This document shows positions 1 to 64,000 of a stretch of 64,000 nucleotides of DNA, one piece after another. Under the pieces are notes generated by a model. The model did no database searches. It had not been told where the DNA came from and worked only from the letters and a program-made list of their open reading frames with translations. The DNA is from Photobacterium sp. DA100. Lineage in GTDB: Bacteria; Pseudomonadota; Gammaproteobacteria; Enterobacterales; Vibrionaceae. The stretch spans positions 1,860,001 to 1,924,000 of the forward strand of contig NZ_CP119424.1 in NCBI RefSeq assembly GCF_029223585.1, given 5' to 3'. A program made the position numbers and the translations under genes. Position 1 is the first letter of the stretch. The number at the start of each line of letters is the position of its first letter.

Positions 1-459
1 ATCGACAACAGCGAAGACGACGTGACCCTGTCCGCCGCCTTGTTCTGCGCCAACCAAAACCCCAACGCCCATATCCTGGCCTACTTCAATGACGAATCGT
101 TGAGTGATCTGCTCAAGATGCATTGCCCCAACGTAGAGTGCATCCCTTCAGTGGCCGTCGAAATGCTGGCCAAAGCGGCTATCGACCCGGGATCCAGCGA
201 GTTGCACCACGAACTGCTCAGTACCCACAAGGGCATGACCCAATATGCGGTCCAGTACCCTGCCAATGCTGCCCCTAGCACCATTTCCCCGCTGTTTAGC
301 GGCTTCAAACAACAGTATGAGGCTATCCTTATCGCTATCGATACCGGCAAGGGCGTTGAGCTTAATCCACCACTGGATCGGGAAGTCCCCCCCGGCGCCA
401 AATTGTTTTATATTGCCGACGAGCGTGTCGAGCAAATCAATTGGTCTAAATGCACCTAA
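1..459 (+). CDS. Potassium channel protein, C-terminal part (5' truncated)
   Basis: The reading frame is open from base 1, so the gene begins upstream of the window. The visible 152 residues resemble the cytoplasmic TrkA-N/RCK part of a prokaryotic K+ channel: alternating hydrophobic strands (ALFCANQNPNAHILAYFND, then AILIAIDTGKG) and a final strand (AKLFYIADERV) of the kind that ends RCK-type subdomains. No pore segment is visible because it would lie upstream. The stop is 16 bases before the DUF2491 gene, so it probably leads the yjfKLM-like operon. Channel genes next to these DUF genes are familiar in vibrios from general knowledge. The family call is inferred from fold pattern and context. 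Confidence 0.6.
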   Translation: MDNSEDDVTLSAALFCANQNPNAHILAYFNDESLSDLLKMHCPNVECIPSVAVEMLAKAAIDPGSSELHHELLSTHKGMTQYAVQYPANAAPSTISPLFSGFKQQYEAILIAIDTGKGVELNPPLDREVPPGAKLFYIADERVEQINWSKCT

Positions 460-475
460 CATCGCAGGAATGTTT

Positions 476-1108
476 ATGTTCGACTGGTTCAAGAAAAAGC
501 AACCCCAAACGCCCCCGCCCAGCAGCCCTGAAATTCTGGGCTTGCGGCTAGGTGGAGCCTTTGAACTTGATGATTTGAAACTGCGGCTGATAGAGCCGGA
601 TCTGATCATTGAGGGCGCTTCCCGTACCCAGCTGATCAAAGCGGTCGGCGAAGTTCGCCTCGACGAGCAAACCCGGCTACTGCGCTATTACACCGATGAC
701 GATGGATTCATCCAGGTACTCACCCACGGCACCTCCGAGGCGGATGTCAGCGAAGTCAAACTGTATTACTTCTACGAGTCACGCCCGATCGATACCCAGA
801 GCCAGTGGCAGCACTTGCTGGATCATGAAATCGTCAAACCCAGCTGGGAATTGGAAGGCTTTCAGTTCACCAAGGTGTGGGACAACACCCGTCCTGTCGC
901 CATGACAGAAAAAACCTGGCTCGAAAACGGCTCGGTTAGTGAAACTGATCAGTTCGTGATGATATACGAGCGAGATACCGGCAATGGGCAGTTCGAGTCC
1001 CTGCTCGTGGCCGGCGAAGAAAAAATTTATCGTAACCAAGCCGAGCGCTGCATGGCTATTAGCACCGGGTTTGATTTATCGCCGACAGATTTCAAGCTAA
1101 TAGGCTAA
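476..1108 (+). CDS. yjfK: DUF2491 family protein (YjfK-like)
   Basis: The product is a soluble protein of about 210 residues without signal peptide. It begins MFDWFKKK, contains LGLRLGGAFELD near the N-terminus and a long acidic beta-rich body, as in E. coli YjfK (about 219 residues). The in-frame ATG at 476 is preferred over the one at 470 because AGGA at 466-469 is then correctly spaced. It is followed after 33 bases by a DUF350 gene and then a DUF1190 gene, the same order as E. coli yjfK-yjfL-yjfM. The molecular function is unknown; a role in envelope or membrane homeostasis is only suggested by the neighbours. Confidence 0.8.
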   Translation: MFDWFKKKQPQTPPPSSPEILGLRLGGAFELDDLKLRLIEPDLIIEGASRTQLIKAVGEVRLDEQTRLLRYYTDDDGFIQVLTHGTSEADVSEVKLYYFYESRPIDTQSQWQHLLDHEIVKPSWELEGFQFTKVWDNTRPVAMTEKTWLENGSVSETDQFVMIYERDTGNGQFESLLVAGEEKIYRNQAERCMAISTGFDLSPTDFKLIG

Positions 1109-1141
1109 AATTCAACAAATTACATAAGAAATAGGATTAAC

Positions 1142-1558
1142 ATGGAAGTACTGACCAACTCACTCGCCGGCCTCGGCGCGTTTCTGCTCTACTTTGCCTT
1201 ATCACTGGCATTTCTGCTGTTGTTCAAGTTTGTCTACGTCCGCTTCACCCCGCACGATGAGTGGAAGCTGGTCAAGGAAGAGCAAAATATCGCAGCTGCT
1301 ATTGGCCTGTCGGGTTCTATCATCGGCTACTGCCTTGCCATTGCTGGCGCTGCAAGTAACTCAGTCAACCTGATCGACTTTGCCATTTGGGGCGTGGTGG
1401 CCTTGTTTGCCCAGTTAATCGCCTTTGCAATTTTGCGTTTTGGCTTTATGCCGAAGATTGTCGAGCGTATCGAGGCTGGCGAGATCCCCGCCGGTATTGT
1501 CATGGCGGCAACCTCTGTATCCGTTGGCCTGCTCAACGCCGCCTGCATGACATACTAA
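1142..1558 (+). CDS. yjfL: DUF350 family inner-membrane protein (YjfL-like)
   Basis: A small 138-residue integral membrane protein with about four hydrophobic segments (roughly residues 10-30, 50-70, 75-100 and 115-135). A conserved loop follows the first segment (PHDEWKLVKEEQNIAAAIGLSG); the NIAAAIxLSG element is typical of DUF350. AGGA just upstream of the ATG supports the start. It lies between YjfK-like and YjfM-like genes in one operon. Biochemical function is unknown. Confidence 0.85.
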   Translation: MEVLTNSLAGLGAFLLYFALSLAFLLLFKFVYVRFTPHDEWKLVKEEQNIAAAIGLSGSIIGYCLAIAGAASNSVNLIDFAIWGVVALFAQLIAFAILRFGFMPKIVERIEAGEIPAGIVMAATSVSVGLLNAACMTY

Positions 1559-1568
1559 GGGGGACACC

Positions 1569-2195
1569 ATGAAACGCAGTAAGCATGTCGTCCTTGCCAG
1601 TATGAAGAAAAACTGGCGGCCGGTATCGATGGCACCGATGACTGCCGTCTTGGCAACGGCTGTACTTTCAGGTTGTAGCGACAGCGCTGAAGATGCCGTT
1701 ATTTATGAGTCACTGAACGACTGTATCGGTGACAACCCGAACTACGCCGAAGAGTGCCAGGCTGCCTACCAATTTGCCTTACAGGAGGCCTCCCGCACCG
1801 CGCCAAAGTATAACTCGCGCTACGATTGCGAGGCCGAATTCGGCACCAACGCCTGTATTCAGCCACAGGGCAACAACTGGTTTATGCCAGCCATGGCCGG
1901 ATTTATGTTTGCCAGGATGATAGACAGAGATCGCGGTGGTTATTATTCGCAGCCTATGTTCCGCTCCTATTACCCAGGGAGTATTTTCTATGACCGCTGG
2001 ACCACGGCCGACGGCTATGACTATGGCCGCAGCGGCTACAAGAAAACCAAAGTACGGGTCAGCAAAGATCACATGAAACCCAAACCCACCGTCAGCAGGA
2101 CGATTTCCCGCGGGGGCTTCGGCTCAACCGTCTCTGCCAAATCGGGCTGGAGTAGCAGCCGATCCTCGGGAGGCAGCAAGGGATGGGGAGGCTAA
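1569..2195 (+). CDS. yjfM: DUF1190 family lipoprotein (YjfM-like)
   Basis: 208 residues. The N-terminus is basic, followed by a hydrophobic stretch and a lipobox (AVLSGC, Cys about residue 36), so an outer or inner membrane lipoprotein is predicted. The mature part has paired cysteines in a repeated pattern (ND-C-IGDNPNYAEEC; YD-C-EAEFGTNAC) and a Gly/Ser/Arg-rich tail ending SSGGSKGWGG, both typical of DUF1190. The start is 10 bases after the DUF350 stop, with GGGGGA upstream. The operon ends at a hairpin terminator at 2310-2340. The usual next gene in E. coli (yjfC, glutathionylspermidine synthetase-like) is absent here. Confidence 0.85.
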   Translation: MKRSKHVVLASMKKNWRPVSMAPMTAVLATAVLSGCSDSAEDAVIYESLNDCIGDNPNYAEECQAAYQFALQEASRTAPKYNSRYDCEAEFGTNACIQPQGNNWFMPAMAGFMFARMIDRDRGGYYSQPMFRSYYPGSIFYDRWTTADGYDYGRSGYKKTKVRVSKDHMKPKPTVSRTISRGGFGSTVSAKSGWSSSRSSGGSKGWGG

Positions 2196-2309
2196 AACGA
2201 CCAGTCCCTTTTCAGCAGCAATAATTAAACTCAAACTGATCGACAGGCATGCCTGCTGCGTAACTAACAATGACAAGTTCATATCTCGTCAATTTGTTCC
2301 TTTCATAAC

Positions 2310-2340
2310 AACCTGCACATCCTTGATGCAGGTTTTTTTT
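2310..2340 (+). terminator. Rho-independent terminator of the yjfKLM-like operon
   Basis: Stem AACCTGCA (2310-2317) pairs with TGCAGGTT (2327-2334) across a 9-base loop and runs into eight T. It ends the plus-strand operon just before the end of the convergent cytochrome gene. Confidence 0.85.
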
Positions 2341-2365
2341 CGATTACGCTGACTCCACTTATCGG

Positions 2366-3799
2366 TTACGGCGAGAGAGAATCACCGCCATTAGCCTGTT
2401 GTTCACTCTCCCCCTGCTCAGCGGCTTTTTCGAAAGCGGCCTGCAATTGCCCTTCAACAGTATTAGGGAAGAAAGGATCGTGGTAAATCGGATTGTCGAG
2501 GAATGCCTCATCCGTCAATGCCTCCAAGAAGGCCACCAGCGCTTCTTTCTCTTCCTGGCTCAGGTTCATCCGGATGGGCGTACCGCCAACTCGGCCATTG
2601 CTGGTAAGATCAGGACTCAAGATCCGGTGGCGCTGGATACCGCTATTGTAGAACTCCACCACATCCATCAAGGTTTCAAGCCGCCCATCGTGCATATAGG
2701 GTGCACCGACCCCAATATTGCGCAGTGACGGTGACTTGAAGAAGCCATTACCTGCCCCCTGATCGCTGCTGGTATCGGCATCCAAGCCGTTGACATGGGC
2801 CTGATCCATCGAATGCGCACTGGTTTGGTGACAAGCGATACAACCAAGTGAATCTCGTTCTGATCCCGGGAAACCTGAAAATAGCTTCAGGCCTAGCATC
2901 TCCTGCTCGCTGAAAACCGCAGCGAAATCTGGCTCGTCCCATTCGCCGATAGTGAAAGCTTGATCGTATTTTGATTCATAAGAGACCATGGTACGAATAA
3001 ACTGTGCCAATGCCCTAGAGATCCTGTCACTGGTGATCGCCTCATCGCCAAAGGCTTGGGTGAACAAATCCGCATAGAAACTCGTTTCGGCCATTTTTAC
3101 TTCCAGATCAAACAGGTTCATCCCCATTTCGACCGCGTCCTGGATTGGCATCAGCACTTGGTCTTCGAGGGTATCGGCGCGCTCATCCCAAAAGAACTTT
3201 CCGTTGCTGTAGTAGGTCGCGTTGGTCAGGCTCATGGAATGACGGCCGGTTTTACCGCCATCGAACCCATCACTGAAGGTCTTCGGATCGGTAAAGCCAT
3301 GCTTTTGAATATGACAAGATGCACAGGAAACCGTGTTATTGGCCGATAAACGGACATCATAGAAAATCACCCGCCCTAAATTAGCACCGTCATTCGTAAC
3401 CTTGTTATCAAACGGGGTATTGTTCTGCGAATCCACATTGCCAAATGGCGACGTAATGCGGGTATAGTGCTTAGGTTGCGCCGATAAATATGCTTCATAG
3501 TCATGGCTCACCGACAAATCTGGCAGCGGCAATCCATCAATGTCCAACTTCGCCTCGGGGGGAGGCGGTGATGGCTCACTGTCCTGACCATCATCATCAC
3601 CACCAGACGGCGGAGTTTCAGGGGACTCTTGCGCCGGATCATCATCCGAGGGCGGGGTCTCCGCAGGCTGCTGAACTGTTTCTGCCCCATCAGCCCCAAC
3701 CGAACCCAAATCCAACGAACCAGCACCGTCGGAGTCCTCTCGACATGCGGAAACTGTCGCAATCAATGCGACAGCCAATAAATAACGGGAGGTATTCAT
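2366..3799 (-). CDS. Di-haem cytochrome c peroxidase / MauG-type lipoprotein
   Basis: 477 residues. The N-terminus is a lipoprotein signal (LIATVSAC, Cys about 19), followed by a low-complexity Pro/Glu/Asp linker (about residues 25-90) and the catalytic body. Two CxxCH haem sites are visible: CASCH at about residue 159 and CIACH at about 320, followed by PYMHDGR-like sequence (GAPYMHDGRLETL), a hallmark of the CCP/MauG family. Expected role: periplasmic reduction of hydrogen peroxide, or MauG-like oxidation, using electrons from small c-type cytochromes. GGAG upstream of the ATG supports the start. It is a single-gene unit; a long linker like this suggests a membrane-tethered enzyme. Substrate is not determined by the sequence. 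Confidence 0.88.
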   Translation of the reverse strand: MNTSRYLLAVALIATVSACREDSDGAGSLDLGSVGADGAETVQQPAETPPSDDDPAQESPETPPSGGDDDGQDSEPSPPPPEAKLDIDGLPLPDLSVSHDYEAYLSAQPKHYTRITSPFGNVDSQNNTPFDNKVTNDGANLGRVIFYDVRLSANNTVSCASCHIQKHGFTDPKTFSDGFDGGKTGRHSMSLTNATYYSNGKFFWDERADTLEDQVLMPIQDAVEMGMNLFDLEVKMAETSFYADLFTQAFGDEAITSDRISRALAQFIRTMVSYESKYDQAFTIGEWDEPDFAAVFSEQEMLGLKLFSGFPGSERDSLGCIACHQTSAHSMDQAHVNGLDADTSSDQGAGNGFFKSPSLRNIGVGAPYMHDGRLETLMDVVEFYNSGIQRHRILSPDLTSNGRVGGTPIRMNLSQEEKEALVAFLEALTDEAFLDNPIYHDPFFPNTVEGQLQAAFEKAAEQGESEQQANGGDSLSP

Positions 3800-4347
3800 A
3801 CACTACTCCAAACCTAGCCAAACCAACGTTATTTTTATATGGGCAGTTTATTTTTTATTGTTTACTGCCTGTTATTTGCGGAAAAGGCAATGCCATTCCC
3901 AGCTCTTAATTAAAAGCCTAACCGGCTAATTTCTTCTTGTTTCTGACAAGTGAGAAAAATCCAATAGCAGCAGCAAGTTAGGTGTTATTTTTGTTAAGGC
4001 AACATCAAATAACGACCATAAACATTTTCAATTTCAGCAAATTTATACAAATTCCACCCGCGCATTTCACTTATAAAATGCGTGTTATCAGCCTGATAGA
4101 TAAAGCCCGAATAATACAGAAATAGCGTTGAAATATATTTTCGGGATTCGGTATTTTTTAGCGCACCAAGGAAATATACCCCAAAGGCAGGAGACTATCT
4201 TTAGACACCCGTCGACATTCCACAAAGCAGGACAAAAAAGGCGAACCCAATAACAATCAAGGAGTGAACATGAAACTATTACCGCCACCCCCGCGTTCGC
4301 TGAACCAAACTGACCGAGCCCCAGCTCTATCTCCCCTGCTTCTGATA

Positions 4348-4373
4348 GGTTGTATACTCACTAATAGACAACC
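4348..4373. promoter_or_regulatory. Expanded operator-like inverted repeat
   Basis: GGTTGTATA ... TAGACAACC: the same two halves as the GntR operator at 4456-4469 but with about 10 extra bases between them. The outer arms GGTTGT/ACAACC are perfectly complementary. Whether the regulator binds it is unknown. Confidence 0.35.
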
Positions 4374-4428
4374 CATTCAAACCATAAATTTTTAAGTATT
4401 TAATTAACAATAACTTATATGCCATCAC

Positions 4429-4444
4429 CGTGATCGATCTCATA
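4429..4444. promoter_or_regulatory. Probable CRP (cAMP receptor protein) site
   Basis: CGTGA-TCGATC-TCATA matches the TGTGA-N6-TCACA consensus at 8 of 10 positions. It lies 12 bases upstream of the GntR operator and about 105 bases upstream of the PTS start, as expected for catabolite control of a sugar PTS operon. Confidence 0.5.
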
Positions 4445-4455
4445 AAATAAATCAA

Positions 4456-4469
4456 GTTGTATAGACAAC
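4456..4469. promoter_or_regulatory. Operator for the GntR/UTRA regulator
   Basis: GTTGTATAGACAAC, a near-perfect palindrome. The identical 15-mer (with a leading A) occurs at 8402-8416, upstream of the GntR gene. Two exact copies flanking one regulon point to the binding site of the regulator encoded at 7631-8362. Confidence 0.75.
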
Positions 4470-4547
4470 TATACATGCAAAGTTGTTTAATAACCTCGCT
4501 CTCGGAAAAGAGCACCATTATTACAACAACGGTAGAAGGAACATCTC

Positions 4548-6137
4548 ATGAAACAGCTTGGAGCCAAGCTTCAAGATCTCGGGAAAGCACTGATGATGCC
4601 GATCTCTGTGATCGCCGCCGCCGGTATTTTTCTGGGACTCGCTGCAGCAATGCAAAACCCAGCCATCATGGGCCAGAGCTTTGTCCAGATAGAAGCCCTA
4701 CAACTCTTCATTGGCTTTATCCGTAAAGTTGCAGGTTCTTTATTTGCCAATCTGCCTCTGTTTTTCGCTGTCGCCGCCGCCATTGGCCTGGCCAAGGAAG
4801 AAAAACCGACGGCAGCATTTGCCGCTGTCATTGGTTTTATTGCCATGCATGTGGGTGTGAACTACAGCCTACTCGCGCAAGGGTTAACACCTGCCACAAC
4901 CTCGGTTGATTACCTTATGTCGCAGGGCATGAGCCAAACAGAAGCTATGATGTATTCGGCAGAATTTGGCAACACGCTGGGTATTTTTTCCTATCACATG
5001 AGCGTACTCGGTGGTGTGATAGCCGGCCTAATCACCGTTGCCCTGCACAACCGCTATTACACTATTGTGCTGCCAACTGCGATTAACTTCTTCGGTGGCC
5101 GACGCTTCGTCCCAATTATCACTGTTATCGTGCTACCGCTAGTCGGTGTCGGCCTATCACTCATCTGGCCTACTATTGGTGCTGCTATTGTAAAAGTGGG
5201 GGAGTTTATCGGTCACTCTGGCGGTTTCGGTACTTTCCTTTATGCCTTTGCAGAGCGACTACTTATCCCTACTGGTTTGCACCACATTCTCAATGAAACC
5301 GTTCGATTTACGCCTATAGGTGGGATCACAACAGTCGATGGCGAAAGTATTGTCGGCGCGTTGACCATCTTTAATGCAGCCCTTGCAAATCCTGGCCTGA
5401 TTGCCGATGAAGTCGTACGTGAAGCAACCCGCTTCCTGGCCCAAGGCAAGATCCCGGTCATGATGTTCGGCCTACCGGGTGCAGCTCTGGCGATGTACCA
5501 CTGTGCCAAGCCTGAACATAAAAACCGCGTAAAGGCATTGGTCATCGCAGGTGCACTGGCCTCGTTCACCACAGGTATCACCGAGCCATTGGAATTCAGC
5601 TTTATTTTTGTATCGCCAATTCTGTTTATCTTCCATGCCGTGATGACAGGTCTGTCATTTGCAATGGCACACATGTTCGGTGTGATGATCGGTAACGTAC
5701 AGGGTGGTGTGATTGACTTGCTGGTATTCGGCATCCTTGGTGGCAGCCAAACTGCTTGGTGGTACGCCGTCATTATCGGTGCAGCCTACTTCCCGCTTTA
5801 CTACTTCGTGTTCCGCTTCGTCATTACCCGTATGAATGTAAAAACACCGGGCCGCGAGGACGAGCCTCAAAACGATGAAGCAGCGGCCATGCCTGCTTCA
5901 GAGAAAACCGCAAAGATCATCGAAGGCCTTGGCGGCAGCAGCAACATCCAAATTGTCGACTGCTGTTTCACCCGACTTCGCGTCAAGGTGGCTGATATGA
6001 ATGCCATTCACAAAGACGCTCTGATTGCCTCAGGAGCCAGTGGTATCAAGCAAGCCAGTGATGTCGATATCCAGGTTATTTACGGCCCGCAGGTCGAAAA
6101 GATTGCCAATGACGTTAAGCGTGCCCTTACCGCTTAA
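4548..6137 (+). CDS. PTS alpha-glucoside/maltose-type transporter, EIICB
   Basis: 529 residues. The N-terminal EIIC domain (about residues 1-430) has many membrane segments and the glucose-superfamily signatures GLAKEEKPTAAFAAVIGF and GITEPLEFSF. The C-terminal EIIB domain (about 448-529) carries the phosphorylated cysteine in DCCFTRLRV (Cys473 in CxTRLR). No EIIA domain is attached, so EIIA-Glc or another general EIIA would be needed. The closest families are MalX/GlvC/AglA alpha-glucoside permeases. The start follows a purine-rich GGTAGAAGGA. A GH4 6-phospho-glycosidase follows after 43 bases, and a GntR operator and CRP site precede it. Alpha-linked disaccharides such as maltose are likely substrates; the exact sugar is inferred. 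Confidence 0.87.
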   Translation: MKQLGAKLQDLGKALMMPISVIAAAGIFLGLAAAMQNPAIMGQSFVQIEALQLFIGFIRKVAGSLFANLPLFFAVAAAIGLAKEEKPTAAFAAVIGFIAMHVGVNYSLLAQGLTPATTSVDYLMSQGMSQTEAMMYSAEFGNTLGIFSYHMSVLGGVIAGLITVALHNRYYTIVLPTAINFFGGRRFVPIITVIVLPLVGVGLSLIWPTIGAAIVKVGEFIGHSGGFGTFLYAFAERLLIPTGLHHILNETVRFTPIGGITTVDGESIVGALTIFNAALANPGLIADEVVREATRFLAQGKIPVMMFGLPGAALAMYHCAKPEHKNRVKALVIAGALASFTTGITEPLEFSFIFVSPILFIFHAVMTGLSFAMAHMFGVMIGNVQGGVIDLLVFGILGGSQTAWWYAVIIGAAYFPLYYFVFRFVITRMNVKTPGREDEPQNDEAAAMPASEKTAKIIEGLGGSSNIQIVDCCFTRLRVKVADMNAIHKDALIASGASGIKQASDVDIQVIYGPQVEKIANDVKRALTA

Positions 6138-6180
6138 CCCTTTAAAAGAATTTAAGTTTACTGAGTAAAAGAGACACATT

Positions 6181-7506
6181 ATGACTAAAGCATTCAATAT
6201 CGTACTGGTTGGTGGTGGTTCGACATGGACACCGGGTCTACTTAAAGCACTGTGCAAACGTAAAGAGAGCTTCCCACTAAAACGCCTAGTGATGTTTGAT
6301 GTGAATGCCCAGCGCCAAGAAGTGATTGGTGAATACGCCAAGCTACTGTTCCAAGAGGAATACCCTGAGCTTGAGTTTGAATACACCACAGACAAAGACG
6401 TCGCTTACAAAGACATGGATTTCGTACTGTGTCAGATGCGTACCGGCGGCTACGAAATGCGTGAAAAAGACGAGAAAATTCCTCTGTCTATGGGTGTCAT
6501 CGGCCAGGAAACCTGTGGTCCAGGTGGCTTTGCCTACGGCATGCGCTCTATCGGCGACATGATCGAAATGGTGGAGGATGTCCGCGAGCGTGCACCACAA
6601 GCCTGGATCCTGAACTATACCAACCCGGCAGCTATCGTGGCCGATGCGCTGAAAAAGCGCTTCCCGCACGATGACAAAATCCTGAACATCTGTGATCAAC
6701 CAGTTAACCTGCTGCGTTCATACGGCCGCCTGCTGGATGTAAACCCAGATGACTTCGATCCGGTTTACTTTGGCCTGAACCACTTCGGTTGGTTTACCCA
6801 CCTGTATAACCAAGAGGGCGAGGATCTGGCACCAAAACTAAAAGCCTTTATTTCAGAAAATGGCTTCAAGCCGGTGGATGCCGAGCAGCGCGATCAGTCA
6901 TGGCTAGATACTTACTCGGCGGTAGCAGACATGCTGCGTGACTTCCCGGACTATCTGCCGAACACTTACCTGCAGTACTACCTGTACCCAGAGTATAAAC
7001 TGTCGAAGCTAGATGCTGACTACACCCGCGCCAACGAGGTTATGGACGGCCGTGAGAAACGCGTATTCGACGAGTGCCGTGAAGCGGTGAAGGCGGGCAC
7101 CACCCAGAATGCAACAGTAGTGCACAACGACGCCCATGGTGACATGATTGTTGAGGTTGCTGAATCTATCGCTTTCAACCAGCGCCGTAAGTTTGTTGTC
7201 ATCCTGGAAAACAACGGCCTGGTAGCAAACCTTGATAACGATGTGATGGTTGAGGTAACCGCAGAGCTGGGGATCAACGGCCCACGCCCATACGGTGTCG
7301 GCAAGATCCCAACCTTCTACAAAGGCATGATCGAACAGCAGTTTGCGTATGAGCGACTAACAGTTGAGGCATGGTTTGAAGGCTCTTACACCAAGGCGCT
7401 ACAGGCCCTGACTCTAAACCGTACCGTTGTCGATGCCAAGAAAGCCCGTAAGGTGCTAGATGCGCTTATCGAAGCCAACAAAGATTACTGGCCTGAACTG
7501 AAATAA
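6181..7506 (+). CDS. 6-phospho-alpha-glucosidase, GH4 family
   Basis: 441 residues, the usual length for GH4. The N-terminal NAD-binding motif VGGGSTWTPG lies at residues 10-19. The metal and active-site elements are CDQP at 171-174 and GLNHFGWF (His201). The CDxP form is associated with 6-phospho-alpha-glucosidases rather than beta-glucosidases or alpha-galactosidases of GH4. The enzyme uses NAD+ and a divalent metal to cleave the 6-phosphorylated disaccharide delivered by the upstream EIICB, giving glucose 6-phosphate plus a free sugar. It forms a two-gene operon ended by the terminator at 7546-7575. Confidence 0.88.
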   Translation: MTKAFNIVLVGGGSTWTPGLLKALCKRKESFPLKRLVMFDVNAQRQEVIGEYAKLLFQEEYPELEFEYTTDKDVAYKDMDFVLCQMRTGGYEMREKDEKIPLSMGVIGQETCGPGGFAYGMRSIGDMIEMVEDVRERAPQAWILNYTNPAAIVADALKKRFPHDDKILNICDQPVNLLRSYGRLLDVNPDDFDPVYFGLNHFGWFTHLYNQEGEDLAPKLKAFISENGFKPVDAEQRDQSWLDTYSAVADMLRDFPDYLPNTYLQYYLYPEYKLSKLDADYTRANEVMDGREKRVFDECREAVKAGTTQNATVVHNDAHGDMIVEVAESIAFNQRRKFVVILENNGLVANLDNDVMVEVTAELGINGPRPYGVGKIPTFYKGMIEQQFAYERLTVEAWFEGSYTKALQALTLNRTVVDAKKARKVLDALIEANKDYWPELK

Positions 7507-7545
7507 GTCCCCCAGCCATCCAGTAATAACTAGATGCGCTCCACC

Positions 7546-7575
7546 AAAAAGCTCTGGCAGTGCCAGAGCTTTTTT
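7546..7575. terminator. Bidirectional terminator between GH4 gene and gntR
   Basis: GCTCTGGC (7551-7558) pairs with GCCAGAGC (7562-7569) over a 3-base loop. Five A precede and six T follow, so it can serve both the plus-strand PTS operon and the converging gntR gene. Confidence 0.9.
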
Positions 7576-7630
7576 ATATCGAGAGAACGACTTTGAGCCG
7601 TAATATCGCTTAACTTAGGTCGATACCAAT

Positions 7631-8362
7631 TTAGCGGTCTGCATCTAAGGTAAAGGTATAGTGCTCTTGGTTGTAGTAGATGTCCGATACTTCAAACGGC
7701 GTCTTGTCATCAAGAAAAGCGATCGAGCGAGCAAACAGCACCGGCTCGTCACGGCGCAGCCCCAGCAACTCGCGAACGTCCTGCATGGGTAGCTCGGCAC
7801 GGATTTCTTTCTTACTGCCGCCAACTGCGTAGCCCCTTTCGGCCAAGTAACCGTATTTGGATTTATTGAGGTCGGCCTCTGTCAAATCAGAGAAAGGGGC
7901 TGCCAGCATATAAGTACGCTCAAATACAAATGGTGTATTCCCCACCAGACGCAAACGCTTCATGTACCACACTTCCTCACCAGCTTTAATCCCTAATATC
8001 TCGGCGATCTCAGGCTCCACCGCTTGCTTGGATAAATGCAACAGCTGGTTGGTGATCGGGCTGTTGAGAAAGTCTGCAACTTCGCTGGAAGTCAGATGCT
8101 TATCGAGCGGCAAGGCAATCTTGAGCTGCTTTTCATGCTCGCAAACAAAGGTCCCTTTACCTCGTATACGTTCAACTACTCCCTGCCTAACCAGGTAGTC
8201 AACCGCTTTACGTGCCGTCATACGCGAGACACCGAACTGCTCACACATACTGGGCTCTGACGGGATTGATTCACCCGGCTTGAGAATGCCCTTATCAATC
8301 TGATCAGTGAGAATTTGTTCGATTTGCAGGTAAATGGGCACTGACGAGTGCTTGTCTATCAT
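7631..8362 (-). CDS. GntR-family regulator with UTRA domain
   Basis: 243 residues. The N-terminal winged helix (about 1-75) has the GntR signature (VPIYLQIEQILTDQI, PSEPSMCEQFGVSRMTARKAV, RIRGKGTFV). The C-terminal UTRA ligand domain (about 90-240) contains RLVGNTPFVFERTYM and FEVSDIYYN. AAGGAG lies 5' of the ATG. It is encoded opposite the alpha-glucoside PTS operon, and a 15-bp sequence identical to one in the PTS promoter lies upstream of its own start. It is probably a repressor of both, relieved by a sugar phosphate. The ligand is inferred from context. Confidence 0.87.
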   Translation of the reverse strand: MIDKHSSVPIYLQIEQILTDQIDKGILKPGESIPSEPSMCEQFGVSRMTARKAVDYLVRQGVVERIRGKGTFVCEHEKQLKIALPLDKHLTSSEVADFLNSPITNQLLHLSKQAVEPEIAEILGIKAGEEVWYMKRLRLVGNTPFVFERTYMLAAPFSDLTEADLNKSKYGYLAERGYAVGGSKKEIRAELPMQDVRELLGLRRDEPVLFARSIAFLDDKTPFEVSDIYYNQEHYTFTLDADR

Positions 8363-8402
8363 GACTTTCTCCTTAAACGACGCTCAATCTTACCCCGACA
8401 TA

Positions 8403-8416
8403 GTTGTATAGACAAC
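8403..8416. promoter_or_regulatory. Second copy of GntR operator (autoregulation)
   Basis: GTTGTATAGACAAC, identical to 4456-4469, located about 41 bases upstream of the gntR start codon on the minus strand. This suggests the regulator represses its own gene. Confidence 0.7.
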
Positions 8417-8591
8417 ACTAGCCATGCTCAAAAACAAAAAGTAGGCCTAACCTTGCTGATGCTTAGCCAAGCCAATATTTACTTAAATGGAATCAGCATT
8501 TTAAATTCATTGCCCAGTTTTTCGAAATCTGAAGCAACTAATTATTTCGATAAAATTAGAAATAACTAATTGACACCAACCTGCTGTGAAT

Positions 8592-8619
8592 CTATATTTC
8601 GATACATATCGAAATATAG
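8592..8619. promoter_or_regulatory. Perfect 13-bp inverted repeat upstream of the efflux permease
   Basis: CTATATTTCGATA-CA-TATCGAAATATAG: arms of 13 bp, all matching, with a 2-bp centre. It sits 20 bases before the permease start codon, across the expected promoter or leader. The form resembles ArsR/SmtB-family metal-sensor operators; no such regulator gene is in the window. An imperfect relative with TATTTC/GAAATA halves lies about 50 bases upstream (about 8538-8570). Confidence 0.65.
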
Positions 8620-8639
8620 TACCAAGTGAGGCAGTAACC

Positions 8640-9734
8640 ATGAGTCCTGAATTCGTTACCATGTTCAAAGAAGCCGCTGGGATGTTCCTCTTCCTCGCCG
8701 CAGAGCTAACCGTTCTCTTTCTCGTCATTAGCTACCTAGTGGGTGTCCTGCAGGAGTTCCTGACACCCGAGAAGATCCAGTCGATCTTGAGCTCGCGCAA
8801 CGGCAAGGGGTATGTCATTGCTGCGCTACTGGGTTCCATCACGCCGTTCTGCTCGTGCTCGACGATTCCTTTCCTAAAAGGTCTGCTGCGTGCCCGTGCC
8901 GGTTTTGGCCCGATGATGGTGTTCTTGTTCGCCAGCCCACTGCTTAACCCAGTGATCATCGGCCTGTTTGTGGTGACCTTCGGGATCCAGGTGGCAGTGT
9001 TCTACTTCGCTGTGGCTTTGGCGGTATCGGTCATTGCAGGTTATGTATTGGAAAAACTGGGCTTCGAACGCTATGTCCGTGAAGAGGCATACCAAGTTGC
9101 CGACAGCGGCTCTAGCTGTGGTACTTCTTGTGGTGATTCTTCACCAAAAACAGCACCAAAAGCTGTATCGACTTGTGGCGCCAAACCCGAGCCAGCAGCA
9201 GCTTCATGCTGTACCGCGGAACCTAAGCCAGAACCTGTTGCCAGCTCATGCTGCGGCAGCAAAGCAGAAGTGGATGTGGAAATCAGCAGCTGTGGTGAAG
9301 CCGTACTGACAGTGAAAGAAGAGAGCCGCTGGGTACGCATCTGGCGCTCAACCTGGAAAGACTTCAAGCAAGTACTTCCTTACCTGATGCTGGGCATTTT
9401 AATTGGATCTTTCATCTACGGCTTTATTCCGACCGACCTGATTGCCAAGTATGCGGGCGAAGGTATGTGGTATGCGATCCCAGTCGCGGCAGTGATTGGT
9501 ATCCCGCTCTACATCCGAGCCGAAGCGGTGATCCCATTGAGCGCAGCCCTGGTGAAAAAAGGCATGGCAATGGGCTCGGTAATGGCCTTGATCATCGGCA
9601 GTGCAGGGGCGAGTCTGACGGAAGTTATTCTGCTCAAGTCTATCTTCAAGAACCAGATGATCGCCGCCTTCCTAACCGTGATCCTCGGTATGGCCATCGG
9701 CGCAGGTTACATGTACACCTACCTGTTTGGCTAA
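8640..9734 (+). CDS. SO_0444/YraQ-ArsP-type metal efflux permease with Cys-rich linker
   Basis: 364 residues. Two hydrophobic halves (about 5-145 and 240-362) hold the duplicated permease domain; the first half contains the family signature TPFCSCSTIPFLKG. Between them, about residues 155-219, lies a low-complexity linker with Cys clusters (SSCGTSCGD, STCG, SCC, SCCGS, SSCGEA). This architecture matches SO_0444-type Cu/Zn efflux permeases, related to the organoarsenical permease ArsP. The ATG at 8640 is chosen over an upstream GTG at 8586 because GAGG at 8628-8631 is well spaced and because the upstream extension would run through the palindrome at 8592-8619. It is a single-gene unit ending at the terminator at 9771. 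Predicted function is metal or metalloid export across the inner membrane; the metal is inferred. Confidence 0.8.
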   Translation: MSPEFVTMFKEAAGMFLFLAAELTVLFLVISYLVGVLQEFLTPEKIQSILSSRNGKGYVIAALLGSITPFCSCSTIPFLKGLLRARAGFGPMMVFLFASPLLNPVIIGLFVVTFGIQVAVFYFAVALAVSVIAGYVLEKLGFERYVREEAYQVADSGSSCGTSCGDSSPKTAPKAVSTCGAKPEPAAASCCTAEPKPEPVASSCCGSKAEVDVEISSCGEAVLTVKEESRWVRIWRSTWKDFKQVLPYLMLGILIGSFIYGFIPTDLIAKYAGEGMWYAIPVAAVIGIPLYIRAEAVIPLSAALVKKGMAMGSVMALIIGSAGASLTEVILLKSIFKNQMIAAFLTVILGMAIGAGYMYTYLFG

Positions 9735-9770
9735 GTAACTGCACAACCAGCCCTGACCATTCAACCAACC

Positions 9771-9803
9771 AAGCCGGTCTCGAAAGAGGCCGGTTTATTA
9801 TTA
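9771..9803 (+). terminator. Terminator of the efflux permease gene
   Basis: AAGCCGGTCTC (9771-9781) pairs with GAGGCCGGTTT (9785-9795), including two G-T pairs, over a GAAA-type loop, followed by a TA-rich tail. Confidence 0.7.
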
Positions 9804-10089
9804 ACCTTCACCATAGGTGCCCCCCAATCTGAGCACCTAATGCACAAAGGTTTAGCAAGCAATATTCTGCTAAAACTGCCACTTCTCATCGCAAAACGAA
9901 AATTAAAACGCCGTTTCTCGTTCAAATTTTTCGTTTTTTCTCGGCCTCAAACAGCGATTAAAGTCACAAAAAAATGGGCTTTTTCTCAACGCTTGTAGGC
10001 ACACATCTCATCACTCAATCATTCAAATTTGAACGATATTGATCATATATGAATTTTACTTAAACTAATTTTAAACAAAGGAGTGATAG
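9804..10089. promoter_or_regulatory. Promoter region of kduI with inverted repeats
   Basis: No coding sequence seen. AAAACGAAAA (9893-9902) is mirrored by TTTTCGTTTT (9927-9936). TTCAAATTTGAA (10022-10033) is a perfect 12-bp palindrome about 57 bases before the kduI start. AGGAG (10080-10084) is the ribosome binding site. Either repeat could be the operator of the IclR-type regulator at 13932; this is inference. Confidence 0.45.
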
Positions 10090-10932
10090 ATGTTTACCAA
10101 TTACAACAGCAACCCACTGGACGCAAAGCACTACGATACAGCTCGGCTAAGAGACGAGTTTCTGAACGACAAGCTGTTTGAAGAAGACAAAATAACTTTA
10201 CTTTACAGCCATATAGATCGAGTTGTTGCCTTAGGGGTGTGCCCATCAACAACGTCTCTCGCATTAGATAGTTTCATCGACAACAACGTTTTTGGTACCC
10301 AGCATTTCCTCGAGCGCAGAGAAATCGGCATGGTTAACCTTGGCAATTCAAGCATTGAAGTGACAACGGCCAGTAACACCTACACGCTGGGTTATCTCGA
10401 CGCGCTGTATCTGGGCATGGGTGAGAGTAATGTTTCATTTCGCTCGCTGGACGAAGGGCAACCAGCCACCCTTTATTGCCTAAGTGCCCCAGCGCACTGC
10501 CAGTACCCCTCAAGAAAAATTAACCATGAAGAGGCTCGGGTTGTTGAGCTTGGCTCAAGTGAAAATGCCAACCAGCGCGTCATCAACCAATATCTTCATC
10601 CTGATGTACTGCCTACCTGCCAACTGTGTATGGGAGTCACACACCTTTGTCCCGGCTCGGTCTGGAACACCATGCCAGCACACACCCATGAGCGGAGGAT
10701 GGAAGCCTATCTCTACTTCAACATCAAGCCAGAGCAGGTGGTTTTCCACTTTATGGGCGAGCCACAGGAAACACGCCACATCATTGTTCGGGACAAGCAA
10801 CTCGTTCTCTCACCTAGCTGGTCAATACACTCCGGCTGCGGAACCAGCAACTACAGCTTCGTGTGGGGAATGCTAGGTGAAAACCAAACCTTTGATGACA
10901 TGGACTTCATTGAAATGTCAGCAATTCGATAA
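10090..10932 (+). CDS. kduI: 5-dehydro-4-deoxy-D-glucuronate isomerase
   Basis: 280 residues, against 278 for E. coli KduI. The cupin metal site is complete: His198, His200 and Glu205 in AHTHERRMEAYLYF, and His247 in SWSIHSGCGTSNYSF. The family motif LYLGMG is present. The enzyme isomerises 4-deoxy-L-threo-5-hexosulose uronate (from pectin, hyaluronan or other uronate oligomers) to 3-deoxy-D-glycero-2,5-hexodiulosonate, which KduD would reduce. KduD is not in this window. A TRAP transporter and an IclR regulator follow, suggesting uptake of the unsaturated uronate itself. AAGGAG precedes the ATG at good spacing. Confidence 0.95.
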   Translation: MFTNYNSNPLDAKHYDTARLRDEFLNDKLFEEDKITLLYSHIDRVVALGVCPSTTSLALDSFIDNNVFGTQHFLERREIGMVNLGNSSIEVTTASNTYTLGYLDALYLGMGESNVSFRSLDEGQPATLYCLSAPAHCQYPSRKINHEEARVVELGSSENANQRVINQYLHPDVLPTCQLCMGVTHLCPGSVWNTMPAHTHERRMEAYLYFNIKPEQVVFHFMGEPQETRHIIVRDKQLVLSPSWSIHSGCGTSNYSFVWGMLGENQTFDDMDFIEMSAIR

Positions 10933-10976
10933 CTGCCGTAGATGAATACATACCCTATTTAACAAGGACTCTCACC

Positions 10977-11960
10977 ATGAAAAAAACGCTAAAACTGACA
11001 GCTATTACCGCAATGGTCAGCGCCACTCTGGGCCTATCAACCTTTGCCAATGCAGCTATCGAAATTAAAGCAGCATTTAACCAATCCGATAGCCACCCAC
11101 AGTACGAAGCACTGCAAGCCTTCGGCCAAAAACTCAACGAACAAACCGAAGGCCGCTACAAGCTATCAATCTATCCCAATGAATTGTTGGGCGATCAGCG
11201 CGCCGCGCTGGAGCTGGTTCAAAATGGTGCGATCCAAATGGCTGTGGTTGCTAACCCACTTATCGAGAACTACGACGCAACTTACCGCGTTATCGGCATG
11301 CCTTATGTGTATTCGGGCCCCGAGCACCAAGAAAAGGTCTTTACCTCCGGTGCACTGGACGAGCTGTTTGCTTCCACCAACCGCTTTGGGTTTGAAGTCT
11401 TGACGGCCTACACCGCCGGCGCACGAAGCATGTACACCAAAAGCGCACCGGTTAACACAGTTGCCGACATGCAAGGGAACAAGATCCGTGTCATGCAATC
11501 TGAGACAATGATTAAAATGCTTTCCTGCATGGGCGGAACCGGGGTGCCGATGAGCCAAGGCGAAGTCTATACCGCCATTCAGCAAGGGGTGCTTGACGGC
11601 GCAGAAAACAACGAAATCACCTATGCCGATCTCAAGCAGTACGAAGTGGCTCCCTACTTCTCAACTACCCGCCACTTGATGGTGCCGGATTTGGTCGTGA
11701 TCAGCAGTTACTTCGTCAATACCATGTCGAAAGAAGACCAAAAGACTCTCCGTCGTCTGGCCAAAGAAAGCACGCCTGAGCAGTTCAAACTGTGGAATGA
11801 CCGTATCAGCTCGGCGATGGAAACCGCCAAGGCCCATGGCGCATCATTCAATGAAGTAGACATTACGCCATTCCAGGAAAGCTGCCAGCCTCTTCAGCAG
11901 GCGCTAGCCGATTCACCGGCTCAGAAAGCCCTATTCCAAAAAATTGCAGCATTGCGGTAA
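10977..11960 (+). CDS. TRAP transporter substrate-binding protein (DctP family)
   Basis: 327 residues. Signal peptide about residues 1-26 (MKKTLK..., FANAA). The mature part shows DctP features: FNQSDSHPQYEALQAFGQ near the start, GDQRAALELVQNGAIQMA, and the substrate-coordinating arginine region NKIRVMQSE. A periplasmic binding protein for an organic acid; next to kduI an unsaturated or keto-uronate is the likely ligand. AAGGA precedes the ATG. It is separated from the permease genes by a hairpin at 11971-11991, which may favour higher expression of the binding protein. Confidence 0.9.
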   Translation: MKKTLKLTAITAMVSATLGLSTFANAAIEIKAAFNQSDSHPQYEALQAFGQKLNEQTEGRYKLSIYPNELLGDQRAALELVQNGAIQMAVVANPLIENYDATYRVIGMPYVYSGPEHQEKVFTSGALDELFASTNRFGFEVLTAYTAGARSMYTKSAPVNTVADMQGNKIRVMQSETMIKMLSCMGGTGVPMSQGEVYTAIQQGVLDGAENNEITYADLKQYEVAPYFSTTRHLMVPDLVVISSYFVNTMSKEDQKTLRRLAKESTPEQFKLWNDRISSAMETAKAHGASFNEVDITPFQESCQPLQQALADSPAQKALFQKIAALR

Positions 11961-11970
11961 GTTAATTTTG

Positions 11971-11993
11971 GGAGCCAGGTTGCCTGGCTCCTT
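11971..11993 (+). terminator. Intra-operon hairpin between dctP and dctQ
   Basis: GGAGCCAGG (11971-11979) pairs with CCTGGCTCC (11983-11991), loop TTG, followed by only two T. It is likely a partial terminator or 3'-end stabiliser that lets the binding protein be made in excess of the membrane subunits. Confidence 0.55.
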
Positions 11994-12007
11994 ATCGGAT
12001 CAAAGCT

Positions 12008-12547
12008 ATGCAAAACAACAAACTTATATATTTATTATCAGGAATGACATTTCTCAAAAAGTGGGTCGACAAACTCCTTTCGCTGTTTCTGATCACCATT
12101 GTTGGCACCATGACCGTCTTGGTCACCTACCAGGTCGCCTCCAGATATCTGTTCAACAGTCCCAGTGCGGTCAGTGAAGTCCTATCACGATACCTTTTTA
12201 TCTGGTTGATTCTATTTGGTAGTGCTTATGTGTTCGGCTTAAGGGAGCACATGGCCATCAGCTTTATCAAAGATAAATTCAGTAAAAAGTTCCGCCTGCT
12301 CATAGAAATGTTCATCGAGCTGGTCACTGTCAGCTTCGCCTACACCATTATGATCATTGGCGGTTATAACAGTGCAGTCCGGCAGATGTGGCAGCTCGAT
12401 TCAGCCCTGCAAATTCCCATGGGCGTGATTTACTCTGCCATCCCCATCGCCGGCGGTTTAATGTTTTTTTACTTTATCTACAACGAATTAAATCTCATCA
12501 ACCAACTGAGAGCCTTAAATCGTCAATCTTCGCACAGTGAGGTCTGA
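12008..12547 (+). CDS. TRAP transporter small permease subunit (DctQ family)
   Basis: 179 residues with four hydrophobic segments (about 25-45, 60-80, 100-125 and 140-160). The second region has the DctQ-type sequence SEVLSRYLFIWLILFGSAYVFGLREHMAI. The start at 12008 has a weak ribosome binding site; a later Met near 12044 is possible. The stop is one base before the large subunit start, typical of translationally coupled TRAP permease genes. Confidence 0.88.
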   Translation: MQNNKLIYLLSGMTFLKKWVDKLLSLFLITIVGTMTVLVTYQVASRYLFNSPSAVSEVLSRYLFIWLILFGSAYVFGLREHMAISFIKDKFSKKFRLLIEMFIELVTVSFAYTIMIIGGYNSAVRQMWQLDSALQIPMGVIYSAIPIAGGLMFFYFIYNELNLINQLRALNRQSSHSEV

Positions 12548-12548
12548 T

Positions 12549-13856
12549 ATGGATATTGCACTCACCGCCTCTTTAGTCATGTTTTTCGGCGCCATTTTCC
12601 TGCTGATCCTAGGCGCCCCCATCGCCATCAGTGTCGGGGCAGCCTCATTTGCCGCAATGACAGTCATCCTGCCCTTCCCCGGGGCCATGACAACCTCAGC
12701 CCAGCGTATGTTTGTTGGCCTGGACTCATTTGCCCTGCTGGCTATCCCATTCTTCATCCTTGCCGGCAACATCATGAACAATGGTGGCATCGCTATCAGG
12801 CTCATCAACTTTTCCAAGATTATCAGTGGCTTTTTCCCAGGCTCGCTGGCACAGACCAACGTAGTATCCAACATGCTATTTGGCTCTATCAGTGGCTCGG
12901 GGGTGGCTTCTGCCGCTGCCGTTGGGGGCATTATGTCTCCCATCCAAAAGCGGGAAGGTTATGATCCGGCATTCAGCACGGCGGTAAACATTGCTTCAGC
13001 ACCAACGGGGATGCTGATCCCACCAAGTAATACCCTGATTGTCTATGCCACTGTCGCCGGAAGCGTTTCAGTATCAGCCCTGTTTGTCGGCGGTTACCTA
13101 CCCGGTATTCTCTGGGGGTTGAGCGTAATGCTCATTGCCGGTTTCATGGCCAAAAAAAGAGGCTATGTCGGCAAGCACTCGATGACACTGAAGCAGTGCA
13201 TCAGCGTTACCCTGCAAGCCATCCCCAGCTTGACCCTGGTATTGGTTGTTATCGGCGGGATCCTCGGGGGTATCTTTACCGCCACCGAAGCCTCGGCCAT
13301 TGCGGTGGTTTATGCCCTGTTCCTGACCTTGTGCTATCGCTCGCTAAAATTATCAGCGCTACCGACAATTTTTTTAAACACGGCAAAAATGTCTGCCATT
13401 GTCATATTCATGCTGGCAACGTCTTCGATTATGTCGTGGGTGATGGCATTTACCCAAATCCCGGGCATGATCGCCGACTCGCTCCTGGCACTGACCGATA
13501 ATCCATTCTTGATCCTGCTGATTATCAACCTCGTTCTGCTATTTGTCGGTACCTTTATGGACCCAACCCCGGCAGTATTGATCTTTACCCCGATTTTCCT
13601 GCCGATTTGTACGTCGCTAGGCATGGATCCGGTCCAGTTCGGTATCCTGCTGGTGTTTAACCTCTCCTTGGGGACGATAACACCGCCGGTCGGGCCAATT
13701 CTATTTACCGGCTGCAAGGTCAGTGGGATAAGCATCGATAGTGTTATCCGCACGCTACTGCCATTCTTCTTTATGATTTTCGCTGTATTGATGCTAGTTA
13801 CCTATGTCCCGGCTATATCAATGACCATTCCTCAGTGGATGGGGCTAATTCGCTAA
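12549..13856 (+). CDS. TRAP transporter large permease subunit (DctM family)
   Basis: 435 residues, a 12-TM DctM protein. Motifs include AIPFFILAGNIMNNGGI, GSISGSGVASAAAVG and MIPPSNTLIVYA-like sequence, then LGTITPPVGPILF near the C-terminus. The ATG at 12549 is chosen over an upstream in-frame GTG because GAGG at 12539-12542 is well spaced and the start follows the DctQ stop by one base. It forms the Na+-coupled transport channel together with DctQ. Confidence 0.92.
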   Translation: MDIALTASLVMFFGAIFLLILGAPIAISVGAASFAAMTVILPFPGAMTTSAQRMFVGLDSFALLAIPFFILAGNIMNNGGIAIRLINFSKIISGFFPGSLAQTNVVSNMLFGSISGSGVASAAAVGGIMSPIQKREGYDPAFSTAVNIASAPTGMLIPPSNTLIVYATVAGSVSVSALFVGGYLPGILWGLSVMLIAGFMAKKRGYVGKHSMTLKQCISVTLQAIPSLTLVLVVIGGILGGIFTATEASAIAVVYALFLTLCYRSLKLSALPTIFLNTAKMSAIVIFMLATSSIMSWVMAFTQIPGMIADSLLALTDNPFLILLIINLVLLFVGTFMDPTPAVLIFTPIFLPICTSLGMDPVQFGILLVFNLSLGTITPPVGPILFTGCKVSGISIDSVIRTLLPFFFMIFAVLMLVTYVPAISMTIPQWMGLIR

Positions 13857-13887
13857 TTTTTACTCTCTTTCTTTTAAGGCTATACAC

Positions 13888-13922
13888 ATGCTGTCATACT
13901 GGCGTCATCTGTATGACAGCAT
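13888..13922. promoter_or_regulatory. 12-bp perfect inverted repeat just upstream of the IclR gene
   Basis: ATGCTGTCATAC (13888-13899) and GTATGACAGCAT (13911-13922) are exact reverse complements with an 11-base spacer, ending 9 bases before the iclR start codon. No T-run follows, so a simple terminator is unlikely. It may be an operator for autoregulation, or an RNA hairpin that covers the ribosome entry site, which has no clear Shine-Dalgarno. Confidence 0.6.
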
Positions 13923-13931
13923 TACATCAAC

Positions 13932-14702
13932 ATGACAAACGATAAAAAAACAGAATACAGAGCGCCAGCGCTTGAAAAAGGATTGGATATACTCGAACTG
14001 CTTGCTGCGACCCCTACCCCATTAACCAAAAAACAAATCGCCGAGAAGCTCGACCGGAGTGTCAGTGAAATTTTCCGCATGCTATCAGTACTGGTAGAGC
14101 GAAAATACATCGAATATGACAACGAACAATCGGCCTATTCATTAAGCCTGAGAATGTTCGTACTGTCGAACCAGCATCCCCCAATAGCCCAAATGCTCAA
14201 GCGGGCAATACCGTTGATGGAAGAGCTGAGCCTCAAAGTCAACCAGTCTTGTCACCTGAGCCAATACAAGCACGGCGAACTGGTCGTCATTGGCGCGCAG
14301 GAAAGTCCCTATAAAATGGGCTTCGGCTTGCGTCTGGGAGCTAGCCTCGATATTTGCTCCTCCGGGTCTGGAATTGTTTTGCTGACCTTCTCCAGCGAAG
14401 AAAAACGCCGAGAAATCCTTGAAAAAACAAACGCAACCGAAAATGAAATTGCCCATGCTCTGGGGCAAGTAGACAAGACCCAAAAAGATGGCTTCTACGT
14501 TGGACCGAGTCCACAGATCTCAGGCGTCACCAATATCAGCTTCCCTATCTTTGGCGCTTTGGGTGAGCTAATGGCGGTCATTACCATTCCTTTTATGACA
14601 TTAAACTCCAAAACAGTTCACCACCATATTGAAGATATTGAAGAGACGAAACATGAACTAGGCAACGTTGCCAGCCAGCTAAGCCTTGAAAAAGCTATGT
14701 AA
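13932..14702 (+). CDS. IclR-family transcriptional regulator
   Basis: 256 residues. N-terminal winged helix (about 10-75: ALEKGLDILELLAATPTPLTKKQIAEKLDRS) and C-terminal IclR effector domain (about 80-250), including GFGLRLGASLDICSSGSGIVLL and ISGVTNISFPIFGALGELMAVITIPF. It is the last gene of the kduI-TRAP cluster, like KdgR-type regulators of uronate catabolism. The ligand is inferred to be a KDG-like intermediate. No good ribosome binding site precedes the ATG; instead a perfect inverted repeat lies there. Confidence 0.87.
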   Translation: MTNDKKTEYRAPALEKGLDILELLAATPTPLTKKQIAEKLDRSVSEIFRMLSVLVERKYIEYDNEQSAYSLSLRMFVLSNQHPPIAQMLKRAIPLMEELSLKVNQSCHLSQYKHGELVVIGAQESPYKMGFGLRLGASLDICSSGSGIVLLTFSSEEKRREILEKTNATENEIAHALGQVDKTQKDGFYVGPSPQISGVTNISFPIFGALGELMAVITIPFMTLNSKTVHHHIEDIEETKHELGNVASQLSLEKAM

Positions 14703-14729
14703 CGGTCAAGCTAGTCTCGGACCACAATT

Positions 14730-14800
14730 CGTTAGCAGTCAAAAATTGACAGCCATGTCGCCAATGGAAATACCTGTTGTCAAAATGGCAACTCGTTAGC
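14730..14800. repeat. Dispersed intergenic repeat, copy 1
   Basis: A 32-base core at 14760-14791 matches 18069-18100 at 27 of 32 positions. Its ends (GCCA ... TGGC) are complementary. A CGTTAG element lies a few tens of bases upstream in both copies. Found before mdtL. Confidence 0.5.
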
Positions 14801-14847
14801 CAGCCGGATCATCACTACACTTCTCGCGACACAACTAAGAGGTATTT

Positions 14848-16083
14848 ATGATCCGGTTTCTTCTGTGCAGCTTTGCACTCGTTCTGCTCTATCCAACGGC
14901 GATTGACTTGTATCTGGTTGGCCTGCCCCAAATTGCCAGTGACCTAGGTGCAACAGAATCGCAGCTCCATATCGCCTTCTCGGTGTATCTCGCGGGCATG
15001 GCGACCACCATGTTCTTTGCAGGTAAGCTGTCTGATTCCATCGGCCGCAAGCCAGTTGCCATGACCGGCGCAACCATCTTTATTTTTGCCTCGCTGCTGG
15101 GCGGTCAGGCTGACAGCAGCTCCACCTTCTTGATCGCCCGCTTTGCCCAGGGGATCGGCGCGGGCTCGTGCTACGTGGTCGCCTTTGCTATTTTGCGGGA
15201 TACCCTCGATGACCAGCGCCGGGCCAAGGTGCTATCGATGCTCAACGGCATCACCTGCATTGTGCCTGTCATCGCCCCAGTAGTAGGCCACCTGATCATG
15301 CTCAAATTCCCATGGCCGAGCCTGTTCACCACCATGGCGGTCATGGGCGTGGTGGTCTGTATCTTGTCGACCTTTGTACTCAAAGAGAGCAATGCCAACC
15401 GCCGTAGCAACGAGAGTGCAGCGGAAACAGGCTCGTCTCACCCCAGCGAGACCACTTTGGCCAAGCGAGCAGCCGAGCCTTTCCTCGGGCGCTTTTTCAT
15501 CAGCCGAGTCATCATCACCTCTATCGGTGTGACGACTATCCTGACCTATGTGAACGTCTCGCCAATGCTGGTCATGGAGGTGATGGGCTTTGATCGCGGT
15601 GGGTATTCGACCATTATGGCCCTTACCGCGCTGGTCAGTATGATCACCTCTTTTTCGGCCCCTTTCCTGCTGAGTATTTTCAGACAACGAAGTCTGATGC
15701 TGCTCTCACAAGGACTATTTGCAACAGCGGCAACCGTGCTTGTAGCTTCTGGAGTCAGTACTTTAGATCAGATAGCAAACTTAATCGGCTTTGGCCTCAT
15801 CTGCGCCGGTTTCTCTATCGGCTTCGGCGTCACCATGAGCCAGGCACTCAGCCCGTTTTCGCTACGGGCGGGTATGGCGAGCTCTATTCTTGGCATCGCC
15901 CAGGTTTGTGCATCGGCCTTTTATATTTGGTTGATGGGTCTGCTGGGTGTCTCGGCACTCAATATGCTGATCATCATCTTGGCTTTAGGTGGTGTTATTT
16001 CAGCCGCTCTAATATTATTGGTAGCACTGCCCTCGATGCCAACCTCTTGTAAAGCCAATGAAGAAATCACTAGCACGTCTTGA
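14848..16083 (+). CDS. mdtL: MFS multidrug efflux protein MdtL
   Basis: 411 residues, a 12-TM drug:H+ antiporter of the Bcr/CflA group. The N-terminal sequence closely follows E. coli MdtL (SFALVLLYP, IDx[20 protein letters not shown], then [15 protein letters not shown] and [10 protein letters not shown]). It differs in a somewhat longer Ser/Glu-rich central loop near residues 185-210. AGAGG lies 8 bases before the ATG. The next gene is yidZ, overlapping by 26 bases; in E. coli mdtL and yidZ are also adjacent. Expected activity is proton-driven efflux of compounds such as chloramphenicol, known for the E. coli protein. Confidence 0.92.
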
Positions 16084-17020
16084 TCTCAACTTGCTCTTCA
16101 CCCTGCAGCTACTGCTGCAGGAGCAAAGCGTGACCAAGGCGGCCAAGAAACTGAATGTTACCCCGCCAACGGTCAGCAAATCCCTCAACAAACTGAGGGA
16201 GTGGTTTGACGATCCGCTGTTCGTCAAAACCCCGCAGGGCCTCAAGCCCACGCCGCTGGCACTGAGCATGGCACAGGATCTCTCCGACTGGCTGCAAATC
16301 GGCAGCCAGCTATTGGCCAAGCGCGGTGATGAAACGCCCAAGGGCGTGCACTTCAATCTGGCCATGGAGTCACCGCTGCTGCTGATCATGTTCAATGAGC
16401 TATCGCAGCGCATCTATCAACGCTATCCGGATGCAAAAGTGAAAGTCAGTAACTGGGATTACGACTCAATAGAGTCCATCACCCGTGGTGAGGCGGACAT
16501 CGGCTTTACCGGCAGGGAGAGCCATCCCCGCTCGAAAGAGTCGTTGGATTTACTGCCCTATTACATCGATTTCGAGGTGCTGTTTTCCGATCTGCCGCAG
16601 ATCTACCTGCGAAAAGATCACCCGGCGCTGCAAGAAGAATGGAACATGGAGGCCTTCCTCAAGTACCCGCATATCAATATTGTGTGGGAGAAAAGCGAAA
16701 GCTGGGCGCTGGATGAAGTATTGGCCGAGCAAGGACTCACCCGCCATGTCGCCCTGACCATGGCAGGCTTCGAGCAATCGCTGTTCATGGCCGCCCAGCC
16801 GGGACACCAGATGATCACCACCGCCCCGCAATACTGCCAACGTTATTGCCAGCAGATGCACCCTGACTTGGTCTCGCTGCCGATCCCTTTAGACAAGCAA
16901 CAGCTGGACACCTTGCTGATCCCGTTTACGATGATTTGGCACAAGCGCAACGGCCAAAACCCCAAAATCGCCTGGCTGAAAGAGACCATCAAAACGCTTT
17001 ACAGCCCTAAAGAAAACTAG
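16058..17020 (+). CDS. yidZ: LysR-family regulator YidZ
   Basis: 320 residues (E. coli YidZ 319). The N-terminal HTH ([20 protein letters not shown]) and effector region match YidZ closely: [45 protein letters not shown] and [11 protein letters not shown]. The ATG at 16058 lies inside the end of mdtL (26-base overlap), so translation is probably coupled. YidZ has been linked to nitric oxide resistance under anaerobic conditions in E. coli; here the adjacency to mdtL is conserved. It may regulate mdtL, which is an inference. Confidence 0.92.
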
Positions 17021-17042
17021 CGGAGACTGGTAGACAGGTAAT

Positions 17043-17063
17043 TTTGTTGACACTATCAACAAA
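17043..17063. promoter_or_regulatory. Palindromic operator candidate upstream of MarR-GNAT gene
   Basis: TTTGTTGA-CACTA-TCAACAAA: 8-bp perfect arms, 5-bp spacer, overlapping a TTGACA -35-like hexamer (17047-17052). Length and form suit a MarR dimer site, so autoregulation is likely. Confidence 0.55.
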
Positions 17064-17107
17064 CAGCGGTAGCGTAAGTATATTACAACGCCTAAAGGAA
17101 GTGCTCC

Positions 17108-18010
17108 ATGTCTGAACCAATGACAACTATCAGCAATATACGCAGTGAATTACGCTATCTCATCAGGGAGTTGGGGCTGCTCGACAAAAACTGCCTGAAC
17201 TCAAACCTTTCCCTGTCGCAAGCCCACATATTGACCTATGTGCATCGTAACGGCTGTACTTCTTTTCACGAGCTGGCGACCCAACTGAATGTTCAAAAGG
17301 CGTCATTAAGCCGGACATTAACCACGTTGTTCGACAAGGGCTTCCTCTCTGTCGAGCATGATCCGGCTGACAAACGCCAGAAAATCTATCAGCTTCTGCC
17401 GGATGGAGAAACAGCACTACAGCATGCCAACCAATCGGCTGATTCGGCGTTCGCCGCATTCCTTGATGGGCTTGGCGGTGACCAGCTCGATAACATAGAA
17501 AGTGGCCTGCGGACACTTCGCTTGAATGCGTTCAAGAGCAATTTCCAGCCCAATAGCTTCCGGGTCCAAGTGGAAAGGCTAAACCCCAATTACCAACACG
17601 AAGTCGATACCCTGATCAAACACGTCTTCAATGGCGAGCAAGGTATTCCCGAAGATCTGATCCCCCTTGATCCTCACTTACCCTGTGTATGGTGGGTTGC
17701 CCGCTGCGGAGAGTACGTCATAGGTGCGGTGGCCTGCTGGGAAATCGATGGGGAGTGGCACTGGGGACGCTATTTTATCGACGCCAACTTCCGCGGCTAT
17801 GGCATTGGCAAGAAACTGGCTGTCGAGTCGCTCAAAGATCTCTTCACCAATATTACCGACTACATTGTCAGCGATGCCAGGGACGCCACCGTGGCCATAC
17901 TCAATCAGCTCGGGGCCAAAATGACAGGTGAAGCGATCGATTTTTACGGCTCGCCAGTGACACCGATGCGCTTGGACAAACAGGACTTTGAAGCTATTTG
18001 CAGCGAATAG
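17108..18010 (+). CDS. MarR-type HTH / GNAT acetyltransferase fusion
   Basis: 300 residues, two domains. Residues about 5-140 form a MarR winged helix (LSLSQAHILTYVHRNGCTSFHELATQL, then KASLSRTLTTLFDKG and DPADKRQKIYQLL). Residues about 155-298 form a GNAT N-acetyltransferase with the acetyl-CoA motif RGYGIGKKL. Such HTH/GNAT fusions are a known annotation class with unknown substrates. AAGGAAG lies before the ATG. A 21-base palindrome 45 bases upstream probably binds the HTH part. It may be a sensor-regulator that also modifies a small molecule or itself. Confidence 0.85.
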   Translation: MSEPMTTISNIRSELRYLIRELGLLDKNCLNSNLSLSQAHILTYVHRNGCTSFHELATQLNVQKASLSRTLTTLFDKGFLSVEHDPADKRQKIYQLLPDGETALQHANQSADSAFAAFLDGLGGDQLDNIESGLRTLRLNAFKSNFQPNSFRVQVERLNPNYQHEVDTLIKHVFNGEQGIPEDLIPLDPHLPCVWWVARCGEYVIGAVACWEIDGEWHWGRYFIDANFRGYGIGKKLAVESLKDLFTNITDYIVSDARDATVAILNQLGAKMTGEAIDFYGSPVTPMRLDKQDFEAICSE

Positions 18011-18047
18011 TCCAGCCGGTGCGATAGCCTCCATTCGAGAGAAATCT

Positions 18048-18105
18048 CGTTAGTCATAGCAAGCCGCTGCCAGTGGAAATAGCTACCGTCAAAATGGCAA
18101 TTTCC
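18048..18105. repeat. Dispersed intergenic repeat, copy 2
   Basis: The core at 18069-18100 matches 14760-14791 at 27 of 32 positions, with the same complementary GCCA/TGGC ends and an upstream CGTTAG. It lies just downstream of the MarR-GNAT gene. Confidence 0.5.
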
Positions 18106-18206
18106 GCGATCTGGATATGGGACGGCGGTTAACCTTGCCTGATAGACTAGGCGATACATACTCAACCCGATGTTTATCCACTCTATCTGGGCGACCAATT
18201 CAAGAC

Positions 18207-18926
18207 ATGTCTGCAATCGAAGTTAAACGGATCATCGACAACACGTTAGCCATCGTTAACGACGTCGAGGCCGAGCTGTACCAAAACGCCCGGCACTCGT
18301 CCAAACTGGGCGAGATTGCCGATTTCAAACAATGGCTAAATTTCGGACATAAACAGGGGGCGTTCCGTTACGCCTGTACTATCGATGGCGACTACAACGC
18401 TCGCCAATTGTGTTTTGAGGTATTCGACCATATTGGCTTCTCACCAGAGACAATCGCCGAATATTGCCTCGAAATGATCAGCATGGTTGGCAATGATGGC
18501 TACTTCGCCATCAGGTTTAACCCCGACGATGCCACCGAATACGGGCCCGATGATTATTTCGAAGATCAAGACGGCTTCGTCGATTGCAACAAAGACAAGG
18601 ACGGAGAGCTTATCGTCCCGTATCGGAAGGTGCTCCTTACTGTATGGCGGGAATACCCTGCCCATGTTAGGGTCGAATATCACGTCTTTTTCCATGCACT
18701 CAGGCAGTATTTACAAGCACAAAGCTGTGATGGTTCGGTACGGGCAATAGCGCAAAAATTTGGCCTAACCGACGAAAGCGACGCTTATTGTGATCGGTTG
18801 GCCATCATCCCTAGTTTTCTCAACGAGTTGACCACCGAGTTGCTGTGGGCTCGACTTGATAGCTGGCACACCATTTCAACCCGGGCGGCAGCGCTTTCCA
18901 AGTCGATCAACGGCCGATTTTATTAG
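18207..18926 (+). CDS. Hypothetical soluble protein
   Basis: About 239 residues from the ATG at 18207. A longer frame opens at 18117, but its first 30 residues look non-coding and partly overlap the flank of the repeat. Neither start has a clear Shine-Dalgarno. The protein is acidic and soluble, with no signal peptide or membrane segment. It has a Phe/Tyr-rich core (FEVFDHIGFSPETIAEYCLEM), an Asp-rich stretch (about residues 108-132) and a basic, aromatic C-terminus. I do not recognise the family. It stands alone between a MarR-GNAT gene and a lipoprotein gene. Confidence 0.65.
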   Translation: MSAIEVKRIIDNTLAIVNDVEAELYQNARHSSKLGEIADFKQWLNFGHKQGAFRYACTIDGDYNARQLCFEVFDHIGFSPETIAEYCLEMISMVGNDGYFAIRFNPDDATEYGPDDYFEDQDGFVDCNKDKDGELIVPYRKVLLTVWREYPAHVRVEYHVFFHALRQYLQAQSCDGSVRAIAQKFGLTDESDAYCDRLAIIPSFLNELTTELLWARLDSWHTISTRAAALSKSINGRFY

Positions 18927-19033
18927 ATTGTGGTCAGGTAAAATTACTTTACACATCCCCACTTAGCATAAGAGGCGAACGGTGCTAATCTAGCGCCGAT
19001 TGTGGCGTCATCAGTAGGTTATTTGAATATACA

Positions 19034-19369
19034 ATGAGAAAAGTAGTATTGGCAGGTCTTATCAGCCTGTTGCTCGTCGGCTGTACGACGCCAAGCGAAG
19101 AGCTTCTGCCGCAAGCCGGCCAAGTCCGCGTTTTTACCACCAGCTTGCCGAGCCTTGATAGCTGCAGCTGGGTGGGTGAAGTAACCGGCAACGAAGGGCA
19201 CTGGTACTCCTATCTGTTTTACAGCAACGACCTCCTCATCCAGGGTGCGGTCAACGAGCTGAAAAACAATGCCTACCAGATGGGGGCCGATACCGTGGTC
19301 ACCATGAGCCCGCACAATTTCACCACCTCGGTCTCACTGCTCGGCACCGCTTACGATTGCCGGCCATAA
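19034..19369 (+). CDS. DUF4156-type lipoprotein
   Basis: 111 residues with a lipoprotein signal (LISLLLVGC, Cys about 17). The mature domain has CSWVGEVTGNEGHWYSYLFYSND and AVNELKNNAYQMGADTVV, typical of the small DUF4156 envelope lipoproteins; two further cysteines (in DSCSW and YDCRP) may pair. A single-gene unit ending at a strong hairpin terminator. Function unknown. Confidence 0.8.
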   Translation: MRKVVLAGLISLLLVGCTTPSEELLPQAGQVRVFTTSLPSLDSCSWVGEVTGNEGHWYSYLFYSNDLLIQGAVNELKNNAYQMGADTVVTMSPHNFTTSVSLLGTAYDCRP

Positions 19370-19374
19370 ATAGA

Positions 19375-19402
19375 AAAAGAGCCTGCTTCTGCAGGCTCTT
19401 TT
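19375..19402. terminator. Bidirectional terminator between convergent genes
   Basis: AAAAGAGCCTGC (19375-19386) and GCAGGCTCTTTT (19391-19402) form a perfect 12-bp stem with a TTCT loop. It serves the DUF4156 gene (plus) and the DUF1028 operon (minus). Confidence 0.92.
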
Positions 19403-19412
19403 ACATCGGGAG

Positions 19413-20117
19413 TTAACGGTTGGGCAATTGCGCCAGAAACTGCTGGAAGCCATCACTTCTTACATGCCCCAACACCTTTCGCATATCCACTATCAAGCTG
19501 TCATCAGACCAATCGACCCGAATATCTACCGGCGCCTGGGTCATACTCTCCACCCTGAGCGATGCCGAGTAGGTGCCCCGCTTATCGCCGCCGGCTTCCA
19601 GCGCGGCTTCCAGAGCTAAAATCAGCGCTTCGGGCAGGCTGCTCTCGTAGCCCTCGCAGTAACAAGGGGCCGCACTGCCCGCGAGCACTTGCTCGGCATT
19701 GGCACAGGTAGCCAGGACAAAGCTCTCGGCAAAGCGCTGGAGTACCCGCTCGCTCTCCAGCATATTGCCGGCCACGGCGATATGCGGGAATACCACAGCA
19801 CCAATATAGGGAATATTCTCCCCTCCATTGATAGCATCGGCATTACCATTACGGTCCATCACCAGACACTGGCGCTGCTCAAACCCTGCATCTTCACTTT
19901 TCAGCCGCTCGATAACCTCGCGGCAGTTGAGCCCCTCACCCAAGAACTGTTTGGCTTTCTCGGCATACCAAGGGTTGGTAAACAAGCCCTGAGTGGCACA
20001 GCCCCCTAGCCCTCGCCAGCTATGGTTAACATACCCCCCGACAGACACGCCGCCGGTTGCCGTGATAGACGCCGCTGTCCCGGTCTCGGGGTTGAAGTGA
20101 ATAAGTGAAATCGTCAT
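19413..20117 (-). CDS. DUF1028 family protein (predicted Ntn-hydrolase fold)
   Basis: 234 residues. The start MTISLIHFNPETGTAASITATGG and the following GGYVNHSWRGLGGCATQG fit DUF1028, a family placed among Ntn-hydrolase-fold proteins with no established reaction. Thr2 would be exposed as the N-terminal residue after Met removal. It is the last gene of a three-gene minus-strand operon, after a YfcC-type transporter and a carbamoylase-type amidohydrolase. A role in amino acid or amide catabolism is therefore likely, by context only. Confidence 0.8.
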   Translation of the reverse strand: MTISLIHFNPETGTAASITATGGVSVGGYVNHSWRGLGGCATQGLFTNPWYAEKAKQFLGEGLNCREVIERLKSEDAGFEQRQCLVMDRNGNADAINGGENIPYIGAVVFPHIAVAGNMLESERVLQRFAESFVLATCANAEQVLAGSAAPCYCEGYESSLPEALILALEAALEAGGDKRGTYSASLRVESMTQAPVDIRVDWSDDSLIVDMRKVLGHVRSDGFQQFLAQLPNR

Positions 20118-20140
20118 AGGTTCTCAGTCTGTGAAGCCAA

Positions 20141-21532
20141 TTAATAACCAACTAACTGGCCGATGAATAGCGCGACCCAGCACAGTGCGTAAACAAGCAC
20201 CATGAACGGCAGGATCGCTTTCAACCACTGCTCGTAGGAGACGCGGCCCAGGGCCAGCATTGCCAGCGTACCGCCAGAGGTTGGCACAATAAGGTTGGTC
20301 AGGCCGTCACCGACCTGGAACGCGGTGATCATCAACTGGCGGCTCATGCCCACCAAGTCAGCCACCGGTACAAGGATCGGCATGGTCACCATCGCCTGGC
20401 CGGAGCCCGACGGAACAAACAGGTTAATCACCCCCTGAACCACACTGGCAACAATGGCCGATACCGCAATCGGCATATCCTGGATCAGCGAGCTCAATGC
20501 ATTAACAATGGTGTCGATGATCTGGGCTTGGTCCAGAATCACCTGAATAGAGGCCGCCACACCGATAACCAGTGCCCCTGCCGTCACGCCGGACGCCCCT
20601 TCCATCATCTGCTTGACGATACCGTTGGCGCCCAAGCCGTTCACCATGCCGATCGCAATTGCCATCAGCAGGAACAGGCCCGCAATTTCGTTGATATACC
20701 AACCGTTAGCGAACACGCCGTACAGCATGATGCCAAGGCCAGCCAGGAAAACGCCCAGCGTCGCTTTGTCCTTGCCGCCCAGTTGGTACTCGGAAAGATC
20801 TTTCTTCAGCCCTTCAACACCTTCCGGCTCTTTAAAGTCCATTTTTGTCACTTTGGCGCAAATGAAGTACGCCAAGGCAGCTAGGGATGTCAAAACCATC
20901 AAGGTACGCAGCCATGCCCCTGAGAACGTAGGCAACTCAGCAATGCCCTGAGCCACACCTACGGTATAAGGGTTGATTGGCGACAGCGCAAAGCCGATAC
21001 CGATACCACCGACCGCCATGACCGTACCGACCAGAGACGAATAGCCGACCGCCGCCGAAATCAACACGGCAACAGGAACAAGGGCGATATTGTTTTCAAA
21101 GCCAACGGCAACGCCGAAGAAGCCGTAGATAAAGGTGCCGACCGTGATAATAACGTTACGGTTTTTCACCCCGACCTTGTTCACTGCCACACCGATGGCA
21201 TTTTCCAGCGCGCCGGTTTTTTGCAAGATATGGAATAGGCCGCCGGCGATAAACACGATAAACAGGTAAGGCGCTGCGCTGATCAGGCCCTTGGGAATAG
21301 CCACGAAGATATCAAAGAAGTGGACCGCCGGGGTGTCGGTCAGATAGGCAAAGGATTCTGGTACCACGGTAGTCCGGCCATCGGCCACCACTCGCGCAAA
21401 CTCACCCGCTGGCACAATGAATGTCAGCACATAAGTCGCTACCAAAATCATAAAGATCAGCACCATAGGATCGGGCATATTTCTATACCAAGGCTTACTC
21501 GCCTCTGAAGCCATCTTATCCGTCATATCCAT
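20141..21532 (-). CDS. YfcC-family (C4-dicarboxylate carrier-type) transporter
   Basis: 463 residues with about 12 membrane segments. Family features are MPDPMVLIFMILVATYVLTFIVPAG at the N-terminus, GFENNIALVPVAVLI, and LFVPSGSGQAMVTMPILVP in the second half. It belongs to the YfcC/DcuC-like (PF03606) group; substrates are poorly known (peptides, amino acids or dicarboxylates). GGAG lies 7 bases before the ATG. It sits between the amidohydrolase gene and DUF1028, and probably imports the compound they degrade. Confidence 0.85.
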   Translation of the reverse strand: MDMTDKMASEASKPWYRNMPDPMVLIFMILVATYVLTFIVPAGEFARVVADGRTTVVPESFAYLTDTPAVHFFDIFVAIPKGLISAAPYLFIVFIAGGLFHILQKTGALENAIGVAVNKVGVKNRNVIITVGTFIYGFFGVAVGFENNIALVPVAVLISAAVGYSSLVGTVMAVGGIGIGFALSPINPYTVGVAQGIAELPTFSGAWLRTLMVLTSLAALAYFICAKVTKMDFKEPEGVEGLKKDLSEYQLGGKDKATLGVFLAGLGIMLYGVFANGWYINEIAGLFLLMAIAIGMVNGLGANGIVKQMMEGASGVTAGALVIGVAASIQVILDQAQIIDTIVNALSSLIQDMPIAVSAIVASVVQGVINLFVPSGSGQAMVTMPILVPVADLVGMSRQLMITAFQVGDGLTNLIVPTSGGTLAMLALGRVSYEQWLKAILPFMVLVYALCWVALFIGQLVGY

Positions 21533-21636
21533 ATTTTTTCTCCGTCGTACCTAATAATTAGCCTGCCACCCATGCCAGCAGTGAGAAAACACCGCTGCCA
21601 CCCAGGCAGGCCTTGTCCTAAAATCCGCAGCCGTTC

Positions 21637-22896
21637 CTAGCTACGGGTGCTATCGCCTTTGAGCAATAGACAAAATTGCTGAAGCACATCGAGCGCTGAC
21701 AGCAGATCAACCTGAGTAATGGCCTCATCCGGATGATGGCTCACGCCATTCTTACAGCGCATGAACAGCATGGCAATATCCGTCAGGTGAGTCACCGCCA
21801 GGCCGTCGTGCCCGGCACCACTGAATAGCTGCATGGGCTCAATGCCTGCCGCTGACGTGGCCTGTGCCAGCATCGATGACAAACTCTCCGAGCAGGTCAC
21901 CGCCGCCTGCTGGTAAATCAGCTGGTGCTCGTAGCCCAGATCATAGTCGGCCATGATCTGGGCAATCTTTGCCAGCAGCGTGCTGCGGGCAGCCAACCGT
22001 GAGGCATCATTGGGTGAGCGCAGCTCGATGGTGATATCCGTCTGCTGCGGGATCACATTGACCCCGTTGGGGAAGTTCTCAATCTTGCCGACCACGCCGA
22101 CCAAGTCGTCCTGCCCTTTGCAGAGCTGATCGAAATAATGGATGACCTGTGCCGCCCCCACCAGGGCGTCCTGGCGCATGTTCATCGGCACCGTGCCGGC
22201 ATGACCCGCCTTGCCCTTGATACTCAGGGTATGGCGTTCGATGCCGGTGATGGCACTCACTACGCCAACGGGTAAATCGGCTTGTTCCAGCTGTGGGCCC
22301 TGCTCGATATGCAACTCGACAAAACCCAATACCTCTTCTGGCTGGTAGGCATCATGGCTGATCAGCTCGGGGCGGCAGCCAAATTGCTCCAGGGCCTGGC
22401 GCATGGTCGTACCCTGCGCATCCGCGGCATCGAGCATCGCCGGTTCGAATGTACCGGAAATCGCCTTCGACCCCAGCAAGGTCGACTGGAAGCGGGTGCC
22501 CTCTTCATCGCTGAACGCGATGACATCGATATGGTAGGGAAAAGCTATTTGGTTCTGGTTGAAGTAATGAACCAGAGCCAGAGGGGCGATAACACCGAGG
22601 ATGCCGTCGTATTTGCCGCCGTTGGGCACCGTGTCCTGGTGCGAGCCAAAAATCAGCGTCTTGGCATCCGGCGCAGCGCTCGGATAGCGGCCAATCAGGT
22701 TCGCCGCGTTGTCCATTCGTACTTGCATGCCGGCAGCCAGCATCCATTGGCGCAGTTTATCGTTCGCCTGACGGTGCTCGTCAGAGGCACACAATCGGGT
22801 AACCCCCTCACGATCCGGATCGGCAGTTTGCGAACAACGTGCTATTTCTTCCAACCATTCCCAAGTCAGGCTGGCAGACTCCTTTAGTCCCGTCAT
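21637..22896 (-). CDS. Allantoate amidohydrolase / N-carbamoyl-amino-acid hydrolase (M20 family)
   Basis: 419 residues, the usual length for AllC/HyuC-type enzymes. Metal site motifs are FGSHQDTVPNGGKYDG (His-x-Asp), SDEEGTRF and VELHIEQGP; GHAGTVPM and GAGHDG complete the family pattern. The Zn/Mn enzyme hydrolyses N-carbamoyl groups or allantoate; the exact substrate cannot be read from sequence. It is the first gene of the minus-strand operon, and its promoter region holds two identical palindromes shared with a divergent GntR-FCD gene. The ribosome binding site before the ATG is weak. Confidence 0.87.
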   Translation of the reverse strand: MTGLKESASLTWEWLEEIARCSQTADPDREGVTRLCASDEHRQANDKLRQWMLAAGMQVRMDNAANLIGRYPSAAPDAKTLIFGSHQDTVPNGGKYDGILGVIAPLALVHYFNQNQIAFPYHIDVIAFSDEEGTRFQSTLLGSKAISGTFEPAMLDAADAQGTTMRQALEQFGCRPELISHDAYQPEEVLGFVELHIEQGPQLEQADLPVGVVSAITGIERHTLSIKGKAGHAGTVPMNMRQDALVGAAQVIHYFDQLCKGQDDLVGVVGKIENFPNGVNVIPQQTDITIELRSPNDASRLAARSTLLAKIAQIMADYDLGYEHQLIYQQAAVTCSESLSSMLAQATSAAGIEPMQLFSGAGHDGLAVTHLTDIAMLFMRCKNGVSHHPDEAITQVDLLSALDVLQQFCLLLKGDSTRS

Positions 22897-22933
22897 GTCA
22901 AAATCGTTCTTTTTTCAATCAAACTTGCAGCTA

Positions 22934-22979
22934 ATTTATCATGATAAATATCAAAATAAAGCTATTTATCATGATAAAT
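22934..22979. promoter_or_regulatory. Two identical 16-bp palindromes (GntR-FCD operators)
   Basis: ATTTATCATGATAAAT occurs at 22934-22949 and again at 22964-22979. Each copy is a perfect palindrome; the centres are 30 bp apart, about three helical turns. They lie between the amidohydrolase operon and the divergent regulator gene, so they are the probable binding sites of that regulator, possibly on one face of the helix. Confidence 0.8.
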
Positions 22980-23129
22980 TGTTATATTTGTCCGAAAATA
23001 ATCCACTATAGGCATACTTTTTGATTGGCAAAACGATAAGAAAAAATGATGACAAGAGAAAAATTATTGGTAAGAATCAACCGCTAACAGCAAGTCGATT
23101 AAATAAACACACAGCACTTCGAGGTAATT

Positions 23130-23873
23130 GTGGCAGGCAGCACGAAAGGTAGACGCACTCAACAACTTGCTGAGTCAATCAAGGCATGGATTGTCGAACA
23201 AAGCTTAGCGCCTGGCGACCGCCTTCCCAATGAGCAGCAGATCATGGAGCTTTTCGATGCCTCGAAAAGTACCGTCCGTGAAAGCATGCGAATTCTCGAA
23301 GCGCAGGGGATCCTGGCCACCAAGACCGGGCCGAAAGGGGGCGCATTCGTTGCCGAAATGGGCGAGAGCAAAGCGCAATCTTTGCTGAGCAATTACCTGT
23401 TCTTCAAAGATATTTCCATTTCCGACATTTACCAGATCCGCCAATCGCTGGAGCCAGATGTTGCCGCCTCGCTGGCAGGAAAGCTGTCGGAACAGCAGCT
23501 ACAACGTCTTGAAGCGCAAATCGAGAAATACGCCACCCCACCCGCCGATATCTACCAAGAGCAGGCGCACCATATCGCTTCGATTGAGTTCCACAGCCTG
23601 CTGGCCAGTTACTCAAACAATGAGCTGCTGAAATTCATCGTCCGTTTCACCGCCCAGATGCTGACCGATCTCACCATCTACAAGAAACTCTACGCCCCAG
23701 AAAACCACCAGTTGTGGTTAACCGGGGTGCAGAGCCAGAAACAGCTTGTTGCCGCGCTGCGTAACGGCGATGCCGAGCAGGCCAAGCAGGTAATGTCGCA
23801 GCATATGCAAACTGCCCACGAACTGATGAAAGTGCAAGAAGTCGAAGTAGCCAAGCAATTTTTGCAGGAATAA
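23130..23873 (+). CDS. GntR-family regulator, FCD (FadR-like) domain
   Basis: 247 residues starting at GTG (GAGGT at 23120-23124, good spacing). N-terminal winged helix (about 8-75: LAESIKAWIVEQSLAPGDRLPNE-type opening, STVRESMRILEAQGI, TGPKGGAFV). C-terminal FCD ligand domain (about 90-235) with the helical pattern IRQSLEPDVAASLAG and EFHSLLASYSNNELL. It is divergent from the amidohydrolase-YfcC-DUF1028 operon and probably represses it through the twin palindromes. Confidence 0.88.
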   Translation: MAGSTKGRRTQQLAESIKAWIVEQSLAPGDRLPNEQQIMELFDASKSTVRESMRILEAQGILATKTGPKGGAFVAEMGESKAQSLLSNYLFFKDISISDIYQIRQSLEPDVAASLAGKLSEQQLQRLEAQIEKYATPPADIYQEQAHHIASIEFHSLLASYSNNELLKFIVRFTAQMLTDLTIYKKLYAPENHQLWLTGVQSQKQLVAALRNGDAEQAKQVMSQHMQTAHELMKVQEVEVAKQFLQE

Positions 23874-23909
23874 CCGGACGTCCTGCTTCTCGGCGAGCAC
23901 GCGCCGAAC

Positions 23910-24668
23910 TCAGAACCCCAACGCTGAGCCAATCAGCCGCAGCGCCAAAAAGGTCAGCATGATCCGAAGAGCCAGCTGGAACTTCTCGTTGGACACCCGC
24001 TGAAGCAGGGCCTGGCCGGTCATGGTGCCGAAAAAGCCGGTAAAGATCATCAGCACAATAACACCGGCCCAATCAGCAAAGGCAAAGCCTAGCCCGCCGA
24101 AAACCACAGCCTTGATCAAATGCTGGGCCGACATCAGGGCGGCCATGGTGCCAACCAGTTTCTGCTTGTCGGCAATAATGTGGCGCATGGAGGCAATCAC
24201 GAACGGCCCCGTCGCCCCGACAAACATGGTCAGAAAAGACGTCAGCGCTCCCAGTACCGTCAGACTTTTCTTGCCCTTGAGCGCGGCGGTGATCGGCACC
24301 CAGCAGCTAAGCAAGATAAAACCACCCAATATAAGCTGGAGATAGGCAGGCTCTAGCGACACCGCGATATTGCCGCCGATCACCGCCCCTATCACAGTGC
24401 CAACAACAAACCACCACACCAGATAGCGATCGACATCCTTTCGCATCAGCAGCAGTCGGCCGCCATTGCTGCCAAGCTGCACCACCGCATGAACCGGAAT
24501 AATGGCCGCCGCAGGCATAAAGCTAGCCATCACCGCTATCAAGAGCGCGCCCCCACCCGCCCCCATCAAAGCCGTGACCGCCGATGTGACAAAGCTCAGC
24601 GAGACCAAGATAGTAAATTGCAGGTCGGTTAATGCGGCGGGTTTAAACCATTCGTACACCAGATCCAT
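23910..24668 (-). CDS. TSUP (TauE/SafE) family membrane exporter
   Basis: 252 residues, about eight membrane segments, with two related hydrophobic halves. The N-terminal half has VTSAVTALMGAGGGALLIAVM and PVHAVVQLGSNGGR, the second half FVGATGPFVIAS and AQHLIKAVVFGGLGF, all typical of TauE/SafE (DUF81) transporters. These export sulfite, sulfoacetate or related anions in studied cases; the substrate here is unknown. It converges with the GntR gene with a gap of 36 bases. Confidence 0.85.
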   Translation of the reverse strand: MDLVYEWFKPAALTDLQFTILVSLSFVTSAVTALMGAGGGALLIAVMASFMPAAAIIPVHAVVQLGSNGGRLLLMRKDVDRYLVWWFVVGTVIGAVIGGNIAVSLEPAYLQLILGGFILLSCWVPITAALKGKKSLTVLGALTSFLTMFVGATGPFVIASMRHIIADKQKLVGTMAALMSAQHLIKAVVFGGLGFAFADWAGVIVLMIFTGFFGTMTGQALLQRVSNEKFQLALRIMLTFLALRLIGSALGF

Positions 24669-25163
24669 CTGCTCTACATCGCTCCTGGGAATATAGGGAT
24701 CATTTTACGGCGTTGCCTGATGCAAAAGACAACCGGGCCATCACAAAACGCAAAAACACTAAAACACAAGGTCCATACCCAAAGAAGGCGCTACCAAGAG
24801 GCCACTTTATTTGACCTAAATCGCCTTCTTGATAAGTAACTAACTTTCAAGTCACTCAAGCATAGTTTTACAGGCATCCATGTGCAAAAATGTGGGCTTT
24901 AATGGGTTATGTGACTGAGTTGGTAAGAAATGTGAGCTAAGTCAGGCGTTTAACATAACATCCATGATCTGCACTTGATTGTGGTTGGAGAGACATGGGG
25001 CATTACTACGAAAAATATCAAAATGAACAAAATAGAATGAAAACATTTGTAGTACGTTATGAATGTTATAAATTCACTAGTTCATCACATGAAGTATCTT
25101 CTAATTATATTTTTTGTGTTTTCAAAATGATCTTCAATGGAAATATTAATATAGGATTGAATA
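24669..25163. other. 495-bp intergenic region at the left edge of the AT-rich island
   Basis: No convincing gene. A 61-codon frame (24995-25177) has a GGAGAG-like site before its ATG but no recognisable similarity, and it overlaps the next gene. AAGAAGGCG (24782-24790) and CGCCTTCTT (24822-24830) form a 9-bp inverted repeat around a 31-base loop. Base composition shifts visibly to AT-rich from about 24,990. Confidence 0.5.
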
Positions 25164-26231
25164 ATGAATTACAATAATGCTGCTTTGGTAGCTACAGATA
25201 CTATTGAATCACCGATAAAGAAGATATACGTTTATGATATAGACGTAGCAAGTGATAAAGTAGTTAGAGTTCAAGATAAAGTAGAAGGCCTCGGTGGTCT
25301 TAATCAATTCTTAATTCATATATCCCAAGAAACTATTAATAGTACTAATTCGAAGACATTTCACTTCAACAGTGGTTCTAAGACTAAAAATTTATTGAAT
25401 AGTTTTATGGCTTCAACACACACACAAAGTGATGAAACTATAAGTACAGAACTAGCTAATAAGTTACTATCAGCAGAGAAAGCTACCACAAAGAAAGTAA
25501 AACAATTACATACTGGTTTAAAAAAAGGGACAATGGTTATATGCCATTTTCAATCAAATAACCGAGATTGTTTAATAATATCTAAACTTGATTTTGAGTC
25601 GTTTCTAGAACGAGATACATATACAAAAAAATTAGGACTTCCTGAAAAGAATGGAATATTGAAATCATGTGTTATCAATATCGAAAACAATAGCATGTCT
25701 GACAATGTTTATCTTTTGGATTCAAATAAGTCTATTTCACACTTTTGGTATGATCTATTTTTAGAAACAAAACCATTAAAAGATGATTTACTTAACACTA
25801 AAACTGCTTTTAGAGAAATTTCAAGAACATTTGTAGGCCTATCTCGCACGTCAAAAGTAGACTATCAGCAGCTGAAGAATAATTTGATTAGCTATTTTTC
25901 AACCAACTCTAACTTCACTACTTCTGATCTCTTAGATTCTTTAATTGGAGAATATAAGCCTGTATCGGATAAGGTTGATCTTGAGGAAATCAAATCAAAA
26001 ATACAATCACTTGTGGTTGATGGTAAATTTGATGGCAGTTTTGTTATAGATGATAAAGAAATTAAAGATAAGTTTAAACAAACAATAAAAGCTGATGGCG
26101 GCATTATTATTAGTACTAATAAAGGTTTTAACGATCGAATTTTCAGAAAAGTTATAGATGGTGAGAACTATATAATAATTAAGACAAACACTGGCTTAGA
26201 TGAAGTTCGTGAGTATCCAACTGGTGAGTAA
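25164..26231 (+). CDS. Nucleoid-associated (NdpA/YejK, NA37-like) protein
   Basis: 355 residues, AT-rich codons, Lys/Ser/Asn-rich. I place it in the 37-kDa nucleoid-associated family by pattern. The C-terminus GGIIISTNKGFNDRIFRK...NYIIIKTNTGLDEVRE parallels the E. coli YejK end (GGGLTINFDAMLLGERIF...LTIKGTPPNLRDQL). FREISRTFVGLS resembles the YejK region VADFFMDFLGAS, and a central strand (GTMVICHFQSNNRDCLIISKL) fits too. E. coli YejK binds nucleoid and topoisomerases. This one is a distant, plasmid/island-style relative. AGGA lies before the ATG. Only 5 bases separate its stop from the next gene, so the two form an operon, perhaps a nucleic-acid sensor with a membrane effector. Family call moderate, role speculative. 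Confidence 0.6.
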   Translation: MNYNNAALVATDTIESPIKKIYVYDIDVASDKVVRVQDKVEGLGGLNQFLIHISQETINSTNSKTFHFNSGSKTKNLLNSFMASTHTQSDETISTELANKLLSAEKATTKKVKQLHTGLKKGTMVICHFQSNNRDCLIISKLDFESFLERDTYTKKLGLPEKNGILKSCVINIENNSMSDNVYLLDSNKSISHFWYDLFLETKPLKDDLLNTKTAFREISRTFVGLSRTSKVDYQQLKNNLISYFSTNSNFTTSDLLDSLIGEYKPVSDKVDLEEIKSKIQSLVVDGKFDGSFVIDDKEIKDKFKQTIKADGGIIISTNKGFNDRIFRKVIDGENYIIIKTNTGLDEVREYPTGE

Positions 26232-26236
26232 CTAGC

Positions 26237-27577
26237 ATGTGTGTAAGTGAAGATTTTGATTTTTACTCTCTAGAGATTCAATTAAACTCTGATGATGCTT
26301 TGAGAAATGAGCAACTCAATAGCGCTAAAAGTTTCTTTGCATCTATCATTAGTAAGGGGTTTAATGCTCAGATCACATTTACGCTTAATGATGATATTGA
26401 ATACAATGGAATTGATATCTCACAATTGCTAGATTCAATCGATAGTATTGGTGATATAAACAGTGACGACTTAGCCATAGTTAAAATATCACATGAGAAA
26501 GATTGCTCAAAAACATTATATATTTTTAATTCTAGTGTATTTGTTTCTTTCCTCAATCGATTTTCTATAGAAGATCAAATAAAGCTAATTAATGATAAGT
26601 TATTTGATAACTATCAATCTATTAATGTAGATAATAATTACTTTCATATAGGCGCATTTCAACAGTCCTTGTACTATAAGGAAAGCTTATTTTCAGAAAT
26701 CAATGATATTTATTTAAAGATTTACAGCTCAAAGCTTTCCCCTCTTTATGTATCATATATTTTGGATAATATAACTACTGGCTGTGAGTTTAATCACTAT
26801 CTTAAAAAATTATTAGTCATTATGTGCCTTTCTTTAATAAGTAATGATTTTGATTTTCAAAAGAATCTCTTTATTTTTGATTCTGACAGAGAGATATCTA
26901 TTGATGATATAGAAATACAAGATAGCTTTACCTCTAGTGTATATCACGTTTTCTTATGGATATTTAGTGATGATAGATACATAACTAGGAAATCAGTATT
27001 TAATAGTGTTATTTCCTTGCAATCGAATATTTTTTATGCTTTTAATGAACGCTTAATTGGAACATTATCTTCAAATTTGAAGATTTTATACAAGAATAAT
27101 TTCGAAAATTATCTTGAAGCTAGAAATGGAGTTTTGGATTTCATTTTCGAGCTTTCTGTAAAAATGAACGATATGATAAATCAGAAATTATCCTCATCTA
27201 AAAATGTTTTTTTCGTGTTGATTTCATATTTTTTCACAACGTTTGTCTTTACTGGTATAGATAAAGGTAAAATAAATAACATGTTTAATGTTGATGTGAC
27301 AGCTTTGTCTCTAATTTTTATTATTTCCTCTATGATTTTTATTGTCTTCAATCAGTTAGATATTGAAAAAAACATTAATTTTCATCTATCACAAAGAGAC
27401 GAGTTTAAAAAAAGGTATGAGTCAATTTTTTCTGAAAAGGAACTAGATGATATGTTTAACTCTGATTCTTTAAATCAAGTAGTCGCAAACTCCAGATCTA
27501 GAAAGTACTTGTATGTTTATCAAGTTATTCTTTTTGCAATGTTTTCAACAGTAGTATATTTATACAGCCTTAAATAA
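26237..27577 (+). CDS. Hypothetical protein with C-terminal three-TM domain, partner of the NA37-like gene
   Basis: 446 residues. Residues 1-315 are soluble, acidic and Asn/Asp/Ser/Phe-rich, with no motif I recognise. The C-terminus has three hydrophobic segments: about 323-341 (FFVLISYFFTTFVF), 355-374 (LSLIFIISSMIFIVF) and 424-444 (YVYQVILFAMFSTVVYLY). Between TM2 and TM3 is a charged, probably helical segment (about 375-423). GGTGAG lies 8 bases before the ATG. The layout of a large cytosolic domain plus a small TM bundle is seen in membrane-acting effectors, but no specific family is identified. Strong AT bias and lack of paralogues nearby suggest transfer. Confidence 0.75.
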   Translation: MCVSEDFDFYSLEIQLNSDDALRNEQLNSAKSFFASIISKGFNAQITFTLNDDIEYNGIDISQLLDSIDSIGDINSDDLAIVKISHEKDCSKTLYIFNSSVFVSFLNRFSIEDQIKLINDKLFDNYQSINVDNNYFHIGAFQQSLYYKESLFSEINDIYLKIYSSKLSPLYVSYILDNITTGCEFNHYLKKLLVIMCLSLISNDFDFQKNLFIFDSDREISIDDIEIQDSFTSSVYHVFLWIFSDDRYITRKSVFNSVISLQSNIFYAFNERLIGTLSSNLKILYKNNFENYLEARNGVLDFIFELSVKMNDMINQKLSSSKNVFFVLISYFFTTFVFTGIDKGKINNMFNVDVTALSLIFIISSMIFIVFNQLDIEKNINFHLSQRDEFKKRYESIFSEKELDDMFNSDSLNQVVANSRSRKYLYVYQVILFAMFSTVVYLYSLK

Positions 27578-27600
27578 TCGTTCAGGTTCTGTGCCTAACT

Positions 27601-27664
27601 ACCCCGTCTAGTAATACGGGGTGAAAGTTTAAGTGGGTAAGTACAGTATGTTTGCCTACCCACT
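27601..27664. terminator. Two hairpins between convergent island genes
   Basis: ACCCCGT/ACGGGGT (27601-27607 and 27616-27622) and AGTGGGTA/TACCCACT (27632-27639 and 27657-27664). They lie 23 bases after the plus-strand stop and 16 bases before the end of the convergent Cas2-like gene. Only short T-runs follow, so termination strength is uncertain. Confidence 0.55.
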
Positions 27665-27680
27665 CTCAACATTAATATTT

Positions 27681-27950
27681 TTAGTATGGTAAGTTTTCCT
27701 CTAGCCAGTTGTTGACATCAGTATGGCCATAGCCACAATAAGGCTTTTTCATAGTAATTACGTATAGACTGTCATTTTTATCAATGTGGCTTTTAAGAAT
27801 GTTGTAGATTGTTGTTGGGCTATCTACTGTTTTTATTGCATAACTTGACTCAGATAACATAGCCCAAGGGTATTCTTTTATAGCAGACAGTAGCTTTGAA
27901 TGGTTCTGACCTGGTGAATTCAAATCATATGTAACTAACAAGACAGACAT
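27681..27950 (-). CDS. Orphan Cas2-like (SinR/VapD-like fold) protein
   Basis: 89 residues from the Met that gives MSVLLVTYDLNSPGQ; AGGAA is well spaced from this ATG, while an upstream in-frame ATG (27956) is too close to it. The ferredoxin-like Cas2 pattern is visible: first strand LLVTYDLN with Asp at residue 9, SYAI strand, SHIDKNDSLYVITM strand. This matches the stand-alone Cas2-like group annotated as SinR family. There are no other cas genes and no repeat array in the window, so a CRISPR role is unlikely; VapD-type relatives are ribonucleases or toxins. Confidence 0.7.
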   Translation of the reverse strand: MSVLLVTYDLNSPGQNHSKLLSAIKEYPWAMLSESSYAIKTVDSPTTIYNILKSHIDKNDSLYVITMKKPYCGYGHTDVNNWLEENLPY

Positions 27951-28069
27951 ACACATTTCCTTTTTGTAAATAACGCTAGTAACATACTGTTATGTAATAA
28001 AAAAATATACAAGTAAGATCACGTTTTTGATTTTTAGAATTATTCGAAAATGACTAGATTACTTAAGCG

Positions 28070-28453
28070 TCATTTTGATTTATAAGACTGTGGCAATTGA
28101 TGTAATAGCCTTGCTGTTCGTATAATTGCCGCTTTTAACTCCCTATCACTGTCGGCACTGATTTGTAAAAGCGCATTACCTGTAACAATCCTGTCTGGGG
28201 TTAAAGTCCATCCGTTCGGCGTTACCAGCTCCCCTTGTTTGATTTGCCATCCTCTCCAATTGTCATTAATCGCTGCAAGATCTCTACATGAATAGAGCTT
28301 CATTAGCCTTCTACACTCCGGTGGTATCTTCTGACCAGAGTCCCACCGTGTGACAGTTCTCACAGATTTGAAACATAGTTCAGCTACCCTTTTTTTACTC
28401 AGTCCACAGACAAATTTTCGAAAAATGTAGTTTTCAGTCAACTTACTAGCCAT
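28070..28453 (-). CDS. DUF3653 phage-type regulatory protein
   Basis: 127 residues. The N-terminal half is HTH-like (LSKKRVAELCFKSVRTVTRWDSGQ) followed by IPPECRRLMKLYSCRDLAAI, GWQIKQGELVTPNGWTLTPDRI, a pattern characteristic of the DUF3653 proteins carried by vibrio filamentous phages and related elements. It is probably a DNA-binding regulator. No other phage gene (replication, coat, zot) is visible, so the element is either a remnant or a transferred single gene. A decayed fragment of a second copy lies at 29791-29833. Confidence 0.75.
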   Translation of the reverse strand: MASKLTENYIFRKFVCGLSKKRVAELCFKSVRTVTRWDSGQKIPPECRRLMKLYSCRDLAAINDNWRGWQIKQGELVTPNGWTLTPDRIVTGNALLQISADSDRELKAAIIRTARLLHQLPQSYKSK

Positions 28454-28704
28454 AGCGCTTATTTATTCAATCCATTGTTACGCAACTGATAGAATAATAA
28501 ATTCTCTAAGATATTGATGTTTCGAGTTAATTAACAAGAATGATACTTTCTACATTTAACATAACGCACCCATAAAGCGTACTAATAAAGCCTTTTCTTC
28601 ACTCAGTTATAGTTATGAAAATATGGAAAAAAAGCAGCCGAATGAGCGTTATTGAAAATTGCTCAAACGACTCTTAATGAGATAAAACTAAAATATCAAT
28701 CTTA
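28454..28704. other. 251-bp AT-rich gap
   Basis: No gene seen. It contains TTTAACATAAC (about 28554), an 11-mer also present near the left island edge (about 24949). Confidence 0.4.
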
Positions 28705-29463
28705 TCAATTGACCTTAATCGCAGATAGTAAGCCTAATCTTCCATTTTTCCTAATTTCGTCTTCTATATCGCTTGGAAGTTTTGCTTCATATAAAGAATA
28801 AGCACAGGATAAGCTTTCCGAATCTAAGCCTATTGCTTCAGATAAATCTGCAGTTCTTAGATCTGTACGACAAAATACAGCAAATGATAAATCTGCACCT
28901 GTAAAATTAGCTCCTTGTAAATCGGCATCAGAAAAATTAGCACCGATTAAGTTGCTACCTGAAAAGTTGGCATTAAATAAATTTGAATTTTGAAAGTTTG
29001 CATTTGAAAGGTCTGATATTCCAGAAAAGTTACCTTTATATAAATAAGAATTATCTAACTCGCTCCGGTAGTGTTTCAGTAAGTTCTTTAATTCTATTTC
29101 TGATTCGACATTTAATTCTGTAACCCTTAACAGTGATTTAATGTTAGCGATAGGGTTATAAAAGTCTGGTTTAACTAAAATATGTGAGCCTTGCAAGGCA
29201 GTGATTTTGTTCTTTCCTAGTTGTTTCAAATCATCCATTTGTAGCAGAGTATAAACTTGTGAAACTTTCGCATCATATGATCCTTTATTAACTTCATATA
29301 CAGCTGATGTTAATGAGAACAAAGCAATATATATCGAGAATATCCAGAATACTATAGAGGATGGCTCAGGTTGACCTGTATTCTTTTCTGGCCTGACCTT
29401 ATTCCAAATATACCTACATCCACTAAAGTCCCACAATAACTGTCGAACTTTTCTAATGTCCAT
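28705..29463 (-). CDS. Membrane-anchored pentapeptide-repeat protein
   Basis: 252 residues. One hydrophobic segment (about 37-57, SIVFWIFSIYIALFSLTSAVY), then a mixed region, then consecutive pentapeptide repeats at about 137-210 of the A(D/N)Lxx type (LSNANF, LFNANF, LIGANF, LQGANF, LSFAVF, LRTADL). GGGAG precedes the ATG. Pentapeptide proteins form a right-handed quadrilateral beta helix; some mimic DNA and protect gyrase, others are channel- or defence-associated. The short solenoid with TM anchor is closer to the latter kind. It lies alone in the island on the minus strand. Confidence 0.8.
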   Translation of the reverse strand: MDIRKVRQLLWDFSGCRYIWNKVRPEKNTGQPEPSSIVFWIFSIYIALFSLTSAVYEVNKGSYDAKVSQVYTLLQMDDLKQLGKNKITALQGSHILVKPDFYNPIANIKSLLRVTELNVESEIELKNLLKHYRSELDNSYLYKGNFSGISDLSNANFQNSNLFNANFSGSNLIGANFSDADLQGANFTGADLSFAVFCRTDLRTADLSEAIGLDSESLSCAYSLYEAKLPSDIEDEIRKNGRLGLLSAIKVN

Positions 29464-29637
29464 ATCGTTACTCCCATATTAGATAAATTTTTACCTCCCC
29501 TAAAATACTGTAAGTTTAAACCTTACATCTTAACGTGCTAATTATTTTTAGCTTTTATGTGACAAGGGTGTGATATATATGTTTTTATTCGGCTGTAGAT
29601 CTGATTCATCTATTATTGTCGTTAAAGTTCACCCGCG

Positions 29638-29736
29638 ATGATGTTAGGTGGGCAAGGAACGGATTATCAGTATCTGATCCCTGTCACTGCACAAACAGTA
29701 AGTGGAACAGCTGTTTATATTGAGCCTGAAAGTTAA
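29638..29736 (+). pseudogene. Short coding remnant ahead of a terminator
   Basis: A 32-codon frame (MMLGGQGTDYQYLIPVTA...GTAVYIEPES) ends 9 bases before a strong hairpin terminator, as the 3' end of a real gene would. A stop lies shortly upstream in frame. I read it as the surviving tail of a deleted gene; a tiny intact gene is possible. Confidence 0.35.
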
Positions 29737-29744
29737 AGCCGTTT

Positions 29745-29770
29745 AAAGCCCTCTCCTAGAGGGCTTTACC
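29745..29770 (+). terminator. Hairpin terminator
   Basis: AAAGCCCTCT (29745-29754) and AGAGGGCTTT (29758-29767), perfect 10-bp stem, 3-base loop. It marks the end of the remnant frame. Confidence 0.8.
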
Positions 29771-29790
29771 CCGCTAACGTGCATGCAACA

Positions 29791-29833
29791 TTGCCACCCT
29801 CTCCAGTCGTCATTAATCGCGGCAAGATCTCTT
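29791..29833 (-). pseudogene. Fragment of a second DUF3653 gene
   Basis: Read on the minus strand it encodes RDLAAINDDWRGWQ, against RDLAAINDNWRGWQ in the intact gene at 28070-28453. The 42 aligned bases differ at 4 positions, 2 of them silent. Flanking sequence does not continue the similarity. Confidence 0.7.
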
Positions 29834-29906
29834 TATCTGATAAGCGGCTTTTTCCTTCTTCATTGCTACATTTAATGTGCTGTGTACTGAAAATAGGAAA
29901 GTTTTA

Positions 29907-30350
29907 ATGAAGACCCTTCTATCTGTCATCCTGATATCTCTTTGTTTGTCCCGATTTGCTTATGGCGCAGATCAGCCCGAAGATGCGAGCGCGGTTGTTC
30001 AAGATGCTAAGGAAGAATGCGCTCGTTTTGAGAATGGCGAATTCCACGCGACTGAGCAGGCCATTTCATTGCATGACTTTACCGGTGATGGCCAACCAGA
30101 GGAAATCGTGGACGCGGCGCAGTTCTCCTGCTCAACCTCGGCTTCCATGTGGGGTGGCTCTGGTGGCACATTCCTATGGGTCGTTGTTGATGGAAAATCA
30201 TACGAATTTCTTGCCAATAAATGGAAAATTGTCGATTTTGATGGGCAATCAGTCCTCTTACTTGCGGTTCATTCTTCTGAATGCAGCGATGACATTGGCC
30301 CCTGTTATCGGGCGCTGGTTTGGAGCGATGGTTTCAGGACAACACGCTGA
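29907..30350 (+). CDS. Secreted hypothetical protein
   Basis: 147 residues from the ATG at 29907 (AGGAAA at 29895-29900); a 10-codon upstream extension lacks a ribosome binding site. Signal peptide about 1-20 (LLSVILISLCLSRFAYGA). The mature part has an FG-GAP/EF-like loop (LHDFTGDGQPEEIVD), four cysteines and ends CYRALVWSDGFRTTR. It looks like a periplasmic conserved hypothetical protein; function unknown. Confidence 0.7.
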   Translation: MKTLLSVILISLCLSRFAYGADQPEDASAVVQDAKEECARFENGEFHATEQAISLHDFTGDGQPEEIVDAAQFSCSTSASMWGGSGGTFLWVVVDGKSYEFLANKWKIVDFDGQSVLLLAVHSSECSDDIGPCYRALVWSDGFRTTR

Positions 30351-30446
30351 GTTGGTGGTTTTGCAGTACGGGCATCAATCACGGAAAGCTGATAAATAAC
30401 AAGGTATTATGTATTTTTATCAGCCTATCAATACAAGGAAAGGGAT

Positions 30447-31082
30447 TTGAGTCAGTACTTTGATAACGTGGCTAGCGATTGGGATACATGCCCTGCTAAG
30501 GTCGAGCGCGCTGAAATAACAGCAGCAAAAATCAAAGAGATTCATTTTGAATCAAAACATAGCATTGTTGATTTTGGCAGTGGCACGGGTTTATTGGGCT
30601 TTCAGCTCAAGGATACGTTTTCTCATGTTCACCTCGCCGATGCATCGGAGAAAATGCTTCAAGTTGCTCAAGCCAAAATAGCTGCAGCGAATATCAATAA
30701 CATTGAAACCCATCAAATTGACAGGCTGTCTGAATTAACATCAAAACATTCAGCGATAGCGACATTGATGACACTTCATCACATCCCTGATGTAAATGAA
30801 TTCTTTACTGACGCTTATGGTGCGCTTGAAGATAATGGCATGTTGATCATTGCCGATTTATACGAAGAGGATGGTTCGTTTCATAAGCATAACCCGAGCT
30901 TTGATGGCCACAATGGCTTTAATGTTTCAGCGTTATCAGCTATTGCGGAGAACGCAGGTTTTATCGTTCAGCATATAGAGCAGTATTATGAAATTTGGCA
31001 GGAAAACTTCGAGGGTGTTGAAATATCGTATCCACTGTTTCTGTTCGTCGTGAAGAAGTCAAAGCAAACAACGGCACAATGA
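30447..31082 (+). CDS. Class I SAM-dependent methyltransferase
   Basis: 211 residues beginning at TTG, with AAGGAAAGGGA upstream. Rossmann motif I is VDFGSGTGLLG (about 41-51), the acidic ribose-binding residue is in VHLADASE, and motif IV is near TLMTLHHIPD. Substrate unknown; similar small methyltransferases act on small molecules. A monocistronic gene followed by a hairpin at 31093. Confidence 0.87.
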   Translation: MSQYFDNVASDWDTCPAKVERAEITAAKIKEIHFESKHSIVDFGSGTGLLGFQLKDTFSHVHLADASEKMLQVAQAKIAAANINNIETHQIDRLSELTSKHSAIATLMTLHHIPDVNEFFTDAYGALEDNGMLIIADLYEEDGSFHKHNPSFDGHNGFNVSALSAIAENAGFIVQHIEQYYEIWQENFEGVEISYPLFLFVVKKSKQTTAQ

Positions 31083-31092
31083 GGCCATTAAG

Positions 31093-31118
31093 GCCCTCTT
31101 TAGTCCAGAGGGCTGTTT
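31093..31118 (+). terminator. Terminator after the methyltransferase gene
   Basis: GCCCTCT (31093-31099) pairs with AGAGGGC (31107-31113), followed by TGTTT. T-run is short. Confidence 0.55.
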
Positions 31119-31148
31119 ATCTACTATCAAATCATTCCAAGGTGTTGG

Positions 31149-31799
31149 TTATGCTTTGGTTGCCGAGAACAGGGCGACACAGCCAATCACTTCCACCTTC
31201 ACATTCGAAAAGTACTGATGCAGGGCCTCTTCTAAAGCGCCGAGTTCGTCGTGATCATTACAGAAAATGCCTTTCTTGTTGTAGAGCGACATCAGTTTCT
31301 GGGCGAAGGCATTTTTCTCCGTCCCCTGGCCCAGAATCGTACTGCCAAACACCACGCCTCCGGAGCTCATCACCTCTCTAATGTGCGAGAACACGATGCT
31401 TTTTTCAGACATGCTTCCCGGCAGGCAGTGCAGCAGGTAGTTAATGCTTACCGAATCGAACGCCTCGCAACCCAGTCCAAACGGCTCGAGCACATTGCGG
31501 CAGTAGATCTCCGGCTTTAGATGCTCGATAGCTTTGGCCGTTGACTCCAAGCTGTTTTCATTAAGGTCTACCAAAGCGATTCGTTGGCCCCCGGCCGGCA
31601 AGTTTTGCTTGAGGTAATACCCCGTCCCCACCCCGACATCAAGGTGGTTAGCTGTAACTAAATCGGCAAACTGCTTGCTGATTAGACGTGTCGGGCATTT
31701 CCATAGGTAGTGATTGGAAAAACCTAATACCCATAGATCATAAATTGAGAGGACTTTCTTCGAGTAGACGGCTTGGCCTGCGACAACATCTTTATTCAT
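31149..31799 (-). CDS. Class I SAM-dependent methyltransferase (second, unrelated)
   Basis: 216 residues. N-terminal YSKKVLSIYDLWVLGFSNHYLWKCP, then motif I LDVGVGTGYYL (about 52-62) and acidic strand IALVDLNENSL. The N-terminal part resembles methyltransferases found beside natural-product genes, but no such genes are here. It converges with the previous methyltransferase, with which it shares only the fold. Confidence 0.83.
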   Translation of the reverse strand: MNKDVVAGQAVYSKKVLSIYDLWVLGFSNHYLWKCPTRLISKQFADLVTANHLDVGVGTGYYLKQNLPAGGQRIALVDLNENSLESTAKAIEHLKPEIYCRNVLEPFGLGCEAFDSVSINYLLHCLPGSMSEKSIVFSHIREVMSSGGVVFGSTILGQGTEKNAFAQKLMSLYNKKGIFCNDHDELGALEEALHQYFSNVKVEVIGCVALFSATKA

Positions 31800-31947
31800 C
31801 TATTTATCAATACTTTGAATCAAACGAATATGCAAAATATAGCAAACTGCTGTCACAGCAAAACATACCAGTTAAAAAGGTAGAAAATTAAACCACGCAA
31901 ATTATACCGAACACACTCAAGCGAAGCCGCTGGCTACCAAGCCAAGA

Positions 31948-32142
31948 TTACGTTACGTCATGCTCGCAGCTACCTTTTTTGGCGACCCACATTTGATGTT
32001 TGTGGCAATGGGAAAACAAGATCGCAGAGCAGTTTGGGCACAGGTACTTGAACGCATGCCGATGCGTTATCTTCTCTAGCCAGGTTCTGTGTATCTGGTT
32101 CAAGAATACATATTGAGAGCAGCTTGGACAGTTAGTATGCAT
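31948..32142 (-). CDS. Small zinc-ribbon protein
   Basis: 64 residues with CPSC near the N-terminus and CPNC about 30 residues later, a two-knuckle zinc ribbon, plus several His in FSHCHKHQ. AGGAGG lies 5-6 bases before the ATG, an unusually strong site, so it is probably translated. Function unknown. Confidence 0.65.
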   Translation of the reverse strand: MHTNCPSCSQYVFLNQIHRTWLEKITHRHAFKYLCPNCSAILFSHCHKHQMWVAKKGSCEHDVT

Positions 32143-32409
32143 AAAAATCCTCCTATCATTCTATGCCTACAAAGCGTAACCATAACAAACTAAATGCATA
32201 GATGCTATTTTTCAGTGATTTCGCTCCCAAATATTACAACAGCAAACAATAGCCACAGGGAATGCTTTTACCTTCACTGTCTAGGAGAGCCGCCTTGTCC
32301 GCCTCGTTGTGGTGATGACTGCAGCTTTCGCGCCCGGTACAGGCAGGTTTCCTCCTCTACCCCCTCCCGCCTTGCTAGGTTATGATTTCCTTTTTGAAAG
32401 GGACGTTTA

Positions 32410-32925
32410 ATGAAGCACTTACATTTGGTGATTTTTGCACTGTTTCTGTACTTGGGCCTGTTCTGGCCTGATATGGACAAGCAACTGATGTCCCTGCTGC
32501 ATCACCGCTCTATGATCACCCATAGCCCACTGTTGCCAGTGTTGGTGCTGGTATTGCTGCGCTCAAAGTATGCCAAACCGATTGCCGCCGGGCTGAGTGC
32601 GGGGATCAGCATCCACTTGGCGGCGGATGCCCTGTCACCAATGGGCGGGTTTTCGCAAATCTACCTGCCTGCGCCGTTCAAGGCATCGATTGGGGCAACG
32701 GAATCATTACTGTGGCTAGGTTTGAATGCGGTGGCGGGGTATTTTCTGGCCTTGAGGCTGCTCAGAGCCCATAGCAAAACCATTCCCTTTATATACCTGC
32801 TGGCGGCAGGAGGGTATGCGCTTTACATCAAAGACGATATGCGGCCATGGCTGGCCTGTCTGGCGATTTTCCTTATCCCTTTTTTGTTCGACAAGGCCAA
32901 GAGCAAACTGAGGCGAATTGCTTAA
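32410..32925 (+). CDS. YdjM-like membrane-bound metal-dependent hydrolase
   Basis: 171 residues, about four to five TM segments. It contains FWPDMDKQLMSLLHHRSMITHS near the start, the Asp/His motif of the YdjM/DUF457 inner-membrane hydrolase family, and ISIHLAADALSPMGG. Activity unproven. A single gene between unrelated units. Confidence 0.75.
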   Translation: MKHLHLVIFALFLYLGLFWPDMDKQLMSLLHHRSMITHSPLLPVLVLVLLRSKYAKPIAAGLSAGISIHLAADALSPMGGFSQIYLPAPFKASIGATESLLWLGLNAVAGYFLALRLLRAHSKTIPFIYLLAAGGYALYIKDDMRPWLACLAIFLIPFLFDKAKSKLRRIA

Positions 32926-32947
32926 TCGCGGTGAAGTGCTTAAAGCC

Positions 32948-33604
32948 TCACGATGAGGCCATGACTTTGATACCGAAAATGGTAAACAACCCACCGGTTA
33001 TATAATCCATCACACCCGAAATACGGGCATAGACACTTTTCGCAGATTGATGTGAGAAGGCCGTCGCGAGCAGTGAGTGCCAACACAGGGTGATTGAAGA
33101 CATGGTGAGCATGATGGCTAAGATCATCGTCGTTGTCATTGCTCCGGACACACTGCCAGGCATGCTCTGTGGCATAGCCACACTGAATAAACTGACCACG
33201 AAAAAGCCGGTTTTCGGATTGAGGATGCTGGTGATAAACGCCGTGATAAAAACCTTTTTGTTCGATGGCGATATAATCTGTTGGCCTCGAGGTAACTGGC
33301 CAAGCCTTTTTGTTTTGCGGGTTTGGTAAATCTGGCGAAGCCCCAGATACAATAAGTAGCTACCGCCCACCACTTTCATCACGCTAAACAGCTGAGGAAA
33401 CGTCGTCAGCAAGATAACCAGTCCAGAGCCACCTAAAAACGCCCACAGCAATATAGCGGTACTGACCCCAAAGGCAGAGAACATGGCGAGAGTGCGGTTG
33501 TATTGCAGTGCGGTATTAATCGTTAGGAGTACATTGGCTCCTGGCGTCGCCACAGCGAGTATCCAAATCAATGCCACATGAGCAAGCACCAATAACACTT
33601 CCAT
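32948..33604 (-). CDS. LysE/RhtB family amino-acid exporter
   Basis: 218 residues with six TM segments. Family signature is ATPGANVLLTINTALQYN at about 20-37, plus a positively charged central loop (QTRKTKRLGQLPRG) and ILNPKTGFFVVSLF. The start is the ATG at 33604; an in-frame TTG two codons upstream lacks better support. The product would export an amino acid or derivative; substrate unknown. Confidence 0.85.
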   Translation of the reverse strand: MEVLLVLAHVALIWILAVATPGANVLLTINTALQYNRTLAMFSAFGVSTAILLWAFLGGSGLVILLTTFPQLFSVMKVVGGSYLLYLGLRQIYQTRKTKRLGQLPRGQQIISPSNKKVFITAFITSILNPKTGFFVVSLFSVAMPQSMPGSVSGAMTTTMILAIMLTMSSITLCWHSLLATAFSHQSAKSVYARISGVMDYITGGLFTIFGIKVMASS

Positions 33605-33919
33605 TACCAACCATCCCTATCAAGTAAGGCAACCGCCGAATATTCTGTCAGTATCCATGGAATTTTCACAAAGACAAGATATTGATCTACAAAGCAGTAT
33701 CTCGGTCATAAGCCATCATGACGACTGCCAAATTTCCCCCCTCGATTCTCAGCATGCAAAAACACAACGGCTTGCTGTAACAGGCACCGAACAACTTGTC
33801 GCCGCAAGATATTGACCAAGTACTTATCGAGAAATTTCTGTAACGGCTATTTAGCATCCATCTTGTTAACTTAGTGGTATATTGAATCTCATCAATCGGG
33901 CTAGTACAGGACAGAGATT
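33605..33919. other. 315-bp divergent promoter region (lysE / patatin)
   Basis: No gene seen; an 81-codon minus-strand frame crosses it and runs into the patatin start without a family match. It should hold promoters for both flanking genes. Confidence 0.4.
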
Positions 33920-34774
33920 TTGCCGGCATCACTCTTTAACCCCAAACCCTATAAATTCGGGCTCACCCTCTCTGGCGGTGGCGCTAAATGCATGGCGCAA
34001 ATCGGTATGTTGCAGTACCTCGACGAGCAAGGCGTAAAACCGGATGTGATTTCCGGGGCTAGCGGCGGCGCACTTGTCGGGGCGTTGTATGCGGCTGGCC
34101 ATAGCCCGGAGAATATCCTGTCATTCTTTATCGAAAGCCAGATGTTCAAAGCCAGCAGTTTCTCTTTCAACAAGCTGGGCTTGATCAACGCCGAAAAGCT
34201 CAACCGCCATTTCCACGGCTGGATCAAACGGGATAACTTCGATGCGCTCGACATTCCACTCTATGTCGCGGCAACCGATCTCAATAACGCGCAACAAGTG
34301 GTGTTCCATGAGGGAGAGCTGATTCAGGCGCTACTGGCCTCGGCGGCTTATCCTGGCATGTTCACGCCGGTAAAAATCGGCGACAAACTGTTTGCCGACG
34401 GCGGTATCACCAATAACTACCCGACCGATCTGATCCACGGTTTATGTCGCGCTCATCTCGGGATGTATTTGAGCCCGTTGGAGCATAAAGCCAGCCATGA
34501 GTTTACCGATGCCTTTGATGTCATCGACCGGGTATTTGAAATCTACAGCTCGGCGCACCTTCTGAAAAGCATCAAGTTACCCGATATCAACCTTGCTCCG
34601 GAAGGGATTGATAAATGGGGGGCATTCAACGTCAACAATGGCAGCCTGACCACACTCTATAACTTGGGCTACGAAACCACACGGGATTACTTCTCGGGCG
34701 AAGGGGCCGAATGGCTGGCAGAGCTCAAGAAGTCTTTATCCAAAAAATCATTATTAGACAGCTTTACTCGGTAA
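33920..34774 (+). CDS. Patatin-like phospholipase
   Basis: 284 residues, TTG start preceded by AGAG. The oxyanion hole is LTLSGGGAKCMAQIGML (about 14-30), the nucleophile elbow GASGG with Ser48, and the dyad Asp160 in DGG. Expected reaction is acyl-ester hydrolysis of phospholipids. No signal peptide, so it is cytosolic or delivered by another route. Similar to rssA-type single-domain patatins. Not linked to the flanking genes. Confidence 0.88.
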   Translation: MPASLFNPKPYKFGLTLSGGGAKCMAQIGMLQYLDEQGVKPDVISGASGGALVGALYAAGHSPENILSFFIESQMFKASSFSFNKLGLINAEKLNRHFHGWIKRDNFDALDIPLYVAATDLNNAQQVVFHEGELIQALLASAAYPGMFTPVKIGDKLFADGGITNNYPTDLIHGLCRAHLGMYLSPLEHKASHEFTDAFDVIDRVFEIYSSAHLLKSIKLPDINLAPEGIDKWGAFNVNNGSLTTLYNLGYETTRDYFSGEGAEWLAELKKSLSKKSLLDSFTR

Positions 34775-35272
34775 AAACCTCTCTATTCACCCCCTCAATA
34801 GTGGGCCGATTGTATATTATGGCCCACAGCCCTGCCTATAAATAAAGGCCGCTAAAAAGCGCCTGCAACTCAATAACTTTCACCCGCACCGTAATTCAAT
34901 TACAGGCTGTATTTTCCTTGCTGAACCTAAGATAAACAGGATATGAAATCCGTTGAAAACGGTGAAATTCAGCCAAAACGCAAACCGATCTAACTCAAAC
35001 TTTTAAGCTATGCAATTAGCAAAATAAAACCTTAGTCACATTAAGCGAAATTTATTAAATTTCCATCAGTTTGACCAAGCTCTAATTTTAGCTATTGATT
35101 TGTCACTCAGATAAAAAATGAAAATTAATTACCTGCCCATTTTGAGAACCAACAAATAAAAACCCGCTTGACACCAAAATTTATTAGATCGCCATCACAT
35201 TTTCTGCCCATTTGATTCTTTAAATGGGTTGTATTGATAATAACCCCAACAACGAACAACAGGGTTAAAGAC
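34775..35272. promoter_or_regulatory. 498-bp upstream region of the cmt-type PTS operon
   Basis: AT-rich, no gene. GAAATTTATTAAATTTC (35047-35063) is a 7-bp-arm palindrome; TTGACA occurs at about 35169, within 105 bases of the EIIA start. These are candidate operator and -35 elements for the PTS operon. No strong CRP match found by eye. Confidence 0.4.
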
Positions 35273-35716
35273 ATGCTATACGAGTTAATTGATCACGAAT
35301 TAGTGGATGTCATCAACGACGGTACATACCAATGGCAAGAAGCTGTAAGGAAAACAACTCACTACCTTGAGCAACGTGGCTACGTGTCGAATCAGTATGC
35401 CGATGCCATTATCCAATCGACACAAGAGAATGGTCCTTACTACGTATTATGCCCTGGCCTCGCAATGCCTCACGCACGACCTGAAACAGGGGTATTGAAA
35501 ACTGGGCTTGGTATCCATGTCTTCCCGTCCCCTGTTGATTTTGGCTCTGATCTCGGTCCGGCCAATGTCCTTATTACTTTAGCAGCAAAAGACTCTGATA
35601 CCCACATAGAAGTGATTCAAGCCTTGAGCGAGATGTTTGTGGATGAAGAGAACATTGAGAAGCTAGCCCAAGCATCTTCCAAAGAACAAGTGCTAGACAT
35701 AATAAAAGCATACTAA
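35273..35716 (+). CDS. cmtB: PTS EIIA component, mannitol/CmtB family
   Basis: 148 residues from the ATG at 35273 (AGGG upstream); a longer frame opens at 35234 without a site. The phosphorylated His is in CPGLAMPHARPE (His67). E. coli CmtB has about 147 residues. It phosphorylates the EIIB domain encoded by the next gene. It is the first gene of a six-gene operon whose next four members match E. coli cmtA, yggP, yggD and yggC. Confidence 0.85.
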   Translation: MLYELIDHELVDVINDGTYQWQEAVRKTTHYLEQRGYVSNQYADAIIQSTQENGPYYVLCPGLAMPHARPETGVLKTGLGIHVFPSPVDFGSDLGPANVLITLAAKDSDTHIEVIQALSEMFVDEENIEKLAQASSKEQVLDIIKAY

Positions 35717-35729
35717 GAGGGAACATAAC

Positions 35730-37130
35730 GTGAAACCAAACATGCGAGCTAATGTGCAAGCCTTTGGCGGTCATTTGACTGCCATGGTATTGCCGAATAT
35801 CGGGGCCTTTATTGCCTGGGGCTTTATAACCGCACTCTTCATCCCTACCGGTTGGGTACCAAACGAAGCCTTTGGTGAGCTAGTTGGCCCAATGATCACT
35901 TACCTACTGCCACTGCTGATCGGTTACACCGGCGGCCAGATTGTCGGCGACAAGCGCGGAGCCGTTGCCGGTGCTATCGGTACCATGGGTGTTATCGTCG
36001 GCGCGGATATCCCAATGTTTGTCGGCGCGATGATCATGGGCCCACTGAGTGCCTGGGTGGTGGTGCAAATGGATAAGCGTATCCAGCACCGCATTCCATC
36101 AGGCTTCGAGATGGTGGTGAACAACTTCTCGCTGGGTATCGTCGGCATGATCCTGTGCCTGTTCGCCTACGAGATTGTTGGCCCGGCCGTCACAGCCGCG
36201 AACCTGTTCGTCAAGTCAGGCATCGAGGCGCTGGTTGCAACCGGCTTCCTGCCGCTGCTGGCGATTATCAACGAACCTGCCAAGGTACTGTTCCTGAACA
36301 ACGCTATCGACCAAGGGATCTACTACCCACTTGGCCTGCAGGCAGCAGCAGAAACTGGCAAGTCCATCTTCTTCATGGTGGCCTCTAACCCGGGTCCGGG
36401 TCTCGGTATGCTGCTGGCTTACGCAAAATTCGGCCAGGGTCTGAGCAAGCGCTCTGCACCAAGTGCCATCATCATCCACTTCTTCGGCGGTATCCACGAG
36501 CTTTACTTCCCGTACGTGCTGATGAAACCAATCATGATTGTGGCAATGATTGCCGGTGCAGCAACCGGTATCGCCACCTTCAACCTGCTAGACGCTGGTC
36601 TGGTAGCGGGCCCGAGCCCAGGTTCAATCTTCTCTTACTTGGCACTGACACCGAAAGGCAGCTTCATCGCGACGATTGCCGGTGTGGTATCAGCAACAGT
36701 CGTATCCTTCCTTGTCGCCAGTGCGATTCTGAAGATGAGCAAGTCAGAAGACAAAGAGAACGAGTTCGAACAGTCGGTCTCTGACATGAAAGACATGAAA
36801 GCCGAAGGCGCGGTGAAACCTGCCGCGGCAGCAACCGAAGCGCCAGCAAAACCAATCCAGTTTGTCGCCTTCGCTTGTGATGCAGGTATGGGCTCCAGTG
36901 CGATGGGTGCCTCAACCTTCAAGCGCAAGCTGACCAAGGCGGGGATTGATATTGAAGTGAAGAACTTCGCCATCGAGAAAGTCCCAAGTGATGCCGACAT
37001 TGTGGTCACCCACGAGAGCCTCGAAAACCGAGCGGTTAACGCGACAGGGCTACCGGTCATCACTATCAAAAACTTCCTTAACGACCCTGCTCTTGACGAG
37101 CTGATGGTAACAATCGAACAACAAGCTTAA
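35730..37130 (+). CDS. cmtA: PTS EIICB component, mannitol/CmtA type
   Basis: 466 residues, CmtA about 462. The EIIC domain (about 1-340) has the mannitol-family motifs GADIPMFVGAMIMGP and FFGGIHELYFPYVLMKP. A flexible Ala/Lys/Glu-rich linker (about 345-375) follows, then EIIB (about 377-466) with the phosphorylated Cys383 in ACDAGMGSSAMGAS. It probably imports and phosphorylates a hexitol or related sugar, not necessarily mannitol. Confidence 0.87.
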   Translation: MKPNMRANVQAFGGHLTAMVLPNIGAFIAWGFITALFIPTGWVPNEAFGELVGPMITYLLPLLIGYTGGQIVGDKRGAVAGAIGTMGVIVGADIPMFVGAMIMGPLSAWVVVQMDKRIQHRIPSGFEMVVNNFSLGIVGMILCLFAYEIVGPAVTAANLFVKSGIEALVATGFLPLLAIINEPAKVLFLNNAIDQGIYYPLGLQAAAETGKSIFFMVASNPGPGLGMLLAYAKFGQGLSKRSAPSAIIIHFFGGIHELYFPYVLMKPIMIVAMIAGAATGIATFNLLDAGLVAGPSPGSIFSYLALTPKGSFIATIAGVVSATVVSFLVASAILKMSKSEDKENEFEQSVSDMKDMKAEGAVKPAAAATEAPAKPIQFVAFACDAGMGSSAMGASTFKRKLTKAGIDIEVKNFAIEKVPSDADIVVTHESLENRAVNATGLPVITIKNFLNDPALDELMVTIEQQA

Positions 37131-37146
37131 AGCCTAACTGAGCATT

Positions 37147-37168
37147 ATAGGGCGGTTCGCCGCCCTAT
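37147..37168 (+). promoter_or_regulatory. Intra-operon hairpin upstream of yggP
   Basis: ATAGGGCGG-TTCG-CCGCCCTAT, a perfect 9-bp stem with a UUCG-type loop, followed by TTT and directly by the AGGAG of the next gene. A partial terminator or processing/stability element. Confidence 0.55.
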
Positions 37169-37180
37169 TTAGGAGAAATC

Positions 37181-38452
37181 ATGGTACAAACAACAGCAGC
37201 GGTCATCTGTGGCGAAAAAGATGTTCAACTGAGAACGTTCGAACTGCCGGCCATTTCAGCCGATGAGCTTCTGGTTAAAAACATCTCGAACAGCATCTGT
37301 CTTTCGACTTACAAAGCGGCTCTGCTAGGTAGCAAGCACAAACGTGTACCGGAAAACATCGAAGACGTGCCGGTTATGACCGGCCACGAATACGCCGGTG
37401 TAATTATTGAGGTGGGTGACAACCTCAAGGACAAATTCACCGCCGGTGATTACTTTGTCCTCCAGCCGGCGATGGGCCTACCATCAGGCTATTCTGCCGG
37501 TTACAGCTACGAGACATTCGGCGGCAACGCCACCTACTCGATCATACCAAAAATCGCCATCGACCTAGGCTGTGTACTGCCATACAAGGGCGAGTACTTT
37601 GCCGATGCATCGCTGGCCGAGCCGATGTCTTGCATCATCGGCGCTTACCACGCCAGCTACCACACCACGCCGTATGTTTACGAACACCAAATGGGCATCA
37701 AAGAAGGCGGCTCGCTGGCCCTGCTGGCCTGTGCCGGCCCGATGGGTATCGGGGCCATTGATTACGCCATCAATGGCCCGGTAAAACCAAAAATCATCGT
37801 CGTGACCGACATAGACCAAGCCCGCCTGGATCGCGCAGAAAGCCTGATCCCGGTTACCACGGCCCAAGACAAAGGTATTGCGCTGCACTATGTGAATACC
37901 GCGAAAGTGGACTCTCCGGTTGAGTATCTGAAATCGCTCAACGATGGCCAGGGCTACGATGATGTCATGGTCTATGCGGCGGTAGCACAGGTGCTGGAGC
38001 AAGCCGACGAACTATTGGGCAACGATGGCTGCCTGAACTTCTTTGCCGGCCCGACCGACAAGAACTTCAAGGTACCGTTCAACTTCTACAACGTGCATTA
38101 CGAATCAACCCATATTGTGGGCACCTCGGGCGGCTCTACAGGCGATATGATCGAGTCACTGGATCTCTCTTCCGATTATTTGATCAACCCATCGTTTATG
38201 ATCACCCATGTGGGTGGATTGCAGGCAGCGCCGCATACGATTTTAAATCAATTGGAAATCCCGGGCGGCAAAAAGCTTATTTACCCGCACATTGATCTTC
38301 CGCTAACCGCTATTGATGACTTTATGTCGCTTGCTGATCAAGACCCGTTCTTCGCTGAACTAGACGCTATTTTGAAAGCCAACAACTATGTGTGGAACGT
38401 AGATGCAGAAAAAGCGTTGCTAGAGTTTTATGACGTGAGCTTGGCGGTTTAG
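37181..38452 (+). CDS. yggP: Zinc-binding medium-chain dehydrogenase, YggP-like
   Basis: 423 residues (E. coli YggP about 425). Medium-chain dehydrogenase signatures: GHEYAGVIIEVGDN (about 68-81) and nucleotide-binding CAGPMGIGAIDYA. YggP belongs near L-sorbose-1-phosphate reductase. By context it oxidises the sugar or polyol phosphate made by the PTS (polyol phosphate to ketose phosphate). The reaction is inferred. AGGAG precedes the ATG. Confidence 0.82.
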   Translation: MVQTTAAVICGEKDVQLRTFELPAISADELLVKNISNSICLSTYKAALLGSKHKRVPENIEDVPVMTGHEYAGVIIEVGDNLKDKFTAGDYFVLQPAMGLPSGYSAGYSYETFGGNATYSIIPKIAIDLGCVLPYKGEYFADASLAEPMSCIIGAYHASYHTTPYVYEHQMGIKEGGSLALLACAGPMGIGAIDYAINGPVKPKIIVVTDIDQARLDRAESLIPVTTAQDKGIALHYVNTAKVDSPVEYLKSLNDGQGYDDVMVYAAVAQVLEQADELLGNDGCLNFFAGPTDKNFKVPFNFYNVHYESTHIVGTSGGSTGDMIESLDLSSDYLINPSFMITHVGGLQAAPHTILNQLEIPGGKKLIYPHIDLPLTAIDDFMSLADQDPFFAELDAILKANNYVWNVDAEKALLEFYDVSLAV

Positions 38453-38510
38453 TTACAACGAAATTATGTGGTAGCCTTTGCGCTGCCACATAATGAAGAG
38501 GTCACAAACG

Positions 38511-39029
38511 TTGTCACGTGAACATGAATTACTGAAGAAACTGGAGGAGTGCGATAATGCCACTTCGTTTCTTCAGGTTTCTAACAAAATAATAAACCTC
38601 AAGTTAAAAGCATTACTCCCTAAGGTATTCGTCCAGGACGAATTGGTCATGGAGTATGCTGTGGAACCCTTGCTGAGGGAAGATGGCCCGCTGGTTACAA
38701 CTGATGTCGTCTCTAAGCTGATGTTTGCAATGGGTAAAATCTCACTGGAAACCTATGCGGATATTGGCTTATACAACCAGACATTGGACTATGCCGTGGC
38801 CCTGACCGACAAAGTTTCCTATGGTGATGATGTGGTTTACGACTTCATTAAAAGCCAATCGGTACTCTCGTCACAGCAAGATGGCTTTTATCTTGAGTCC
38901 ATCAACAAATTAAAGTTTTCCTCTTTCGAAGCTTTTTCACAAATGAGATACGAAGCACTGATCAAAACCGTGCTCAACCTGTCCTGTGAACTGTTATTAG
39001 AAAACATCGAAAGAGAGATCAAACAATGA
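38511..39029 (+). CDS. yggD: MtlR/YggD-family regulator
   Basis: 172 residues from the TTG at 38511, which has AGAGG at 38497-38501; an ATG at 38493 has no site. Matches the YggD/MtlR pattern: VEPLLREDGPLVTTDV, LMFAMGKIS, YADIGLYNQ, IKTVLNLSCELLLENI. MtlR-type proteins repress mannitol operons in enteric bacteria without an obvious DNA-binding HTH. Here it probably controls this operon from inside it. Start choice is tentative. Confidence 0.75.
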   Translation: MSREHELLKKLEECDNATSFLQVSNKIINLKLKALLPKVFVQDELVMEYAVEPLLREDGPLVTTDVVSKLMFAMGKISLETYADIGLYNQTLDYAVALTDKVSYGDDVVYDFIKSQSVLSSQQDGFYLESINKLKFSSFEAFSQMRYEALIKTVLNLSCELLLENIEREIKQ

Positions 39030-39038
39030 GGCCTCACG

Positions 39039-39773
39039 ATGAAAGTGAATTTGAACATCAGTGGATTCGATACCGAAGCGGTATTTCCCGATAAAGATAT
39101 CAAGACCATTCATAAACCCCTGGTGGAGAAATTTACTCGCCTCTACCAAGAAACCCAGCAGCGCATCGTGATATTTCTCAGCGCGCCTCCAGGTAGCGGA
39201 AAATCCACCCTCGCGGCATTTTGGGAATATTTATCCGAACAAGACGACCAGCTGGAGCCTTTGCAAGTACTGCCTTTTGATGGCTTCCACTACCCGAATG
39301 ACATTCTCGACAACAACACCATTGAGCGCAATGGCGAAACCATTCCCCTGCGCAGTATCAAAGGCTGCTACGAAACCTTCAATTTAACCGAACTCATCGA
39401 CAAGCTTAAACAGCTCAAAGTGAAAGATCCCAAGTGGCCTTATTACGACAGAAACCTGCACGATCCGGTCGATGATGCCATTGACGTCACGCGTAACATT
39501 GTGGTGGTTGAGGGTAACTGGCTGTTGCTTGACGAGCCGGTGTGGCAGGGACTGTACAATCTGGCAGACTTCACGGTCTTTATCGATACCCAACCCGAGT
39601 TTCTGCAAGCGCGCTTGGTCAACCGGAAAATCCGGGGCGGCAGTTCGCCGGAGGAGGCCTTGGCTTTTTACCAAAAATCGGATGCCGTGAATGTCGAGAA
39701 AGTCCTTAACCACTCCATCAAGGCTGATTTGAATTTGTTTATGAACCGAGACGGTTCATTTGAAATCCAATAA
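39039..39773 (+). CDS. yggC: P-loop kinase-like protein, YggC family
   Basis: 244 residues. Walker A is APPGSGKSTL (about 49-58); VLPFDGFHYPNDIL matches the uridine kinase/pantothenate kinase-like group; Walker B is VVVEGNWLLL. E. coli YggC has 237 residues and lies in the same operon. A sugar or sugar-phosphate kinase role is likely but undetermined. Starts 9 bases after the yggD stop. Confidence 0.83.
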   Translation: MKVNLNISGFDTEAVFPDKDIKTIHKPLVEKFTRLYQETQQRIVIFLSAPPGSGKSTLAAFWEYLSEQDDQLEPLQVLPFDGFHYPNDILDNNTIERNGETIPLRSIKGCYETFNLTELIDKLKQLKVKDPKWPYYDRNLHDPVDDAIDVTRNIVVVEGNWLLLDEPVWQGLYNLADFTVFIDTQPEFLQARLVNRKIRGGSSPEEALAFYQKSDAVNVEKVLNHSIKADLNLFMNRDGSFEIQ

Positions 39774-39811
39774 GCTGTCCACCATTGTAGGAGCAGAACA
39801 AGGAGATCACT

Positions 39812-40558
39812 ATGGAGATCGTGATTGATAGCCACACCCACACCATAGCCAGTGGACATGCATACAGCACCATTATCGAAAACGCTCAGGCTGCCAAGAA
39901 CAAGCAGCTGAAGCTGCTTTGCACCACCGACCATGCGCCTGAAATGCCTGGGGCCCCTCACTACTGGCACTTCAACAACCAGCGGATTTTGCCCCGCTTC
40001 TTACATGAGGTGGGGATCCTGCGCGGGGTAGAGGCCAATACGCTCAATGTGAAGGGCGAGATCGACCTGCCCGCATCAACAGACCAGCACCTGGACTGGG
40101 TTATCGCCAGCTTCCATGAGCCGGTCTTCAAACCGGCGACTGAGGCCGAGCATACTGCCGCCCTCGTCAATGTCATCAAGAGCGGCCGGGTGGATGTGCT
40201 AGGCCACCTGGGCAACCCCAACTACCCGTTCGATATCGAGCAGGTACTCAGTTGTGCCAAGGCGCATAACGTGGCCATCGAGGTCAACAACACCTCACTG
40301 ACCGGCAAAAGCCGCAAAGGCAGCGACGTGCGCTGCAGCAATATCGTCGAGATCGGCAAAGAGATCGGGGTGTATTTCACCACCGGCTCCGATGCCCACT
40401 TCTGCGAAGAAATTGCCCGGCTCGATCTCGCCATTGCATTGCTGGAAAAGCACGGTGTCAGTGAAGAGCAAATCCTAACGACATCGACTAGCCGCTTTCT
40501 CAACTTCCTGCTGCTGCGCGGCAAACCAGAGATCACCGAATTCGCCGGTTTGTATTAA
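39812..40558 (+). CDS. ycdX: PHP-domain phosphatase, YcdX-like
   Basis: 248 residues. PHP metal site: [15 protein letters not shown] (His8, His10), [42 protein letters not shown] and GSDAHF. E. coli YcdX is a Zn phosphatase. AAGGAG lies 6 bases before the ATG. It closes the six-gene operon; in E. coli the corresponding operon instead ends with YggF, a fructose-bisphosphatase-like protein, so a different phosphatase may fill the same role here. Confidence 0.85.
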
Positions 40559-40583
40559 TTAGGATCGACATATTGGGACGTTG

Positions 40584-40615
40584 AAATGCCGACGCAATGT
40601 CGGCATTTATATTTA
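40584..40615 (+). terminator. Terminator of the cmt-type operon
   Basis: AAATGCCGAC (40584-40593) pairs with GTCGGCATTT (40599-40608) over a 5-base loop, followed by an AT-rich tail. The A-run on the left lets it act for the convergent ABC-F gene too. Confidence 0.8.
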
Positions 40616-40645
40616 TGCAAACAGCATGTTGACCATTACTTTGCG

Positions 40646-42223
40646 TCAACTCGTCAGTGCACACTCCTTGTCAAACCTGATCGCCTCGGCAAAGTCCCTA
40701 TCATGGCTCACTAGAATAAACGCCCCCCGATACTGGCTTAGCGCCTGCGCCAGTTGTTGCTTGGCGTCGATATCCAAATGATTGTCGGGCTCATCAAGCA
40801 GTAGCACAGGCTGCTCGGAAAGATGGCTGACCATCAAAATCGCCAGCTTCATCTTTTCCCCGCCACTTAAATACATCACCCGGCGGTAGACACTGTCACG
40901 GCGAAAACCTATGCCGGCCAGCAAGGTTCTGGCATCGCTTTCGCTCATGCCATCGCAATAGTCCATCAGACACTCCAGCATGGTGCTGTCGTCGCTGAGC
41001 AGGCTGAAGTGCTGATCGAGATACTCTGTTGTTGCATTGACAGTCATTGTTCTCGATGGCATTTCAGCTTGATGGTGAATCGCCTTGAGCAGGGTGGATT
41101 TGCCACTGCCATTGCCCCCCGTCAGATAGCAACGCTCTGATTGCACCAGCACCAAGTTTACGGGTTCAGGGGTGCCATAGGGCAACAGATAGCCTTCAAC
41201 TCTAAGTACGGTTGTCTTTTTTGCCTGGCCGAACTCTGCCAAATACAAATAGCGTGGCTTTATGGCTTCCTGCTGCTGTTGCAACGCAGAAAGCTTTTGC
41301 TGGCTGCGTTTAAGCTGGTTCTGATGGTTCGTTGCGGCGGCAGATTGGCTCTGCTCCGCCTTGTCTTTCATCGCATCAAGCAAGATTTTGGGCTGGCTGC
41401 CGGTTTTCCTCAGCCGGTTCCCTTGCGCCTGGCGCTGCTGGGCTTTTTCCTTGCTCGCTTGCTGCTGACGCTCGATTTTCTTTTGCTCTGACTTAAGCTG
41501 GGTGATCTGCCTATCGAGTGCATTTTCCTTGAGGGTATGCTGGCTAAAGAAGGCATCGTAGTTTCCCTGGTAATACTGCAATCCCAAGCTGGTTAGGTGG
41601 TAAATACCCTCAACATGACGGAGCAATTCCCTATCATGGCTGACCACCAGGGCTTTTCCGGAAAACTGCTGGAGTTGGCCGATGAGCCACTGGCGGCCTC
41701 GGGCATCAAGGTGGTTGGAGGGCTCATCGAGCAGCAAGATATCAACCTGTGATTGAAACAGCTGGTGCAGCTGCAACAGTGCCAGTTGCCCGCCGCTCAA
41801 GTCACGGCACAGGGCCTCTGGCGAAGCCGGTAACCCAAGTTCCGCCAACAACTGCTGGGTTCGCGTCGTAACCTCCCAGTCATCGGCAATGATGTCAAAA
41901 TAATGGGCATCGCATTGGCCTTGCTCTACCGCTTTGATAGCGGCCAGCTTATTACTAACCCCAATAAATTCACCAACCGTCTGCGTACTTGTCAGTAATT
42001 TTGAAGGTTGCTGGGAATAGAGGCCGATCTGCCCCTGGCAAGAAACGCCCCCTGTTGTCGGCGTTAATTTTCCAAGCAGCAATGATAATAACACCGACTT
42101 GCCCACGCCGTTGCGGCCGACCAAGCCGGTCAGCTTGTCATTCAAGCTGATGTTGAGGTGTTGAAATAGCCACTCCCCAGTGTCTAACTGAAAAGCTAAT
42201 TGATGGGCGATTAATGCAGGCAT
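40646..42223 (-). CDS. ABC-F family ATPase
   Basis: 525 residues from the ATG at 42223 (GGGAGG 5-6 bases upstream); an upstream extension lacks a site. Two ABC domains: Walker A GRNGVGKS with signature LSGGQ, then GGNGSGKST with LSGGE. Both Walker B regions end in LLLDEPxNHLD. Between them a long Gln/Lys/Arg-rich coiled-coil linker (about 235-325). No membrane domain. ABC-F proteins act on the ribosome, in translation factor or antibiotic-protection roles. Which one applies here is not visible. The 5' region has an inverted repeat that could be part of attenuation. Confidence 0.88.
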   Translation of the reverse strand: MPALIAHQLAFQLDTGEWLFQHLNISLNDKLTGLVGRNGVGKSVLLSLLLGKLTPTTGGVSCQGQIGLYSQQPSKLLTSTQTVGEFIGVSNKLAAIKAVEQGQCDAHYFDIIADDWEVTTRTQQLLAELGLPASPEALCRDLSGGQLALLQLHQLFQSQVDILLLDEPSNHLDARGRQWLIGQLQQFSGKALVVSHDRELLRHVEGIYHLTSLGLQYYQGNYDAFFSQHTLKENALDRQITQLKSEQKKIERQQQASKEKAQQRQAQGNRLRKTGSQPKILLDAMKDKAEQSQSAAATNHQNQLKRSQQKLSALQQQQEAIKPRYLYLAEFGQAKKTTVLRVEGYLLPYGTPEPVNLVLVQSERCYLTGGNGSGKSTLLKAIHHQAEMPSRTMTVNATTEYLDQHFSLLSDDSTMLECLMDYCDGMSESDARTLLAGIGFRRDSVYRRVMYLSGGEKMKLAILMVSHLSEQPVLLLDEPDNHLDIDAKQQLAQALSQYRGAFILVSHDRDFAEAIRFDKECALTS

Positions 42224-42580
42224 AAATACCTCCCTATTTATCAATCACACTAAATTTCTAATGTGATTGTTATTAAACAAGGGGTTACGTCTTTCTACGC
42301 CAATAGAATGACCAGGCAGTTACTTTGATCCCACTGTGCGCTCGGACAAACATTCAGATGTCAGCAAAAAGCCTTAGCAACAAGCGCAAATAGATATTTT
42401 AGATAGAGAAGATATGACGAAGTAACGCCCACTAACCCCGAGAGTCCAAGATAATAAAAACTGGCTGTCAGGAAGTTAGTTGTTCATGTCGGCGTTAGCT
42501 CCTAGAGAAATGATGGGGGAATTTTATCCAAGACACTCAGTACTAAGCAAGCAAAAGAAGCCTGTTTAGAAGTGTGGGAG
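42224..42580. other. 357-bp intergenic region upstream of the ABC-F gene
   Basis: No gene seen. CAATCACA (42242-42249) and TGTGATTG (42262-42269) form an 8-bp inverted repeat 19 bases upstream of the ABC-F start: either a regulator site (the halves resemble CRP halves with long spacing) or a leader hairpin. Confidence 0.4.
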
Positions 42581-43027
42581 CTAAGACTTTGAAGTAGCTT
42601 CCATTCGCTCTCTTAGCTCTATAACAAGTGGATTCTCTGTATATTGAAAAATCCTTTCGGGAACCGCAAATACAAGTCGTTTCCCTATAGTGCCGCTTTC
42701 CTTTAGCTCAACAATGATTCTTTCCGGTTTTCCTTTCTCGCCGTAAACGTGCTTAATTTCATTGAAATCAACAAGCTGGCTCGAATCGCCTTTCTTAAAG
42801 AGCAAATAGTCACCGTAATCTATCACTTCATAAGACACATCACTCAGTTTTCTCTTATACAGAATAAAAGCCACAACACTCATAAATATAGGTATGAGTA
42901 ACGCGAAGAGGTTTTCTTTATAAACACCAGAGACAAGAACAAAAATCAAAAAACCAACGATAAATACCAAAGACACCAATAACAGTGCCTCTTTTTGAAC
43001 TAACGTTGAGCCCGTTAACTTTCTCAT
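42581..43027 (-). CDS. Small membrane protein, PH-like domain, hypothetical
   Basis: 148 residues from the Met giving MRKLTGSTLVQKE (AAGGGG upstream). Two TM segments (about 15-37 and 40-58), then a cytosolic beta-rich region (YEVIDYGDYLLFKKGDSSQLVDFNEIKHV) reminiscent of bacterial PH-like membrane proteins. Function unknown; single gene. Confidence 0.65.
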   Translation of the reverse strand: MRKLTGSTLVQKEALLLVSLVFIVGFLIFVLVSGVYKENLFALLIPIFMSVVAFILYKRKLSDVSYEVIDYGDYLLFKKGDSSQLVDFNEIKHVYGEKGKPERIIVELKESGTIGKRLVFAVPERIFQYTENPLVIELRERMEATSKS

Positions 43028-43276
43028 TGCGATATTCCCCTTCCATTTGGGCATATAAATCCATTTACAGCCTGTCTACTTTAAACCACTTTAGTGCCTA
43101 GTTCATATCCCCAAAACGTCATCTTGCCTTCGCTTGCTTACGCGCTTTTTTCTTCACCTATAAATCAGCCAACCAAGCCACTAGTAATATCTTTTAATCT
43201 TTGGCACTCTGTAATGCTGCGCTCATTTTACCGCAGTGGCTGCGTCAGCAGTTTCAATAAATTAAATAGGTAAAAT

Positions 43277-44071
43277 ATGAAGTTTCCACAAACACTTCCA
43301 AGCACTCATCAGCAGCTTCTAGAAAAAATCATTGCGGCTTTCTCGCAGGATCCTCGCATTCTCGGTATTGGTGCCAGCGGCTCGTTTGCTGCTGATTCCA
43401 TGGACAAGTACAGCGATCTCGATTTGGTTATCGCGGTTGAACCCTCTGAATTCGACGACATCATGAAAGAGCGTTTCGAGATCATTGACCGTGTTGAGGG
43501 CAAACTCGCCGCCTTTACCGGAGAACACGTCGGTGAACCACGTCTGGTTATCGCCCTGTTCGAACCAAATACTGTGCACGTCGACCTCAAGTTCGTTGCC
43601 CTGCCGGATGCCGCTACCCGTGTTGATGAGACAAAAGTCGTGTGGGAGCGGGAAAGTTACCTATCGGATGTCTACCAACACTCCCAGCACCATTTCCCAC
43701 AACCGGATCCACAATGGATTGAAGACAGGTTCTGGATCTGGACCCACTACGCGGCAACCAAAATTGCCCGAGGCGAATATTTTGAAACGCTTGAGTTTAT
43801 TTCCTTTATCCGCCAGGTTGTGCTGTCACCTCTGGCATTGAAACAAGGCGGTTTCACCCCATTCGGCGTGCGCAAGGTCGAAAAGTACCTGCCGGAATTT
43901 GCCAAACAACTTGAAGAAACGGTAGCGAAACCTGAACCGGCCTCTTTGACCAAAGCGGTGAAAAAATGCGTAGGGCTTTATCTTGAGCTGCGCGAGAAAG
44001 AAACGGTGAACACCAACGCCGAAGCCCAAACGGTTGCGGAGGCCTACCTCAACAAAGAGTGTGGCGAGTAA
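43277..44071 (+). CDS. Nucleotidyltransferase-fold protein
   Basis: 264 residues. GASGSFAADSMDKYSDLDLVI (about 33-53) is the GS-x10-DxD signature of the polymerase-beta nucleotidyltransferase fold, with a third carboxylate likely in HVDLKFV. The remainder is helical, as in aminoglycoside and lincosamide nucleotidyltransferases. Substrate unknown; resistance activity is not implied by fold alone. No clear Shine-Dalgarno: AGGTAA lies 5-6 bases before the ATG. Confidence 0.8.
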   Translation: MKFPQTLPSTHQQLLEKIIAAFSQDPRILGIGASGSFAADSMDKYSDLDLVIAVEPSEFDDIMKERFEIIDRVEGKLAAFTGEHVGEPRLVIALFEPNTVHVDLKFVALPDAATRVDETKVVWERESYLSDVYQHSQHHFPQPDPQWIEDRFWIWTHYAATKIARGEYFETLEFISFIRQVVLSPLALKQGGFTPFGVRKVEKYLPEFAKQLEETVAKPEPASLTKAVKKCVGLYLELREKETVNTNAEAQTVAEAYLNKECGE

Positions 44072-44097
44072 TAACCTCAAGTTAATCCTATAAATGA

Positions 44098-44123
44098 AAT
44101 AGAGCCTCAAGTGAGGCTCTATT
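44098..44123. terminator. Terminator between nucleotidyltransferase gene and rpiR
   Basis: AATAGAGCCTC (44098-44108) pairs with GAGGCTCTATT (44113-44123), 4-base loop. It overlaps the last codons of the convergent rpiR gene. Confidence 0.75.
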
Positions 44124-44952
44124 GGGTATCTTTGCACATTAAACTCACCGCCAAGGTCTGGGCCAGATAGACCGAGCAACTGAGTGAGCGGAAGCCCAAA
44201 TTATCCCCTTCCTGCACCTCGAAGCAGACATCCATCTTGTTGCCCTGCTCCATCATTTGGTTATCGGTGATGGCAATAATCGGCACCTTCTTTTGGTAAG
44301 CAAGGTCGATAACGTCGGTGGTTTCCGGCGCATATGGGCTGAAAGTGAAGGTAACCAATACGTCTCTCTCACCCATCAGGCGGGTCAGCGGCGATAGCAT
44401 CCCACCGTTATCATCAATCAATACAACATTGTTATTGGATTTCATCAAGGCATACCAAAGGTAGAAAGCCACGGGATACGCCCGCCGCATACCCTGGATG
44501 TAAATCGTCTCGGCCCCTTCAAGCAAGCTAACCGCCCTGTCCAGCTTCTGTGGCGACACCGTGATTTGCAGCTGCTCCATGGCCTCAATATTTGCCGCGC
44601 CGAAATCATGGAAAATCGCCGCGGCGGAATCCGGGCCAAACTCCGCTTCATTCTTCGCCTTGCGTACCCGCTCTTTGTAATCACGCGGGCGGTTGAAGTA
44701 GTGATCCCGAAAAACGGCTTGCATCGAGCTGAACCCAGAAAAGCCCATGGCATTGGAGAAACGGCTAAGGGTGGACAACGGCACACCGGCCTGCTCGGCG
44801 ATGGTAACCATGGTTTCGACAGCCACCAGCATTGGCTGGGCCATGGCAAAGTCGGCCACCTGCTGTAGACGCGGACTCAAGTCGTCATAGCGCCTGACAA
44901 TGTGATCTTTGAGGGTATCTAAATCGGTAGGAACAAGCTCGGCTACTTCCAT
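44119..44952 (-). CDS. RpiR/MurR-family regulator of the inositol cluster
   Basis: 277 residues. N-terminal HTH_6 domain (about 15-90: LSPRLQQVADFAMAQPMLVAVETMVTIAEQAGVPLSTLSRFSNAMGF) and a C-terminal SIS sugar-phosphate domain (about 130-255, IYIQGMRRAYPVAFYL, VTFTFSPYAPETTDVIDLAYQKKVPIIAITD). It is the last gene of the iol group, separated by a terminator. RpiR-type IolR repressors of inositol genes are known in rhizobia and enteric bacteria, with an inositol-pathway phosphate as ligand. The role here is inferred from that and from position. Confidence 0.87.
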   Translation of the reverse strand: MEVAELVPTDLDTLKDHIVRRYDDLSPRLQQVADFAMAQPMLVAVETMVTIAEQAGVPLSTLSRFSNAMGFSGFSSMQAVFRDHYFNRPRDYKERVRKAKNEAEFGPDSAAAIFHDFGAANIEAMEQLQITVSPQKLDRAVSLLEGAETIYIQGMRRAYPVAFYLWYALMKSNNNVVLIDDNGGMLSPLTRLMGERDVLVTFTFSPYAPETTDVIDLAYQKKVPIIAITDNQMMEQGNKMDVCFEVQEGDNLGFRSLSCSVYLAQTLAVSLMCKDTQ

Positions 44953-44978
44953 ATCTTGATGCTCTCCTGCGCTGAACC

Positions 44979-45003
44979 AAAAAAGCCCTGCAATCAGCAG
45001 GGC
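44979..45003 (-). terminator. Terminator at the end of the iol operon
   Basis: On the minus strand GCCCTGC and GCAGGGC (44997-45003 and 44985-44991) form a 7-bp stem followed by six T. It separates iolJ from rpiR. Confidence 0.85.
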
Positions 45004-45013
45004 AAAGTTTTTA

Positions 45014-45841
45014 TTACGACAGCAGTTTGAAATTACGAATCGCTTCTTCCTTCACCAAAGGCATTGCCTTCTTCATGAAATAAATCCGGTCAAACTTCTC
45101 TGGCTCTTCATTCATGAAGTCGCGAAGTCCATGCCCCAGCGCCTGGCGCAAGCAGGTACCGATGTTGAATTTCGATACGCGGGTACGCTTGAGCACTTCC
45201 ATATCCTCATCGCGGATCCCGCTGGTGCCATGGATAACCAAGGGAATATCCACCATGCTGGCAATCTTGTCCAAGCGGCCAAAATCAATGGTGCAGGTTG
45301 GCTCGGTCAAGCGGTGTACATTACCCACCGATACAGCAACACAGTCGGCACCACTTTCCTTGGCGAAGCGGGCGGCTTCTTCTGCTTCGGTATAGATTGA
45401 TTTGATGTGGTCGCGGCCTTCATCATAAGGCACCGAGCCAATCTCGCCTTCGACCGAAGCGCCCAGCGCGTGGGCAACGTCGGCCACGGCGCGGGTACGG
45501 GCGATATTCTCTTCGAGCGGCAGCTGGGAGCCATCGAACATCACCGAGCTAAAGCCGGCTTTCAGCGCGCGGAACACGATCTCTTCCTCATAGGTATGAT
45601 CGAGGTGCAGACACACCGGCACCGAGCTGTTTTTCGCCAGCGCCAGGAACATCGCCGCTGCGGTTTCTACCCCGTAGAAGTCCGCCACATCCTTGTTGCA
45701 GGCCAGGATCACCGGCTTGTTCACTGCCTCAGCCGCTTCGACAACCGCACGGGCATCTTCGTAACCGAATACGTTGAAGCAAGGAACTGCATAGTCGGAA
45801 GCCGCGGCTTCAGGCAAAAGATCTTTTAAATTGACGAGCAT
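45014..45841 (-). CDS. iolJ: 6-phospho-5-dehydro-2-deoxy-D-gluconate aldolase (class II)
   Basis: 275 residues, class II aldolase family. Zn site: LHLDHTYEEE and later VIHGTSG with GSVPYDEGRD between; product-release end RVSKFNIGT. Fructose-bisphosphate aldolases share these, but placement with iolB, iolC, iolD and iolE identifies the inositol enzyme, which splits DKGP into dihydroxyacetone phosphate and malonate semialdehyde. It lies 17 bases after iolB. Confidence 0.85.
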   Translation of the reverse strand: MLVNLKDLLPEAAASDYAVPCFNVFGYEDARAVVEAAEAVNKPVILACNKDVADFYGVETAAAMFLALAKNSSVPVCLHLDHTYEEEIVFRALKAGFSSVMFDGSQLPLEENIARTRAVADVAHALGASVEGEIGSVPYDEGRDHIKSIYTEAEEAARFAKESGADCVAVSVGNVHRLTEPTCTIDFGRLDKIASMVDIPLVIHGTSGIRDEDMEVLKRTRVSKFNIGTCLRQALGHGLRDFMNEEPEKFDRIYFMKKAMPLVKEEAIRNFKLLS

Positions 45842-45858
45842 AGTGGAAAGCCTCCGTG

Positions 45859-46728
45859 TTATTTGAACTTGGCGATCATGTCCTTGATGCCAGGGATCGT
45901 TTCGACTTGGTATTCGTGGTGCGGATCAAAATGCTGGATCAATGACTTCTCGGTTTTACCGACGATGATGGTGAAGTAGTACATCTCGTAACCCGGCGCT
46001 GCCACACTTGGATGGTAGCCTTTGTCGATGGCGATCACCGAGCCGGTACGGACGTGGTAAACCGGGCCGAAGTCATCTTCATGCTCGTAGAGGAACTGGG
46101 CACCGAAGCCGAAGTCTGGGTTGAAGCGGAACTGGTACACTTCTTCGTACAATGTCTCTTTGCTGCCATCAGGCTTAACTCGATCTTCATCGTGCTTGTG
46201 AGGAGGGAAGCCAGACCAACCACCGGCACCAACAGTAAACAGCTCACTGACCAATAGGCGTCCACGGTTGTCGGCATTCGACTGGCCCAGTACGTGTTTG
46301 ATCTTACGGTGGGTTTTAGTGTCATCCGAGCCGTACTGAACGATATCGACATTCTCTTCGCGGATGCAGAAAGGTTCCAGTGATTGTTCGAACTTACCCC
46401 CGGCGATCATCACATCAGCCGTATCGCTGACACAGTCAATGGTTGCGCTGTAGCCAAGCGGCACATAGACCGCTTCAGGGTTGCCATCCCATACCGATTT
46501 ACGCTTACCGATATTGTCGTACACTTCGGTCTTCTCGCCATTGGTCACAGTGATCGAACAGGTGCCGCCAGCAAGGACGATAACGGACTCGTAACCTTCA
46601 ACAACATGCTGGTGCTGCTCACCCTGCGCCAAACGGACTTGGTTGAAATAACACAGCGGTGTGACTTCATCGTTCACATCGATGATAGGTTGGTTTTTAT
46701 TATCAAACGGTGGGATATGCTTACCCAT
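45859..46728 (-). CDS. iolB: 5-deoxy-glucuronate isomerase
   Basis: 289 residues, two cupin halves. Conserved elements include SGFPPHKHDED in the metal-binding half, YEEVYQFRF and VIAIDKGYHPSVAAPGYEMYYF. The enzyme isomerises 5-deoxy-glucuronate to 5-dehydro-2-deoxy-gluconate in the inositol pathway. GAGAG lies before the ATG. A long, structured spacer separates it from iolC. Confidence 0.92.
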   Translation of the reverse strand: MGKHIPPFDNKNQPIIDVNDEVTPLCYFNQVRLAQGEQHQHVVEGYESVIVLAGGTCSITVTNGEKTEVYDNIGKRKSVWDGNPEAVYVPLGYSATIDCVSDTADVMIAGGKFEQSLEPFCIREENVDIVQYGSDDTKTHRKIKHVLGQSNADNRGRLLVSELFTVGAGGWSGFPPHKHDEDRVKPDGSKETLYEEVYQFRFNPDFGFGAQFLYEHEDDFGPVYHVRTGSVIAIDKGYHPSVAAPGYEMYYFTIIVGKTEKSLIQHFDPHHEYQVETIPGIKDMIAKFK

Positions 46729-46806
46729 GACTCTCTCCTCACTGCCTGATTAACCTTGGGATGTAATCAGCACAGCCATGTAATAATTGGTTCTGTATAA
46801 AGGGAA

Positions 46807-46876
46807 TAAAAAAGCCGGGTCTCGATGGTGTGTGCAGATAGAGGACTGAAAGTAACTACGCTGCACTGACCCGGCT
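46807..46876 (-). promoter_or_regulatory. Nested hairpin between iolC and iolB (possible attenuator/terminator)
   Basis: On the minus strand AGCCGGGT (46869-46876) pairs with ACCCGGCT (46813-46820), followed by six T. Inside, GTGCAG (46861-46866) pairs with CTGCAC (46832-46837). The 70-base structure ends in a T-run, so it could stop transcription between iolC and iolB. Confidence 0.6.
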
Positions 46877-46915
46877 GACCGAAATACCTTTAATCACTTC
46901 GTCCGGAGGTGACTG

Positions 46916-47911
46916 TTAAAGGCTTTGTTCTCTGGTCTCAATAAAGTCGAATAATTGTTCCTTGGTCGGCATCGCTTCGGTACAGCTGTTGCCGCTGACA
47001 TTGATCGCCGCCGCTGCCGAACCGTGCTTGACGCCGTCTTCCAGCTCGCCGCCGTTAACCAGGGTCCAGATCAGGCCGCCAGCGAATGAGTCACCCGAGC
47101 CGAACGGCTTCTGTACCTCAACGCGGAAGATCCCCTGCTGGAACTTGTGGCCGTCGCGGCAGTACACTTTCGAACCGAACTCGCCCGCTTTAATCACTAC
47201 CACTTGGGTATTGGCGCGCAGGAAGCGCTCGGCGGTGGCATCGTCGTCCTTGTTGCCCGGTGCCAGCACGGTTTCCATCATGTCGAATTCTTCTCGGTTG
47301 CCGATCACGATATCGGAAAGGCCCGCGGCAATGCCGTAGTAGATAGACGCATCGACATCGGTACGCCATGAATATGGACGGTAGTCGACATCCAGTACCA
47401 CTAGCGTATTGCTGCGGCGCGCATGCTCCATCGCAATAAGCGTGGCTTCGCGGCTTGGGCTTTCAGACAGCGCCGTACCGGTGACCACCAACACTTTCGA
47501 GCTGGCAATGTAGGCTGGGTCGATCTGCTCTGGCTTGATGGTCAAGTCAGAGGCCTTGTTGCGGTAAATCAGAACCGTACAGTCACTTGGCTTCATCTCG
47601 GTAAACGCGACGGAAGTGCGCGAGCCCGAGTTGTCGGTCATCATGCCGTCAAGGTTGATGCCCTGGCCTGACATGTACTGCTTCACGTAGCCGCCGAATG
47701 CATCATCAGCGACGCAACCAATAAACCCGACCTTGCCGCCAAGCTTGCTCACAGCCACTGCGATATTGGCTGCCGAGCCGCCGACGAATTTGTTGAAGCC
47801 TGAAATATCAGCCATGTCCGTGTTTGATTCACGGGCGTAAAGGTCTACGCCCGCACGTCCCAACACGATGGCATCCAGCTTGCGGTCTTGCTGAAGTGCA
47901 ATCTTTGTCAT
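46916..47911 (-). CDS. iolC: 5-dehydro-2-deoxygluconokinase
   Basis: 331 residues, PfkB kinase fold. N-terminal AIVLGRAGVDLYA and GGSAANIAVAVSKLGGK; C-terminal GSGDSFAGGLIW with the catalytic Asp. Length and position in the cluster fit IolC, which phosphorylates 5-dehydro-2-deoxy-gluconate. Some bacteria carry IolC fused to an IolJ-like domain; here the two are separate. Confidence 0.92.
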   Translation of the reverse strand: MTKIALQQDRKLDAIVLGRAGVDLYARESNTDMADISGFNKFVGGSAANIAVAVSKLGGKVGFIGCVADDAFGGYVKQYMSGQGINLDGMMTDNSGSRTSVAFTEMKPSDCTVLIYRNKASDLTIKPEQIDPAYIASSKVLVVTGTALSESPSREATLIAMEHARRSNTLVVLDVDYRPYSWRTDVDASIYYGIAAGLSDIVIGNREEFDMMETVLAPGNKDDDATAERFLRANTQVVVIKAGEFGSKVYCRDGHKFQQGIFRVEVQKPFGSGDSFAGGLIWTLVNGGELEDGVKHGSAAAAINVSGNSCTEAMPTKEQLFDFIETREQSL

Positions 47912-47923
47912 GGTCCGTTCCTA

Positions 47924-49099
47924 TTACTCGTAATCAACCCAAGCTGCGTTCTGGTCTGCCGACTCGACGCACTTCTCACACAGGCGCACGCCTTCGATAC
48001 CGGCATCGATACCCGGGAACCAAATACCCGCAAGGGTGGCTTGGTCGTCGCGGTCTGCCGCGTCGAATGCCAGTGCAAAGCGGTGGTACAGGTTTGCCCA
48101 AGACTCGAAGTAACCTTCAGCGTGACCACCGCCAACGCGGTTGGCTGCCACACCTTCGGCATCTTGGTACAGGTAGCCCATACCACGGTCTAGGATGCGA
48201 GGTGGCTCGCCCTGGATTTCGTAACGAAGCTGGTTTGGCTGCTCGTCCCACCACTCGATAGACGCTTTAGAGCCGACGATGCGGATCTTCTGCTGGTGCA
48301 TAGAGCCTGAGTTCACGGCTGATGCCCAAAGCGTACCGACTGCACCGCCTTTGAACTCCAACATCACGTGGGCATTGTCTTCTAGCGGCGCGCGCGACTT
48401 GATGAAGCTCTGGCGCATGCAAGACAGGCGGTCGACTTCCAGGCCGGTCATCACTTCGCACAGGTAGAAAGCGTGGGTACCGATATCGCCTAGTACGTAA
48501 GTTGGGCCAGAAACCTCTGGGCTTACACGCCACTTCAGGCCCGGATCGTTCAGCTCGTACTCTTCGTTGTGGAATCCGTGTGCGAACTGCATGTTGATAA
48601 CGCGAATCTCACCCAGGTCGCCACGCTTGACCATTTCACGCGCCTGCTGAACCATTGGGAAACCGCTGTAGCCGTACATCACGCCGATAACACGGTTGTT
48701 TTTCGCTGCGATCTCCTTCAGTTCTTCGGCTTCTTCAGTCGTGAAGGTGATTGGTTTTTCACACACCACGTGTAGGTTCGCTTCCAGCGCCGCCTTACAG
48801 ATTTCGTAGTGGGTCGAGTTCGGAGTAGCGATAGAAACAGCCTGGATACCGTCTTCGCGCTGGGCTTCTTGCTCGAACATCTCTTTGTAGTTGGCGTAGC
48901 AACGGTCGCCGTCAAGGCCTAGGTTCTCACCGAAATCACGGCAGCGTGCAGGGTCGAGATCGAAAGCACCCGCTACCAGCTTGAACAAGCCATCGCGCTG
49001 CGCGGCATTACGGTGCGAGTAACCGATCTGGCTACCACGGCCGCCGCCTACCATTGCCCAGCGGATTGGTTGGTCAAAATGACGTTCTTCATTAAACAT
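47924..49099 (-). CDS. Gfo/Idh/MocA-family dehydrogenase (inositol-type)
   Basis: 391 residues. NAD(P)-binding MVGGGRGSQIG near residue 16; the catalytic-helix motif is CEKPITF (about 113-119), later GDIGTHAFYL. Longer than classical IolG (about 335-345), closer to scyllo- or secondary inositol dehydrogenases found in iol clusters (IolX/IolW-like). It may oxidise an inositol isomer to the inosose used by IolE. The isomer is not determined. The stop is 12 bases before iolC, so one operon. Confidence 0.8.
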   Translation of the reverse strand: MFNEERHFDQPIRWAMVGGGRGSQIGYSHRNAAQRDGLFKLVAGAFDLDPARCRDFGENLGLDGDRCYANYKEMFEQEAQREDGIQAVSIATPNSTHYEICKAALEANLHVVCEKPITFTTEEAEELKEIAAKNNRVIGVMYGYSGFPMVQQAREMVKRGDLGEIRVINMQFAHGFHNEEYELNDPGLKWRVSPEVSGPTYVLGDIGTHAFYLCEVMTGLEVDRLSCMRQSFIKSRAPLEDNAHVMLEFKGGAVGTLWASAVNSGSMHQQKIRIVGSKASIEWWDEQPNQLRYEIQGEPPRILDRGMGYLYQDAEGVAANRVGGGHAEGYFESWANLYHRFALAFDAADRDDQATLAGIWFPGIDAGIEGVRLCEKCVESADQNAAWVDYE

Positions 49100-49226
49100 G
49101 GTTCACTCCTTGGCAGGCATCACGACTTCATACTGTGATACCTGCGGGTAAATTATTGGAAATATTAAGATTTAAATGTTCGGAATTCGTTTTAGCTTAG
49201 GAGCCGCGAGCTTACACATCGCGTCC

Positions 49227-51098
49227 CTATACACCACGTCTCTGGGTTGCTCGGCCTTCTTCCCAATCCGCGACTTTCTTCGCGGTGTGCTCGTTGCGAG
49301 TCACTTCAGGTAGCCCAACTTCCCACCAGCAGTCACACTTAGACCATGCTGCCGGTGATACCGGATCGATATCCACCACAATCACGTAGGTGCGGTCAGC
49401 TTCTTTAGCGCGGGCAAAGGCGGCATCGAACTCGTCGATAGAAGTCAGCTTCTCGGAAATCGCCCCTTGTGCTTCGGCGTGCTTGGCGAAATCAACACGG
49501 GCCAGCTCGCCATCTGGGCGGCGGCAGTCTGCCAGCAGGTTGTTGAACGACTCGTTACCGGTGTTGTTCTGCAGTTTGTTGATGACCGCGAAACCGCCGT
49601 TGTCACACACCACCACAATCATCTTGTGGCCAGTCAGTACCGATGAGTAGATGTCTGAGTTCTGGATCAGGTATGAACCGTCACCCACCAGCACCACGAC
49701 ATCGTTGTCTGGGTTGGCGATTTTCGCGCCCCAGCCACCGGCAATCTCGTAGCCCATGCACGAGTAACCGAAGTCGATATCGAATTTGCCGATCTGGTAG
49801 TTCTGCCAGTTCATTGACAGCTCAGCCGGCAGGCCGCCTGCTGCGGTCAGTACGGTGTCGCCTTTTTCCATCGACGTGTTCAGCTTGCCGATCACTTCTG
49901 CGTAAGACGACATGCCCGGTAGCAAGTCACCCTCTTGTGGGTGAGTACGGCGGTGCACCAGCTCTTTCCACTCATCGGCTTCCGCTTTGGCTTTTGCCGA
50001 CCATTCATCGCCTGAACGCCAGTCGCCAAGTAGTGCAGACAACTTGGTCATGGATGTTTTGGCATCGCCCAGTACTGGGTAAGACATGTGCTTGATGGCG
50101 TCGAATTTCGCCACGTTGATGCTGATCAGTTTCATCTCTGGGTTCTTGAAGACAGTCCAAGAGCCGGTGGTGAAGTCCTGCAGGCGGGTACCGATAGCCA
50201 ATACCACGTCAGCTTCATTGGCCATGTGGTTGGCAGAGTCTGAACCGGTTACCCCGATTGGGCCGGCATTCAGCGGGTTGTCCTGCAGCATGGTGGCGCG
50301 ACCGGCAATGGTCTCGACCACAGGGATATTGTGCTTGCCGGCAAAGTCCGCCAGCTCGTCAGTCGCCAGCGAGTAGTGAACACCGCCACCCGAGATGATG
50401 AGCGGCTTCTTCGCTTGCATCAGAATCTCTTTCGCTTCTTCCAGCACGATCATTTCTGGCTCTGGACGGCGAATGCGGTGTACCTTCTCGGCAAAGAACA
50501 CTTCAGGGAAGTCGTAAGCCACACCCTGGATATCCTGCGGCAAGCCTAGGAATACCGGGCCACAAGTGGCAGGGTCTAGCATGGTATCAAGCGCTTGTGG
50601 CAACGTGTGCATTAGCTGAGATGGCGACAGAACGCGGTCCCAGTAGCGGGTTAGCGGCTTGAAGGCATCGTTAGATGTCACAGACGGATCTTCGAAGTTC
50701 TCCGGCTGCTGCAAAACTGGATCTGGCAGGCGGCTAACATAGGCGTCACCTGAGATAAGTAGAAGAGGTAGACGGTTAGTGTGCGCGATACCGGCAGCCG
50801 TTACCATGTTGGTCGCACCTGGGCCGATAGAGCTGGTTGCAATACCGATTCGGCGACGTTGGTTAGCTTTCGCGTACGCAATGGCCGCTGTTGCCATCGA
50901 CTGTTCGTTCTGACCGCGCCAGGTTGGGATTTTATCTTCAATATTCTTTAGCTGCTGGCCAAAGCACGTCACGTTACCGTGACCGAAAATCGCAAAGGCG
51001 GCACCAAAAAGTTGTTCTTTCTTTCCATCAATTTCAATCATTTGTGCTGCAAGGTACTTAGCAAGCGCTTCAGCAACAGTCAGGCGTACAGTTTTCAT
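49227..51098 (-). CDS. iolD: 3D-(3,5/4)-trihydroxycyclohexane-1,2-dione acylhydrolase
   Basis: 623 residues, ThDP-dependent family. N-terminal KTVRLTVAEALAKYLAAQ, the E-type glutamine-rich region, RGQNEQSMATAAIAYAKAN; C-terminal ThDP/metal motif GDGSYLIQN followed by CDNGGFAVIN. It hydrolyses the ring of trihydroxycyclohexane-dione to 5-deoxy-glucuronate. The start is 109 bases downstream of the iolE stop, across two GC hairpins. Confidence 0.94.
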   Translation of the reverse strand: MKTVRLTVAEALAKYLAAQMIEIDGKKEQLFGAAFAIFGHGNVTCFGQQLKNIEDKIPTWRGQNEQSMATAAIAYAKANQRRRIGIATSSIGPGATNMVTAAGIAHTNRLPLLLISGDAYVSRLPDPVLQQPENFEDPSVTSNDAFKPLTRYWDRVLSPSQLMHTLPQALDTMLDPATCGPVFLGLPQDIQGVAYDFPEVFFAEKVHRIRRPEPEMIVLEEAKEILMQAKKPLIISGGGVHYSLATDELADFAGKHNIPVVETIAGRATMLQDNPLNAGPIGVTGSDSANHMANEADVVLAIGTRLQDFTTGSWTVFKNPEMKLISINVAKFDAIKHMSYPVLGDAKTSMTKLSALLGDWRSGDEWSAKAKAEADEWKELVHRRTHPQEGDLLPGMSSYAEVIGKLNTSMEKGDTVLTAAGGLPAELSMNWQNYQIGKFDIDFGYSCMGYEIAGGWGAKIANPDNDVVVLVGDGSYLIQNSDIYSSVLTGHKMIVVVCDNGGFAVINKLQNNTGNESFNNLLADCRRPDGELARVDFAKHAEAQGAISEKLTSIDEFDAAFARAKEADRTYVIVVDIDPVSPAAWSKCDCWWEVGLPEVTRNEHTAKKVADWEEGRATQRRGV

Positions 51099-51137
51099 TG
51101 TCTTCCTCGATATTCAGTACCCGATGGGGCATCCCTA

Positions 51138-51195
51138 CCCCGGCCACACCTCCCAGTTGGTTCGGCCGGGGATTCATTAGGGGGCTAGCACCCCC
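51138..51195 (-). promoter_or_regulatory. Two GC-rich hairpins between iolE and iolD
   Basis: CCCCGGCC (51138-51145) pairs with GGCCGGGG (51164-51171); GGGGG (51180-51184) pairs with CCCCC (51191-51195). No T-run follows either in the minus direction. Their form suggests transcript processing or differential stability rather than termination. Confidence 0.5.
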
Positions 51196-51207
51196 AGGGG
51201 TTCTTTG

Positions 51208-52101
51208 TTACAGGCCGTACTTGTTCGCGTAGCCAGTGATATTCTCGTAGGCTGTTTTCGCGTAAGTCAGTGGGTGTGCTTTGGCAGGGTCCTGCTCGGC
51301 TTCAACCAGTAGCCAGCCTTTGTAGTCACGCTCTTTCAGTGCAGCGAAAACGTCGTCGTAATCAACGTCGCCAGTACCAGGAACGGTGAATACACCATCA
51401 AGAACTGCGTTAAGGAATGATTTGTCTGCATCACGAGCGGCCTTCATTACGTCTAGGCGTAGGTCTTTAAAATGCATGTGGCCGATGCGGTGGCCCCAGC
51501 GCTTGATCATAGTGACAGGGTTACCGCCACCGTAGGTGATATGGCCAGTGTCCAGTGTTAGGTGAACCGCGTCGCCAGTCAGTTCCATCATTAGGTTGAT
51601 GTCATCTTCTGTTTCACAGATGGTGCCCACGTGATGGTGGAAAGACAGCTTGATGTCATGCTCGTTTAGTAGGTACTCAGCAACAATAGTGAGTTTTTCA
51701 CAGTAAGCTTTCCACTCGTCCATCGTCAGGATAACGCGCTGAGATAGTGGGGTATTGATGTCACCGTGAACTGTGTTGCTCACTTCACCGAATACCATCG
51801 CTTTACAGCCTGCCGCTTTCAGCAGTTTGATGTGATCCTGCATGGCTGCAATTTCTTCTTCCGCCGTCAGCGTCATCAAGTTACCGCTGTACCAGCCAGA
51901 TGCCAGAACCAGACCGTGTTTCTCTAGAAGAGGGATAAGTACTTCTGGCTCGCGAGGGTATTTGGTACCTAGCTCAGTACCGGTAAAACCTGCTTCAGCC
52001 ATTTCGCTCAAACATGTCTCCAATGGGATCTCGCCACCCAGTTCTGGCATATCATCGTTAGTCCAAGTCAGTGGGCTGATTCCGTATTTCACATTGCTCA
52101 T
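51208..52101 (-). CDS. iolE: myo-inosose-2 dehydratase
   Basis: 297 residues, TIM-barrel. Opens VKYGISPLTWTNDDMPELGG, then TGTELGTKYP, FHHHVGTICETEDDI, LTLDTGHITYGGG and HMHFKDLR, all typical of IolE. It dehydrates 2-keto-myo-inositol. First gene of the minus-strand iol operon, divergent from the MFS transporter. GGAGAAC lies before the ATG. Confidence 0.94.
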   Translation of the reverse strand: MSNVKYGISPLTWTNDDMPELGGEIPLETCLSEMAEAGFTGTELGTKYPREPEVLIPLLEKHGLVLASGWYSGNLMTLTAEEEIAAMQDHIKLLKAAGCKAMVFGEVSNTVHGDINTPLSQRVILTMDEWKAYCEKLTIVAEYLLNEHDIKLSFHHHVGTICETEDDINLMMELTGDAVHLTLDTGHITYGGGNPVTMIKRWGHRIGHMHFKDLRLDVMKAARDADKSFLNAVLDGVFTVPGTGDVDYDDVFAALKERDYKGWLLVEAEQDPAKAHPLTYAKTAYENITGYANKYGL

Positions 52102-52676
52102 GTTTGTTCTCCAACAATAACTTAAATAAAAAATTTAACGTGATGAGATGATTCGCGAACGCTCTGGATTATGCTTTTTTCACATCCGGACAAAGGACCT
52201 CGTGCCCTTCACCGTTCGCTTAACTTGGAAATCACTATAACCAAAAAACACAAAATGAAAAATATTTTTCGATCACTGAAAAGCATTTCACTTTTTTGAA
52301 AAAAACAGAAAAAAACCAGTCCCCATGCGGCTTCAAGCCGTTTCTTGAGCAAGATCACACATTGCAAATATCAATTAAAATCAACAATTTATACAAAACA
52401 CCAAGTGTGAAAAATATTTTTCTTTATTTGATCCAGATATCATTTACGAATAAAAGGCTCTCTTGGGTGTAGCCGGGAGGTGACTATCTCCATATGATAA
52501 AACCATCACCTTATGAAAAAATATTTTCAAAGCACCATATAACTACTACAGATAAAAGGGTGAAATAAAACAGCCGATACTCATACCCTACAGTAATCAG
52601 CGTATCGGACCGCTACCCAACTCATGCTTATTCGATGGTTGAGCGAGAGAAGGGGGAATAAATCAAGGAGCAACAC
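52102..52676. promoter_or_regulatory. 575-bp divergent promoter region of the inositol cluster
   Basis: No gene. GAAAAATATTTTTC occurs at 52257-52270 and at 52409-52422, both perfect 14-bp palindromes with the same preceding T. A close variant, GAAAAAATATTTTC, lies at 52515-52528. CTTGA-GCAAGA-TCACA (52344-52359) is a CRP-like site. AAGGAG at about 52663 is the transporter ribosome site. The palindromes are the best candidates for RpiR operators controlling both directions. Confidence 0.6.
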
Positions 52677-54128
52677 ATGTCACCCACAACCGCGGCCGAG
52701 GCCCGAAAACATAATTTTGCTTACATTATTCGAATCTGTTGTATCGCAGCCCTAGGGGGAATTTTATTAGGTTATGATACCGCTGTTATTTCAGGCGCTA
52801 TTGGTCCTATCAGAGAGCACTTTGGCTTAACCCCGGCACAAACCGGTTGGGCAGTATCAAGTGTTGTTCTAGGTAGTATTATCGGTGCCGTCAGCGCCGG
52901 TTGGTCCGCTTTAAAATACGGACGTCGTAACACCCTCTTCATCGCCGCCATCCTCTTTATGATCTCCGCCATTGGTTCTGCACTGGCAACCACCTTCTCG
53001 TTCTACGTCATACTTCGCATCGTTGGTGGTGTCGCAGTAGGCTTGGCCTGTGTGGTGTCACCTATGTACATGTCCGAGGTGGCACCGAAAGACTTCCGTG
53101 GCCGCGCCGTGAGTATGTTCCAGCAGTCTGCTGTTGTGGGTCAGACCGGTGTTTTCTATGTTAACTACCTGATTGCAAAAGGAATGAGTGAAGCATGGCT
53201 GGTTGATATGGGCTGGCGCTGGATGCTGGGTTCCGAGGTGATCCCTGCTGCGCTGTTTGCCGGCCTTCTGTTCCTGATCCCTGAGTCGCCACGTTGGTTG
53301 GTACTTAAAGGCAAGCTCGATCAAGCCAAGGAAACCCTGTCCCGCATCTCCAACCCGAAGCATGCTGACCAGCTGATCGGCGAGATCCAGGCGTCACTGG
53401 CTGATTCCAATCAGCCGGGCAAAAAACAAGTTAGCCTGCGCTCGCCACTGCTGTTCGCTATCTTGGTGATCGGTACCTTTGTCGCTGCCGCCCAGCAGCT
53501 AACCGGTATCAACGTCATCATGTACTACACACCGGAAATCCTAAGGCCGATTACCGGTAGTACTGAGAATGCCCTGTTCCAGACCACCTTCGTCGGTATT
53601 GTCTTCATCCTGGGTAACGCCTTGGGGATGTACCTGATTGACAAAGTCGGCCGCCTGCCACTGATGAAATACGGTACGTTTGGCTGTGCAGTAGGTATGA
53701 CGGTAGTTGGCTACGTGCTTTACACCGGTACTGAAGGTTACGCGGCATTGTTTGCTCTGTGTCTGTACGTTGTATCGTACGCAACCTCTTGGGGCTGTGC
53801 GTGCTGGACCATGATCTCTGAAATCTTCCCGAACAGTATCCGCTCCCGAGCGATGGCTATCGCGGTAGGTGCCCAGTGGTTCACCGGCTTCCTGGTAACC
53901 CAGTCGTTCCCAATGCTGAACGAAAATGCCTTCCTAAAAGAACACTTCAACGGCGCCTTCAGCTTCTGGCTATTCGCAGTGCTGTCGATAATCTGTATGT
54001 TCGTCGTGGTCAAATATGTACCTGAGACCAAAGGCGTCAGCCTGGAGAAAATGGAAGAAGCAATGGCGAAGAAACTTGGCAAGAAAGTCACTGCGACTAC
54101 TGGAGCCGAGGCCAACGCCAACGCCTAG
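52677..54128 (+). CDS. Sugar-porter MFS transporter, probable myo-inositol uptake
   Basis: 483 residues, 12 TM. Sugar porter signatures: LLGYDTAVISGAIGPI, GRR loop, PMYMSEVAPKDFRGR, PESPRWLVLKGK, QQLTGINVIMYYTPEIL and PETKGVSLEKMEE. Similar to IolT-type H+/inositol symporters. It is divergent from iolE and shares its control region, so inositol is the probable substrate; other sugars are possible. Confidence 0.87.
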   Translation: MSPTTAAEARKHNFAYIIRICCIAALGGILLGYDTAVISGAIGPIREHFGLTPAQTGWAVSSVVLGSIIGAVSAGWSALKYGRRNTLFIAAILFMISAIGSALATTFSFYVILRIVGGVAVGLACVVSPMYMSEVAPKDFRGRAVSMFQQSAVVGQTGVFYVNYLIAKGMSEAWLVDMGWRWMLGSEVIPAALFAGLLFLIPESPRWLVLKGKLDQAKETLSRISNPKHADQLIGEIQASLADSNQPGKKQVSLRSPLLFAILVIGTFVAAAQQLTGINVIMYYTPEILRPITGSTENALFQTTFVGIVFILGNALGMYLIDKVGRLPLMKYGTFGCAVGMTVVGYVLYTGTEGYAALFALCLYVVSYATSWGCACWTMISEIFPNSIRSRAMAIAVGAQWFTGFLVTQSFPMLNENAFLKEHFNGAFSFWLFAVLSIICMFVVVKYVPETKGVSLEKMEEAMAKKLGKKVTATTGAEANANA

Positions 54129-54172
54129 TCCACTCGCTCCACCCGATTCCAATTGCTCCACATTTGGATGAC

Positions 54173-54208
54173 AAACAGGCTTACCGAGAGGTAAGCCTGT
54201 TTTTTTAT
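54173..54208 (+). terminator. Terminator of the transporter gene
   Basis: AAACAGGCTTACC (54173-54185) pairs with GGTAAGCCTGTTT (54190-54202), loop GAGA, followed by T-run. Confidence 0.9.
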
Positions 54209-54250
54209 TGCGGGAGCTTCAGTTTGCAGGGGGGAGCTTTTCGCAAGGAT

Positions 54251-55174
54251 TTAGCTTTGCAGCATCAGCTGGATATCCGGCGCTTTGTTGAGACACGCTT
54301 TGACCAGATCCGACTGCTGAGGCACAAGCCCTTCCCTTTTGTAATACATATAGAGCGGCAAAACCAAGTTCACTTCTTCGACCGGCACACAAACACAGTT
54401 ATCCTGGGCAATAAATTTGATGCACTTGGGAGCAATGGAGATCCCCAGCCCCGAAGAGACAGAGGTCACTAGGTGGCGCATGTTATCCGGGTGGCAGTTT
54501 ATATTGGGCGAGAAGCCATGTTCCTGACACAACAGCAAGATATGCTCATACATCTCAGTCCACTCATTGGGCCTAAACAGGATAAACCGCTCGTTACGAA
54601 GCTCACTCAGAGTCAACGTCTTGCGCTCGGCCAGCAGGTGGTTGAGCGGCAAAATCGCCATTAGCCGGTCGGAGTAGATCTTCTCTACCATAAACTGCTT
54701 ACCGTCCAGTTTTGGCTGGCGGCGGGAAAAGGCGATATCAATCTTGTGCTCGGTTAATGCCTGATACTGCTCATCAGCAGTCATTTCAAACAGGTTAGTC
54801 TGAATGTTGGGGTTTGAGGCCATAAAGTTGCTCAGCAAGTGCGGCAGGAAAAATGAGCAAGCCGTCGCCAAATAGCCGATATTGATCTGGCACTCCCCTT
54901 GTTCGGTGGTCTGTCCCACCAGCGATTTTACCCTCTGGTCATTGGCAATAATATTCAGCGCTTCAGGTAGCAGTGCTTCACCTGCCTTCGTGAGCTCAAC
55001 CTGATGGGTCGTTCGTTGGAACAGCTTCACACCCAGTTCATTTTCCAGCTCGGACACATGGCGCGACACCGTTGGCTGCACCGTATGCAACTCCCGTGCA
55101 GCAGCGGAAAAATTCTTTAATTTCGCAACGGTTATGAAAGTTCTGAGTGTTTTTATATCCATCCAACTGCTCAT
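54251..55174 (-). CDS. LysR-family regulator
   Basis: 307 residues. N-terminal HTH (about 5-65: IKTLRTFITVAKLKNFSAAARELHTVQPTVSRHVSELENELG), then the two-lobed effector domain with CQINIGYLATACSFFLPHLL. It is divergent from an SSS symporter, acyltransferase and polysaccharide lyase operon and probably regulates them. Inducer unknown. The 186-base divergent gap should hold its sites. Confidence 0.87.
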   Translation of the reverse strand: MSSWMDIKTLRTFITVAKLKNFSAAARELHTVQPTVSRHVSELENELGVKLFQRTTHQVELTKAGEALLPEALNIIANDQRVKSLVGQTTEQGECQINIGYLATACSFFLPHLLSNFMASNPNIQTNLFEMTADEQYQALTEHKIDIAFSRRQPKLDGKQFMVEKIYSDRLMAILPLNHLLAERKTLTLSELRNERFILFRPNEWTEMYEHILLLCQEHGFSPNINCHPDNMRHLVTSVSSGLGISIAPKCIKFIAQDNCVCVPVEEVNLVLPLYMYYKREGLVPQQSDLVKACLNKAPDIQLMLQS

Positions 55175-55360
55175 TCATCATTTGTATTATTGTTATACAT
55201 TAATATCATTTCCCCAGATTGATAAGGGTCTCTATAGTGAAACGTGTATCAGGTCTCATTACCCGCATGGTTACTAGCACCAGAACAACTTCAAAAGGGA
55301 TGAGACATCTCAACGTTGCCTTATATCACCTTTGCCCTATCACAATAGGAACCTACAAAT

Positions 55361-57142
55361 ATGGATATCGATATTCTTGTCGTACTCGTGTACTTCGTCT
55401 TTTTGATGAGCCTCGGCTGGGTCTTCCGCTCCGCAGCCGCCAATACCAGTGAATACTTCCGCGGAGGCGGCCGGATGCTGTGGTGGATGGTCGGCTCCAG
55501 TGCGTTCATGATGGCTCTGAGCGCCATGACCTTTACCGGCCTGATGGGTAAAGCGCTAACTAGCGGCATGTCTGTGGGTGTGGTCTTTATTGCCAACGCC
55601 CTCGGCTATTTCTGTAACTACCTCTTCTTTGCCGCCAAAGCGCGCCAAATGCGTGTGATCAGCCCACTGCAAGGTGTAAGACTGCGCCTGGGTAAAGTGA
55701 ACGAGCAGGTTTTCACCTGGGCCAACGTGCCACTCAGCGTCCTGCAGGCGGCTATCTGGCTAAACGGTCTAGCCGTATTTACCAGTGCCGTTGTCGGGGT
55801 ACCGCTTGAGCAAACCATCATCGGTGCCGGTCTGGTTGTGCTGTTCATGTCACTGGTCGGCGGCAGCTGGGCGGTTATCGCATCAGACTTTATGCAGATG
55901 ATCATCATTACCGTGATGACATTCGTGGCTGCCATGGTAGCGATTTGGAAATCAGGTGGTGTTGGCAACCTGCTTGAAGTAGGCCTGCCAACCCAGCAGC
56001 TGATCGGTGACGGCTACAGCTACACCCACCTGTTCGTTGGCTGGTTTATCTGTATCTTCATCAAGCAGTTCTTCAGCACCAACAACATGGTTGACTCTTA
56101 CCGCTTCATTGCCTCGAAAGATACCAAGAACGCCCGTAAGGCAGCCCTTCTTGCCTGCTCGCTGATGATCTTAGGCCCAATGATCTGGTTCCTGCCAGCC
56201 TGGTTTGTTGCCGGCAACTACCCGGATGTGGCGACTTGGGGCTTGGAAGGTCTGGGCGACAAGGTAGCCGATGCGACTTACTACATCTTTGTCAGCCGTG
56301 AAATGCCAGTCGGTATGGTTGGCCTAATGCTGGCGGCCATGTTCGCAGCTACCATGTCTTCAATGGACTCTGCCCTGAACCGTAACGCCGGTATCATCCT
56401 GAAAAGTGTTTACGAGCCTTACTTCTGTAAAGACTTCTCTGAAAAGCACCTGATGATGGCCAGTAAGATCCTAACTGCGGTATTTGGAGTTGTGATCATC
56501 GTAACCGGTCTATTCCTGACCTCGCTAAAAGAGTTCGGCCTGTTTGACCTGATGATGCTGGTCGGTACATTGGTTGGCTTCCCGGTGCTTATTCCTTCCA
56601 TCATGTGTTTCTTTATCCGCAAGACACCGGACTGGTCAGGCTGGGGCACAATCCTTGTCGGTATGGGCGTGTCAGCCATCATCGCCTTCGGTATCACACC
56701 ACAAGCCATTGAAGCGGTTCTGGGCCTAGATGCACCAATAAGCGCCCGTGAGTTTGCCGAAATGAAGTCTGTCACCCTAGGAGTGATCGGCCACATGTCT
56801 ATTACCCTGCCATTCTTTGTCCTATCGCGCTTCTTCTACAAGGAGCCATCACCAGAGCGTGCAGCGGAAATCAACAAGTTCTTCAACAACATCGATACTG
56901 AAGTGGTGGTTGAAGATACAGAAGCGAGCATCCGCATGGATAACAAACAGCACGACATGCTGGGCAAGATGCTGCTAACGGCAGCGGTATTCCTCGCCTC
57001 ACTGGCCCTTGTGCCTAACCCATTGTGGGGCCGCGCACTGTTCCTATTGGTTGCCTCGATTGTCGGCTTTATCGGCTTCCTGCTACTGCGCTCCAAGCGC
57101 AAGCTAGATGAAGCAACCAATGCCAAGCTGGCAACCAACTAA
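55361..57142 (+). CDS. Sodium:solute symporter (SSS family)
   Basis: 593 residues, about 13-14 TM. The SSS core has YFRGGGRMLWWMVGSSAFMMALSAMTFTG near the start, conserved SDFMQMIIITVM, and MFAATMSSMDSALNRNAGI. A hydrophilic stretch (about 495-530) precedes the last TM pair. In marine bacteria SSS proteins beside polyuronate lyases import the lyase products; the substrate here is inferred to be an unsaturated oligosaccharide or sugar acid. Confidence 0.87.
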   Translation: MDIDILVVLVYFVFLMSLGWVFRSAAANTSEYFRGGGRMLWWMVGSSAFMMALSAMTFTGLMGKALTSGMSVGVVFIANALGYFCNYLFFAAKARQMRVISPLQGVRLRLGKVNEQVFTWANVPLSVLQAAIWLNGLAVFTSAVVGVPLEQTIIGAGLVVLFMSLVGGSWAVIASDFMQMIIITVMTFVAAMVAIWKSGGVGNLLEVGLPTQQLIGDGYSYTHLFVGWFICIFIKQFFSTNNMVDSYRFIASKDTKNARKAALLACSLMILGPMIWFLPAWFVAGNYPDVATWGLEGLGDKVADATYYIFVSREMPVGMVGLMLAAMFAATMSSMDSALNRNAGIILKSVYEPYFCKDFSEKHLMMASKILTAVFGVVIIVTGLFLTSLKEFGLFDLMMLVGTLVGFPVLIPSIMCFFIRKTPDWSGWGTILVGMGVSAIIAFGITPQAIEAVLGLDAPISAREFAEMKSVTLGVIGHMSITLPFFVLSRFFYKEPSPERAAEINKFFNNIDTEVVVEDTEASIRMDNKQHDMLGKMLLTAAVFLASLALVPNPLWGRALFLLVASIVGFIGFLLLRSKRKLDEATNAKLATN

Positions 57143-57187
57143 ACGGTTTATCAAATTCTTTTGAACAACCAGTTATTTGAACAACTT

Positions 57188-57217
57188 GAGATAGGAGCAC
57201 CTTGCTCCTATCTCTTT
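57188..57217 (+). terminator. Intra-operon hairpin between the symporter and the acyltransferase
   Basis: GAGATAGGAGC (57188-57198) pairs with GCTCCTATCTC (57204-57214), 5-base loop, then TTTT (57214-57217). It is an 11-bp stem with a short T-run, so partial termination or attenuation is likely. Confidence 0.6.
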
Positions 57218-57230
57218 TCGGGAGACAAAC

Positions 57231-57782
57231 ATGTCAGTACAACAACGTTTTGGGGGCGAACTCAGCGAAGAAGAATTCAAAAAATTCACGCTCTACACCA
57301 CCCAAAGCAACAACTTCGAGGATGACAATACCCGTGCCCAAATCCTCGGCTTCCAAAACGAAGGGGTACGCATTGCCCCGGGCGCTATCGTCCGCATCGG
57401 CGACAACCAAATTGCCAAGAACAGTTATATCGGCCTGTATAGCTACATCAACGGCGACGTCTCCATCGGCGAGAACGTGTTGATTGGCCCGCATGTCTCT
57501 ATCGTGGCATCCAATCACTTATTCGACCCCGCTTCCGGCCACTTCAGCGACCGCAGTTGCCTAGAAAAAGGCAAAGTTATTATCGAAGACGGCGTTTGGC
57601 TGACATCCGGTGTGGTGATCACGCCCGGTGTCACCGTTGGCAAATCAGCCTTGGTCTGTGCCAACGCGGTCGTTACCCGCAACGTCGCCCCGCATGCGAT
57701 TGTGGCAGGCTCGCCTGCCAAGCAGATCGGGGAAATCAACCCGCAAAGCGGCGAATACATCTGGTACAACAAGGAGGTATAA
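57231..57782 (+). CDS. Left-handed beta-helix acyltransferase (maltose/galactoside O-acetyltransferase-like)
   Basis: 183 residues. Hexapeptide repeats are visible at about 47-165 (IAPGAI, SIGENVLIGPHVSI, VWLTSGVVITPGVTVGKSALVCANAVV), ending IVAGSPAKQIGEI, as in the maa/lacA family. It probably O-acetylates a sugar. GGGAG lies 7 bases before the ATG. It is located between a symporter and a polysaccharide lyase, and the lyase start follows its stop by one base, so translation is coupled. Acetylation of a lyase product is suggested, not shown. Confidence 0.86.
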   Translation: MSVQQRFGGELSEEEFKKFTLYTTQSNNFEDDNTRAQILGFQNEGVRIAPGAIVRIGDNQIAKNSYIGLYSYINGDVSIGENVLIGPHVSIVASNHLFDPASGHFSDRSCLEKGKVIIEDGVWLTSGVVITPGVTVGKSALVCANAVVTRNVAPHAIVAGSPAKQIGEINPQSGEYIWYNKEV

Positions 57783-57783
57783 T

Positions 57784-60051
57784 ATGCTGTCTCTACGCCG
57801 AACCCATGACTTCCAAAAATTTGTGACGCCGGAGCAAAATAAATCTGCGCGTATTAACCCACCGAGTTTCAACTGGCCGCAGTCAGACTACCAAGCCACC
57901 TACAGCATCGAACTGGAGCATGTCGAAAAGCAACTGCAATGGCGCTGGGAGAATGCCAACTCACCGTTCCGCCTGCCATTCCTATTATCTTCAGGCCAAT
58001 ACCGCTGGCGGGTACAGGACACCGACAATAACACCTCGCAGTGGATGACGTTTTCCATTGACAGCCAGAGCGAAAAATACCTGCCGCCAAGTGCCATGGA
58101 GCTGTTCGAGTTGTGCAGCAAACACCAGCAGTTTTTGATGTATTTTGACCAGGATATCCCGAGCGTTCGTGATTTTTCAGCGCAGTCTTATCAGAAATTC
58201 CAAAACACGGCGAAGCTGGTTGATATTGATGCCATCAGATACCCGACGCATTACCGCCGCGGCCAGGAAGAAGGCAAGCGCACAGCCATTGCCAACGTGC
58301 GCAAATGGATTGATCGCGATTTGATGGCCCTGACCCTGCTCTACAAAATTTGGGGCGAGCAAGACAGTGGCGAACTCGCGGTACAACTGTTGTTACGACT
58401 GGCGGAATGGAGCCCGGAAGGCCCGGCTTCACTATTGCGCCCTTGCACCTGGGGCGACGAGGTCGGCCTCTCTCTGGCCCGCAATTTGTATCTTGCTTAT
58501 CACTGGCTGGCACCGCTGCTGACCGACAGCGAAAAAGACTTTATCAAACCGATGCTGGTTCGCATTGCCTATCAAATGGAACAGCGGTTAGAGCAAGATC
58601 AGTTCAAGCAGTTCCCAGGCCATTCGCACACTTCCCGCTTGCCTGCTTACCTGGGTGTCGCGGCACTGGCACTCCATAAAGAATATGATGAGCAGGTGTG
58701 CGAGCGCTGGCTCAACTACGCCCTGATGATCTACCAGAGTGTATTGCCATTTTATGGAGGCGAAGATGGCAGTTGGGCGGAAGGGCCATTCTACTCATCG
58801 TCTTACAGCAAGTGGCACCACCCTTTCTTCCTTTCGGTTGAACGGCTAAGCGGGTTCTCTTTCTATGACCACCCGTTTTACAAAAGCTACTGCCAGTTTG
58901 CGATGGACTTTGTGGCACCCGAACAAGATATCCACCCGTTCGGTGACGGCTTCTGGTGCAAGCGCGATGGTCGCGAGTGGCCGGGCTTTTTTGCCCAGAA
59001 CCCGCTGCGGATCTACGCCGAGCGTTTCGGTGACGAGCACGCCCGTGAAACCTGCAAGCAACTAGAAGCCAAAATCGAGGTATTCCACCTGCATTTGCTG
59101 GATGTCGTCCCTACGGTTAAGCAATTGGCCTATGCTGAGAATAATACGCCCCATGTAAAGGGCATAGATGAAAAAGGCATAGATAATGCTGACTTGGATA
59201 ACAAAGAAACGCTATATAGCCAATACTATGCCTTTGCCGGGCTTGGCAAAATGCAGGCGAATGAACTGGCGCTTTACTACCGGGCGAGCCAATTTGGCAA
59301 CAGCTCACACCGTCATGCCGACCAGGGAAATTTTGCCTTGTTTGATGACGGAGAAAGCATCCTGACCCCAAGCGGCAGCTACGGCTATCGGTTTGGCAGC
59401 GGCCACCACAGCCAGTGGACCCGCACCACCCAGGCCCATAACTTGCCACTCTTTGCAGGTAAGGGAGGTGATAAAGGCCAAATCCTTGATAACGAGGCTG
59501 CGACTGCCAAAGTACTGCGCCAAGAGCAAGGCATGGGCTGGAGCCTGGTTCAACTCGAGCTGGCGCTTGCCTATGAGGACACCCGCCGTTACAGCCGTAC
59601 CCTGATTATGGTAGACGGCAAGGGAGTGCTGATCTGCGATCAGATCTCGCTGTACGAGGCGAAGCCAGTCCAGTGGCGGTTGCATTCCCCGCTTGATGTA
59701 TTTGCTGATGGCCAGCACGTTAACCTCGCAGGACAAGGCTGTAATTATCAGGTTAGCTTGCCAAGCCATGACCAAATCAGCCCACAGCTATCTTTTGGCT
59801 ATGACAATGACACCTCACACGATGAAGAGGTGATCTCCGATGCCAGTAAGCACATGTACCACCTAGAGTGGACGTTGCCAGAGCAACAAGAGCACCTGAT
59901 TGTCTCTTGCTGTGAGAAGCAGCCTATCGCCCATCAGCTCGGTAGCAACCAAACGCTGACAATATTCACCAGCGAAGACACCATTATCATCGACTTCAAT
60001 AACGACAGTGTGGATATCCAACAAGCTGAGGAGAAAGTCGCGGTTGGCTAA
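57784..60051 (+). CDS. Heparinase II/III-family polysaccharide lyase
   Basis: 755 residues from the ATG at 57784 (AGGAGG at well-spaced distance); an upstream extension is another frame of the acyltransferase gene. N-terminal DUF4962-like part (SARINPPSFNWPQ, YRWRV), an (alpha/alpha) toroid (about 90-400), then the heparinase II/III beta domain (about 480-720) with SSHRHADQGNFALFDDGESIL (His511). Architecture fits oligouronate lyases such as PL15-type exo-alginate lyases, but the substrate is not fixed. No signal peptide is visible, so it likely works in the cytoplasm on imported oligosaccharides. Confidence 0.83.
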   Translation: MLSLRRTHDFQKFVTPEQNKSARINPPSFNWPQSDYQATYSIELEHVEKQLQWRWENANSPFRLPFLLSSGQYRWRVQDTDNNTSQWMTFSIDSQSEKYLPPSAMELFELCSKHQQFLMYFDQDIPSVRDFSAQSYQKFQNTAKLVDIDAIRYPTHYRRGQEEGKRTAIANVRKWIDRDLMALTLLYKIWGEQDSGELAVQLLLRLAEWSPEGPASLLRPCTWGDEVGLSLARNLYLAYHWLAPLLTDSEKDFIKPMLVRIAYQMEQRLEQDQFKQFPGHSHTSRLPAYLGVAALALHKEYDEQVCERWLNYALMIYQSVLPFYGGEDGSWAEGPFYSSSYSKWHHPFFLSVERLSGFSFYDHPFYKSYCQFAMDFVAPEQDIHPFGDGFWCKRDGREWPGFFAQNPLRIYAERFGDEHARETCKQLEAKIEVFHLHLLDVVPTVKQLAYAENNTPHVKGIDEKGIDNADLDNKETLYSQYYAFAGLGKMQANELALYYRASQFGNSSHRHADQGNFALFDDGESILTPSGSYGYRFGSGHHSQWTRTTQAHNLPLFAGKGGDKGQILDNEAATAKVLRQEQGMGWSLVQLELALAYEDTRRYSRTLIMVDGKGVLICDQISLYEAKPVQWRLHSPLDVFADGQHVNLAGQGCNYQVSLPSHDQISPQLSFGYDNDTSHDEEVISDASKHMYHLEWTLPEQQEHLIVSCCEKQPIAHQLGSNQTLTIFTSEDTIIIDFNNDSVDIQQAEEKVAVG

Positions 60052-60073
60052 GGTTTAGTTTACACAAAGAGAA

Positions 60074-60107
60074 AACCCCACCAGATTTTCATCCGGTGGG
60101 GTTACTT
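60074..60107. terminator. Bidirectional terminator between lyase and GPH symporter genes
   Basis: AACCCCACC (60074-60082) and GGTGGGGTT (60095-60103) form a 9-bp stem. Plus-strand tail is TTACTTTT; minus-strand tail is TTTTCTC. Confidence 0.82.
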
Positions 60108-60132
60108 TTATTCAATTACCTAAAAATGATAG

Positions 60133-61497
60133 TTAACTGTACTTCACTTCGAGATTAGTCTGGATTCTATCCAACTCATCACCGTTTAGAAGATACATCT
60201 TGTTGTAGATAAAGTAAGAAACCAAACATAGTAGTGCTGGTGCCAAATAGATGAACTGTAAACCCATCGTTGTTGCTTCGGACTGAATTTGATTCGGCAC
60301 ATAACCGATAAGTGTTAGTGAAATCCCCACCAGGAACCCCGTTAAAGCACCCGAGCATTTACTTACCAGTGTATTGACAGAATACAGCACGCTTTCAGAA
60401 CGAACGCCATGCTTATCATCACCATAGTCAACAGTATCCGCAACCATAACTAATACAATCAGCCAATATAATGCAGAAGACAAACCATTAAATATGCCAG
60501 CCAAGGCAACAAGTGCGGTAGATGTTGGAGCGAAGTTGGCGGTAACGTAAAGGGTAATAGCGGCCATTAAAGGCATCAGTAGTGAGCAGTTAAATAAACG
60601 CTTACGCCCAAACTTATTGACTAACGGTTTAAATACCACCAATGATGCTACACCAAATATTCCTCCCCATAGCATTGAAATGGAAAACAACTTTGAGTCA
60701 CCCAATACATATTGGAAAAAATAAAGGTTGAGGCCATTCATCAAATTCACTGCAACGTTATAGAACAGTGCCATCACAATCAATGCAAGGAATTGGTCAT
60801 TTTTGAATATGGCGGTACGGGCACTCTTCAAATCAAACCTGCTTGCCGCCTCGGGATCTTCCTCAAAATTCTGCTTCGTCCAGATACAGGTGATCACCGC
60901 ACTGGCCACAGCCAGGATAGCGGCAATAACGCCGAACATCATATAGCCTAACCCCTGATCGCCGCCACCTAGATGATTAACCGCATAAACACCAGCACCA
61001 CCGGCCAGGTAACTCGCCCCAGTGGCGAATAATCGAGGGTAAGGCATCAATCCCTCTCGCTCTGACTTATCCAACGTGATAGTAGGTACTAACGACCAAA
61101 ATGGCGCATCCAACATAGTGTAGGTCATCCCCCACGCAATATAAGTAACAGCTATGAATACTAGTTGAGTCGTACCTTCAAGCGTATGGGCCGAAAACAG
61201 TGCGATGATACATACAGCATTTAGGATATTCCCAATCAGGATCCATGGCTTGTATCGGCCCCATCGCGTTTTGGTTTTCGCCACAATGTACCCCATCATA
61301 GGGTCATTGACGGTATCCCATATTCTCGCAATCAAAAACACCGTTCCGATAAAAGCCGCGGAGACACCTACGACATCGGTATAATAAAAGAACAGAAAGA
61401 CATTAATAACATTTAAGCCGAAGTCTTTACCAAAACCGCCCAGACCAAAACTTATCTTTGTACTTAAATTAACTTTATTACTTATAGCATTAATCAT
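60133..61497 (-). CDS. GPH (MelB-type) glycoside:cation symporter
   Basis: 454 residues, 12 TM. Family features: SFGLGGFGKDFGLNVINVFLFFYYTDV, DTVNDPMMGYIVAKTKTRWGRYKPWI and YGDDKHGVRSES. Closest type is MelB and its relatives, which take up alpha-galactosides or related glycosides with Na+ or H+. It follows the GH36 alpha-galactosidase gene after 40 bases on the same strand. Confidence 0.88.
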   Translation of the reverse strand: MINAISNKVNLSTKISFGLGGFGKDFGLNVINVFLFFYYTDVVGVSAAFIGTVFLIARIWDTVNDPMMGYIVAKTKTRWGRYKPWILIGNILNAVCIIALFSAHTLEGTTQLVFIAVTYIAWGMTYTMLDAPFWSLVPTITLDKSEREGLMPYPRLFATGASYLAGGAGVYAVNHLGGGDQGLGYMMFGVIAAILAVASAVITCIWTKQNFEEDPEAASRFDLKSARTAIFKNDQFLALIVMALFYNVAVNLMNGLNLYFFQYVLGDSKLFSISMLWGGIFGVASLVVFKPLVNKFGRKRLFNCSLLMPLMAAITLYVTANFAPTSTALVALAGIFNGLSSALYWLIVLVMVADTVDYGDDKHGVRSESVLYSVNTLVSKCSGALTGFLVGISLTLIGYVPNQIQSEATTMGLQFIYLAPALLCLVSYFIYNKMYLLNGDELDRIQTNLEVKYS

Positions 61498-61537
61498 AGC
61501 GTTACCTATTATAGTTAGATACTAGATGTTGCTTTCG

Positions 61538-63340
61538 TTAGATATTGGATTTTTCAATCTTTAAATAACCTGATTTGGGAACAGGTATTTCTTTTATCCC
61601 TGTTAATTCTACCTCTGGTAAGTCACAAACTTTTTTACCAAGGCAGTTGAATACAGATATATTTGCCAAAACATTTATTGAAGTTTTAATGCAAATACGC
61701 TCAACCATTGCACCATTAACTACGGTGATTGACTCTTCCTTGTTTGTGAAGATGTCACATATCATCGCAGCATGAAGTGTGATTACTTTTTCTATACCCA
61801 ACTGTGATTCAATAATTGGGTAGTGCATTTCTGGATAGCAGGATCTCAACTCTCCTTGTAATAAAACCTGTTTATGTTCCTTCCAGAAGGACAGCCAATG
61901 CCGGCACATCTGCAAATGTTCATCAGGTAATGTCCCTAAATTGGGGGATATTTGCGGGACTGAAAATAAAGTATTAATAAACTGCAAACTGGCACTCTCG
62001 ACTGTATCTGTCTCGGACCAGATAAACATGTCGGAGTGAACAGCTGTATCGCCAGAAAACAGTCTCAAATCCATGATCCCCGCCCTGTTAGTAATAGAAT
62101 CATGGGGGCAATCATGGACACGAAAGATATTACCGTATTTACGGATCATAGAACCGATATAACGCTGGCGGAACTCAATCAAAATATCCGAATTGATGGC
62201 CTGCAGCGACTTCCGGACTGCCATCATCAACCTATCTACAGCCTCGGGCAATGACTCGGTATCGCGATCCTTATCTGGTTCAAGCGCAGTACCGGTTGCA
62301 AAGCTCATATCGAACTCATCTATAAAGTCCAATTTCAGCCCATCAAGATTATATTCCTGAACCAGTCGGGTATAAGTCCCAACCAGAAACTCACGTACTT
62401 TCGGGTACCTGGGGTCTAGCGTACCGGTCTGGTTCTTCTCACTGTAAAACAATAAGTTAGACTCAAAGTCTTGCCAAACTCGGCAGCCTCGGCCAACAAA
62501 AGGTACACTGAGCCAAAGCATGTACTTCATCCCCATTGCCTGCACACGCTTGACATGGGCCGCCATATCAGGGAACCGGTTAGCAGAAACTTCCCAGTCA
62601 CCGCAATACTTATAGCCGCGGTTACTATCATCGGTCTGCCAGCCATCATCAAGAATAATGGTTTTGCACCCCATCTCAGCGGCTATCTTACACTGCTGCT
62701 CAATGCCATCCTGCGAGAGTTGCTGATGAAAGGCATACCAGGTGGAGTAGACCGGTTCCATTGCCGGGGCAGGTACAGGCATTTGGCTACTATCCATTAA
62801 CGTTTCGTGCCATCGGCTCAGACCTGAAATAGCCTGATGGTAATTCACATCCGCTACATCGAGACGCAGTGTTGCGCGGTATTCCGTCATCGGCTCCGTT
62901 GGTGTGGAAAACAAGTGCATGATGATCTTGGCGGCTGTTTCCTCCTCGTATGCACCCGCATGAACACGCACAATGTTTTTGATGTCTGAAAAGGCAAACG
63001 CGACTTTGTTCTGGCCTTGCACGTTATAAAAGCAACCAACCGGTGAAACATGACTGATGTGACTGGAAAAGTTGGTCCAGATCTCTGGGATCCCTTTGTT
63101 TCTAATCGACTTAGGATGACCATGTAAACAAGGCGTCCACAATGAGTGCATGTCATTCAAATCACATGACACATCAAGCCTGCATGGTGGGAATACAGTT
63201 GGCAGCTCCGCTTTTATCAAAAGATCGATAAAAAGAACATCTCCCTCGTTTCGAGTACTGAGCCCATAAAGCAGTGAACCAGGAAGCTCTTCCCCCTCCA
63301 GACAAATATTGAACTGACCGACCGATAGCAATTTTTTCAT
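61538..63340 (-). CDS. Alpha-galactosidase, GH36 family
   Basis: 600 residues from the ATG at 63340 (GTG two codons upstream is less likely). Central TIM barrel: TWYAFHQQLSQDGIEQQ, TIILDDGWQTDD, MLWLSVP, and the nucleophile region DGLKLDFIDEFD (Asp338). Acid/base is probably in the HSDMFIWSETD region. No signal peptide, so the enzyme is cytosolic and depends on the adjacent symporter. Expected substrates are melibiose or raffinose-type alpha-galactosides. Shorter than the large tetrameric GH36 enzymes (about 720-730), fitting the short GH36 branch. Confidence 0.83.
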   Translation of the reverse strand: MKKLLSVGQFNICLEGEELPGSLLYGLSTRNEGDVLFIDLLIKAELPTVFPPCRLDVSCDLNDMHSLWTPCLHGHPKSIRNKGIPEIWTNFSSHISHVSPVGCFYNVQGQNKVAFAFSDIKNIVRVHAGAYEEETAAKIIMHLFSTPTEPMTEYRATLRLDVADVNYHQAISGLSRWHETLMDSSQMPVPAPAMEPVYSTWYAFHQQLSQDGIEQQCKIAAEMGCKTIILDDGWQTDDSNRGYKYCGDWEVSANRFPDMAAHVKRVQAMGMKYMLWLSVPFVGRGCRVWQDFESNLLFYSEKNQTGTLDPRYPKVREFLVGTYTRLVQEYNLDGLKLDFIDEFDMSFATGTALEPDKDRDTESLPEAVDRLMMAVRKSLQAINSDILIEFRQRYIGSMIRKYGNIFRVHDCPHDSITNRAGIMDLRLFSGDTAVHSDMFIWSETDTVESASLQFINTLFSVPQISPNLGTLPDEHLQMCRHWLSFWKEHKQVLLQGELRSCYPEMHYPIIESQLGIEKVITLHAAMICDIFTNKEESITVVNGAMVERICIKTSINVLANISVFNCLGKKVCDLPEVELTGIKEIPVPKSGYLKIEKSNI

Positions 63341-63378
63341 ACTCACCCCATCTTGAAAGTGTGCAACCTAAACTTAAG

Positions 63379-63424
63379 AACAGCTGTTCGCTGGTCAAAA
63401 TACTAGCACTAACAGCTGTTAGTG
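63379..63424. promoter_or_regulatory. Paired operators for the LacI-family regulator
   Basis: AACAGCTGTT occurs at 63379-63388 and, extended to the perfect 18-bp palindrome CACTAACAGCTGTTAGTG, at 63407-63424; centres are 32 bp apart. They lie between the divergent alpha-galactosidase and lacI genes, so they are likely LacI sites controlling both. Confidence 0.75.
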
Positions 63425-63513
63425 ATTTGTGATAGGTATAGAAATTTTGAATTTTAATGCGTAGCGTGATTCTGTATTATGGTGACACGGGTTTCTAATT
63501 CACTGAAGTTACG

Positions 63514-64000
63514 ATGAAAAATCAGAGGGCGATGAATAGCTCACAAATTGCAAAACTGGCAGGTGTGTCTCGAAGTACCGTATCTAAGGTGATCAATAAC
63601 TACCCTGATATTCCCGAGGACACTAAAAAGAAAGTGTTGGCTGTTATCAAAAAGCATGACTACAAACCCAACAAGTTCGCCTCTGTCCTTAAGGGGATTC
63701 CACAGAAAGTTGTCGCCTTGTATATCCATGCAACGAAAAATGACATGGATGCAGGCAACCTCGACAACCTTGATTCATCGTATGTGATGGGGATCATTTC
63801 CCACTTTATCTTTGCCGCCAAACTGCACGATCATTCTTTGATGGTCGAACTTATCCATGAAAACGAAGATCAAACGCAGATCGAGCGCCAAATCAAAGAA
63901 AATTTCGACTCCAAAGCAATATGCGCTGCGGTATTTCTTGGGTTAACAGACAATAGCCACTTTATCGATAACTTGGTGAACGCAGGATACAACATAGCCT
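63514..64000 (+). CDS. LacI-family regulator (3' truncated by the window)
   Basis: 162 codons open to the window end. N-terminal LacI HTH (QIAKLAGVSRSTVSKVINNYPDIPEDTK) and the hinge (NKFASVLKG), followed by the start of the periplasmic-binding-like domain (VVALYIHATKNDM). ATG at 63514 or 63532; neither has an ideal site, since AGAGGG at 63524-63529 is too close to the second. It is divergent from the alpha-galactosidase and symporter genes and probably represses them. Confidence 0.87.
   Translation, partial: MKNQRAMNSSQIAKLAGVSRSTVSKVINNYPDIPEDTKKKVLAVIKKHDYKPNKFASVLKGIPQKVVALYIHATKNDMDAGNLDNLDSSYVMGIISHFIFAAKLHDHSLMVELIHENEDQTQIERQIKENFDSKAICAAVFLGLTDNSHFIDNLVNAGYNIA

Follow-up and report, generated by a model that had tools for sequence, protein, structure and literature searches.

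The 64,000-nucleotide stretch of Photobacterium sp. DA100 DNA analysed here (the window) carries two adjacent genes, A and B, and raises the question of what a relative of a nucleoid protein and a membrane protein do side by side in AT-rich DNA. Gene A (25164..26231, forward strand) encodes a 355-aa YejK/NA37-fold protein with putative DNA binding. Gene B (26237..27577, forward strand) encodes a 446-aa protein that was characterized by hydropathy and alignment, a profile relation and a match to phrog_32650. The two ORFs and the 5-base gap between the stop of A and the ATG of B (26232-26236) were as the original prediction had described them. The AT-rich island that it had claimed was also evident, with a GC content of 28-30% at 25000-28000 compared with 52-56% over the 5 kb on its left and 44-50% between 30 and 35 kb. 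A 60-aa ORF (24995..25177, forward strand; from the ORF list only) extends 14 nt into gene A. Our leading reading, put forward tentatively and a little short of an even chance, is that A and B, as its two subunits, form a DNA-binding system coupled to the membrane and directed against phages (or mobile elements), which a small Xer-type element carries as cargo.

Neither protein matched a Pfam or NCBIfam family above the cut-off. PADLOC models gave no match for the window pair at E<=10 and none for the pairs of three relatives at E<=1; over five window proteins, only weak Cas2 and RmrA matches were obtained. A matched phrog_30064 (E=3.5e-15) and B matched phrog_32650 (E=5.1e-8), both PHROG families of unknown function, indicating that relatives of the pair are present in PHROG's viral-type collection. 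A literature search, with most subscription papers outside its scope, returned no description of the window A-B pair.

Fold of protein A and architecture of protein B

The resemblance of A to YejK/NdpA, which the original prediction had placed at the C-terminus, was real but not confined to that end. The YejK profile match spans residues 33-246, a broader NA37 set matched A over 288 columns, and the predicted model of A matched YejK structurally over residues 13-347. Structure prediction thus recovered the NA37/YejK fold, which in the predicted model is present across the full length of A. Because A did not reach the gathering cut-off of Pfam NA37 (PF04245) and matched 0 families even at E<=1, we classed it as a fold-level relative rather than a Pfam NA37 member. 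No enzyme family was matched by A, and a profile search of the PDB gave weak, unrelated matches only. AspKin and lipoprotein matches fell below the cut-off and were dropped. YejK binds DNA. E. coli YejK (NdpA) is 14% identical to A in the structural alignment and differs in that A has a membrane partner beside it in every locus found. The host chromosome also encodes its own YejK (L046).

The three C-terminal TM segments claimed for B were recovered as Kyte-Doolittle peaks only, at residues 323-341, 352-370 and 427-445. B is thus laid out as an N-terminal part of ~320 aa, a TM segment, a short IDKGK loop, a second TM segment, a linker and a third TM segment. By hydropathy only, three C-terminal TM-like segments are present in all nine intact members of the B family, and 51-65 residues separate TM2 from TM3. 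The loop sequence is IDKGK in seven of the nine and IDKGR in one, and is divergent in L027. The predicted model of B had a pLDDT of 70, and fold searches returned nothing at E<=0.001 in the PDB or BFVD; residues 294-446 matched generic helical bundles. Neither RexA nor KwaA was seen among the listed structural matches of B, a listing that rules out neither. RickCE_cat and COX5A matches of B were below the cut-off and were also dropped.

The best-conserved stretch of B is TM1 with the following loop (50% mean identity), compared with 17-19% in residues 1-185 and 17% in TM3. A membrane effector would account for this conserved segment no less well than an anchor would, and the segment is the main argument for a Rex-like abortive system, a possible but less probable alternative. 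In such a system, A would be the sensor, binding replication intermediates or phage DNA in the cytosol and activating B, whose TM segments would then damage or depolarise the membrane. RexA was absent from the listed structural matches of A, a listing that excludes nothing.

Linkage of A and B and their carriers

The original prediction depended on the two genes occurring together, and they were adjacent in every locus found. Order and orientation were constant in 10/10 distinct loci (the window, L009, L010, L011, L012, L013, L014, L027, L028 and L033), and the intergenic distance was -4 to +5 nt in the nine intact pairs. Four of 99 genomes, that of the window among them, have A, and the same four have B; within the genus, A was found in 4/52 genomes. 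Profile searches with A matched 3/369 genomes at class level and 3/398 at phylum level. With B as query, 3/266 class-level genomes matched, and all three also had A. The genome sets of these searches overlap. The class- and phylum-level A profiles added G616, G622 and G1055, with B beside A in each; the G622 copy has an interrupted A and a B that stops short. Among 394 genomes at order level, only that of the window held the family. Four of the five order-level profile matches were judged by eye from their neighbours to be housekeeping YejK and were not counted as members.

A search of genome contigs with a B alignment gave five loci, with A directly upstream in all (118 stretches matched a pattern), and alignment searches of viral contigs gave one contig, L014, carrying the pair. 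These alignments succeeded where single-protein scans of the contigs found no relative for A (genome and viral contigs) or B (viral contigs). No match was obtained by tblastn in phages with A or B of the window, A of L013, L009 or L012, or B of L033, nor in plasmids with A of L013 or with A or B of L033. A blastn search of E. coli genomes also gave none.

The identities of A and B correlate over 36 pairs (Mantel r 0.97), as expected from co-inheritance; shared descent alone would also produce this. The A proteins of Vibrio jasicida and P. frigidiphilum are 70% identical and two Photobacterium copies (L009 and L010) are 34% identical, and, judged from these sequences, gene relations and host relations disagree.

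The foreign origin that had been claimed for the DNA stands for an insert but not for the flanks that were compared. Window positions 21771-24968 and 29720-42717 are collinear by blastn with a relative's locus (L084 of genome G025) at 97% and 95% identity, which delimits an insert at 24969..29719 (4751 bp, no strand assigned, GC 31.4%). The collinear site in G025 lacks this insert and carries an unrelated 2844-bp insert instead (L084, 13959-16802), in which a 142-aa ORF, a tyrosine recombinase and an IS91-type transposase were named by eye. The G025 insert is joined to the same dif-like half site as that of the window.

Scans with dif patterns placed a dif-like Xer site at the left junction (24948..24975, reverse strand; AGTGCAGATCA-TGGATG-TTATGTTAAAC) and a second in the same orientation at 28554..28583 (reverse strand; AGTACGCTTTA-TGGGTGCG-TTATGTTAAAT), with a spacer of 8, not 6. 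The strict pattern gave these two sites in the window, compared with a mean of 0.02 and a maximum of 1 in 200 shuffles. Over the whole genome, a relaxed pattern (<=2 mismatches) gave three matches, namely the left junction and one dif-like site per contig, and its backwards control gave one. A looser Xer-site scan was not above chance (two in the window, 1-7 in 20 shuffles), and the first dif pattern with 3 mismatches gave nothing in the window.

The two dif-like sites bracket A, B, a Cas2-like gene and xafT. The Cas2-like product (27681..27956, reverse strand, 91 aa) matched phrog_1090 (E=6.6e-21), and its matches to Cas2 models were weak (PADLOC E=3.2e-4; NCBIfam 0.0012, below the cut-off). 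The gene at 28070..28453 (reverse strand) encodes an XafT-family (VC1465) Xer recombination activation factor by its matches to NF040522 (E=1.2e-15; 57.6 bits, under the cut-off of 70), DUF3653 (above the cut-off) and phrog_1668 (E=7.3e-40; labelled tail assembly protein). A 252-aa pentapeptide-repeat protein (28705..29463, reverse strand; Pentapeptide E=7e-17) lies in the insert outside the Xer-bounded part and is absent at the G025 site; an N-terminal hydrophobic segment was seen in it by eye. Separately, a 42-bp stretch of xafT (28244-28285) matches the right flank at ~29791-29832, a stretch common with G025, at 90% identity, and looks like what a previous xafT element left behind at this site.

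We read the bracketed unit as a small element with an activator of its own that would integrate through the host XerCD. According to PMC9765430, dif mimics are used by IMEX elements, and XafT is encoded by one IMEX of V. cholerae. The window element is likewise flanked by dif-like sites (24948-24975 and 28554-28583). It does not lie in the chromosomal dif: the presumed dif of its contig, C2, is at 972759, ~0.9 Mb away, and we therefore term the element IMEX-like, at a secondary dif-like site.

Elsewhere, the recognisable contexts of the pair were mobile or defence-like rather than housekeeping operons, as the original prediction required. In L009, the gene order is TnsA, Mu-type transposase, TniB, helix-turn-helix gene, A, B, TniQ, Csy2-domain protein, Csy3 and Csy4, which we take to be a type I-F3 CRISPR-associated transposon (CAST) with the pair as cargo. 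This transposon, in Photobacterium proteolyticum (L009, 4650-16175), has the pair between the helix-turn-helix gene and tniQ. At L014/L029 (G025 again), the pair adjoins a filamentous-phage-like block and is flanked by a packaging ATPase gene (PHROG 'terminase large subunit') and a 'major head protein' gene. L010/L030 have tyrosine recombinases (a Phage_integrase match in two of three first genes) and a ResIII helicase near the pair, together with a PIN_12 gene and a DUF6988/PDC-S52-like gene; PMC13092281 counts DUF6988 as one of the domains with a newly found link to defence. In L013, the pair adjoins DarT and its NADAR antitoxin, and in L027 a serine recombinase lies ~2 kb upstream. No clear carrier was seen for L011, L012 and L033, where few neighbours were scanned. 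By eye, the pairs of V. jasicida (L012, 8726-14216) and Shewanella atlantica (L013, 4202-10861) lie at the 3' end of a gcvP-like gene, and the 3' end of gcvP (glycine-cleavage P) is a possible shared insertion hotspot. The prophage-type contexts also speak for the Rex-like alternative.

NA37 genes with membrane partners on plasmids and phage-plasmids

A YejK query matched 231/72,556 plasmid records. Such plasmid-borne homologues are compatible with a reading without defence, in which A would be a nucleoid or regulatory protein of the element (like NdpA2 on PAPI-1) controlling its expression or maintenance, and B would tether the element DNA to the membrane; one YejK homologue is described as controlling ICE transfer (PMC8565334). 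However, the unrelated carriers of the pair (Xer element, CAST, prophage and integrase island) fit cargo better than a carrier-specific regulator, and we consider this reading unlikely.

Of the 40 records listed, three were examined, and two of these pair the gene with a membrane partner. In the Xanthomonas and Methylobacter plasmids, the gene directly after the NA37 gene (Pfam match) encodes a hypothetical protein of 425 or 377 aa with TM-like segments at the C-terminus; the V. breoganii plasmid has no such membrane partner directly after its NA37 gene. The Methylobacter partner matched 12 plasmid records. Among the nine of these that were examined, Methylobacter included, an NA37 gene lies directly upstream of the partner in seven (in L102 by annotation only). 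In the Glaciecola record, the gene upstream is not recognised by the YejK profile, and its product shares 34% identity with the E. coli NA37 protein; the Cupriavidus record contains a short fragment and lacks an NA37 gene. The first gene of the Glaciecola pair (L105, 1245-3654) encodes two N-terminal CxxC motifs.

The pairs on plasmids and phage-plasmids, which came from Methylobacter, Xanthomonas, Sphingomonas, Methylobacterium, Pseudomonas, Acinetobacter and E. coli, have the same gene order as the window pair, with junctions of -20 to +27 nt. In seven of eight partners, ~250-290 aa are followed by a TM segment, a short loop, a second TM segment, a linker of ~50 aa and a third TM segment. 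By a crude hydropathy measure, the E. coli partner has one TM-like segment and the other seven of the eight have at least three. The YejK profile recognises seven of the eight plasmid A proteins, whereas Pfam NA37 has no match to the window A. Likewise, IDKGK/R is present in 8/9 B proteins of the window family and was not seen as such in the plasmid partners. In the Methylobacter partner (L096, 4022-5155), TM1 is followed by a loop that reads EDKG, by eye reminiscent of IDKGK.

An hhalign comparison of family B with the eight partners scored 41.0 (E 2.7e-4, probability 41.7), compared with 14.0 (sd 1.8, maximum 18.5) for 25 shuffles and 18.5 for the reversed profile. The match ends in TM1, roughly in register, and with this probability of 41.7 we take the downstream partners to be homologous to B. 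Single plasmid partners compared with family B gave noise in both hhalign and hmmsearch (hmmsearch 1.2 bits). For A, a direct hhalign comparison with six plasmid A-type proteins was also noise (17.2, compared with 14.6, sd 2.0, for shuffles), and the family A HMM matched none of the six. Against 42 pooled YejK and plasmid sequences, family A scored 42.4 (probability 62.8). By fold, YejK profile and adjacency, the protein encoded directly upstream of B is of the NA37/YejK type.

In two E. coli phage-plasmids (L101, 1523-3915; L102, 1449-3834), the pair lies in opposite orientation between an antiterminator and a lambda-family holin, both by annotation. The L102 partner is annotated as two overlapping ORFs. 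Together with the site between packaging ATPase and head genes in L014/L029, these moron-like positions (the antiterminator-holin site by annotation) are what favours superinfection exclusion or counter-defence on behalf of a carrier prophage or satellite, in which the entry of competing phage DNA would be blocked at the membrane. This is the least probable of our readings and a very improbable one; the pair is also carried by a CAST and lies at chromosomal loci where no prophage was recognised, and the mechanism overlaps with that of a membrane-tethered defence system.

Candidate mechanism and comparison with known systems

In the membrane-coupled anti-phage system that we favour, B would reside in the inner membrane through its three C-terminal TM segments, with the long N-terminal part predicted to be cytosolic, and would hold or recruit A, a putatively non-enzymatic YejK-fold DNA-binding protein. 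On the entry of foreign DNA or a disturbance of the membrane, the presumed triggers, A would bind the foreign DNA at the membrane, and replication and transcription would be blocked, like KwaB in Kiwa. A defence function is what we infer for the pair. Counted for this reading were the YejK fold of A, its weak structural match to KwaB, the 10/10 adjacency, the occurrence of A and B in the same genomes, the mobile contexts, the relation to NA37 partners, the validated E. coli system with a YejK domain and the listing of KwaB as transposon cargo. Counted against it were the missing profile relations between A and KwaB and between B and the presumed KwaA, the reversed Kiwa gene order, the conservation of TM1 and its loop, the noise-level hhalign result for family A against the plasmid A proteins, the probability of only 41.7 for the B relation, and the PADLOC result of weak Cas2 and RmrA matches only. 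We prefer a Kiwa-like over a Rex-like mechanism because A matched no enzyme family, the relatives of its fold are DNA-binding proteins and a long part of B is soluble.

The sensor-effector defence interpretation of the original prediction is partly supported, by the fold, the adjacency and the mobile or defence-like contexts. Its statement that no named system has this pair holds for the window family only: NA37 + 3TM pairs show that the architecture has a wider spread, and protection by a YejK-domain system has been reported. A broader proposal is doubtful, though possible: the YejK fold would have been recruited into a widespread membrane-tethered immunity (NA37 + 3TM) that clamps and silences incoming DNA, with the window pair as a branch that has diverged deeply and travels on Xer-type elements, prophages and CRISPR-associated transposons, and with KwaB as a remote offshoot of the fold. 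If so, membrane-coupled DNA-binding immunity would be broader than Kiwa, nucleoid proteins would be one of its sources, and it would be carried by very small Xer-type elements and CAST transposons.

The order of A and B is the same as that of rexA and rexB. RexB is not known to have a large soluble part, whereas B has its three TM-like segments, by hydropathy, after ~320 residues. The likeness to RexAB, as described in PMC12894663, is that of a prophage-borne DNA-binding protein and membrane protein: DNA binding is the part of RexA/RexApp, with RexApp modelled as a clamp-like dimer, and RexB acts as the effector in the membrane. In the same source, four TM domains are predicted for P. putida RexB, a number that differs from the three of B.

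Kiwa combines a membrane protein with a protein that binds DNA and does not cleave it (PMC12904381), and KwaB appears in a list of Tn7-like transposon cargo (PMC8649781). The likeness to A and B lies in two genes for a membrane protein and a DNA-binding-type protein, and in KwaB being a weak structural match to A (rank 2 among all PDB chains; Foldseek, E 0.017). The Kiwa gene order is the reverse of A-B, and B differs in its long N-terminal part followed by three TM segments. Profile comparison gave no homology of A to KwaB (PF16162; hhalign probability 0.2, with six of eight KwaB matches used and two broken or partial ones left out) or of B to KwaA (hhalign probability 0.8 against seven ORFs chosen by their position upstream of KwaB).

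Another close counterpart comes from DefensePredictor, where a YejK-domain system protected E. coli MG1655 against phages, 42/94 cloned units were protective in E. coli and the YejK domain was among ten domains new to defence (PMC13092281). The sentence on YejK in that text names neither the system nor a partner, and the legend of its Fig. 3 has the labels ZF, TM and CC. Given these labels and the two CxxC motifs at the start of the E. coli NA37 protein (L101), we infer that the DefensePredictor YejK system and the E. coli L101 pair may be the same. The defence-reported YejK domain thereby gains a likely operon context and a candidate membrane partner, and an orphan pair is tied to the YejK fold and to a partner family of Alpha- and Gammaproteobacteria and E. 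coli phage-plasmids. We accordingly file the window pair as a diverged branch of the NA37 + 3TM pair, the YejK component of which has already been implicated in defence.
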